From: Magnolia sinica
Taxonomy: Eukaryota > Streptophyta > Magnoliopsida > Magnoliales > Magnoliaceae
Assembly (NCBI RefSeq): GCF_029962835.1
Contig: NC_080577.1
Coordinates: 28,378,501-28,442,500 of the forward strand
Direction: 5' to 3'
Length of the DNA: 64,000 nt
The notes below the pieces were generated by a model, which was not told where the DNA came from, made no database searches, and saw nothing but the letters and a program-made list of their open reading frames with translations. Made by a program: the position numbers and the translations under genes. Position 1 is the stretch's first letter. Each line of letters begins with the position of its first letter. This document shows, piece after piece, positions 1 to 64,000 of this stretch.

Positions 1-666
1 TTGTTTGCAAAGGCAGGTTTGAATACTAAACCAAAAATAAAAATAAAAGATAAAATAAATAAATAAAAAATAACAATAAAAACGCCCACTTAAATGATGC
101 GTGAAGCAATCTCGGTTGTCACAAGAAGTTCTTATAGTTGGAAGCTGTGGGGCAAAGAGATGGCCGCGGCAAATCCATTCCGTCCATCAGTTTTGCAAGG
201 CCACGATAAGGTATGAATATGAGAATCAAGCATATTCAAAACTCATGTAGGTCACGCCACATGAAAGAGTGGGGATTGCCATTGGAAACTTTGTGGGGCC
301 ACAGAAGTAGGTATGAAGATGATAATGGTTGGCTCTAAGAAGGTTTCAACCATGGATGTTCCCGTTCCTAAGTTTTTTTTTTTTTTTTAGTGTGGCCCAC
401 GTGATTTTTGTATATGCCTGATTTTTTGAATCATGACTTACCGTGGTCTTGCAAAATTGATTGAAAGACGGCGGGCACCTGGGCTACCTCAACATGCCGA
501 GATAGATTTGTTTTATTTGTGTTCATCACAGTGCGCCCCGAGAGAGAAGTAGTCAAAAGGTGCATGTGTTTGGATGTATGTCGGATCGGCTTACTAAGCT
601 GGCTTCTCTGACTTGAGAGTGGATTTGTCACATGCATCTCTTTGTGCCCGACAAAGCTTATGAGTA
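1..666. other. intergenic, no gene recognised
   Basis: I see no host coding sequence here. About 175-345 is a worn fragment of the GGGCCCACC-type TIR repeat that recurs through the window (words such as CCGTCCATC, and a 'shared gene-like' run about a ...TGGGGCCACAGAAG... block). AT-rich simple sequence is present at 30-80. The stretch ends at the target site of Copia-1. Confidence 0.5.
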
Positions 667-671
667 AAGAG

Positions 672-1221
672 TGTTGAGATGTGGAGCCACATTTGGAGAG
701 GGCTGCTCGATCGGTCAAGTGGCCCACTTGACCAGTCGAGGGTTCGCTCGACTCAAAGTCTAGCGAGCTGTAGTTTTTTGGATCCGAAGTGCTCGACCAG
801 TCGAGGCCCATACTCGACCAGTCGAGATTACGCAGATTCATTTTGCAAATTTGATGCGAACTACGGAAATTTGAGGCGGTTTCACAAGGGTGCGAAAGGG
901 AAGTTTCCTAAACTATAAATAGGGGTCCTTAGGGTATTCTAGGGTTATGAGAGTTATTCAAAAGTGTGGGCAAAGAGTTTTCTCTATACATCTAAAGGAA
1001 AAAGGTTAGTATATTACTTGTAATCTCGTTTTCTTCGTAGTGGAAGTTTTGCACCGTGGTTTTTTACCCTTGTTGGGGGTTTTCCACGTATATATTGTCT
1101 TGTGGTTTGTTTGGAATACTCTGATTATTCTTCTAGATTATATTTCTTTCTGTTTATTGTTTGTGGGTGAGATGGGAGATTGGATCTCAGTTCACTAGCA
1201 TTGTTGACGTGCTGCGTAACA
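672..1221 (+). repeat. Copia-1 5' LTR
   Basis: The 550-bp LTR runs from TGTTGAGATG to the AACA before the primer binding site. U3 contains repeated palindromic blocks of the form CTCGACCAGTCGAG (about 710-830). A TATA box CTATAAATAG lies near 914-923, giving a probable transcription start about 30 bases further on. Confidence 0.9.
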
Positions 1222-1251
1222 ACTGGTATCAAATCTATTGGTTTAGTTTAA

Positions 1252-4200
1252 ATGGGAGCGATGACGGAAAAAGGGAAGACTAGAATTGAGAAGTTTGATG
1301 GTTCAAACTTTGCCTTCTGAAGATGCAGATGGAGGATTATCTGTATCAGAAGGACCTCTATATTTCTCTAGGAGGAAAAGAGAAGAAACCAGAAAAGATG
1401 ACAGATGATGAATGGTTTTTATTGGATCGGAAGGCTTTAGGAATGATCTGACTCTCTTTGTCTAAGAGCATCGCCTTCAATATATCTAAGGTGAAAAACA
1501 CAAAAGAATTAATGGAAGCCCTAACTACGATGTATGAAAAACCCTCAGCGTCCAACAAGGTTCATCTCATGAAACGGCTATTCAACATGAAGATGTCAGA
1601 TGGTGAGAGCGTGGCTGAACATCTAAACGAGTTCAATACAGTTACAAGCCAGTTGAAATCCATTGACATTGTTTTTGAGGACAAGGTCAAGGCATTATTA
1701 ATCTTGTTCAGTTTTCCAGACAGTTGGGATGGTTTGGTGAATGCCGTGAGCAATTCTTCAGGGTCGACAAAGCTAAAGTTCGATGATGTGGTCAATCTAA
1801 TTCTCAGCGAGGAATTTAGAAGAAATAGATCAGGAGTTTCAGGGGATTCAAGGAATGCTCTAAACATTGAAGAAAGAAGAAGATCACTGAACAAATGAGA
1901 CAATAAACACGGACATTCTAAGTCGAGGAAGACGTCCAAGGGACCGAAAGACAAAGATGGGTGCTAGTATTGCGGGAAAAAAAGGCATATGAAACGTGAT
2001 TGCAGGGCGCTTAAGAAACAAGAAGAAAACTCTGAAGGCTGAAGGATTTAGTGAATTTATCTAAGGAGAGCGACACAGAGGCGTTGATTTTGTTTCTTGA
2101 TGCGAGGAATGAGTCTTGGGTCATAGACTCGGGTGCTTCGTTTCATGCCACTTTATGTAAGGAAGTTCTGCATGATTATATGTCAGATAACTTCGGGAGA
2201 GTCTAGTTGGATGATGATGAGCCGTGTAATATTGTTGGAAATGGAGATGTTCATATAAATCAGAAAGTTAGAATGGTTTTGAAATTGAAGAATGTCAGAT
2301 ATGTATCGAGTTTGAAACAGAACTTGATCTCAGTAGGACAGTTGACCGATACCGAATATGTGACGACCTTCCCCAGTGATTCCTGGAAGATCACAAAAGG
2401 TGCCTTGGTGATATCTCGAGGCAAGAAGGAATGTGCTTTGTACGTGACTTCAGGATCGTATAGTTCACTCGTAGTCGCATCAACTAGAGTGAATGGGCAG
2501 CTATGGTATCAAAGGTTGGGACATATGAGTGAGAAGGGGATGAAAGTGTTATTGTCAAAAGGGAAGCTACCAGGGCTAAAGTCTATTGACTTTGAATTCT
2601 ATGAGGACTGCGTGTATGGCAAGCAAAAGAGGGTAAGTTTCAAGAAAACAGGACATGCTCCAAAGACACATCTGTTGGAGCTTGTACACACTAATGTGTG
2701 GGGACCGACACAGGTATAATCGCTTTGTGGCTCACATTATTATGTTTCTTTTATTGATGATACTAGTAGAAAACTGTGGGTTTATTTCTTAAAGCATAAA
2801 TCTGATATATTTGATATATTGAAGAAGTGAAAAGTTATGATAGAAAACGAGACAGGTAAAACAGAGATCTGATAATAGGGGATAGTACTGTGATAAGAGG
2901 TTTTAGGAGTATTGTGCAGCAAATGGAATCAAACATCAGAAAATGATTCCAGGGACACCGCAGCAGAACGGTGTGGCTGAGCGCATTAACAGGACCATCC
3001 TTGAGCGCGCCAGGAGCATGAGGTTACATGCAGGGTTGTTTAAGACGTTTTGGGCAGATGCTGTGAATACTGCCGCATATCTCATCAATAGAAGTCCCTC
3101 AGCACCATTGGATGGTGGGCTATCAAAAGAAACTTGGATTGGGAAAGAAGTGAACCTTGCGTACCTTAAAGTATTAGGTTGCACTTCATATGTTCACATT
3201 GATGTAGAGCACAGAAACAAGCTAGATGCGAAGTCTAGGAAATGCACGTTTATAGGCTACAGGCAGCATGATTTTAACTACAGGATTTGGGATACAGACA
3301 ACCAAAAAATTATCAAAAACAAAGACGTAGTCTTCAATGAAAAAGTGATGTATAAGAACAGTGTGCAGCAAAAACAAAATAAGGCCGATGAAAAAGAATT
3401 CATAGAGTTAGAAGAGTTACCGAACACGGGTATTACAGCGCCACAGGATGAACATACACAGGAGCATTATGAGACAGAGACGCAAACACCGATTGTGAGG
3501 AGGTCTACTCGGGAGAGGAGACCAATGGTCCAATACTCACCCTTCTTACATTATCTACTGCTGACAGATAATGGTGAACCAAAGTGTTTTGAAGAGGCAT
3601 TATAGTCAGATACACGGGTTAAGTGGGAGCAGGCTATGGATGATGAGATGGACTCTCTTGAGTCAAATCATATATGGGAACTAGTCACTCTACCTAAGGG
3701 TAAGAAAGCTCTTCATAACAAGTAGGTTTACAGACTGAAGGAGGAGTACAATGGTTCGAAACGGTACAAGCCTAGATTGGTTGTGAAAGGGTTCCAACAA
3801 AAGGCAGGTATCGACTTCACCGAAATATTTTCACCAGTGGTGAAAATGTCTATGATTCGCATGGTCTTGAGTATAGTGGCTACAGAGAACTTACATCTAG
3901 AGTAGCTAGATGTTAAGACGACCTTAAAGAAGAGATATATATGCATCAGCTGATAGGATAAGTGGCACCAAGAAAGGAGAATAAGGTATGTAGACTGAAG
4001 AAGAGTCTTTATGGCCTGAAGCATGCCCCGAGGCAGTTGTACAAGAAGTTTGACAGTTTCATGTCGGGAAACTGTTATAGGAGATGTCATGCAGACCACT
4101 GTTACTATTTGAAGAAGTTTGATATATTGTACACCATCCTTCTTCTGTATGTTGATTATATGCTTGTGGCCAGATCAAGCATGAAGGACATCTCAGATCT

Positions 4201-5110
4201 CAAAAGACAACTGTCTAGAGAATTTGCCATGGAGGATTTAGGAGCTGCAAAATAAATCCTAGGCATGAGGATAAAACGTGACAAGGAAAACAAACAACTA
4301 GTTTTTTCACAGGCAGAGTACATAACTAAGGTACTTGATCGATTCAATATGGGAGGTACTAAGCCGGTTAGCACTCTATTATCTAATCACTTCAAGCTTT
4401 CTAAGGAGAAAGGTGTGAAGGTGCATGAGGAACGAGACTACATGGCTAAAGTCCCATACGCATTAGCTATTGGGAGTCTCGTGTATGCTCTGGTGAGCAC
4501 AAGGCCAGACATTGTTCAAGCAGTGAGAGTTGTTAGAAGGTTCATAAACAATCCCGGAAAAGAATATTGGGAAGCTGTGAAGTTGATCCTCAGATACCTG
4601 GTTGGTACTATGGATGTAGGGCTGTATTATGGAGGATTGGAAATCAAGCTACAAGGCTACGTAGATTCAGATTTGGCAGGAAATATCGACAGCAGAAGAA
4701 GTACTACATGTTATGTCTTTACTCTGGATAGTGCTGCAGTCAGTTGGGTCTCTCAGTTACAGAAGATAGTATCTATCAGTACAATGGAAGTAAAATATGT
4801 TACAGCTACAGAAGCATGTAAGGAGATGATATAGATGCAAGGTTTCATGGAAGAGTTGGGTAAGAAGCAAACAAATTGGAAGCTATACAATGACAGTCAG
4901 AGTACAATACACTTGACTAAGAATTCAACATTTCATTCAAGGACCAAACATATTGACATCAGATATCACTTCATACGTTCGTTACTAGAAGATGGATCGA
5001 TTGCTTTGGAGAAGATTCATACAAGTGAGAATCTTGTGGATATGCTGACCAAGGTGGTCATACGGGAGAAGCTGAAGATCTGTTCAGCTTTGATTGGTCT
5101 TCAGGCTTGA
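1252..5110 (+). pseudogene. Copia-1 gag-pol remnant
   Basis: The gag ATG is at 1252, and a one-base loss near 1318 breaks the frame after the FDGSNF motif. The gag body is read at 1458-1898, with an in-frame TGA just upstream at about 1448. A CCHC knuckle follows at about 1965-2010 (CGKKGHMKRDC), then the protease motif DSGASFHA at about 2128. The pre-integrase segment (about 2500-2640) has lost zinc ligands: a His reads Gln and a Cys reads Tyr. The integrase core is damaged at 2830-2930. Its distal part survives at 2943-3605, including PGTPQQNGVAER. Reverse transcriptase is at about 3640-4300 with the catalytic YVDD read as YVDY. The RNase H region runs about 4640-5110. Many stops and shifts mean it cannot encode a working polyprotein. 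Confidence 0.9.
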
Positions 5111-5180
5111 AGACGGGGATGTGGTGCACTCTGAATGTAGAAGACGAAGATTTAGGGTGATGTGTCTCCAAGTGGGAGAT

Positions 5181-5754
5181 TGTTGAGATGTGGAGCCACA
5201 TCTGGACAGGGCTGCTCGACCGGTCGAGTGCCCCACTCGACCTGTCGAGGGTTCGCTTGACTCAAAGTCCAAGGAGTTGCAGTTTTTTGGGTCCAAGGTG
5301 CTCGACTGGTCGAGGCCCATGCTCGACCAGTTGAGGAGCCTGCTCGACCAGTCGAGGTTACACAGATTCGTTTACGGATTTGATGCGGATTGCGAAAATT
5401 TGAGGCAGTTTCGCAAGGGTGCGAAAAGAAAGTTGTATAAACTATAAATAGGGGTCTTTAGGGCTATTCTAAGGTTATGAGAGTTATTCAAAAGTGTGGG
5501 CAAAGGATTTTCTCTATACATCTAAAGGGAAAATGTTAGTATATTGCTTGTAATCTCGTTTTCTTCATAGTGGAAGTTTTGCACCGTGATTTTTTTTTAC
5601 CCTTGTTGAGATTTTTTTATGTATATCTTGTCTTGTGGTTTGTTTGGAATGCTTTGATTATTCTTCTAGACTATATTTCTTTCTGTTTATCGTTTATGGG
5701 TGAGACCGGATATTGGATCTCGGTTCACTAGCGTTGTTGGCGTACTGCGCAACA
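5181..5754 (+). repeat. Copia-1 3' LTR
   Basis: The 574-bp LTR matches the 5' copy and carries the same U3 palindromes (CTCGACCGGTCGAG types at about 5216-5360) and the same CTATAAATAG TATA box near 5443. It ends in GCAACA followed by the target duplication AAGAG. Confidence 0.92.
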
Positions 5755-5977
5755 AAGAGGCCATCCATGTTCATATTTCTTGTTTTTTTATTAACCAATT
5801 AGGAGGGTCTTTTCCAATAGAAGACCCTTGGTGAGACTCGAGCCAGGGTCTAACCCCGGGAGAGTAGGCATCGTAACCAGCCCTGATATCTAGCAGGGGG
5901 TCCTGCTAGGGGTAGGCGTCCTTCACCTAGGAATGGATTTAATTAGGTCAGGATAATGCCGAGTTTCGTCAAGCCGT

Positions 5978-6486
5978 GACTATGGGGCCATCTTGATGTA
6001 CATGTTGTACAGGACATGACCCCATAAATAAGGCAGATTTAAATCTCAAGTGAACCACATCACAGGAAGTAGGGCTGATTGAACACCAACAATTAAAAAC
6101 TTCCTACGGCCTGGATTGATAAGGTCACACATACCTTTTTTTTTTTAAACGCACACAATTACACAAACTTTTTTGGCTTTTTAACGCACATGCCCTCGCA
6201 CCCACACACACCACAACGGGTACTCAAGCCCATGACTTTAGTGTCGAAGCTCATGTGAGTCTACCACAAGTCATGAGTAAGGACCCGATAAGGTCACACA
6301 TTTTAGATTAAGAAAAAACACAAATATCAGCTTGATCTAAATTTTTTTGGCCCCAACAAGTTTTTAACGGTCAATCAACATCATTGCCTGTGATGCATGC
6401 GGTCCACTTGAGATTTGAATCTACTTCATTTTTACCCCATGCCTTAAGATAGGCCAGCAAAACAGATAAATGACCCCACAGTCACA
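5978..6486. mobile_element. GGGCCCACC-type TIR repeat interrupted by a SINE
   Basis: This is one copy of the most common repeat in the window. It has inverted ends (GACTATGGGGCC and GACCCCACAGTC) and the usual internal blocks (CTCAAGTGAACCACA, ATCAGCTTGATC, GGTCCACTTGAGA). A SINE-like insert at 6133-6286 splits it. No transposase is encoded, so it is non-autonomous; the superfamily is unassigned. Confidence 0.65.
6133..6286 (-). mobile_element. tRNA-like SINE with 15-bp target duplication
   Basis: The 15-bp sequence GATAAGGTCACACAT occurs on both sides (6118-6132 and 6287-6301). Just inside the left copy is a T-run, which is the poly(A) tail of a minus-strand insert. Read on the minus strand there is a GGCTTGAGTACC box that resembles a pol III B box, then GT-rich sequence. 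Length, tail and target duplication fit a SINE; the family is not identified. Confidence 0.7.
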
Positions 6487-6953
6487 GCCTAACTGAACTG
6501 GATATTACCTCCACCTAACCGAATTCGCTCCCTCGTGACCAAACGTGCTGTTCTTGGTTCCAATAACATTACTTACGAAGGGTTTTATGCATGGCAACAA
6601 CCGAACCCATTCAATATCGCAAGGTCCTCACAAAAAAATAAAATAAAATGGGGCTTATGTAACTTTCAGGCCGGCCAAAACAGAACAAATTTCTGAATTG
6701 CTTGTTTCTTTACCAGCATATACATCTTTTTGCAATACCTTTCAAATGAAAGTGATACGGCAGAAAATAGGGAAATCAATGTCACCCAAGAAATCTGATA
6801 AATAGATTTCAAAATGCTAAAAAGACGACCATTTGAATGTTGAGCTTTTTCACAATTTTACATGAATTCATAAATATTTTTCATTTCCTATAGGATAGTG
6901 GCAAGATAGGTTCTACAACTTGTCTTATCATGCATCCATCTCTGCGATTATAT

Positions 6954-7452
6954 TGTGGATCGAGCGCCTTTAATTTGCCTTATCTCGATTCAATTGAATT
7001 AATCATCTTCATCGGTTCGACTGAATTAGGAGTGGATTTTCAGAGAGCACGCCGTCCACTTTCCAACATTTTTTACTCGACCGAATGTTCGGTTCAATCT
7101 GACCGTAGGTCTCATGGTTTGACTGACGGAACACATAAGTTTGAGTAGGGGTTTTGTTTTTAATTATGTACGGAGAGTATAAATACTCTTGTTAAGTTAC
7201 GTTAGGGTTGAATGGACATCAGAGCCTAGCACAAATTAAAGGATTTTTGAAGAGAAAAGTTAGGGATTACATTTATAAATTGTTCCATCTTTTATATTCT
7301 TTTGATTACAGTGGATTGATCATCATCATTTTGTGCTGTGGTTCTTTCCCACACAATTTTTTTTTACGTAAAATTCATGTGTTCTATCTGTGTTTAGATT
7401 TTTCTTTCTATTGCTTGTTTGATTTGATGTGAGATTGCTTTCACACTCAACA
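6954..7452 (+). mobile_element. solo LTR (Copia-like)
   Basis: A 499-bp segment begins TGTGG and ends CTCAACA. It is flanked by the perfect 5-bp duplication TATAT (6949-6953 and 7453-7457). Its 3' half resembles the U5 of the Copia LTRs in this window, with a CTGTGGTTCTTTCCC-like stretch followed by ACGTAAAATTC and GTGTTCT. Its 5' half contains short palindromes such as TTCAATTGAA and ACCGAATGTTCGGT. There is no internal region, which fits LTR-LTR recombination. The last 24 bp are repeated once more (7453-7476). Confidence 0.7.
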
Positions 7453-7493
7453 TATATCTACACCATAACACTCAACATATATCTACACCATAG

Positions 7494-7652
7494 TTAAAAG
7501 AGTCGGTGACTCGGATGGACTTGCTTGGCCGTAAGTTGGTGTTGAACAAAGTCAAGTGGTATTGAATCCGAGTTTTTATTTATTTATTTTATTTTATTGA
7601 ATCTGAGTTGACTTGGATAAGTTGTATCAGACTTGCCCGATTCTTAAAACCA
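7494..7652. mobile_element. small hAT-like MITE with ACTCGG subterminal words
   Basis: The left end CATAGTTAAAAGAGTCGG faces an inverted right end CCGATTCTTAAAACCATC. Repeats of GACTCGG or CCGAGT lie just inside. No clear target duplication was found, so the limits are approximate. Confidence 0.4.
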
Positions 7653-7670
7653 TCATCCAAACACACCCTT

Positions 7671-8797
7671 GGGATCTGTTTGGGCGGTGGGATTAGAAGG
7701 GATTGGGTGGGATGGGATTCAAAAAACATAATTATTACCCATGGCAGGGATTGTCCCCTGTTGCCATGGGATAAGATTAATGCCATGCTTTGTTGATAAT
7801 ACGGTGGTACATTGAATGGATATACCCACCATCATTTGAAATTACTGAGAATAACACACGGTCTATATCTAAATTGTTCATTTGTTTTGTAACCTCATTT
7901 TATGGCATAGGCCTAAAAATGAGGTAGATCCAAAACTTATGTGGCACCAAAGAAGTTTTCAACGGTAAGTACTCAATCCCCATTGTTTTCTATGGTAGGG
8001 TCCACTTGAGCATTAGATTTACCTATTTTCTGGCCCATGCTCTAAAATAATCTCGGTAAATGGGTGGACGGTGTGGATATAGCCCACACATCATGGTGGG
8101 ACCTACAACAACTTGCTAACATTGAGTGAAATTGACACGGACCGTTGCATTTCTATTTAACCTAATTCCAAGCTTTTCCATTCTTTCCCAAACATGGAGT
8201 GGAATTGGCACGGGACCATATGAATCCCATCCCACCTAATCCCTTTTGGATGAGATTCAAAAAACATAATTATTACCCATGGCAGGGATAGTCCCCCAGT
8301 GCCATGGGATAAGATTAATGCCATGCTTTGTTGATAATATGGTGGTACATTGAATGGATATACTCACCATCATTTGAAATTAACACACGTGTTATATCTA
8401 AACTGTTCATTTGTTTTGTAACCTCATTTTATGGCATGGGCCTAAAAATGAGGTAGATCCAAAACTTATGTGGCTCCAAAGAAGTTTTCAATGGTAAGTA
8501 TTCAATCCCCGTTGCTTTCTATGGTGGGGTCCACTTGAGCTTTAGATTTACCTAATTTTTTGGCCCATGCTCTAAAATAATCTCGATAAATGGGTGGACG
8601 GTGTGGATATAGCCCACACATCATGGTGGGACCTACACAACTTGCTAACATTGAGTGAAATTGGCACAGGACCCAATGCAATTCCATTTAATGTAATTCC
8701 AAGCTTTTCCATTCTTCCCAAACATGGAGTGGAATGGGCACAGAACCATGAATCCCATCCCACCCAATCCCTTCTAATCCCACCGCCCAAACATCCC
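7671..8797. mobile_element. compound TIR element of two head-to-tail monomers
   Basis: The ends are a perfect 38-bp inverted repeat (7683-7720 and 8750-8787), and the match continues outward as GGGAT(C)TGTTTGG. The interior is the same roughly 540-bp unit twice in tandem (about 7712-8250 and 8250-8790). The junction near 8245 joins a monomer right end directly to a monomer left end. The interior itself contains GGGCCCACC-type words (GGTGGACGGTGTGGATATAG). No coding capacity is seen. Confidence 0.75.
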
Positions 8798-8799
8798 CT

Positions 8800-10000
8800 C
8801 GTAGAATTTTTGATAGATATTTGAAGCCCCGTTTACACCGCCCTAGTAACTGTAGGATGCGGAAAGCTGTTTCCTATGAAAAGATGGTGTCACTTTTCAA
8901 AAGCTCAATAACTAGAAATGATGTTTTAGTAATTCGAGATTGGCTTACAACTAAGCTCTTTTTACAAATTATCACATGCTGATTTTTGGTTTTTTTGTTT
9001 GTTTGTTGTTTTGTTTTTTACTATTGTAAAATTCCACTAACCAGATTCCAATTAGATTAGCTAAAGCAATTCATGATTGATGCTAAAAATGGATGCCATT
9101 CAAAGTCATTGACAATGAGAAATAAGTTGTTTTTTTTTTTTAAGGACTGCAAGGATTGAAGCCGTTCATCATGCGATCCTTACCATAAGGATGCTATGCG
9201 TCACTGCTTAAGTTCTTCCCCAAGTGTTGATGGTGTGACACCAGACTGAGTCCTATCATGGATGAGTGAACCTGTACCAAGTGATGTGTACTATACGCAT
9301 AAGGATGTAAAAGAAACATGTGAATTCCTACTGCAGTTAATTCTGCAACCATCCATGAAGTTGAAGGGGAGTTTCTTTTTGGACATGTCAGGTTTTTCTG
9401 AGTATAAAAAACTCTCTGGACATACTCATGAATAAATCTCATGCTACAGCCACATGAGATTTCACCATGCAAACTACTTGTGTCCCTGGATAGAATTGTG
9501 TATTGATCTCCCTCTTGAAGTCCTGCCAATTATCGATGGATCCGGAAAATCGGTGAGGTACATCGCCATGTTTGTATGATGCCGGTGCCACTATAGATTT
9601 GGCATGTCGGTAAGGTACTCCAGCATTTACGCTTTCATTGCACTTCCTGTATTGCTAAAGCCCTTTTACTTTATATGAATGGCTAGGATGATGACATGTA
9701 ATCATTTAACAGCCAAGAATGATCTAAAACATTTTATATACTCTAGGCTGCTCTCATTTCGATCACCCACTATAATGGGAATCACTTTTGCTTTCTTTTA
9801 CTGTGGCTACTAAGATGTTTCAGTTCGCTGGGTTATCTCTTGCCTGCCCATGGATTCAGTAGCAGTTTGCAAGGTTTGACTTATTTGAAAATATCCGGAT
9901 TTCACTTACTTTAAACTCCCCATATCTACAAAACCCACAAGAAATCCCTAGATTCTTTTCAAGATCTTCACACTAATCCACACACCTGTAGTCTTCTTTA
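8800..10000. other. no gene recognised
   Basis: There is a T-rich patch at 8975-9020 and a T-run at 9130-9143 that could mark a small retroposed sequence. The 111-codon open frame at 9529-9194 (minus) matches no family I know and has no coding-like neighbours. Nothing else can be supported. Confidence 0.4.
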
Positions 10001-10159
10001 GGGAGTCGTTTGGGTGCCTGTAAGTTTTTAAGTTGCAAGTGACTTTCAGCTACAAGTCACTTACAGGAAAGTGACTTCTCACCCCAAACACCACCCGTAA
10101 GTGACACACCTGCAACCCGCTTCCCACTTATAGAACTTACTGGCATCCAAACGACCCCT
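10001..10159. mobile_element. MITE with GTCGTTTGG(G/A)TGCC termini
   Basis: It starts GGGAGTCGTTTGGGTGCC and ends with the inverse, GGCATCCAAACGACCCC. Repeated GTAAGTGACTTAC-type words fill the interior. The same ends recur near 20732, 21008, 24883-27622, 27629, 29355, 34017 and 35727, so this is a family. Confidence 0.7.
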
Positions 10160-12085
10160 AGAATTCTCAACAATTCTCTACAATATATACAAAACCTCTA
10201 GTGTACAAAGAAAACCAATCACCTACAAACACATGTACCACTATTTGCAGTGTAAGGTGTTTTAGGCCACAAGATGCAAAAAAGGGTAGAATCTAAAATA
10301 TATTATTTTTATCCATTTTGCAGCTGAAAATGCCATATAACCTAGTGACCAGTGATGTACAAAAATGAGCAAAGATTGGATAAGTCTCTGATTAGTCCCC
10401 TGTAAATGATCGCTTGTTTAAAAGAAATCAAGCCAATTTGATCATTAGATGGGAATTGATTTTACAGCTTTGACTATATAGAATTTATGGAATGTACATG
10501 GTGGAGATCTCCTGATTAACAGCTCTGATTTCACGTGTGTTCCTAGTTTCCCCTGTGAGAAAGCCTCGATCAAACTGATCAGTGGCAAGAAATGGCCCAC
10601 CTATTGTTCTATGGCTATATACTAGACTTAACATCCTAAGAATTAGTGTTACAATATTGAGAAATCATCAGAGCTCTCACAGCACAAGTGCTCTTAGTTG
10701 GATCAAGACTCTGGGTGGTTCAATTGATTGATCTTACACTGACCAGATGATACCATTCCATACATTAGTGGCCCTTCTTTGGTATAGCCAGCCATTTTCC
10801 AGGCCATGGATGGGATTATTGAGACTCTCTGATAAAAATGACTCTTTAGAACCATAAGCAATCCATGACAGGCCCAATAATCAAATGTCTGGTTTACTTT
10901 TCCATAAATGATCTTGACCGTCTATTTTATAGGCAACTGATCGAAATGTTAAAAATTATCCTAACAGTATGATATTTTACATGGTAGCCCACTAAATGTG
11001 TGCTGGACCTAATCAGACAACCTGGATCAGTCGATTGGACTGAGAAAGTGGTCTAATGCAACTAGGAGCACTATAAATTATAGTGCTCTGAGAACACCCT
11101 ATCACTTCTCTGCAATATTTTTAGAGAAATACTTCGATACTCTGGCAGAATGTGATGAATGATAGACAGGCAGTTAGAAGTTAACTGAGAAACTGCATAA
11201 GTGGTATGCAAGTAATTCAAAATAAACCATCAAAATTATAGGTGCTAGTTTAGAAGTATATGAATAAAATGTTACTCTTATATGGTTATCTAACTATTAG
11301 ATTGCTAGACATTTGTTGGGTGGTGAAAAATAAAAAATATCCAATGAGTTCTTGGATTGGAGGTAAGATTGCTCGACCATCTAATTTCCAGAGTAACTTA
11401 GGGACAGTGGGTTTTACAATATAGTCAGTTTAATTTGAGTTCATATATGAATAAAATATACAAGTCGCACGTGTGAATGTGCCACAGGTGAGAATACTCA
11501 TCTTCAACCACCCCACATGTGCCCAACCTTCAAGCATCCCACATGTGCAATATGTGCCAGTACCCATGAATACATATGCCACATGTGCCACCATGCATCT
11601 TCAAATAATCCATCTACACGTGCTGCATGTGCCAGTATTAATCTACAAGTACACTGCAGGTTCATGCATACCAATATTCCAATGTGTAGCAGAGCAACAG
11701 ATGTTTGTTAGACGAGATGTTTAACAAACAGTAGACAGCACAACAAAATACTACATCTATACAACCCTGTTCAAACACCTTGGCTGCACATGTTTGAAAT
11801 GTTTTATCCAAACTCTTTAAATGGGCCCATACTGATGCAGAGACCCAGGTTATGGAACATACAATTCCTCTCTTCCAATTAGTAGCAATTGATTTCAAGA
11901 AGACAGTAACCGAAGTTTCAGCTTTTCTTAGAAGAATCTGCTAACGTTCTTTGTATACTTACAGTTATGTCTCTGTCCACGGAAGCAGTGAGATAAAAAG
12001 AGTCCCAGACTACTAAATGTCACAAAAGATAACCGTCCATAACAAACCCAGAAGCTGAAATGCTTGAATTGAAGGTCTGGATGCC
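10160..12085. other. 3' flank of SF3B5, no other gene recognised
   Basis: Ordinary AT-rich sequence follows the SF3B5 stop codon on the minus strand. The 3' UTR must begin here, but I could not place a convincing polyadenylation signal. 11509-11640 is a degenerate cluster of CACATGTG words. An imperfect palindrome AGCACTATAAATTATAGTGCT lies at about 11067. Confidence 0.5.
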
Positions 12086-12133
12086 TCAATCATCTTCTCT
12101 CTCTGGAGGGAGACCACAAGGCAGCAGCATTTT
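12086..12133 (-). CDS. SF3B5: SF3B5 exon 4 (terminal coding exon)
   Basis: The exon has 16 codons including the stop, preceded by an acceptor TATCTCACAG. It reads [15 protein letters not shown] then TGA. This is the conserved C-terminus of the SF3b10 family. It lies 7.5 kb from the previous exon. Confidence 0.9.
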   Translation of the reverse strand, partial: KMLLPCGLPPEREDD

Positions 12134-15100
12134 CTGTGAGATAAAAATGTTTTAGTAGCATAGATCAGAGATCTCTGGAAAATTGAAATTTGCAAGTACT
12201 ATGAGCTTTGGTTCTTAAGTGACAACTAGAAACAGCTGAAATATCAGCATATCAAGCATTTAAAAAAAAAAAAAAAAAAAATTCCTTTAATAAGAAGAGG
12301 AAAAACATCTATGCAAAATAAATTCCATTCTGTGCAGGCACAACAACAGTATTTGTATGACCGAGAACAAATCCAAGCAAAAGAAGGTGTAAGGTCTCGA
12401 TATTCACAAAGGTAATGTATATGACGCTAGATCAAAAGAAGCAGCTTTTATTTGTTCGACCTGGGCTCATGTGGGGAGCACCTCTTAGTAACCTAATCTG
12501 TTGAACATGTGGGCCCCATCATGAGATGGACCATGCCAAAATATCGATAAAAAGATCATCACCATACAATGTAATTGGGTAAGAATAATCATGGTCCACA
12601 TCTAATGGGGGCCAAAAGTATAGTTATAATCATCATTTAGGGAGATCTCCTGGGCATCTCATATTCATCTAGGGGTCTCCACGACAGACAATCCGGAACT
12701 CTAAACCCTGGAACCCCTAGCTACACATAGCTTGCAAACCTGGACTCAGACTACGACCATCACTGGGTTGGGTCGACTCGGGACTTGGCAGGTTGACCAA
12801 GCTGGTCTGATCCAATGACTCTGAGCATAATTACCTGCAGATGAACACACAATATAGAAAAGAATTTTTAATGGCTCACATTCAACTCAAAAAGTTGAAG
12901 GCCAGGATCACCACTAAGTGCTTTTGGGATGACAGTTTATTTATACAAGTATTGAGAATATGGATAGTTCAAATCATCAGACCATCTGAGAATGTGGCCT
13001 CAGTGAGGCAACACGTGCTGGGATCCTGAGTACCGTCTAAGGCAAACGAACTCCAACGTGACAGAGGAATAAAGAGGTTGGCTAGGGCCTAGGGATATCC
13101 TTGGCATGGGAGAGGAATAGAGAAAGAATGGGGAAATTTCTGTTAGACAGCTTCAAGCTTTCAGTTAACAGTGGTGAATCTATGCTATTCTGGGAAGATG
13201 AAGGGCGAGGGAACTGCCCTCTAGCAGTCAGGTTCCTGAGACTTTACAGATTGGTTCAAGAGAGGCATATTACTGCGAAGGAATGGGCGCAACCCACTGG
13301 GGAAAGGTTGTCATGGATCATCGTTGAAGGACGAAGAGCTGGAGGACTTCCAGGCCCTTTATGGGATGTTATCTGAAGTACGTCTATCAGACTATCACCC
13401 TTGACCACGAATGCAAGAATATGGAAATGGGACCCTACTGGGAAATTCCCAGCGAAATCATTCTTCTGCAGCTCCTCAAATGAAATTCAAATTGAGTTTG
13501 CTTCCTCATTATGAAAGTACCAACACATCATATAACAATATGCCAGAATGTTCTCTAGCAAACCTCATAGAGGAAAGTGGGAACTCAACGTGAGAGAGGA
13601 ATAGTATGCTCAAACGCATGCACAAGGCAGCCCATCTAAATGCCACCTCATGTACTGTCATGGTACACGGATACAAGATCCAAGCCATTCATCAGGTTAT
13701 ATCCACTGTGAACATGCCTTGGTTAAAATATTTCAGGGCAGTCCACTTGTCAGGCTGGGCACAGTTTACAAAATAAATGGACGACTGGACAGAACTTGGC
13801 AAAGTTTTTCTACCAAATTGTGGCCCACATGAAAGTGGATCAGCCTTATTCTGGCCTATATCATCTAAATGGTCAGATCCATCTAATGGTTGGCATGGAT
13901 ATACAAGTGCATGTGCACCAACACATGATATAGGAGTATCATAACCTTTCTAGTTTCTGTCCTACTCCTTGGGAATATAGGCAACCTTCCATCCTTCCCA
14001 AAGGTTTTCTAGGAAAACATGCATCCTCACCAATTTAAAACATGTATGAAAGATCCAGACCATTCAAAATGCAGACCCAACTTGTAGCCCACATTGGAAA
14101 AGAAAAAGCAAGTTGCTGCATAATTGCATGTTTGTTTAAACTGCTCCATTGTTTACAAATAGGTACAGGCAGCTAATTTGTGGATTTGCATTATTTTATG
14201 ATTTTGGATCTTAACAATGGGTCAAACCTTGTAAATGGATTGGATGTCACACAATCAAGCGGTAATTTATCACCCTTGGTCCATGTAGAAATTCACATGG
14301 AGCTTGTACATCTCTCAGAAACTGGAAAGTGACCTTACCATCATCCTTCCGTTCTACAAAATTTTTAACTCGTTTGAGTCTGAACAGATCAGGCAATACA
14401 TAGAATCGGGTTTGGGAATTGGTTGACTTGGGCACGTCAGCCGAGTCAGATGCATCTTGACCCAGTCACCCAGTTGGCGATAGGGCTGAGTTGACTCACC
14501 CGAGTCGCGGGTCGGCCCGCTGGTTGGTGAACTATGATGTACAGTTTATTGGGCTGAACAGATATCAAACGTGATACATTTCCTCATTCCCAGATGCATC
14601 AACGAAATGAATGCAAGTTAGAAGCTTTATGACCCTATAAAGCAGTTCAAGATGAAACAAGAAGAGAAATACAACTTTAAGAGATTTCGTATGATGCAAT
14701 GAACATGTTGGCCGAGAAGGTTTCATTTTAAATATCTAAGGGAAATAATCAGGAAGTAAAAAAGATATCAAATAGATGTAGAAAGCAATATTTCTAAGAC
14801 TTGAAGGTTTGGGACACATCCAAGACGGCAAAGGCAAAGACCAAGCCCTTAACAACCAGCTCACTGCAAAGAAAAAAGAACACGAGGAAGAGAGAAGCTG
14901 CACAAAATGAAGCGACAAGGTGACAAATCCATTGAAAGTACACATATAATGTCTTTTTGATGATTCTTGTCCCCAATAAACAGTGTGCTCTTGAAAGAAC
15001 TATTACAAAGAAAATGTTGACTTCCAAAGAGCATCTAGCTTCCTCTCAACAAAACTCTTCAACACGTTGACTTCCAAAGAGCATCTAGCTTCCTTTCAAC

Positions 15101-18100
15101 AAAAGCCTTAAAAGTGCAAAGATTCACCACAATAAAAGAATTAATTGAGGGCCTATTTGGATTGCCAATTACATCAGTAATGTATTGTAAAAGTGCCACC
15201 ATTATGATTTTACCATGATTGTTTAAGCACGCTATTCGGCAGTCAAATGCAGATGTACTAGGAGAGAGGCATTGTGATTTGTAATTATTACAATTTTACA
15301 TTGCATTGCAGGAAATCTCCTATCCAAGCACACAAATTTTCTCTTTATTCAACGTTTTAGTAATGTAAAAGCACCATCATTACGATTTTACCACGATAAA
15401 CCAAACACTGGAATTATCAGTCAAATTACCTGTTTTGAGGAGACGGGTATTGTAATTTGTAATAATTGCGCTTTACAGTACCTTACTGATGTGATTCGCA
15501 ACCCAAATAGGCCCTTAGTGTTATTCAGGAGAGAAATGGGGCTATGGATTCAGCCCCTCACAATGCATGATTTGCTTTGACTTATTTTTGCACTGGTTTT
15601 AAAATACTTCAAATCCTATCGAGAATGATTCACGATTTAAGTTTATTCTCTATTGGACAAATAGTACCAGTGTTCGAAATATCGGTATCGCACAATGTAT
15701 CGCACCCTTGGGATACAGATACGTATCAGTTATCGCACGGGATATATCATTTGTATCGCATAGTTTATTGTACTTTTTGGGAAACATGAGGAAACATTGG
15801 GAAAATGGTTGAATTTTTTAATGAAACTTTGGGGATTGTTAAAAAGGCCTTTAATACACACTTTTAAATCATAAAGTTTCAAAAAAAAAGTGTACATAAT
15901 AGATTTCCTTTGTAGAGGATCCTAAGCTATGCGCTGTCCGATTGAACTAAGATAACTATATTCAGTATCAACCCCGTCCATCCGTTTTACCATATCATTT
16001 TAGGACATTATCCAAAAAATAAAACAGATCCAATAATTAGGTAGACCATACCATAGGAAATAATGGTAATTGACCATTGGTGGACCACAAAAGTTTTGGA
16101 TCAAGCTAATAATAGTTTTTTCTCTTCATTCAAACCATAAAATTATCTGGTAAAATGGATGGACGGAGTGGATAAAATACATGAATTATAGTGGGCCCAC
16201 AAAGTTTACAAAGTACACTGCTCACAAGGGGATCCATTCATGTGAGACTCGACCTGAGTTCGCATGTGTGCATGTGTGTGTGAGTATGCATCTCGTTCAT
16301 TTTGGTCCTGCGGTCCTACCAGTCAAATTCCTACAACCCGCATAGCACTTGAGAACAAAAATAAGCAGGATCCAAGACTAAAGTGGGCTGCACTAAAGGA
16401 AAAGATGGGTAGGAAAATTCCTACAGTTGAAACCTCCCTGGGTCGACAGTGATGTTAACATGCCATCCATACCGTTCATAAAGTTATTCCTACACGGATG
16501 AATTGAAAATACAAATATTAGTATGGATGTTCAATCCTCACTTTTTTGGCACATTTGAGTATTAGATCCTAATCATTTTTTACGCCATGTTCTAAAATGA
16601 TCTCACAAAACGGATGGACGGAGTGGATTCCTCACAAACATCATAGTAGGCCCCACTAAGGTTTCAAGCGCAGGAACTTCCTGCGGAAGGCTTTGGCAGG
16701 AAATCCGTATACGGACGAAATCGGATTGCATAATGAGTTACTCAGTACCCTTTTATCGTGCTGAGTAAACTCAGTTGGGGCTACTGTGAATGTGTGTGAG
16801 TTATCCACGCCGTCCATCTGTTTTTCCAGCTCATTTTAGTGGTTGATCTGAAAATTGAAGAATGCCCCAAAGCTTAAGTGTGCCACACCACAAGAAACAG
16901 TGGGAATAATGACTTCCACCGTTGAAACCTTGATAGGGCCCATAGTGATGTTTATTTGTCATCCAACGTGTTCATAAGATCACACAGACATGAATAAAGG
17001 GAAAACACAAATAACAGATTGATCCAAAACTTCTGTGGGCCCCAAGAAATTTTCTATGGTAGAATTTCAATTCACATTCTTTCCCATGGTGAGGTTCGCT
17101 TGAGTTTTGGATATACTTCGTTTTTGGGCTATAGCCTCAAATTATCTCCTAAAATGGATGGACGGAGTGGATAACATATTTAAATCATGGTGGACCCCAC
17201 AGAGTTTACTCAGTACGCTAAGCGTGCGGAGTTACTCAGTACGCAATCCGCGTCCGGCGCTGACGCTCCTCGAGCTCAAGTTGTACCAACATTTCAAAGT
17301 TACATGCCCCACAATAATGTATTTATTATATCTACACCGTTCATGCATTTGGAGAGATCATTTTAGATCATGAACCCAAAAATGAGTCATATCCAAAGCT
17401 CAAGTGGGCCACACCACAAACAGCAGTGGGGGACTGATTCTCACCATTAATACATTCGTAGGGCCCACATAATGTTTATTTTCCATCCAATCTGTTAATT
17501 AGGTCACACAGACCTGTATTAAGAGGAAAAATAAATATCATATTGATCCAAAACTTCTGTGACCCCTAAAAGGGTTTCAATGGTAGACGTTCAATCCACT
17601 ACTACTGTTTGCAGTGTGGTTTAGTTGATCTTTGGATCTGTTTTATTTTTCAGCTAAAGCCTTACGAAGAGCTCGCCAAATGGACGAACGGTCTAGATAT
17701 AACACATACCTCGTGATGGGACCCACAGAACTTGGTGATGTCCACACAGTGGTGGTGTGCGGTACCCGATTTCCATAAAGCAGGCCGAAACGACCTTTAT
17801 TTTTACACAGAGAGGGTTCCGGCTTCCGGAACCGTAAACTTTCTCCCAAATCGCATTGTATCGGCGAGGATGTCTTCGGATTTCTCTCCAAAATCGGAGA
17901 TTTTTTTTTGCAGTAACCTAGGAACGATGCTTCAATTCGAATGGCCCACCAAATGGAAGCTTCCGATCATGGCGATCTCTTCTACAGGTACCGAAATCCA
18001 CCTTCTAATTTTTTTTTTCGATTTTTTCGGATGATGACGTCGATGTCCGACAATAATGGAGAGGAAATCGCGCGATATCGTCAAAATATCGTGCGATATC

Positions 18101-21100
18101 GACGATATATCGGCCGATATCTGGAATTTGGGGTTTTTTGGTATCTTCCGGGGGTTATCGCGAGTGTATCGTCTCGCAGGGGTACGATAACGATGATATT
18201 GGCCGATATATCGGCCGATAGTATCGATATTTCGAACACTGAATAGTACTACATGAATCCTCGAATTCATTTCAAAATGAAAACGCATGGAGTTGCAAGT
18301 TTCTTATGGATTTGAATTCGGTTTAATTGTATAAATGGAAAGGAGATAAAATGGATTTTCGACTAACATACCAACATCATCTTCATTCTAATGTCTCTGC
18401 ATAGTTCCTTCTTCTTCTTCTTTTTTTCAGAAAACAAAATTGGTTTCTCTACATAGGTTTTTACCATAGTATATGCCACGAAATACTATAAAATTGACCA
18501 AGGTTCGGTGAGGAATTTCCATAAGAAGGTGATGCAGGACAATTAACCACTTGCTCTAAAAGCTCGAACTGATAAAGGATGGCGAGTTAATCCCTTTATC
18601 TCATAGCTCGGGCCTCGCCCATCCCGAGTGTGCCCCTGCATCCCACAGGCAACCCCACTCGAGTCCAGTGTGAAAATGCCCATGCATTAATCACTCCCAG
18701 TGAGGAGTCTCAAACACGAGAACTCCCGCTCTGATACCACTTTGATGCAAGACAATTAACCACTTGCTCTAAAAGTTCGAACTGATTGAGCATGGCGAAT
18801 TAATCTATTTATCTCATAGCCTATGTCCTACATCACATGGGTACCGCCTCACATGAGCCACCCGCCTCACATGGGCCACCCACCCCGAGTGTGCCCCTGC
18901 ATCCAACAGGCAACCCCGCTCGAGCCCGGTGTGAAAATGCCCCGGCATTAGAAGGTTCATTCTCCATAGCTTAATTTCATGTTTTATATTGTGTGGATCT
19001 AGTTGATTTTCTAAAATATGGAAAGTTACTACGAATAAAAATCCAATTTTACTAAATTGATTTTCTAATTCAATTTTCAAAGAATTGGTTTCAAGTCAAT
19101 ACAAGTGTTCCTTACAAGGATAAAATGGGACACATGAATATCCGCAAAAGAGGCCGCAACAAGTTACGCTGCAAGTATCAACTAAATGATAATCTAAGTG
19201 AGCAAAATGGAGATGTATGCATCACGAAGGACACATTTAAGTTCGTGACGCATTTAAGGCAATGTATCATCCAATGAATGCGCTATGCAGCCAACAAGTT
19301 ATTCCTCAAGCTAAGGTCATCAATCATCCAAACTCATTAAATAAATAAATTTTTTTTAAAAACCGCTGGCAGATTAGGAATGGAAAGGAATCCTTTTGTC
19401 CCTCTTTATGCATTGGGCAGTCTCCATCCCTCATTGTCTTGGTGGAGTCGCATGTAGGGAGAAAAGTGGTCCATATTAATGGCTCCTGTATCTCCTTGCT
19501 TTATTTTTATTCTTTCTTTCTTTCTTCTTTTTTTGAATAAAAGGTTGGCATTTTAAAAACAAAATGAAAATGGAAAAAACCCTGTAAAGAACATTAAGCA
19601 TTCTTAGACTGATAAAATAATGCAAGAAACTTCAATTTGTTAAAGCATACCTGCATAAAATTGTAGCACTCTCTTCCGATAGATTCATTTTCAGCAATGG
19701 CAAAATACGCCAAAATGGGGTAATGACCAATATAGGATGCGTAGCTGTCGCGCTGGATGTTCACCGCCCACTCACTACACATCTAAAAAGAAGATAAGAA
19801 ATACATAGTTCCACAACATGGCCCTTTGATTTAGGCAGTGTTTGGACGACTATTGAATTGAATTTGAAATGACTGAATTGTAATTACCTTCCTGAGTATA
19901 AAACAATGAGGTAGCATTGTCCAAAGTGCAATTATGTTGCATAAAAGTTGGACCTTGGAGAGAAGTAACTGCAATATGAAGGCTAGTTCCTTGTCATAAA
20001 TACCTCGAAAGGTCATCACAATTGGTTATTTCCTTTTACTAAAATGAGCCCTTAACAAAAAATTAAAAAAATCAGTAGAGCCCCAACAAACAAGAGGAGA
20101 GGAAAAAAAAAAGGTTTGTAAGGGTTCGAGGATTTGCAATCTATTCAAGTCCGCATGCCCAGTTCTGACATATTTAGCTTGGAGATGCTCAAGTTGTGAA
20201 TTAATGTTAAACCTGTCACTCGCCTGCCCCAAAAACAGCATCGATGTTACAAAATCAAAGAGGAAAGAACAAAAAAATGAAAAGAAATGGAAAATTCGCT
20301 AAAGGAAACAATATAGAGTTAAATAAGAATAGATGGTTATGTTCTAGCATTTGATACCATTACCAATCTAGCATTAGATTGGTAATATTATATTATTACC
20401 AATCAAGGACACAAAAGTAATAAATTAAGGCCCTGTTTGGTAGGTGCCTAAAAATCAGTTCATCGCATTTTTGTTAACCATGATTACATATTAGCGATCT
20501 TGCTCCCTAAGACATAATTACCGTTAAGTAAAATGATGTGAACTCATTATGTATTAGAGATCAAGTTCATAATAACTGACAACGAATTACGTATTAGAGA
20601 TCAAAATCTCTAATACATGATAATTGTGAACTAAAATGAGATGAACTCATTTTTTGGCATCTACGAAACAGGGCCTAATAATTCGTGAAAAGAAAAGAAA
20701 AACATGTTCATAACCTGTTGAAAGGGAGATTAAGGGGTCATTTGGATGCTTGTAAGTTCCATAAGTGGGAAGTGACTTGCCTATAACTCACGGGGGGTGT
20801 TTGGGTGTGAAATTTCACTTGTAAGTGAGTTACAACCTATAATAATTGTTAACTGACAACTAATTATGTATTAGAGATCAAAATCTCTAATACATAATAA
20901 TTTTAACTAAAATGAGATGAACTCATTTTTTGGCATCTACCAAACAGAGCCTAGGAATTTGTGAAAAGAAAAGAAAAACATGTTCATGACCCATTGAAGG
21001 AGAGATTAAGGGATCGTTTGGATGCCTCTTAAGTTCCGTACGTGGGAGTGACTTACCTATAACTCACTTACAGGTGGTGTTTGGGTGTGAAATTTCTCCT

Positions 21101-24100
21101 GTGAGTGAGTTACAACTTGTAAGTCACTTACAGGCAAGGTGTTCCGTATCAGTAACAGTGGCTGTAACAGTCACCACTGTTACCGATACGGAGAATTGGT
21201 ATAACGGCCAATACGGGGGAGGGCATAACAGCCAATACGCCTCCGTATTATTTGATTTGATTTTTATTTTTTTGCTAAAAAAATTTTGGAAAAATATGTA
21301 GAAAATCCAAAATAATGTAAATGTTCCAAATATACATTCATTTTTAGTTTTGAATTTGTTTATAGTAGTGTAACGGTATACTCCTTGTTGGGAGTGTTGT
21401 ATCGAGTTGTCTAATGAATTTATGAACCAGACAACCTGGGATTGACTATGAACATTCTATATTTAATTTTCTAATTATATAATATCAATGATAAATTTAT
21501 TAGAATAAATGTAATACCAAAACATCTCACATTTGCACATTTTATATTACATACCTCGTGAGTCGCGACTCATATACATTTCATTTCAACATATAGACTC
21601 CAAAGACTTTTGTATCCTATTATGTAATTTCTCTATCTAACAATTTGATATCATTTCTCCCAATAAATCTTAAGAAAAAAGTGAAATTAAATTGGAATGT
21701 ACAGCGTTGTTGATTTGAGGCTGAATTACCGGACCACTCAATGCCCGAAATTAGGATTGTGACTTAGCAATTTGATTAATGGTTAAAAATAAGTATCTGC
21801 AAAATTAATGGTTAAAATCGTTCAAACAATTTGATTTTGGGATTGTGACTTAGCAACAACGGTCCTATATTTTAATTATCAAAGGAACGAGCATCGCAAT
21901 TGGCAATGGTGAGTGTACACGCTTTTGGGAAGACATCTGGGAAGAGATCGAAGCTCTTCGTGATAGTTTCCCACGCATTTACCGCTTGGCCCAGAATCAG
22001 TCCATCTTAGTGAAACAATGTTATATGGTTACAAGAGGAGTAGTGGTTTGGAATCCGGAATGTAGAAGACATCTTCGGGACCGAGAGATGGAAGAATATG
22101 TATCGCTACTTAATCGATTACAAGGCAGCAAACTGGATCTCTCTTCCGTAGATTCTGTAGTTTGGCAGTTTGACAAATCAGGATTATTTTTGGTCAAATC
22201 CTTTGACAGTCACGTTGCAAAAAACTCCCCCTCTATCGAAGAAGAATCGACTCATCACATCTGGAAATACCACGTCCCTCCAAAGATAGCTTCCTTCGGT
22301 TGGTTGGTTTGCAAGAAAAAGGTCTTGACAGTGGACAATCTGAGGAAAAGGGGCATGTACATTACTAATAACACCCTTTGTTGTATGGAAAATGAAGAAA
22401 CTGTGGACCATCTTTTCATCCACTGCCCCTTCACTTATCAGATTTGGACTGATATTCCTCTTCTCTTTAACATCCAATGGTCTTTTCCACAATCTGTTAG
22501 AGGACTGCAGCAGGCTTGGCATGGCATAAGTTTTGGAAATTATAGGTCAAAGCTGTGGAAAATTTCTCTTTTGGCTGTCTGGTGGGCTGTGTGGGAAGAA
22601 AGTAATGGGAGGGTTTTCAATAACATGTCAAAATCTACACAAAGTACTGTCAATAGGGTGATCTATTTTATAGTTGAGTGGGCTTATGCTGTTGATAATC
22701 TAAAGGATTGTAATTTTCTTTTTCTTGGGGAGTAGCGGAGGGGCTATCTCAGCCCTTCAGCCCTCCTTTGTTTTGTTTTTGCTCTCTTTTTATATAAAAA
22801 TATCTGTTACCTATCAAAATTAGAAGAAGATGCATGCCTCATATGAATTGGGTGGGACTTTGATTGCATAGCGTAGCACACCACACATCACCAACCTCAA
22901 TGGTGTGTAAACGTGACAAAGTTTTATATCCAGGCTTATCTTTGGTGTGGTCCGCTTGAGCTTTGGATTTGCCTCGTATCTAGGCTTATGCATTAAAAAA
23001 ATGTAGAAAAATGGATGTACGGTGTAGATATAACACATACATCATGGTGGGGCCCATATAACTTTGCCACGTCAACACACCGGTAAGGTTGGTCGTATGT
23101 GCTGCACTACTTAATCTGATTGGTCGTGTGCGCTGCACTATTTGAACGTAGGGCCCATGCCAATGTATGTGTTGTATATCCATGCCGTCCATCTGTTTTG
23201 CTAAATAATTTTAGGGCATTATCCTAAAAATGAGCCAAATCCCAATCTCATGTGGACCACACAGTAGTGTTGAATTCCCACCATTAAAAACTTCTTGGTA
23301 CTAAATGTTTTGGATCAAGTTGCCATTAGTGTTTTCCCTTCATCTAGGTTTGTGTGAGTTTATGAACAGGTTGGATGGCAAATAAACATTACAGTGGGCC
23401 CTAGGAACCCATTAAAGGTGGGCATTCAATCTGTACTGTGTGGTCCACTTGAGAGTTGAGATTTGGATTTGCTTCATTTTAGGGACCGTACACTAAATGA
23501 GCAAGAAAAACCAATGGGTGACATGGATATACAACATACATCAAGGTGGGCCCACGAAATAGTGTGCATGCACGGACAAAACCATACACCACTGGAGTAT
23601 TAAAAAAAAAAACCCTTAAACGTAGCTATGGATTAACCACTTTTCACTTTCAATTAAAGAGGGGAGAGAGAGGGAAAATGAAAAGAGAAGAGGGAGGGAG
23701 GGCGGAAGAGAGAGAGAGAGTAGCAGCAGCAACAGCAGCAGCAGCTGCAGATGCAGTCGCAACTGTTGCAGGCTCGTAGTAGAAGAAGAAGATGATGAGA
23801 GAATGAGAGAGAGTTGTGGCCACCACAGTAACCGCTGCAGCCTTGTAAAAGAAGAAGAAGACGACGAGACAGAGAGGGTTCAAACGTAGAAGAAGAAGAA
23901 AACAAAAAAGGTAAGTCAATTTATTTTTTTTTCCTGAAATTGCTGTTACAGGGTAACGGCCATTATGCCCTGTAATGGCCGTTACACTTCGAAATTTCAG
24001 CCATGCCCCGTTTCAACCCTGTATCGCGTAATGGTCAACGCCGTTATTGATACGAAACGGCCGATACACCCATATCGTAACCGATTTAGTACACCTTGCT

Positions 24101-27100
24101 TACATGCAAATCCTACAGAGAATTTACATTGGAGAGTGGTGGCATTTCACTTACCTGTGAGTTTTAGGCAAACGGTCAAAATTTTTAAATTTAATGGATG
24201 ATGGGGGATCCCCCCCCCCCCCCCTCAAGTACATTCATCCATGGCTTCCTAATTCCCCTTTTTTTTGTTTTCTTTTATGTCATTAGCACCAAGAATGGGG
24301 GGAGCACAAACGGAATGGACATAATAAGGATTCTGCAATCGCAAGTAATGGGTCCACCATGGTCGGGATCAATTCAATCCTTGTTCATGGCATGGCAGGG
24401 GGAATGCAAAGGTATGCTAGGTAAACGTAGATGGAGGATGGCTTTAATGGCGTTGATGTGGGCGATTTGGTTGGAACGTGATAATTGCACTTCCAGAAAC
24501 GAGGAGCACACAACTTGGTCAGTTCTTAGTCAGGTATGATTGTCCATTTCGGAATGGTTTTCCTTGAACCCAGTGTACGGGGCTTGGGTCTTCTCCCATT
24601 TGAGTGAGGTTTCGGTTTCTATGGAGTGTGGGGTGGGGTTTGTATTTTTTGTTCATGTGCAACTTTGTTCTCTAAGTTTCGTTTGATGTGAAAACACAAC
24701 AACATACTTATAAGTGACTTATAGAATCCACGAGCATTTAAAAAAAAAAAAAAAAACTATTTACCCGTAATTGATTTAGAGCTCGAATCCAAACAGATAA
24801 CATATAATTGACTTTCACCTGAAAGTGAATTTTAGGTGAAAGTCATTCACAAGTTGCAACTTAAAATTTTAGAGGCATCCAAGGGGTCGTTTGGATGCCT
24901 ATAAGTTTTATGAGTAGGAAGTGACTTATAGGTAAGTCACTTTGATGCAATCAAATGGCCCACAAACCAATTGATTAAGATTTAAAGAATCCACTCGTTG
25001 AAATTGTCGTGATTGATGATCTGGACTAAATCAAAAGTCTTACGATAAATTGGATGGATCTCACGCGTGTGCACAAGAAAATGTCCACTTTCCCGTTTAG
25101 CCCGTCCTCACCTTTTGTTTTCTTTCAAATATCTACATTAGAATATTTTCTTTTTATTTAGGTAGTTTCTTATTTTTCACATCTTTGCTAGCTAGGATTT
25201 CTATTCTTAGATTCCATAGTTTTTATTGAAGATTATAAGGATTAATTATAAATAAGGCTTAGGCCCATGAAATAATGCAAACCCCGAAAACGAAAGCAAA
25301 TAAATCAAAGAAAAGAAGAAAGAGATTAATGGAAAAGGACCTAACAATCCTCTTACTATATGCTAGAGACCGCGAATGCAACACTGTGACAAGCTCAACA
25401 GTCCTCCAGTCTTAAACTAGAGATCACTTCCTTCCCTTCAACAACTACTGTAGAGAAAACAAGAGAATTTTATAAAAAGAAAATATCATTCAACTATCTT
25501 ATTCCATGGGCCTAAGCCTTATTTATAATCGGTTCTTACAATATGCAGAAAAACTATGGAATCTAAAAATAGAAATCCTATCTAGGAAAGATGTGAAACA
25601 TAAGAAACTACACAAATAAGAAACCACTTAAATAAGAAAGTACTTAAATAAAAATAATCTAAGATTACTTCTTACCTAATATAAAGATATCAAAGGAAAT
25701 TACCTAATGTAAAGATTTAAAAGAAACAGAAAGTAAATATATTTCCTATTCTCTGCCTAGATATTTCCTAATGTAGAATTTTGAAAGAAAAATGAAAGTA
25801 AGGATGGGTTAAAAAGGGAAAGTGGGCTTTTTCTTGTGCACACATGTGAGACCCATCAAATTAATCATTAGACCATTGATTTGGTCCATATCATCAATCA
25901 CAACAATTTAAATTGGTGGATTCTTCAAATCTTGATCAATCGGTTTGTGTGGCCATTTGGTTGTATCAGTTCCTCCCAGCTGCAGGGAAAAAAAAAACTC
26001 ATCCTCGAGTTTAAAGTGTTGGTCTTAATCTCCTATGAAGATCCTCGTTTGAAGTGCATCTCCTTCGGCTTCATTGGAAGTTGATGGTGGAAACCTACAT
26101 GCTTGATAGGTAGCTTGTGCATAATACGACGTTGAAATACATGCAATCTCTTCTTTCACTTTTCATGGGTCCTCCATAGTTTAGGCATTGATTGTGGGCT
26201 CTTCATCACAATCGACTTTCGATTTGTGGACTTTGATTAACATTGAGATGGCAGGATACACCCATCAAGTAATCCAACAATGAATTCCTCTTGAGTCACC
26301 AAACTTGCTTCAAACATGTTGTTCTTATGCGCTCCAAGGACAAAATATTGAAGTCCATAGCGCTTTTCTTGTTCAATCAAGGGCTCCAAGCATGCTCTCA
26401 TCTCCTCCTTTAATTCCTTGAATTCTTTTGCAATATGTTCCTTGAACGCTCTAATCTCCTTGAGTTGCCACAAATTCTCCCCTCGCATCTCTTGAACATT
26501 CTTAGCTATCATAGACATTTCCATGCAATAGAATGCTTTTGAATTACTAACATGCTGGGAGGGGCGTTGAAAAGAATCACCATAAAGCACATATGAAAAT
26601 GGGTATGACTCAAGGTGATATGAAGAGCGATCTTGATTATCTAAATAACTCAGATAAGAATTGTGCGATGAATATGGAAAGGCATGGGAGTCCGAATAAG
26701 GATAATTGTACGAGGCATATGAGCGTCTTCTTATCCATGACATCTCTTCTTTCAGTTTTCCATGAGCAGAACTTGCTTTAATACCAAATAATGCAAACCC
26801 CAAAAGGGGAAGCAAATAGATCAAAGAAAAATAGAAAGAGAATGTGGGAAAGGACCCAACAATCCTCTAGCCAAATGCTAGAGACCACGAATGCAAGACT
26901 GTGAACAAGCTCAACAGTCCTCTAGTCTTAAACTGGAGATCACTTCCTCCCTTTCAACAACTACAGTAGAGAAAACAAGAGAATTTTCATAAAATGAGAA
27001 TATCATTCAACTATCTTATTCCATGGGCCTAAGCCTTATTTATAATCAGTCCTTACAATCTACATTAAAAACCATGAAATCTAAAAATAAAAATCCTAAC

Positions 27101-30100
27101 TAGCAAAGATGTGAAAAATAGCAAACTACCTAAATAAGCAACCACTTAAATAAGAAAGTACTTAAATAAAAGAATCTAAGATTACTTCTTGCCTAATATA
27201 AAGATATCAAAGGAAATTATCTAATATGGAGATTTAAAGAAATGGAAAGTAAAGATATTTCCTAATATAGAAATTTGAAAGAAAAAGGAAAGTAAAGACG
27301 GGCCAAAAAGGAAAAGTGGCATTTTCTTGTACACACGTGTGAGACCCATCCAATTGATTATTAAACCATTCACTTGGTCCAAATCATCAATCACGACAAT
27401 TTCAACAGATGGATTCTTCAAATCTCGGTCAATCAATTTGTATGCCCATTTGGTTGCATCACACTTACAAGTGCTTGGGGGGAAGAAATTCACCTGTAAG
27501 TCACTTACAAGCAAAACTGCCAGGAAACTTTATGGGGCTAGGGATGAGAACTTACAACTGAAAGTCACCTTCAAGTGAGAATCAATTACAACTTAAAAAC
27601 TTATCGGCATCCAAACAACCCCTAACAAGGGGGCACGCTTGGATGCCTATAAGTTCTTTAAGTTGTAACTTACAAGTAAGTCACAAGTAAATCCTGTTTG
27701 GATGTAAACTGTAAGTCACCTAAAGGTGAGTTGGTTTTTTTGTTTGGTAACCTGTAAGTTAGTTACAAGTAAGAAGCCATATATCCATACCAAGAAGAGC
27801 ATAGAGTAGGGAATTGTTTCAAAATCTGACTGACACATAAGAAAACTTGACAAAAAGTTTGTCATTTCGTTGAGCCCAACTAGATGAATATTTGAGCCGA
27901 TTCTTAGGCTAAACCAATCATCAAGTAGGCGATAAAGGCGGGCCCACAAATTCAAAAACATCTTGATATGGTCCAGCCACTGTTGAATACAAAACATTGA
28001 AGATAATGTGCATACAGCAACTAAGTGATAAAACAACATTGACAGGGAATCAATTACACATTAAATAAAGAAAAAAAGAAGAATGCAAAAACATAGTTGT
28101 GGGAAAATGCATGTTAATAGTGAGCTCACGCCACCTACCATAAGGCAAGGAAGATTCAAGAGACCATTTGTAGCATACGCGCCAGTCCATTACACGTGTG
28201 AAATCTGGACCATTCATAAGGACTAACCACAAACATACTGGTGCCATTAGGTGGTCCATCGTATATGTACAAATAATTTGGACCAATGATCAACTTCTCT
28301 TGACGCTTCATTTATATCATATATGTACATAGAATTGACAACACACTAATTATAAAAGGTAGAATTGACAACGCACTAATTATAAAAGGTCCAACCATTG
28401 GTCCGCACCAACCATCAAAAGGACAAACATATGGCCTACGGCTCATCCACAATGGGGCCCATATTTTCAACATTTGATAGCTGGAAAGAAATAAAAAAAT
28501 AAAAAGAATAAAACGATCAATGGCTATGGTTGTAGGGCCCACCTAGATATATGTTTTATATATCCACGTCATTCATCAATTTTGCCAGCTCATTTTAGGG
28601 CATGTGCCCAAAAATGAAGAAAATCCGAATCTCAGGTGGGCCCCGCCACAAGAAACAATGGTAACTAAATACCCACCAATGAAAACTTCTTGTGGGCCAC
28701 AAAAGTTTTGGATCAAGCTTATATTTGTGTTTTCCCTTCATACATGTCCATGTGACCTTATTAATAGGTTGGATGGCAAATAAACATTATGGTGGGCCCT
28801 AGGAAGTTTTTAATGGTGAGAGTTCAATCAACACTGTTTCCTATGATGTGGCCCACCTGAAATTTGGATCAGCTTCATTTTTTGGCCCATGCCCTAAAAT
28901 GAATTGACAAATCTGATGGACGGCGTGGATATACAAAACACATGTTATCTAGGCCCCATTGTCATGACTTCACTGAATTGGGGCCCAATTCAAATGCAAG
29001 AACAAATGAAAAAGGAAAAAATAAATAAACCTATCGAGCCAACTACAGAAAGGGGAGGGGGGGAGGGGGAGCGAGAGAGGGGTTGCAGAGAGGGGAAGAG
29101 AGATAGAGTCAATTACAGGAGGTTCTTCAATGGTTGGAGCTTTGCTGTAATGGAGGTGTGTTTCCCTCTTTCCCTCTTTTAAAAAATCTGACCGTTGGAT
29201 TGGAAGCAAGTTACAGGTAAGTGAAAAGATAGCTCACAACTATGTAGCTTTCTTGTGAGATTTGCATGTAATTTCCTTACAGGTTGAGAGTGACTTACAA
29301 GTAAGTTTCCTCTCCCAAACACCACCTTACAGAAGTTTCAGGCATCCAAACGACCCCTGAGGTTGTGGTTGGATGCCAATTCAATTCAATATGAGGATTG
29401 AATTGAGATTATGATCATTTCAGGTACAACTTGAAACAAGTAGAATTGCAAGTTGCAATTTGATTGATTAAGAATTTCCAATTTTAGCCATTTCTTCTAC
29501 ATCAAATTAGATTGTTGCAATTTAGTTCAACTAACCATCCAAGCACACCCTAAAGTTGGGGTTTTCAAGAAGGTAATGGAAATGAATAAATTACAACACA
29601 ATGGAAAAAGTGATCGATTTGCCTCCGTCGCACTCAGGATCTAGGATGTGTGTCACCATCCACTGGGGACCACATGTCCATTGAAAAATTTCTTTCCGTT
29701 GTCCTAAATTCATCTGCAGATAGTGATAGTTACCGCTTGTAAAATAGAGTCCACTACACGAACAGTTCCGGTGATCCGACCACTTAGCATGTGTACCCCT
29801 GTAATGTGCAGGAAATTCGCTTCAAAGAAAATGTTGTAAGTGGCCACTTCAAGGGGGTCAGCCTCTTAAGACAGTGTAGGGAGATAAGATTTTTCTATAT
29901 GATCTCCCAGATCACCAGATTTACAAATTTATAAAGATCTCCTAACAATTGCCAGACCTAGTCCAAAGGAAATAAACAAACTCTCCTAGAATATTTGATC
30001 CTAACAAATTAAATTTGACTGACTCTTACTCTAACAAATTATTGACTAATTCTTCATTGGACACCTCAGCAGTGCACACATTACATGCCATACTCCTTCA

Positions 30101-33100
30101 AGAAACCTTGTCCTCAAGGTTTGAATCTGGGAACCATTCCTTGAGTTGATAGTTTTCCCAGGTTACATCAACATTTTCACACCCTTGCCACCTTACAAGA
30201 ACCTCCATTATCACTTTATTTCCACGTTGAACCATACGCCTAGCTAAAATTTCTTCAGGTTAGGGTTGAAGAACACCTTGATCTGAAATGGGGGGCAACT
30301 GACCTTGAATTGGAACCTCGTCTCCCACCTTCTTTAAGCTTTGACACATGAAAAACATGATGGATGCGTGATTCAACTGGAAGACAAAGCTTATAAGCAA
30401 TCGGACCAATTCGTTCAATGACTTAGTAAGGGCCGAAAAATCTCAGAGATAGTTTTTGCGTTCTTCTCATGACCACTAATTGTTGACGAGATGGTTATAG
30501 GCATAGGTAGACCCAATCACCAACCGAAAATTCTCGTTCGGTTCAGTGAAGGTCGGCCATCCTCTTTATTCTCTCTTGGGTGACCACCAAATGCTCTTTC
30601 AATATCTTCAAAATTTGATCCCTTCCTTTGAGCGCATCTTCCAAGGCTTGAACTTGTGTAGTGCCAGCAACCAGTGTTTTAAATAGCGGTAGCGTAATGC
30701 TCAGCCCTCTATAGCGTTTAGCATAAATACGTAGCGTGAAGCGTAAGCTACACGATACTAATATTTTTTAATTTAAAAATAGGACAAATATAATAAATAG
30801 TGAAAAAAAAGGAAAAAATATAAAAATGCCTAAAAGATGATTCATTTTATAAATTATAAGCATGTTCAAAAAAGTTATTAGTTATCATTTATCAAAAGCC
30901 AATCCACGTATATAAGCCAAATTAAATAATTATCACATCAACAACTTTCTAACCAAACCACTTTAATTAATAATGTCTAATTGAAACCACAAGTCACAAT
31001 TATGAAAAGAAATAAAAATCCTATAGGTTAAAAGTATCAAGTACAATACAAGTGTTACATTCCTCAACATTAGAAACAAAGAAAACGTGAAAAAAAGAAT
31101 AAAAAAATAAAATAGTAAAAAAATACATTACAGCTTACGCTACAGACGCTACGCGTTACATAGCTGTAGCGTACGCTACAGGGGATTTACGCTATTTGAG
31201 ACGCTACGTAGCGCTACGGCCACGCTACGCTACAGGCGTTATTTGAAACACTGCCAGCAACATAGGTCACGAGGCATGGTGGTGGAACACCACAAACAAT
31301 CTCGTATGGTGTCATCCTGGTAGACGAATGAGTACTCATATTATACCACCATTCAACTAAGGATACCCATTTGGCCCATTCCCATGGTTTTTTCCCAGCA
31401 AAACACCTTAAACAAGTCTCTAGGCATCGGTTGATAATCCTAAATTGACCATCAGATTGGGGATGGTAAGCTGAGTTGCAGTTTAATTGAGTACCCTGTA
31501 GCTTGAAAATTTCTTTTTAGAAAAGGCTTAGACAGATAGGATCTTTATCACTGACGATTGATATTGGCATAACGTGAAGCTTGAAGACATTGTTGATGAA
31601 GAGTTTGTGATAGTTGTAGCAGTATAGGGATGGGAGAGAGGTATGAAATTCGCATTGTAACTTGTGCACTGCTAAGGTGTCCAATGAAGAATTAGTCAAT
31701 AATTTGTAGTAAGAGTTAGTCAAATAAATTTGTTAGGATTGGATATTCTATAAGAGTTTGTTTAGTTCCTTTGGACTAGGTCTAATAATTGTTAGGAAAT
31801 CTTTATAAATTTGTAAATCTGGTGATCTGGGAGGACATAGAGAAAAATCTTATCCATTATGCTAGAAATTTATAGAAGAACACCTCTTTTGTCTAATTGG
31901 ATGGTCTTTTTGAGCTTGTCCTCATTATGGATAGCTAGGTCCAAGGTTGATTCACCATTAATTTTGTAACGTTTTCCATCGACGTTGAACTGCATGGAGA
32001 GGTTAGAGAAATCCCACAAAATGGGTCCTAGAGTTCTTAACAAGTGAGCTCCAAGGACCGCATCGCACCCACCCAACGTTAAGTAAAAGTCGGTAGTAAG
32101 GGGTCGATTTTGAAATGACAGTGTGAACCCATCGCACCTTCCTTGACTGGTTAACTTCCCTCCATTTGCGACCATTACCTCAAATCACCCACTAGAAAGG
32201 ATGGACAATCCAGCCCTCTTGGCTATTGCAGGGTCTAGGAAATTGTGGGTGCTTCCGGAGTCTATCAACACCACAATATTTTTTTATTTTTATTTTTAAT
32301 TTTCCTTTCAGCAACATAGTTTGGGGAGGTGGCTTACCGACAATGGCAAGTAGGGATATCTCCGGTGTCACATTAGGCTCAACCTCGATATGGGATTCTT
32401 CAACAACATCCTTCTCGGCCTCCTCAGCTACCAAGTCATCACATTTGATCCCATCAAACAGATAAGAGTTTTTGCACCTTACATTGAAGTCCATGTGATC
32501 AACAGTTGTAGCACAACCCTTGGTCACAGTGTCCCTTCATCTCTACTGGAGTGAGCCTGTGCACTGCAATGGTCGGCTTCCTTGCAACCGTTGATCCAGG
32601 ATTGGTGGAAGGGATGATAAGGCTTCTGTCATTCTGAGGTGGACGGCGTCGATAATTGATCTTTTCTTCTTGAATTCGAGCCAACCCGAAGGCAGCGAAC
32701 AAGGAAGCTGGTTTGAACATTTTTACACTCAGCCTAATGTCATCCTTGAGGCTGCTTAAGAAACAACTTACCATAAATGCTTCCGTCAATCATTCGGTTC
32801 GATTAGCAAGAGTCTCAAATCGTGTCTGATATTCTTCCATGATGGTTAATTGGCAGAGTTTGGTGAGAGCTTCCACAGGATCATCATACTCGGTCGGACC
32901 GAATCGAGTTTCAAGGGCCTTTGCAAAGGTATCCCAGCTAGTCAAGGCCCCGGAATTCTCCATCTAATTGTACGACGAAAGAGCCTTTCCCTCCATCTGG
33001 AAGGATGCAATTAATAGTCGGTGGTGCGGAGGCATCTAATGGTAGGTGAAAAAATTGTTGTGCTCCGTAAAGCCAACCGGAAGGACAGTTCCCATCAAAC

Positions 33101-33918
33101 CTGGGGAAGTCCAGCCGAATTGCTCTGGTTTGGATTCCTATAGTATCACCGGGGTGGCTGTTGGGCTGTCGATTGACTGAATGGCCCGCAAACCTTTCTC
33201 CTTTTTCACATTGTTGAATACGAGTGAGACTCTCGTAGCTTGTAGCCAGGACACTCAATCGCTGAACCAGTTCATCAAGGATCCGTTGGTGAGATTCTTG
33301 AGTATCCCTGAGCAGATTCACAGCATCAATGAGCTGGGATAACTGGGTTAAACGGGTACCATCAACCATCGTAGGATCAAATGGCTCTAATGCCAAACTT
33401 GTAACGTGCAGGAAATTTGCTTCAAAGAAAATGTTGTAAGATGGCCAATTAAAGGGGGCCAGCATCCTAAGACAGTGTAGGGAGATAAGATTTTTCTCTG
33501 TGTCCTCCAAGATCACCAGATTTACAAATTTATAAAGATCTCCTAACAACTGTCGGACTTAGTCCAAAGGAACTAAACAAACTCTCCTAGAATATCTGAT
33601 CTAACAAATTTATATGAGTGACTCTTACTCTAACAAATTATTGACTAATTCTTCATTGGAGACCTCAGCAGTGCACACGTTACATCCCCATTTGGTGGCA
33701 AGACACTCTAGATACTGAGAAGCGACGGGGGCAACAGGAAGTCATGGAAAAATATCCATCACCCATCGGAATAGAACTTACATTTTAGAAACGGTTTTTT
33801 TTCTTTTTTAAATGCTTTCTTTCTTCATTTAGGGTTAGGGTTACAAGGGAAAAAAATGCAAAACAAAACCAATCAAGGCAGAAACATATGAAGACTGAAA
33901 TGCATGACTAACCTGCAT
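12086..33918 (-). CDS. SF3B5: splicing factor 3b subunit 5 (SF3b10), four exons over 21.8 kb
   Basis: SF3B5 is a small subunit of the SF3b complex in the U2 snRNP, which recognises the branch point in the nucleus. Four minus-strand exons join to exactly 264 nt, or 87 codons plus stop. Exon 1 is 33918-33913 (ATG CAG, donor GTTAGT). Exon 2 is 20223-20138 ([19 protein letters not shown]...). Exon 3 is 19774-19651 ([19 protein letters not shown]...YNFMQ). Exon 4 is 12133-12086 ([15 protein letters not shown], stop). The length and nearly every residue agree with my recall of the plant protein. I note an Arg where Gly is usual (YVRTGHAD) and a Cys where Arg is usual (GRECYNF). Phases fit at every junction. 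Introns 1 and 3 have GT-AG ends; intron 2 (19775-20137) needs a GC donor. Introns 1 (13,689 bp) and 3 (7,517 bp) are full of mobile elements. The frame is intact, so I call it a gene; a silenced copy cannot be excluded. Confidence 0.9.
13075..13500 (+). mobile_element. LINE (non-LTR) pol fragment
   Basis: 13101-13376 reads [18 protein letters not shown]... followed by RFLRLYRL. This corresponds to the 'FWxDxW ... FPRLYRL' segment between the reverse transcriptase and zinc-finger end of plant L1-like LINEs. A stop at 13374 and loss of both flanks show a dead fragment. It sits in SF3B5 intron 3, opposite to that gene. Confidence 0.65.
15014..15104. repeat. two tandem copies of a 52-bp unit
   Basis: GTTGACTTCCAAAGAGCATC and the following 20 bases occur at about 15015 and again 52 bp later, with one mismatch. 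This is a recent local duplication in SF3B5 intron 3. Confidence 0.8.
15149..15514. mobile_element. MITE with GGGCCTATTTGG termini
   Basis: The left end GGGCCTATTTGGATTGCC matches the inverse of the right end (AACCCAAATAGGCCC). Inverted similarity extends inward (CATCAGTAATGTATTGTAAA against TTTACAGTACCTTACTGATG). The flanks TGA and TTA resemble a 3-bp TWA-type target, which suggests a PIF/Harbinger or Tourist-like element. Confidence 0.65.
15668..18241. mobile_element. hAT-like non-autonomous element, GTATCG subterminal repeats
   Basis: The termini are CAGTGTTCGAAATATCGG and its inverse, ATATTTCGAACACTG. A perfect 8-bp target duplication AATAGTAC flanks it (15660-15667 and 18242-18249), which is the hAT signature. 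Both ends are dense in GTATCG, CGATAT and TATCGGCCGATA words. The 2,574-bp interior encodes no transposase. It holds four or more copies of the GGGCCCACC-type TIR repeat (about 15955-16205, 16440-16665, 16790-17215 and 17295-17725). The element lies in SF3B5 intron 3. Confidence 0.88.
16790..17215. repeat. GGGCCCACC-type TIR repeat, one of a local cluster
   Basis: The left half reads TTATCCACGCCGTCCATCTG and the right half has the inverse, ATGGATGGACGGAGTGGATA. Between them are the usual conserved blocks (AGCTTAAGTGTGCCACACC, GGTGAGGTTCGCTTGAG). Similar copies stand on both sides inside the hAT-like element. Confidence 0.65.
18540..18950 (-). mobile_element. TRIM: 411-bp terminal-repeat retrotransposon in miniature
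   Basis: Two direct repeats, 18540-18689 (150 bp) and 18743-18950 (208 bp), both start TGATGCA(A/G)GACAATTAACC and end GCATTA. The internal region is only 53 bp. It contains GCTCTGATACCA (18728-18739), the inverse of the initiator-Met primer site TGGTATCAGAGC, so the element is on the minus strand. The 5-bp duplication GAAGG is perfect (18535-18539 and 18951-18955). The right LTR carries an extra run of CCGCCTCACATG(A/G)GCCACC repeats. There is no coding capacity, so mobilisation must be in trans. Confidence 0.88.
19651..19774 (-). CDS. SF3B5: SF3B5 exon 3
   Basis: The exon is 124 nt and starts with the last base of the Phe codon. It reads [20 protein letters not shown] and onward to YNFMQ, followed by a GTATGC donor. 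The acceptor is GTGTAG. It covers the central, most conserved part of the family. Confidence 0.9.
20138..20223 (-). CDS. SF3B5: SF3B5 exon 2
   Basis: The exon is 86 nt and reads [20 protein letters not shown] then TGHADLNR plus TT. The acceptor is TTTTTGGGGCAG. The base pair after the exon on the minus strand is GC, not GT, in the context AGATT|GCAAAT. An in-frame ATG at 20241 could start a slightly longer N-terminus (MLFLGQ), but exon 1 at 33.9 kb gives the family's usual MQASD start. Confidence 0.85.
20429..20675. mobile_element. Tourist-like MITE
   Basis: The ends are GGCCCTGTTTGGTAGGTGCC and the inverse GGCATCTACGAAACAGGGCC. The target duplication TAA is perfect (20426-20428 and 20676-20678). 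This is the PIF/Harbinger (Tourist) pattern. The element is in SF3B5 intron 1. Confidence 0.85.
20572..21127. repeat. tandem duplication, about 278-bp unit
   Basis: AACTGACAAC..., the right end of the Tourist-like MITE, the AAAAGAAAAGAAAAACATG stretch and the start of a GTCGTTTGGATGCC MITE all occur twice in order (about 20572-20849 and 20850-21127). Divergence is only a few per cent by eye. The second unit is the insertion site of the 21135-24098 element. Confidence 0.75.
21135..24098. mobile_element. hAT-like element with GTAACG/CGTTAC ends, carrying a LINE piece
   Basis: The ends are CAAGGTGT...ACACCTTG. The flanks CTTACAGG (21127-21134) and CTTACATG (24099-24106) match at 7 of 8 positions, as expected for an aged hAT target duplication. 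Subterminal sequence repeats TAACAG, GTAACGG, CCGTTAC and CCGTAT. The interior holds a LINE 3' end (about 21886-22815), GGGCCCACC-type repeats (about 22840-23060 and 23140-23560) and a GA/CAG-rich low-complexity tract (23655-23900). No transposase is seen. Confidence 0.72.
21886..22815 (+). mobile_element. LINE 3' end encoding a zf-RVT domain
   Basis: An open frame at 21986-22735 (249 codons; similarity begins about 21890) contains FWEDIWEE, then [20 protein letters not shown], then [23 protein letters not shown]. This is the zinc-binding C-terminus of plant L1-type reverse transcriptases (zf-RVT). The stop at 22733-22735 is followed by a TTTTTATATAAAAATATC tail. The reverse transcriptase core and ORF1 are absent, so it is a 5'-truncated insertion. 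The unbroken 249-codon frame suggests it is fairly young. Confidence 0.85.
24285..24700 (+). mobile_element. LINE fragment (zf-RVT end)
   Basis: 24300-24539 reads ...[29 protein letters not shown]. This matches the 'W...P..I.WAIWLERN.R.F' end of plant LINE polyproteins. It is a second, more degraded LINE piece next to the previous one, preceded by a C-run at 24210-24224. Confidence 0.6.
24943..27461 (-). mobile_element. short LTR retroelement with an extra inverted partial LTR
   Basis: The unit is bounded by the perfect 5-bp duplication CACTT (24938-24942 and 27462-27466). Two direct LTRs start TGCAAACCCC: 25276-25968 (693 bp) and 26792-27461 (670 bp). On the minus strand the 5' LTR is followed by TTGGTATTAAAGC (26787-26775), a primer site of the initiator-Met type. 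The 3' LTR is preceded by the purine tract GCTGGGAGGAAC. The roughly 820-bp interior encodes one gag-like frame only. Outside the left LTR, 24943-25270 is about 328 bp of the same LTR in inverse orientation, so the outer ends form a long inverted repeat (TGATGCAA(T/C)CAAATGG). Confidence 0.8.
26237..26745 (-). CDS. gag-like protein of the short LTR element
   Basis: A minus-strand frame continues open from 26824 through the primer site; I take the start at [13 protein letters not shown] near 26745. The product is rich in Tyr/Ser near its start ([18 protein letters not shown]) and then has a charged helical segment ([20 protein letters not shown]). I recognise no protease, integrase or reverse transcriptase motif. 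The position between primer site and polypurine tract suggests a gag-like product of a non-autonomous element. It is complete to a TGA at 26237. Whether it is translated is unknown. Confidence 0.5.
27629..29355. mobile_element. composite GTCGTTTGG-type element, about 1.7 kb
   Basis: The left end near 27629 (GCTTGGATGCCTATAAG with GTAAGTCAC words) and the right end (GGCATCCAAACGACCCC, ending 29355) are inverted. The right third (GA-rich tract, CTCTTTTAAAAAATCTGACCG, then GTAAGT words) is shared with the copy ending at 35727. A GGGCCCACC-type repeat lies inside at about 28530-28965, and a 30-bp unit is duplicated at 28331-28391. Confidence 0.5.
28530..28965. mobile_element. GGGCCCACC-type TIR repeat
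   Basis: The left half TAGGGCCCACCTAGATATATG...GCTCATTTTAGGGCATG is mirrored by a right half CATGCCCTAAAATGAATTG...GATGGACGGCGTGGATATA...CTAGGCCCC. This is one of the better preserved copies and defines the family's internal blocks. Confidence 0.7.
29359..29551. mobile_element. small TIR MITE
   Basis: The left end GTTGTGGTTGGATGCCAATTC and right end AACCATCCAAGCACACCC are inversely related. The interior is a series of AATTGCAA and TTGCAATT words. No target duplication is obvious. Confidence 0.4.
30130..33390 (-). pseudogene. Ty3/gypsy gag-pro-int remnant
   Basis: Gag is at about 33390-32530 (RLDFPRFDG followed by WLYGAQQFF), interrupted by stops. A zinc-knuckle remnant is near 32500. The retropepsin region lies at 32370-31870 ([16 protein letters not shown], then [10 protein letters not shown]), with the active-site segment shifted near 32240. 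Reverse transcriptase is absent. Integrase resumes at about 31480-31260 ([20 protein letters not shown]) and, beyond the hAT insert, at 30660-30130. It ends in a chromodomain-like stretch (VLVRWQG followed by VTWENYQL) that may guide integration to chromatin. Confidence 0.8.
30672..31253. mobile_element. hAT-like MITE, GTAGCG subterminal repeats
   Basis: The ends CAGTGTTTTAAATAGCGG and (inverse) CAGTGTTTCAAATAACG match. The 8-bp duplication CCAGCAAC is perfect (30664-30671 and 31254-31261). GTAGCG and CGCTAC words are dense at both ends, and the middle is AT-rich with no coding capacity. Removing the insert and one duplication copy restores the integrase frame across the site. Confidence 0.9.
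33913..33918 (-). CDS. SF3B5: SF3B5 exon 1 (start codon exon)
   Basis: The minus strand reads AGCAAGG ATG CAG, followed by the strong donor GTTAGT. The six coding bases supply the MQ that the family needs before ASDRF in exon 2 at 20223, in the right phase. There is a purine at -3 of the start. The 5' UTR must extend to higher coordinates. The assignment rests on the MQ match, donor quality and exact total length, and is less certain than the other exons because the exon is so short. Confidence 0.72.
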
Positions 33919-34016
33919 CCTTGCTCCGTTTTTACGAATCGAGAGTAAAAAATTAAAAGGATCTTGCCGTACAGATCTAGAAAACAAAGAGTCCGGACAA
34001 GTAAAGTTACTCATAG

Positions 34017-35727
34017 GAACTGTTTGGATGTAAGTTGTAAGTCCCACTCATAAAAAAATAAAAATAAATGAAAATGCTAGTTACTACCATTAGAAAGTTT
34101 AATTCAATCAACGAATTAGATAGGAATTGTTATAAAACCCTATAATATAAAAAGAATGGATTAAAGAATTCTAATCCCATAAGTAATATTTACATATACA
34201 GCTAAGAAACGTCAGTGGGAAAAAGGTGGGCCCCAATTCAAATACGTATATGGGCCAACTCCAATTTAAACATGATCATAAATGGCCACGGAAAAACTCG
34301 GCACCCAATCAGCCATGGCTGAGATCGGTTTCTGTGGGCCCCACCATGATGATGTGTTTATCCATCCTCCATCTATTTTTCTAATCATTTAAGGATATTA
34401 TGTCAAAAAGCCAAAGCTCAAGTGGACCGTACTACAAAAAGTGATTTAATGAAATGGTACCATTAAAAACTTTTTGGAGGCCATAAATTTTTATAGCTAC
34501 TTTATTTATGTCCCAACCTAATGACGATGTCAAAAAACAGCTAAGAACTTGAGGGATTTTAATGTGATACCAAACTTAGTTTTCTTGTGGTGGGGTCCAC
34601 GTGGATTTATGTTCCTCATTCATTTTTTATAAGCCAAAATGACATAAAGAATGGATAAAAATAGGGTGGGAATCCATACATCTGGGCCCAAATTTTAAGT
34701 GGTGGCAGAATAACTACTTTTAACTGTGGTCCCTGATCAATTCCTATACTATGTAACTGAGTGTAAAAATTAAGTGGTTTGACTAACCAAGCTAACTAAA
34801 AAAAAAAAAGCCAATGCTTTCCATTTTAATATGGGCCCAAAATGGGAGACGCCCATTTTAAGAAGTATCAATGACCTTCGCCGATTATCACCAGTGACAG
34901 TTTAAGAGTTCTCTTGAGAACTTTTTGAGAACTCATCACGCGTGACTTGAGTCCAAAATCTGAACGGTCCACGTGATGCTGAACCCCATGAAACTCCTAT
35001 GACCCAACTGTTACTTTGATCTAAAATATTGGTGGGCCATAACAAAAGAAAACATTTTCCTACTTTGATTTGTATCTCTCTTTTCTATGGCCCACCAGAG
35101 TTTTAAATCACGGAGAAAATTAGTCCCTGATGGTTTCATGGGATGCTGCATCACATGGACCGTTCGGATTAGAGGTCCATGACACGTGTGAAAAAATGCA
35201 CACATGCGCAGGTGCGTATAAGTGAGCGTGCCTTATCGTGTAACGTCAAGCCACTGCCGTTTTCAAAGATTAAAAAAGGGTTGATGAAACCCTACCATTT
35301 TCAAAGAGAAAAAAAGGGTTGATGAAACCCTAACGTTCTAGGGGGAGAAGAGACGGAAGGCGGTAATTGCAGGAAAAGATTGCAGAGACGGAGAGAGATT
35401 GCAGAGAGGGAGTGAAGGAGGGGAAGAGAGATTGCAGAGAGGGAGGAGGAGAGTGCTTGGGATGGAGAGACGAAACCTTCAATCCCCTTTGGTGCGTTTC
35501 TCCCTCTTCCCCTCTTTTTAAAAATCTGACCGTTGAGCCCGTAAGTGACTTACAAGGAAGTGACTTCCCACCCCCATCCCCATGCAGTTTTTTGGTAGAT
35601 TTGCCTGTAAGTGACTTACAGGTTGTAAGTTACTTACAGGTGATTTTTCTCCCCCAAACACTACCTGTAAGTGACTTCCCTGTAAGTAACTTCCCACTTA
35701 CCCAACTTACAGGCATCCAAACAGGCC
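34017..35727. mobile_element. composite GTCGTTTGG-type element, about 1.7 kb
   Basis: The left half starts near AACTGTTTGGATGTAAG and the right end is GGCATCCAAACAGGCCC at 35727. The right part (GA-rich 35345-35460, CTTTTTAAAAATCTGACCG, GTAAGTGACTTAC words) matches the copy ending at 29355. A GGGCCCACC-type repeat lies inside at about 34335-34690. The element separates the SF3B5 5' end from a related short sequence at 35729. Confidence 0.45.
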
Positions 35728-35874
35728 CTAAAAAATTAAAAGGATCTTGCTGTACAGATTTGCTAGGCAGAGTAGAAAACAAAAAGGAATGGATTTCGAG
35801 AGGAGAAATTCGGTCTCGGATTCGGTAATGATCCCCTCCAGTACCGAGCTCGGTACCGGTCGGTGCTGGGAAAA

Positions 35875-36420
35875 AGGTTCCGTGGCCCCACCATGATGTG
35901 TGTGTGTTTCATCCACGCCGTCCATCATTGTTTCAGATCATTTTATAGGAAACGGATTGGCTACGCCCCCCGCCACCAGCCAATGGCTGGTGGTCGGTGT
36001 TCTGTGGGCCCCACCATGATGTATGTGTTTCATCCATGCCGTCCATCTATTTTTCTAGATCATTTTATAGTATGAGACCAAAATTGAGGTATACCTCCGT
36101 CTCAAGTGGACCACATTACAAGAAACAGTGTTGAATGAACATGGACCATTAAAAACTTTTTGGAGGCCATAAAAGTTTTTGATCAAGCTATCTTTGTTTT
36201 TTCCCTTCATCTGGGTCTGTATGACCTAATCAACAGATGTCAAATTAACAGTACAGTAAGCTTGAGGAGGATTTTAATAGTGGATATCCAGTAACTATTA
36301 TTTTCCTGTGGTGTGGTCCACCTGAGATTTATGTTCCTCTCATTTTATTTTTTTTCATATCAAGCCCTAAAATGATTGTAAAAGAATGGATAAAACATTA
36401 GGGTGGGAATCACATGACAT
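35875..36420. repeat. GGGCCCACC-type TIR repeat, with a local partial duplication
   Basis: TGGCCCCACCATGATGTG... at 35882 and TGGGCCCCACCATGATGTATG... at 36004 are two copies of the same left end about 122 bp apart. The remainder of a full element follows to about 36420. The family otherwise has one left end per copy. Confidence 0.6.
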
Positions 36421-36589
36421 CGACCACACCTGACCCATAGCTAAGTGGTAGACTGAGGGAAGATACCTCGTTTTAACATTGAGGTCTTGGTATCAATTCC
36501 TAATAGGGTGGCTAACCATTGAGTGTGTACTGAGAGTGGCTTGTGTACTAACCAAGCTAACCAAAAAAAAAAAAAAGCCAATCTGTTTC

Positions 36590-36945
36590 CATTTTATAGT
36601 ATGGGCCCAAAAATGAGGAGAATGGATCCGCTGCACCATTGGAAAAGTAGTGAATGACGTTTAAAAGCCTGTTATAAGCTACAAAAGTTACATGTCAAAC
36701 TAATCTTTTTACTTTTCCATCATCCAGTTGGTTGACTTTATGAAGGGGTTGAATGAAAAGAAACATCACAAGTCTGCTTATAGTGAGTGTTTAATCATCA
36801 ATGTTTTTGGTGATGTGGCCCACCTAATATTTGGATGTGCTTAATTTTTAAGACCGCATCTTGAAATATACTGGAAAAACGGTGATGGAAAAACAAATGG
36901 ACAGAGCCGATATACCATGTATCATCAAGGTGGGCCCCATGGTGT
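36590..36945. repeat. GGGCCCACC-type TIR repeat
   Basis: A degraded copy runs from ATAGTATGGGCCCAAAAATG to CATCAAGGTGGGCCCCATGG. Internal blocks such as GATGTGGCCCACCTAATATTTG identify it. Confidence 0.55.
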
Positions 36946-36969
36946 AAGGCTTACACCCACTATATTGTT

Positions 36970-37350
36970 ACCTGGGTAACACCTAATCAGCTGTATAAAA
37001 ACATGAGCTAGATACAAATTTTAGGTGGACCATACTATATGAAACAGCTGTGAAATGATGCCCACCATTAAAAGCTTCTTATGACTGCAAAAGCTTGGAT
37101 CAAGTTGATATTGGTGTTTTCCTTCATTCAGGTATGCACGATCCAATAAGCAGGTTAATGGCAAATAAATATTATACGGCCTTAGGAAGTTTTAAATGAT
37201 GGGCATTTAATGACCATTGTTTCCAGTGGTGCGGTCCACTTGAGATTTATCTCTAGCTAATTTTTGAACTCGTCCCTTGAAATAAGCTGGCAAAATTAAT
37301 GGACAGTGTGGATAAGACACATACATCATGTTGGCCCACGGAGATTTTTC
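36970..37350. repeat. GGGCCCACC-type TIR repeat
   Basis: A further copy is recognised by GGTGGACCATACTATATGAA, TGGATCAAGTTGATATTGG, GTGCGGTCCACTTGAGATTT and the right end ATACATCATGTTGGCCCACG. Confidence 0.55.
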
Positions 37351-37609
37351 AGCACCTAAGCGAGTCCCACAAATTCGGCTTCTTAATTTGGTTTGGAATT
37401 TGTGAAGGGTTATTTGATATTCTGGTAGAGTATCACACTTGATACGCAGGCACTTTGAATCGTGCACATGGCATATGTTATTTCAAATTACACTGACTAA
37501 ATTGTGAAACTAAATAGTGAAACCGACTTTAAGACAGTCGTGAAATCAGATTGGTTGAACAATCCTAGATTTAGGTACGCTTGATTGTTGAAATTGTTTC
37601 TTTGAATAT

Positions 37610-37760
37610 TTTCAGCTTTAATGGTCCAACAAATGTCCACCAATCCAATAGTGAGATTGAGTATTTTTCTGCTTTAACTGTCCAATAAATGTCCACCAAC
37701 CCAATAGTCAGATTAAATATTTTTCAGCTTCAACAGTCCAATAATCCAATAATCATACAA
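37610..37760. repeat. degenerate tandem repeat, about 65-bp unit
   Basis: Two and a half copies of a unit built on CAGCTTTAATGGTCCAACAA, TGTCCACCAATCCAATAGT and GATT(G/A)A(G/A)TATTTTT. No coding sense is visible. Confidence 0.6.
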
Positions 37761-38237
37761 GTAAACATTACTTTTTGGTTACCGCACATTTAAGCTAGGG
37801 CTTATAATTTGGACAGCTTATTATATGTGTCTGCATGTAATTCTCAAATATTTTTCAAGTGCCCATGTAATGTCCATCGCAATCTGCCAGTGTATAAAAA
37901 AATAAATATTAGGCCATTTTGTTACCATAAAAAATTTATTGCATATAATTTTTGGCATGCATCTGTCCAGCTAAAGGTATCTCCATAGGCTTTTTACCAA
38001 TATCCATTTTTTTTTCTTTTTCTTTTTTAACCGCATATTAAATCCCCTCTCTAGACTAATGCATGCAGCTCTTATAGACAATAGACACGTTAGCAATAAT
38101 AGTTAAGTGGTATATTTGTAAATTTATATATATTACATGTACATTACTTACATTACTTGGAAATATATGGTATAACATGTCGCATAGACATCGCATGTGA
38201 TATATGCTGGAATATATGTTGTATTAAATAAACTATA

Positions 38238-41200
38238 TTTTATGGACAGATGTCTTAAACTTGTCTGTTGGTCTGTCGATGATATCAAAGCCAGTAGATG
38301 ATGACATCGAAGGTTGCTCGATGCTATCGATAATTTTCAGAATTTTTCATCCCTGGTCGCTGGACAGTTTTGGTCCGTTTTCGATGACATCGAAGATTTT
38401 ACGCAGATTTTCTGCGAAAACGAAGATTTTGCGATTTTTGTTTCCTATTCCAATTCTACTTCTTTCTAAACTTATATAAATGGGTGTATGCGGGATTGGA
38501 AAGTAATTCTAAAGCTTTCTAAAGGAATTCCAAGGGTTTCTAAAAAGATTTTAGGGTTTCTAAAGGGTGTAGCAAGGGTGAGATTCGAGGTTGTTCGAAT
38601 CGAGTAAGTCCTCTCTCTTTGTAATTTCTATTTTCATGGTGGAGATTTGTCACTTTGTGTCGTGGTTTTTTCCCTCAAGGGTTTTTCACGTTAAATCTGT
38701 GCTCTCTTGTGTATGCTTGGTGTCATTGGATTACTATCCTAGATGTAGATCTATGTGATTCCGCAATCCAAATCCCCAACAAGTGGTATCAGAGCAATCG
38801 TTGGGGCACAGATCTGAATCTGAGGGATTAGTAATAATGACAAGCACCAAGTATGATATTGAGAAGTACTTAAGGAAAAATAATTTTAAATTATAGAAGA
38901 TCAAGATGATGAGTTCCTTAATTAAGCAAGGCGAAGATGGTGCTCTTGAGGAGCGAAAGTCTACTATGATTGATGATGAGTGGAATACTCTTGATAAGAA
39001 GGCTTTATCATCGATCCGTTTATGTCTCACGAATGAGGTTCTCTACAACGTCATGAGGGAGAAAACTGCGGCTAAGTTATGGGCGAAGTTAGAGGATGTC
39101 TATGCGAAAAAATCCTCGAAAATTACCTACACTTGAAGCGGCAGTAGTATAACTTCAAGATGACAAAGGGTGGAGATCTGGAGGCTCACATCAGAAACTT
39201 TAATAAATTAGTTTGCAAATTACTGGATATGGAGGAAGTAATGAAAAATAAAGAATAAGCATCTATGTTGCTGAATTCTCTTCCGGCGTCGTATGAGTCA
39301 TTCAAGGACACTATGTGCAGCACGAATAAAACCCTGAGTGTCGACACCGTTATCTCAGCCCTTCAAGGGAAGGCTATGAGAAAGTTAAACAGCGACATGA
39401 GGACATCTTCTGATGCACTATTTACAAGGGGTAGGAATTCTGAACAAGGTACGAGTTCTTCAGGTTCTAGATCCAAATCCAAGGGCAAGGGCAAATGAAA
39501 GGTAAAGTGCTGCAATTGTGGGAAGGAATGACATGTGAAGAAGGATTGTGAAAATCCTAAATCGAAGAGAGAAGATTCTAAGGCTTCATACAGGGAGGCC
39601 AATGCTGCCACGTCAGATGGATCGAGTGGAAGTGATGGTAATGTTTTGTCTGTGTCTACTATCAGGCGGTCATACGATGATCGTAAGGATGGGTGGATGC
39701 TAGACACAGCGGCATCTTTTCACATGACTCCTTATCGGAGTTGGTTCGCCAGCTATAGAGACTGCGATGGTGGACAGGTGTTTATGGGCAATAGCTTTGC
39801 CTGTAATGTTGTGGCTGTTGGTACGGTGCGCATCAAAATGTTTGATGGGGTGGATCGTACCTTAACTAATGCCAGGCATGTTCCTGATTTGAAGCAGAAT
39901 CTGATTTCTCTTGGTGTACTTGAGGTAAAAGGATGTAAGTACACAGGTATTGATAGTACTCTTAAGGTATCTAAGGGGGCATGGGTAATCATGAAAATGC
40001 AAGGACTCGGTAACTTGTACAGGTTGATCGGGAGCACTTCAAAAGGTGGAGCTGCAGTGGATATAGCGGATTCCACCTCTGCAAGTGTGTGGCATGTTGG
40101 GCATGACCACATGAGCGGGTAGGGCAGGAAGGCTGAGACGTGCGGACAGGGATACAGAGCAGGTGGAGCAGCCACCTGTGAGAAGAATCACCCGGCATGA
40201 TCACGGGATATCAGCGAGGTACATGGACGACTCCAATATCGCAGGGGATTCATCTTCTATTCAGATAGCTCTAGGTAAGCTTGGTGCTGAGAAGTGAAAG
40301 GTGACTATGGGCGATGTGATAGATTCATTGTACCAAACCAACATGTGGGAGCGGGTGGAACTTCTAGTCAGTCAGAGAGTGGTTGGATGCAGGTGGATCT
40401 TCAGGAAGATACAACATACATACAGGGTGAGGTTGGTAGTGAAGGGTTATGCTCAGAGAGAAAGGTTCTGCTTCTCAGAGATATTCACGCCGACGGTATA
40501 GCAGGTGTCTATTAGATCCGTGATTGGCGCTAGTCGGCCAACATGATCTTGAGCTGAAAAGATGGATGTGGAGTCTATACTTCTGCAAGGAAAAGTGAAG
40601 AGCAGATCTAAATGAAGCAACCAGAGCGGTTCGAAGTTAAAGGTGCTGAGAAAAGACTTTGCAGGAGGTCGTGGTTCGACCTGTCGCCTAAGTAGTAGTT
40701 TGATTCCTTCATGATGAGTTAGGAATTGATGACATGTATATCGTCAATTATGACATGTCTGAAATCAATGTACTGAAGACTCGGTTAAGTGGGACATTCA
40801 TGATGAAGGATCGGAGGGCTGCAAAGATGGTTTTCGGCGTTGAGACTGAAAGATAAGTAAACTTTGGTAATCACAGGAGGAATACCTTATGTGTAGGTAT
40901 TGATCAAGGATGTGATGGGTCAGGAAAAGCCGGAGAGTGTTCCCTACACGTCTCTCCTCAAGTTTTCCTCAGAACATATCCTAAAACAGATGAAGAAAAG
41001 CAGGATATCTCATGAGTCTTATTCGAATGTGGTTAGCAGTGTATGTCATGGTATAGATTAGACTGGTTATTTCATAGGCTATTAGTGTTATGAGCAAGTA
41101 CCCCGGCAAGCAATATTGGGTAGCGGTGAGATGGTAAGAAGACTACGTCTTTTCTTTTGGGAAGACAGGAGCAAAGGTGGTTGGGCATGTGCATTTAGAT

Positions 41201-41956
41201 CCGGTAGACATGATCAACAAGAATGTTCTTATAGAGAAGTTCAAGTTCTGCGTAGCTTCTCTGGGCTTAGCGATGGCGTAAAAGAAGGATGGAGTGTACA
41301 CGAGAAACGTTGATGAATCTATGATGAGATGTAGAGACAAGAGAATGAGACAAGAAGTTACACGGATGAAGATTGAAGACATGGTGGAGATTGTTATGGA
41401 CAAATATCTTAAATCTGTTTGTTGGTCTGTTGATGACATCGACCAGGCTTCAATGACATCGAAGCCAATAGTCAATGACATCGAAGGTTGCTCGATGCCA
41501 TCGATAATTTTCAGAATTTTTCACCCCTAGTCGCTGGACAGTTTTGGTCCATTTTTTATGCCATCGATGGACCTTCGATGACATCGAAGATTTTACGCAG
41601 ATTTTGTGATTTTTGTTTCCTATTCCGATTCTACTTCTTTCTAAACTTATGTAAATAGGTGTATGCGGGATTGAGAAGTAATTCTAAGGCTTTCTAAAGG
41701 AGTTCAAAGGGTTCCTAAAAGGATTTTAGAGTTTCTAAAGGGTGTAGCAAGGGTGAGATTCGAGGTTGTTCGAATCGAGTAAGTCTTCTCTCTTTGTAAT
41801 TTTTATTTTAATGGTGGAGATATGTCGCTTTATGCCGTGATTTTTTCTCGCAAGGGTTTTCTACGTTAAATTTGTGTTCTCTTGTGTGTGCTTGGTGTCA
41901 TTGGATTACTATCCTAGATCTAGATCTGTGTGATTCTGCAGTCCAAAACCCTAACA
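38238..41956 (+). mobile_element. Copia-2, LTR retrotransposon nested in the Copia-3 LTR
   Basis: The LTRs are 38238-38781 (544 bp) and 41392-41956 (565 bp), ending CAACA and TAACA. The target duplication CTATA is perfect (38233-38237 and 41957-41961) and lies in Copia-3 LTR sequence. The primer site TGGTATCAGAGC starts at 38784, and the purine tract GGTGGAGAT precedes the 3' LTR. U3 carries repeated TCGATGNCATCGA-type palindromes. The integrase is absent from the interior, so the copy could not have moved on its own. Confidence 0.92.
38837..41350 (+). pseudogene. Copia-2 gag-pro-RT remnant lacking integrase
   Basis: The gag start is at 38837 (MTSTKYDIEKY), with gag running to about 39500. 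A knuckle follows with its second Cys region changed (CCNCGKE*HVKKDC, about 39510-39550). The protease-like segment starts MLDTAASFHMTPYRSWF at 39700; the usual DSGA reads DTAA. The pre-integrase segment WHVGHDHMSG stops at 40121. Sequence then jumps straight to the post-integrase motif VRRITRHD (about 40175) and to reverse transcriptase (RVVGCRWIFRK near 40377). The rest of RT and RNase H is broken by stops to about 41350. Confidence 0.82.
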
Positions 41957-43229
41957 CTATATAAAAAATCGAGAACCAAAAAAGAAAATAAAATATGAGA
42001 AAGAGGACTTATTGAATTGAGTCGAGGCGCGACGTGAGTCACTGGGCTTGAAATCGAATTTGCTCTCTTTAGACAGCGTCCCAATTGCAACAGGTTTCCG
42101 AAACAATCAACCTCCAGGATAGAACGACTATGACCCGGTCCCAGCAGTCACTCACTATACACGGGCTCGAACCACTTGCAGTTTAACTCAAAAGTGCCGA
42201 GTTGACTCAGTAATGAACTCAGTAAATTTTCTTAAATCAGAACCAAAATATTAAAGAGAGTTTTTAGAAGAGGAGAATAAAATGATTTTTGTACTTTAGA
42301 AAATAGAACGGAAGTCCTTATATATACTCTGAAGTGGTGCATAAGCACGCTTTAAAAAGGGTTAGGTCCGTTGGGTTTAAACTCAACAGGTGCGACCAAC
42401 CGAAACGGACACATCTCTCTGGTTTAAAACGAAAAGGTGCAATTGCGAGTACGCTCTCGCAAATAAAGTCCCACGAGTACCCATACACACACACACCCAT
42501 GCGCGTAGACTCGCACCGCGCCCACACCTAGCCCAGCCCTCCCGTGCCTATCTAATATACAAGAAGATTTTCTTTAGAAAATCCGATGTGGGATAAAACC
42601 CACAACCTAAAAGCACCAAAATTTCAAATGTGGAAGGAAACCAAAAAATTTTAAAATCAAATTTTAATGTTTATTTTGAAACAAAATACAACAATACCCC
42701 ACATGTTTCAAAAAAAAAACTTTTGGATTAAAGCGTAATAGTTGTGCAATGGTGCCAGTGTCACCGTAGACTTGAACTAACATTAGAGTAAACAAAATAG
42801 ATCTATATGAATCAGGTTACATCATAGTCTTGAACCTTAACCTTTTAATGTAAATCGCAAGTACATGCCACTCACACAACTCTTCCTCTGCAAATGATTT
42901 TGTGGTTTGGTGTGTTTCGGCCATACACCATTACCTTGATTTTATTATTGTTCTAGAGAATTCGCCTACATTCTCATAGGAAGCGGCCTCCACCTCCACA
43001 CCCATATAGGTGAATTTCATCAAGTGTATGCAATAACTGTATACATCACCAAATATATGCCTATGAATCCATTAAGAGTTCTAAAAAAAGTATCCTTCTG
43101 TGTTGTTGCTCACACTATACATCATACAAGGGGCTCATATAACTCAGTGCAATCATCTACCTCGTGTTTTCTTGTTTACTCATTGAACCTATATCATGGG
43201 ATCTCTACTTGTATAAGTTGGTTTGCCGA

Positions 43230-46200
43230 CACTAGCAGCTCATATATTAGGCTCAGCCTCATTCCCTTCGAAGTATCATTGACTAATCATTTAGATAGTC
43301 CTTTGGTCAGAGGATCTACCAGATTCTTTTATGACCTCACAAAGTCAATAGATATGACTTCATCACGCAACATGTGTTTCACTTTGTTGTGTCTGAGTCT
43401 AATATGTCTGCTCTTTCTAATATATATTTTACTCTTTACTTTTGCTATAGCTGCTTGACAATCACAATGAATAGACACGGCCGATATAGGCTTTGGCCAC
43501 AATGATATATCAGCTATGAGATTTTTAAGCCACTCGGCTTCTGATTCAGCCTTTTCTAAGGCAATAAACTCGGATTCCATAGTTGACCGAGTGATACATG
43601 TCTACTTGGTAGACTTTCAAGAGACTGCTCCTCCACCCAAAGTGAAAACATATCTGCTAGTGGATTTTGTCTCATATAAATCACTGATCCAGTTAGCATC
43701 ATTGTATCCTTCCAATACAATAGGATAACTATTACAATGTAAACCATAGGTCATACTACCTTTTAGGTATTTCAAAATCCTAGACAAAGCATTCCAATGA
43801 TCTTTTCTAGGGTTATGTGTATATCTACTTAGCCTTTCTACTGCAAAAGCTATATCTGGTCTAGTGCAGTTTGTTAAATACATGAGGCTACCAATTATTC
43901 TGAAATACTCTAATTGAGACATACTACTTTCCGTATTCTTCATGAGAGTCACACTATAATCATAAGGAGTACTGATAGGTAAACAGTCAAAATGGTTAAA
44001 CTTTCTTAGTAACTTTTCAACGTAATGAGATTGTGATAATACAATAATATCATCTTTCCTGGTTACTTCAATACATAAGATTATACGAGTCTATCCTAAG
44101 TCTTTCATGTCAAATTTAGATGACAAAAATTTCTTAGCTGCAATAACTAATTTAATATTAGTTCAAAAAATAAGCATGTTATCAATATAAAGGCATATAA
44201 TAACATACTTATTTCCAGAAATTTTACTATATACACATCTATCTATATCATTTATATAATAATTATTTGATTTTAAAACACAATCAAATTTTTCATACTA
44301 TTGTTTAAGAGTCTGTTTTAGACTATATAGTGATTTAATTAGTTTACATACTTTATTTTCTTTACCTGATATCTTATAACCTTTAAGTTGCTCCATATCC
44401 ATTTCTTCTTCTAAATCTCCATTTAGAAAAGCTGTCTTAACGTCCATCTGGTGTACTACTAGTTTATATATGAAGGTTATCATTATTAAGACCCTAATAG
44501 TTATAATCTTAGTTATAGGGGAATATGTATTAAAATAATCTATTCATTCCTTTTGTTTAAAGTCTTTCGCTACCAACCTAGCTTTAAACTTATCAATAGT
44601 CTCATCTGATTTTAGTTTCTTTCTAAACACCCATTTACAGCCTATTGGTTTGTTTTCAGGTGGTAGGTCTATAAGTTCCCAAGTATTATTAGATATAATA
44701 GATTTCAACTTATCATTTATTGATTCCTTCTAAAAGGTTGCATCTGGAGAGTAAATTTCCTTTGTATAAGTTGTAGGATCGTCTTCTACTAAGAATGTGA
44801 AAAAATCATCTCCTAAGTTAGTTTCTCTTCTAATCATAGTATTTTTTCTTAATTGTTTCTCTTCTACTACTTTCTTGTAAGAACTTTTACTTGTATACGC
44901 GATATCTGATTCATTAACTTCTTTTATTCTTATAGATTTAGATTTCATAGGGAATACGTTCTCAAAGAACTCTGCATCTCTAGCTTGTATAATTGTATTA
45001 GGATTTAAAATATTATCTTTAGTCTTTAAAACTAGAAACCTGTAGGCTGTACTGTTTTGTGCGTACCCTATAAATACACAGTCGGCCGTTTTAGGGCCTA
45101 ACTTTCTTTTCTTAGTTTCGGACAATCTTACTTTAGCAAGACACATCCACGCTTTAATATATTTATAATTAGGAACATGATTCTTCCAAAGTTTATAAGG
45201 TGTTTGTTTAGAAGATTTATAAGGAATTCTATTTAAGATATAACAAACAGATAGAGTTGCTTCTCCGCACATATTTGAGAGTACGTCTGAACTATTTAAC
45301 ATAGCATTCATCATCTCCTTAAGAGTTCTATTTTTTACGTTCTGCTATTCCATTCTGTTTTGGTGTATAAAGAGTTGTAGTTTCATAAATTATTTCACTT
45401 TTTTCACATGATTTTCTAAATTGAGAACATTCATATTCACCTCCTCTATCTGTTCTAAGTCTTTTAATTTTTATATTTAACTGATTTTCATCTTCAATTT
45501 TGTACTTAGAAAAAACATTTAAAGCTTTATCTTTGTTCCTTAACAAATAGACTCTAGTGAACCCAGAATAGTCATCTATAAAAGTTATGTAATATCTTTT
45601 TCCACCTCTGGACATGTGATTCTAAAATCACCTGAGTCACTATGTATCAACTCTAATAGAATAGAGGATCGTTCTATTCGTTTAAAAGGTTTTCTAATGA
45701 ATTTTGATTCTACACATGTTTACAATTATTGAATTCTTCATTAGATATATTAGGTAATAAACCTAATCTTTTCATTTTATTCAAAGATACTACATTTACA
45801 TGACCTAATCTACTATGTCATAGATAAAAGGGTTCAATGATATAAACAGAACTAGATGTCTTGTTCTTATTATTATTGGATACATTTATAATGAATAGAC
45901 CATTATTACAGTATCCCTTACCAACAAAAGTTTCATTCTTAATCATTAAAAACTTATTTGAATCAAATACCAACTTAATACTAGCTTTATTGAGGAGCGA
46001 ACCAGAGATTAAGTTTGTTATAATGTTAGGCACATGTAGGACATCATTCAATAGCAGAGTCTTTCAAGAAGTAAGTTTTAGAAGTACTTTCTCTTTCCCT
46101 ACAACTGAAGATGTTCTAGTATTACCATGAACACCTGTTCATCATCTCGTGATACTTGGTAGGAGTAAACATGCTACGATCCTTGCACACATGCCTAGTT

Positions 46201-47122
46201 GCACCAGTGTTTAGTACCCACTCCAAGTTGTTTATAAGGAAGACTCCTGACACTATAGCTACTACCATGTCAGATTCATTGCCCGTTTCTATAAGATTAG
46301 CCTGCGTCTTATCTTTTTTTTTCTTAAGCCTGCAGATTTTAATGTGATGCCCAAGCTTTCCACAGTTATAACAATTTCTTTTTTTCTTTAATTGATTGTT
46401 TGCATTCTTCTTTTTGAGCATGCATTCATTTGTATAATGTCCAAGTTTGCCATAGTTATGATATTTGCCATTTTTCTTATTATATTCCTAACTTGATTTC
46501 ACAAGATTCGCCTTTGAATCTATCTCATTTACATTTTCTCTTTGGTCTCTGATTCTATTAGCATCTTTTATTTGTATGTATATGATAATAGTTTCCAAAG
46601 AAACGCCGTTCTTTTTATGTTTCATTCTATTCTTATATTCTTTCCAAGAGGACGGTAGCTTTTCTATCAGTACTCCTGACAGAAATACTTCATCCAACTT
46701 AATTTCTTTAGTCAACAGTTTATGAATTAGATTTTGAAAATCATGAATCTGATTAGTGACAAGTTTATTGTTTGTCATTTCATAGTGAAAGAAATTAGCG
46801 ATTGCATGTTTCTTAGCGCCTGTATTTTCCAATATGTACTTCTTTTATAAAGCAGTCCATATGTCTTTAGCAGATTTGTAAGGAGCATACACGTTATATA
46901 GTTCATTGGACAAAGAGTTTAAAATATAATTCTTATAATTATTTTCATCTGTTACTTCGGTTTGATTTACTAGATCTATAGTAAATTATTCAAACAGAAT
47001 GTATGAAAATTTAAGGGTGGTCAGTGGGAACATCAGTTTCTGTTTCCACTATTTAAAGCATTGTCAGTGAATGGTTTGATTTTGGTTAACTTAGCAGAAG
47101 CATTTACTGTTATGGTAGCCAT
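43230..47122 (-). pseudogene. Copia-3 gag-pol remnant
   Basis: The gag ATG is at 47122 (MATITVNASAKLTKI), with early shifts; gag continues at 46832-46488. The CCHC knuckle is at about 46375 (CYNCGKLGHHIKIC). The protease region (46260-46200) reads LNTGATRHVC where DSGA is usual. Integrase is at 45615-44730 and retains RTDRGGEYE and TPKQNGIAERKK. Reverse transcriptase starts at 44483 (MDVKTAFLNGDLEEEMDMEQ) and has YIDN in place of Y(I/V)DD near 44195. RNase H runs from 43952 to about 43270 (YNDANWISD, ESEFIALEKAESEAEWLK). About ten separate stops or shifts disable it. Confidence 0.88.
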
Positions 47123-47155
47123 AGTCTATGTAATTCAACACTTCGATTTCAAGAT

Positions 47156-47790
47156 TGTTGGAATATATGTTGAATTAAATAGACTACATAAAAAATCGAG
47201 AACCAAAAAAGAAAATAAAATCTGAGAAAGAGGACTTATTGAATTGAGTCGAGGCGTGACGTGAGTCACTCAGCTTGAAATCAAATTTGCTCCCCTTGGA
47301 TAGTGTCCCAAGTGCAACAGGTTTCCAAAGCAATTGACCTCCAGGATACAATGACTATGACCCGGTCTCAGCGGTGCACTCACTGTACGTGGGCTCGAAC
47401 CACTTGCAATTTTACCCGAAAGTGCTGAGTTGACTCAGTAATGAACTCAACAAAATTTCTTAAACCAGAACTAGAACCAGAATAACAGAGAGAGTTTTTA
47501 GAAGAGGAGAATAAAATGATTTTTGTACTTTAAAAACTAGAATGGAAGTCCTTATATAGCCTCCGAAGTCATGCATAAGCACCCTTTAAAAAGGGTTAGG
47601 TCTGTTGGGTTTAAATCCAACAGGTGCAACTAACGGGAACGGACACATCTCTTTGGTTTAAAACGAAAAGACGCAAATGCGAGTATACTCTCGCAAATAA
47701 AGTCTCGCGAGTACCGATACACACGCATTGCGCACGCAGACTCGACTCGACTCAACTCGGCTCGGCACACGCGCGTGTGGTCAATGACAT
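47156..47790 (-). repeat. Copia-3 5' LTR, outer part lost
   Basis: It aligns with the 3' LTR from 47156 to about 47735 (for example CGAGAACCAAAAAAGAAAAT and AGAGAGTTTTTAGAAGAGGA). It lacks the roughly 150 bp that end the other copy, including the LTR start on the minus strand. The U3 beginning of this LTR is therefore gone. Confidence 0.7.
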
Positions 47791-47848
47791 ATATTAGAGC
47801 TATTGACATATATTATAACTAAAAGTGAAAATATTATATAATAATTGC

Positions 47849-48412
47849 ATTAAATAGAATTAACACCATTATTATATAATAATTATATGTATGGGAATAT
47901 CATAGTATTTTGACCATCTAATCCAATGTTTAGATCAAATTCTTCCTTTTAGGGCTGTTAATGGGTTGGGCCTGGGGTTGGTCTTGGCCCGAATTTTAAA
48001 TTATTTCGAGTTGGGCTGTTGGGCTAGGCCTATTCAAAAATTTGATTTTTCATGCCCTAGCCTAGCCTAATGACACCTCTACTTTCTTTAGGAAAAATAT
48101 TATTTTACATGAAACCAATATTTGGTGTGCACTAAAATTGTAATGAATGGACTAAATTTCACAATTGCTGTTGATCACCTATGAATGTAACTTGAATGTC
48201 AACAATGTTGACAAAACGCATGTATTAATGTGGAGCCCATAAATATAGTGGATTTTGAAATCATACTAAAAATCCTGCCATGTCTCCTATTGAGATTGGA
48301 AGTTCAAATATCTTTCCCATGAATTCCAACACCAGGATAGAATATGTATAACATCAAATACAATTCAATACTTTCTGATCCCGTGTTTCAAACAGGCCAT
48401 TAGTACATGTAG
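47849..48412. repeat. dispersed TIR repeat family R1, copy 1
   Basis: It is similar to 49578-50015 across its length (GAATTAACACC(A/G)TTATTATA, AATTCTTCCTTT, ACCA(A/G)T(A/G)TTTGGTG(T/G)). It is interrupted by a 130-bp insertion at 47951-48080 that is absent from the other copy. Confidence 0.6.
47951..48080. mobile_element. 130-bp MITE inside R1
   Basis: The left end AGGGCTGTTAATGGGTTGGG and the inverse of the right end AGAGGTGTCATTAGGCTAGG are similar. Words of GGGCTNGGCC type fill the ends. The empty site is visible in the second R1 copy, but the target duplication is too worn to define. Confidence 0.55.
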
Positions 48413-48576
48413 ATGATAGCCTTATACGAACCAAGTAGCGTAGAACATGATATCTATATAGAAGGTTCACTATATTGGTCTGGCCCACCCAATTTGTGGA
48501 TGAGTGTGATTTCATATCAGGTGATCATCATGGTGTGGCCACCTTCTGTACCGACGGAGTAATCTACAGACATGAC

Positions 48577-49055
48577 TAGGGGTGCACATCGAATCGGTAG
48601 AACCGTGGAACCAGACTGGAACCGACCAAACGATCCAGTTTGGTCCGATTCTAGAGTGCACCGGTTCCGGTTCCAAAAATCAAAGAACCATTTAATTCGG
48701 TTCAGTTCTCGGTTTGGAGGTATGTAGAATTGAACCGTACCAAACCGTGAACCGAATCGTATAACCGATCCGTGGATCCGAACTGCGGAACCGAACCTAG
48801 AACCAAACCAGGAACCGCACCTATATTAAAATAAAAAAAAACTAAATCCTAAGTCTCTAACCCCTATTCACGCTGACCCGACCTTTTATGCCCCCTCTCT
48901 CTCTCTCTCTCTGAACCATGGAACCGAACCGGTTTTGGTTCAGTTCTAGGGTGCTAACGGTCCGGTTCTAGTTCCAAAAATCCTAGAACCATTAGGAATG
49001 GTTTGGTTCCAGTTTCACCTCAGAACTGGACCGAACCGACCCGTGTGCACCCCTA
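48577..49055. mobile_element. hAT-like MITE with GGTTCC/GGAACC subterminal repeats
   Basis: The ends are TAGGGGTGCACA and its inverse TGTGCACCCCTA. The perfect 8-bp duplication GACATGAC flanks it (48569-48576 and 49056-49063). The arms are packed with GGTTCCGG, GAACCGAACC and related words. A (CT)n tract lies at 48895-48913. There is no coding capacity. Confidence 0.9.
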
Positions 49056-49577
49056 GACATGACCAATTGGAGGGGAAAACTACTATACCATAACTATACC
49101 ATAACTTATGATACAGTTGCCCTGAGTTCAAGAGCAAGTTGAAGAATTAGCAAAAATTAGGTCTTATGAACAAGGGCCATGACCAATGAGAGTATGGCCA
49201 AAAGGAACAACCAAAAGTGCCAACACCAGGCTAAGGACCTTCAATGGAATACTACAAAGCTGGACAATGTCCAATGAGAATTGGAGCAATATTTCAAGGC
49301 CGTCTCACTGAAGGATGGCATCATGCAGGCACAGAGCAAGGTATATGCACGGACAATGCTTGGGAGAGCCAAAAGAGGAATATTGAGTAATTTTATATCA
49401 GGAATGTGAAGTATTTGTCACAAGCTTTGTGGTTGAAACATAGGCATTACATTCACTTAGTCAAGGAATTCATAACACTTATGCTTGAGATTTCTGATGT
49501 GCTTTAGAAGGAACTGCTCTTCAACTTCATGGATGCAAAGAGTGGTCATGCAAAATCTTGCAATGACCATGAGCATA

Positions 49578-50015
49578 TGCATTGCGTTGGATGGAATTAA
49601 CACCGTTATTATACAATGATTATATGTCCGGAAATACCATTGTATTTTGGCCATCCAATCCCACATTTGGGATCGAATTCTTCCTTTAGAAAAAACATTG
49701 CATTAACGGAAACCAGTGTTTGGTGGACATTGGAATTGTAATTAACGGACCAGATTTCATAACCCGGTCACTTGTATACATTCGCAACTCAAGTGTCATG
49801 AGTAAAGGGTGCATCTCAATGGATGCTGTGAATAAAACACATGCATCAGTGGATTTCAAAATCCACTGAAATATCTGACGCATCTTCTACTTGGATTGGA
49901 AGGTCAAATACCTGGATTAGTCCAATCCTTTACATCTACTCTAAATGTAGAATGGAATTTATATCCCATCTAATGCAATGCAATAGCACCTAATCCGACA
50001 TCCCTAACAGGCCCT
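49578..50015. repeat. dispersed TIR repeat family R1, copy 2
   Basis: It starts TGCATTGCGTTGGATGGAATT. Near its right end is the inverse of TGCATTGCATTAGATGGGAT. It is similar to 47849-48412. It interrupts the Ty3 gag remnant. Confidence 0.6.
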
Positions 50016-50217
50016 AGTAGAGTTCACTATGAGTGCCTCATCCAAGCCAAGATATCATAAAGAATTAAAAGAATTCAACAGACGACAAGGATGCAACTAA
50101 CAAGCCTTCAAGTGGGAGAGAACACAAGGATTAGAGAAGGGTGGCTGGGATAGATGGGACTCATTCAAGTACATGGGGTTAGATGCTTCATCTTCAATGG
50201 GCCTCATCTGACATAGT

Positions 50218-50307
50218 GCCTGAAGAGTAATGCCCCCCACTGTTCTTACAACGAATATCAAAAATCCCATACATATAATTATTATGGGGGCACATTACTC
50301 TTCAGGC
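50218..50307. mobile_element. 90-bp hairpin MITE
   Basis: GCCTGAAGAGTAATGCCCCCCA and the inverse GCCTGAAGAGTAATGTGCCCCCA-type arm enclose a short AT-rich loop. One base is inserted in one arm. It would form a strong stem. Confidence 0.6.
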
Positions 50308-50751
50308 CCTAGTAACTTCATCTCAGGATAGGAGGTGAAACAATTGTATTTAACATTGTTGAATGACTTGAGGATATTCAAGGTAATGAACTCGAAAGCT
50401 AAACCTGTCGAAAGTGTGGCAAGGGATGGGGAGTAATGCGTCGGCGAGTGGGCCGACAAGATGAGCGTCTCCATTATTCCATTAGATGACTTTCGAGGTC
50501 ATATTAGGCATGGACTTCCTAAGTAAGTCAAAGGTAGTTCTAATGCCCTTCCTTGGGTGTGAGCATCATGGATGGGGGACTTCATGTATGGTCCCTGAGG
50601 TGCACAAATGGAAGGCTGATATTTAGATGATCTCGACCTTGCAGTTAATCAGTGGTAGTGGGTCCAATGGAGGATAAGGAAAGAAAATCAACAATACTAT
50701 GTAAATACAAGGCTTTATCACGGAGGATCATCAACAACGGTTGAGTATAGG

Positions 50752-51319
50752 TGTGGAAGAATATCATGGACCGGATATTTCAAATAGTAATTTCAAGTAC
50801 TTGGCCAATTTTATCTGTTCTTGTACATGAAGAGGCTTGCACAAATGTGCAGAAACTTTTGCAGTAGGCTAGAAATATGTAGTGTTGTGTAGAGATCTTT
50901 AGAAGCATCTAGAATTCCCTAGTAAGTTCTTGTAGCAATGGTGTAACTTTTTGAAAAAAAAGATTTCTAGATTACTTCTAACTGTCGAATGATCACCCTA
51001 AGTTCTACCCTAGTCATCCATGTAAGGTAACTTTCTTTAAAAAAAAAAAAAGTTTCCTAGATTACTTCTAACTATTGAATGATCACCCTAAGTTCTACCC
51101 TAGTCATCCGTGTAAGGTAATTAAAAGGTTAGTGTGCCTATATAAGAGAGAGGGCTCCTCACTTGGGGAGTAATAATCTTTAGAGTTCTTCAATAATATA
51201 AGCCTTCTTCATTTCTATCCTATCTTAAATGCTCTTCCTTTGTAGCTTGGCTCATTCAAAAAGGGGATATGTACGAGTGTTGCACAGTCTATGCTTGGGG
51301 AAGCATCGAGGCCCCGACA
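50752..51319 (+). repeat. LTR of the degraded Ty3 element, with an internal 88-bp duplication
   Basis: The segment contains a 73-bp block twice (about 50960-51032 and 51048-51120; CTAGATTACTTCTAACT(G/A)T, AATGATCACCCTAAGTTCTA). A TATATAAGAGAGAGGGC TATA-like region is at about 51137. The right part has the look of R/U5. Confidence 0.55.
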
Positions 51320-51903
51320 ATAAGCTCTACGTATACATACCTTACTATCTGCGTTTGGATGTTACCAAATTCCCATTTGTATAGAACAGTGCTCAAATAG
51401 CTATTATATTAATTTCTATTTTCGCATACAGCAAACGTTTGAAAGCTGGCATGGAACCTAGAAGGATACCTATTTGAGAGTTATTTTCTAAACATAACGT
51501 TGAATGGCACCCAATCAGCTAGCAACACCATCTGTCAAGATCAAGATTGCAATTTAAACCATCCGAATTGATATTTACAAAAAGAAATGCATATGAATAT
51601 TAAAAGAATTGAGATTTACTTTCAACAACAAATTTTACAAAGATCCTGATTAAAGCAGGAATGAGGTAATTTACTAGCCGCGAAAACCCACATTCCTTGG
51701 GTTTTTTACCTTTACATCTTTCATGGCAACAGAAACTCAAAGCACCAGCAAAATAGCTTCCTCAGAAACTGATGGCAGAACAATGGGAGAAGAAAACAAC
51801 TTCTTCTTCTTCTTCTTTCTCTCCTCAAACCTGTGCAAGGGCACCTGAGTCGAGTGTAGATTGGAAGCTAGCTCCTTTTTCGACCGTTGGATTGAATTGA
51901 AAT
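51320..51903. other. 3' flank of the kinase gene
   Basis: This lies downstream of the kinase stop codon on the minus strand and must hold its 3' UTR. CT-rich sequence on the minus strand (51799-51830) is notable. I could not place a poly(A) signal and see no other gene. Confidence 0.4.
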
Positions 51904-63411
<11,508 letters not shown>

Positions 63412-63452
63412 CTGCGCTGTGAAAATGTAAAGTTAAAACACAACATAAAAGG

Positions 63453-63503
63453 AAACTAAAATTTAAGTAGTTAACGAGTAATAGAATAAGAGCAGAATGC
63501 TTT
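63453..63503. repeat. 50-bp direct repeat, partner at 63951-64000
   Basis: AAACTAAAATTTAAGTAGTT and the following 30 bases occur at 63453 and, 498 bp on, at 63951 to the window edge, with a small difference near the end. The second copy is cut by the edge. The 63412-64000 region is otherwise kinase intron with A-rich tracts and no recognisable upstream exon. Confidence 0.85.
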
Positions 63504-64000
63504 TTAAACTCAGATTTGTACAGATATAACATTACATCACATTCCACTGATAGTATATTGTGATCATTAATCATTGCTTGTAAAGATAAACATAATTTAA
63601 AAAAAATAAAAATAAAAATAAAAAAAGCCCATAAATAAGTAATAATAGCACAAATAGTTATTATCAACTGTCAATATGTAAAAAAGTATCCAAAAATAAA
63701 AGAATGCAACAACTAAACATAAAAAATTGTTTTTAATCTGCAAGAAGTAAATATAGAAAATGACTTTTTAATATGAACCATGTCCAGGAGTGTCAGACAC
63801 AGAATAGAAACTTGTGGACAAAGCACTATTTCAAAAAAAAGTTACATGTCCTAATATAGATATTAGGACATTAACATCTATATTACAGCCATTGTGATAA
63901 GAAAAAGGTTCATAATAGGACCTTCAAGCTGGCTGACACTAAGAGCACGAAAACTAAAATTTAAGTAGTTAACGAGTAATAGAATAAGAGCAGAGGCTTT

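What the first reader, a model, noticed from the sequence alone, without database searches (positions are those of the whole stretch)
12086..33918. An 87-residue splicing factor gene stretched over 22 kb by mobile elements
The four SF3B5 exons, one of only six coding bases, add up exactly to the family's length with correct phases. More than 21 kb of intron is filled by at least three hAT-like elements, a TRIM, an LTR element, a Ty3 element, LINE pieces and many MITEs. Coding is about 1.2% of the gene span, for a core spliceosome protein.
Basis: partly seen in the sequence, partly recalled or inferred. Interest (0 to 1): 0.75.

Follow-up and report, generated by a model that had tools for sequence, protein, structure and literature searches.

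The report
Splicing-factor gene swollen by transposons
A gene for the 87-residue splicing protein SF3B5, in what is likely Magnolia sinica, spans 22 kilobases because old mobile elements lie in its introns; a duplicate on another chromosome is just as long through different introns, so the length is ordinary for this kind of genome and the gene likely still works.

Summary
The gene is there: four minus-strand exons join to 264 nt, 87 codons plus stop, Pfam SF3b10 E 1.8e-33. Introns are 13,689, 363 and 7,517 nt; the long ones hold an old Ty3-type element, two hAT-like elements, a LINE piece and other repeats.

The genome has a second full SF3B5 gene on contig C3 (near-identical copy on C108), behind the same kinase gene. 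It has the same four exons, again starting with ATGCAG, and introns of 635, 130 and 21,534 nt. So the exon plan is real, and the second copy is not compact either: 22,563 against 21,833 nt. Between the two genes 31 synonymous but 2 missense differences remain (omega 0.008): long purifying selection. Genes over 20 kb are common in related genomes (PMC8626473).

The two missense changes lie in the window copy: Arg at residue 22 (Gly in 119 of 120 relatives) and Cys at 67. Its GC donor of intron 2 is also weaker. Early decay of one duplicate remains possible. Seven further loci are fragments, most carried by a CACTA-like repeat. Expression was not testable.

The parts
33913..33918 (-). exon 1, coding part ATGCAG (Met-Gln)
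   Evidence: same exon in the C3 gene
20138..20223 (-). exon 2; carries Arg at codon 22
19651..19774 (-). exon 3; carries Cys at codon 67
12086..12133 (-). exon 4 with stop codon
20224..33912 (-). intron 1, 13,689 nt, GT-AG
19775..20137 (-). intron 2, 363 nt, GC-AG; donor ATT|GCAAAT matches 4 of 9 of CAG|GTAAGT
   Evidence: ATT|GCAAGT in the C3 gene
12134..19650 (-). intron 3, 7,517 nt, GT-AG
29800..33684 (-). Ty3-type LTR element in intron 1, ending 228 nt from exon 1
   Evidence: LTRs 90.3% identical; ends TGTAA/TTACA, flanks ACCCC/TCCCC; integrase piece like Ty3, E 4.2e-5
30672..31253 (.). hAT-like element nested in the Ty3-type element, 8-nt target duplication CCAGCAAC
15668..18241 (.). 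hAT-like element in intron 3, 8-nt target duplication AATAGTAC
25270..27461 (.). LTR-like direct-repeat pair (25270-25968 and 26786-27461) around an open frame without relatives
   Evidence: 88.4% identity
21854..22732 (+). LINE piece with zf-RVT domain
   Evidence: PF13966, E 1.1e-20
28531..28953 (.). one MITE-like copy (self-inverted); relatives at 15937-17734, 22934-23541 and outside the gene
33829..33842 (-). two telomere-like units (AACCCTAACCCTAA), 71 nt into intron 1

Best explanation
This is one of two full-length SF3B5 (SF3b10) genes of a plant that is likely Magnolia sinica, and its 22-kb span likely arose by passive build-up of mobile elements in introns 1 and 3 while purifying selection kept the exons. 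Shown: exons, frame and family; element remains in the introns; a duplicate on C3 with the same exon plan behind the same kinase gene; 31 synonymous against 2 missense differences. Inferred: the pair stems from the whole-genome duplication of this lineage; the pre-mRNA is spliced across about 21.6 kb of intron, intron 2 through its GC donor, to give an SF3b subunit; Arg22 and Cys67 are late, tolerated changes.
For: Exons and family. Same four-exon plan, ATT|GC donor and neighbour kinase on C3 and C108. dN 0.0096, dS 1.22, omega 0.008, Fisher p 2.5e-24 between window and C3 genes. In other plants 43 of 119 models diverge exactly after residue 72 and two have inserts after residue 31. LTR pairs of K 0.104 and 0.128 show old insertions while the exons stayed whole. 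Lineage: contig C108 has 244,957 bases, as the contig of M. sinica protein P0010, whose sequence the C108 and C3 genes give but for the two residues that sit at the GC donor; genome size 1.84 Gb as in PMC10999834.
Against: Arg at residue 22 where 119 of 120 relatives have Gly and 1 Glu; Cys at 67 where 118 of 120 have R, K or H. Donor of intron 2 matches 4 of 9 positions and has lost the G at +5 that the C3 gene keeps. No expression data. dS above 1 from 51 sites is imprecise.
Confidence: 0.75

Rival explanations
1. It is a duplicate at the onset of decay: the C3 gene does the work, and the window copy has recently lost constraint, gaining Arg22, Cys67 and a weaker intron 2 donor.
For: Intact C3 gene with Gly22, Arg67 and GCAAGT donor; the changes in the window copy hit sites conserved in 119 of 120 and 118 of 120 relatives. 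Codon 67 reads CGC in C3 and TGC here, a CpG change. PMC10999834 (passage) gives a contemporary effective size of 10.9, so mildly harmful changes could fix (inference).
Against: No stop, frameshift or lost splice dinucleotide; 31 synonymous against 2 missense differences. Cys67 also occurs in 2 of 120 relatives.
Confidence: 0.2
2. Exon 1 is wrongly placed: translation starts elsewhere, for example at the in-frame ATG 18 nt before exon 2 ([11 protein letters not shown]), so the gene is about 8 kb long.
For: Six bases are weak evidence (0.51 by chance); the in-frame ATG exists; upstream sequence is not like that of the C3 first exon; 30 of 96 relatives with SDRFN have other residues than Met-Gln-Ala before it.
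Against: The C3 and C108 genes have the same ATGCAG|GT exon; in relatives Met and Gln are commonest at residues 1 and 2 (70 of 79 and 77 of 86 aligned rows); donor 1 matches 8 of 9 positions. The C3 gene also has ATGCAG at its exon 2 acceptor, so its own start is not beyond doubt.
Confidence: 0.05

Closest known systems
Plant SF3B5/SF3b10 genes (At4g14342 and At3g23325 type), PF07189
   Same: Length, sequence and, as judged from gene-model breaks, the three intron positions
   Different: Arg22 and Cys67; introns 1 and 3 of kilobase length
SF3B5 gene on contig C3 (100290218-100312780) of the same genome
   Same: Exon plan, GC-AG intron 2, upstream kinase neighbour, total span (22,563 against 21,833 nt)
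   Different: Gly22, Arg67, GCAAGT donor; its length sits in intron 3 (21,534 nt), intron 1 is 635 nt
Transposon-swollen genes of Chloranthus and magnoliids (PMC8626473, passages)
   Same: Conserved exons, introns lengthened by LTR elements, genes over 20 kb common
   Different: Here the protein is only 87 residues, so the coding share is extreme

Membership tests
SF3B5/SF3b10 (PF07189) | match to the family model over its whole length | tested here: met
   positions 1-78 of 78, 114.9 bits, cut-off 27
SF3B5/SF3b10 (PF07189) | exon plan of plant relatives | tested here: met
SF3B5/SF3b10 (PF07189) | nearly invariant Gly22 (a conserved residue, not a condition of membership) | tested here: not met
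   Arg; Gly in 119 of 120 relatives
SF3B5/SF3b10 (PF07189) | assembly into SF3b and expression | not testable with these tools
   no RNA or protein data
Ty3-type LTR retrotransposon (29800-33684) | two LTRs with TG..CA ends and target duplication | tested here: met
   ends met; flanks ACCCC/TCCCC agree at 4 of 5
Ty3-type LTR retrotransposon (29800-33684) | Ty3-like pol or gag proteins | tested here: inconclusive
   integrase piece matches Ty3 Gag-Pol at 4.2e-5, but none of the 6 pieces given to Pfam matched at 0.05
hAT DNA transposon (15668-18241, 30672-31253) | 8-nt target duplication and CA-starting inverted ends | tested here: met
   exact duplications, CAGTG ends
hAT DNA transposon (15668-18241, 30672-31253) | hAT transposase gene | not tested
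   no long open frame seen in them; their short frames were not searched apart from 30546-30767 (no match)

The most novel reading that the evidence does not exclude
The weak GC-AG intron 2, kept in both duplicates through deep synonymous divergence, is a regulated step: when SF3b activity falls, intron 2 stays in and the message encodes a 67-residue truncated protein, so the gene senses its own product; the equal 22-kb length of the two duplicates, reached through different introns, would then be part of the same timing control.
Probability: 0.05. Interest if true: 0.55.

Novelty: new member of a known kind. Interest (0 to 1): 0.27.

Why it matters
An extreme but ordinary case of intron growth: two duplicates of an 87-codon gene, each about 1.2% coding, swollen in different introns. 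It shows that constraint falls on exons and splice sites, not on where the length accrues. It would matter more if the Arg22 copy proves active, as that would show tolerance at an almost invariant SF3b residue in a plant of very small population.

Tried and rejected
U12-type intron 2: an ATCCT motif lies two bases off the donor place, and only the GC-AG junction restores Phe31-Glu32 (consensus recalled); rejected. Of 11 frame-keeping splices listed only ATT|GC with GTAG|T gives the family sequence; TTT|GTTAAG with the same acceptor would add about 36 residues.

Compact second copy: rejected; the other full gene is as long. Retrocopies: the other loci were first suspected to be processed copies because ATGCAG stands before exon 2, but they carry intron 1 and intron 3 sequence from C3 54573-55375; rejected.

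Methylation decay: exon CpG observed/expected (0.62) is not clearly above the introns (0.53, 0.27, 0.63), so it decides nothing; codon 67 fits a CpG change, codon 22 only if GTC preceded it at the time. An earlier test, missense changes expected from LTR divergence, gave P 0.0004-0.009 for two or three changes and 0.006-0.027 for four; the comparison with C3 replaces it.

Structure model of relative P0007 (alignment A1, 29 rows): mean pLDDT 61.8, too low to use; residue 22 lies outside its helices. Species by a copia piece: mixed plant names (best 120 of 447). Open frame 26240-26866: none of 97 candidates scored. Rfam and tRNA scans: nothing. Of 20 open pieces of the window scanned with Pfam at 0.05, 8 matched. 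Target duplications: 5 candidates with 8 nt against 0.05 on average in 20 resampled sequences; 3 of the 5 were not accepted as hAT; none with 9 nt. The genome search for window 33700-34300 did not complete, so the repeat status of the first exon's surroundings in the whole genome is unknown.

Full report
Observation. The product scores 114.9 bits against Pfam SF3b10 and matches human SF3B5 and yeast Ysf3.

Exon plan in relatives. One search found 506 relatives and listed 120. Of 119 in which I could place residue 72, 76 run on into the expected tail and 43 diverge exactly there; 4 of the 43 regain the tail after an insert. One of the 43, P0002, is a repeat of its own exon-3 sequence rather than an intron sign. 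Inserts after residue 31 occur in P0061 and P0078. Of 96 with SDRFN, 30 have other residues than Met-Gln-Ala before it. Of these, 25 keep Ala3 and change just before it.

Source. The own-genome search answered on its eleventh try. The genome has 1,838,573,281 bases in 127 contigs; the window is C5:28378501-28442500. C108 has 244,957 bases, the length given for the contig of Magnolia sinica protein P0010, and PMC10999834 gives 1.84 Gb for M. sinica (abstract start; passages).

Second gene. C3 and C108 each hold a complete gene. C3: exons at 100290218-100312780, introns 635, 130 and 21,534 nt, donors CAG|GTATTC, ATT|GCAAGT, CAG|GTATGC; C108: introns 637, 122 and 20,225 nt. The exon coordinates were set by me with short motifs and checked by translation: both give the 87-residue protein with Gly22 and Arg67. 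C3 and C108 differ at one synonymous site in the exons and are about 96-99% alike over the long aligned pieces, so C108 is a haplotig or recent copy. The kinase gene upstream of the window gene (63415-59277) also lies upstream of the C3 gene (C3 stretch 36667-38619), so the loci are syntenic duplicates. PMC10999834 (passage) reports a whole-genome duplication in this lineage after its split from eudicots; that this pair stems from it is inference.

Selection. Window against C3: 31 synonymous differences in 51.5 sites, 2 missense in 209.5; dS 1.22, dN 0.0096, omega 0.008. Both genes were under strong constraint for most of their history. The two missense sites are residues 22 and 67, and relatives show that the window copy is the changed one: Gly 119 and Glu 1 of 120 at residue 22; Arg 91, Lys 20, His 7, Cys 2 at residue 67. 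SF3B5 has about 49% of its residues in SF3b interfaces (PMC8785561, passages); the effect of Arg22 is untested.

Intron 2. Its GC donor is shared by both genes, so it predates them; the window copy has A instead of G at +5 and matches 4 of 9 consensus positions, against 8 and 7 for donors 1 and 3. GC-AG is 1.488% of plant introns (PMC7072748, passages). Unspliced, it would give a 67-residue product (65 residues from exon 2 on, plus Met-Gln).

Mobile elements. 29800-33684: LTRs 90.3% identical, K 0.104, TGTAA/TTACA ends, flanks ACCCC/TCCCC, an integrase piece like Ty3 (E 4.2e-5), though 6 pieces of it gave no Pfam match. 15668-18241 and 30672-31253: hAT-like. 25270-27461: direct-repeat pair, K 0.128. 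21854-22732: LINE. At the rate 1.51e-9 quoted in PMC8626473 the pairs would be about 35 and 42 million years old; at 7e-9 (recalled) about 7 and 9.

Other loci. Seven more loci hold SF3B5 pieces: C6 (two), C15, C11 (two), C18 and C9. Six match the same stretch of the C3 gene, from within intron 1 to 177 nt into intron 3; five of them start at C3 54573 and one at 54605, all end at 55375. The C9 one has 54573-54943 only. Lesions: stop at codon 12 (L011), acceptor lost (L012, L013, L016), start lost (L016), exon 3 lost (L017); L014 and L015 keep their frames. Stretches of 1.5-4.8 kb around the pieces are shared between loci; 3 of 7 begin with CACTACAAGAAAA and a fourth has one mismatch, the end of CACTA transposons as I recall it; the other end was not found. 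L013 also carries a piece of an RRP12-like gene (PF25772, E 4.3e-32). This looks like a Pack-CACTA (PMC8903248, passages) that picked up part of the C3-type gene; no paper on this element was sought beyond. These counts are floors: one search did not list the window's own exon 2, and one search found exon 4 at C5 and C3 but missed C108, where script 75 found it.

Is it surprising? PMC8626473 (passages): 876 of 2,184 orthologues exceed 20 kb in Chloranthus, and long genes and introns are prevalent in Chloranthales and magnoliids. PMC7917104 (passages): mean gene length 10,980 bp in Magnolia biondii, with a median of 3,701. PMC4108047 (abstract) and PMC9364684 (passages) describe the trend in conifers and other gymnosperms. 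The case is ordinary in kind; its twin is equally long. The kinase neighbour's visible part is compact, so swelling is uneven.

Mechanism. Elements likely settled in introns that tolerate length; splicing would remove them; selection kept the exons. The duplicates grew in different introns, as passive growth predicts. That both reach about 22 kb may be coincidence.

Literature. Searches gave 5 of 5, 12 of 316, 10 of 86, 15 of 42, 10 of 23, 6 of 11,185, 12 of 268, 8 of 9 and 2 of 2 papers; among those listed titles and abstract starts I saw none on SF3B5 intron size. PMC545797 (passage) lists two SF3b10 genes in Arabidopsis. PMC8194025 (passages), PMC8100303 and PMC5369228 (one passage each) gave background only.

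Noticed in passing
G000 loci L011-L017 (C6 twice, C15, C11 twice, C18, C9): SF3B5 exons 2-3 with parts of introns 1 and 3 ride in a repeated unit with a CACTA-like 5' end that, in L013, also holds a piece of an RRP12-like gene: likely a Pack-CACTA.
   Followed up: partly
59277-63415 (-): Protein kinase gene (NDR-like by recalled motifs), compact over about 4 kb and syntenic with a copy upstream of the C3 SF3B5 gene.
   Followed up: partly
20205-20241 (-): In-frame ATG ([11 protein letters not shown]) 18 nt before exon 2; could give another N-terminus if transcription began in intron 1.
   Followed up: no
26240-26866 (-): 209-codon open frame between LTR-like repeats with no relative in the protein search and no Pfam match.
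   Followed up: partly
1452-5107 (+), 39535-40122 (+), 43332-46844 (-), 53274-54956 (+): Copia-type pieces: gag, integrase SH3 and Pol_BBD matches in the pieces scanned; those at 53274-54956 judged by eye only.
   Followed up: partly
20573-21116: Tandem pair of a 276-nt unit, 87% matches, just inside intron 1 before exon 2.
   Followed up: no
protein P0001 (Castilleja foliolosa): A database SF3B5 model repeats residues 3-72 twice, as if exons 2-3 were duplicated in tandem in that plant or its gene model.
   Followed up: no
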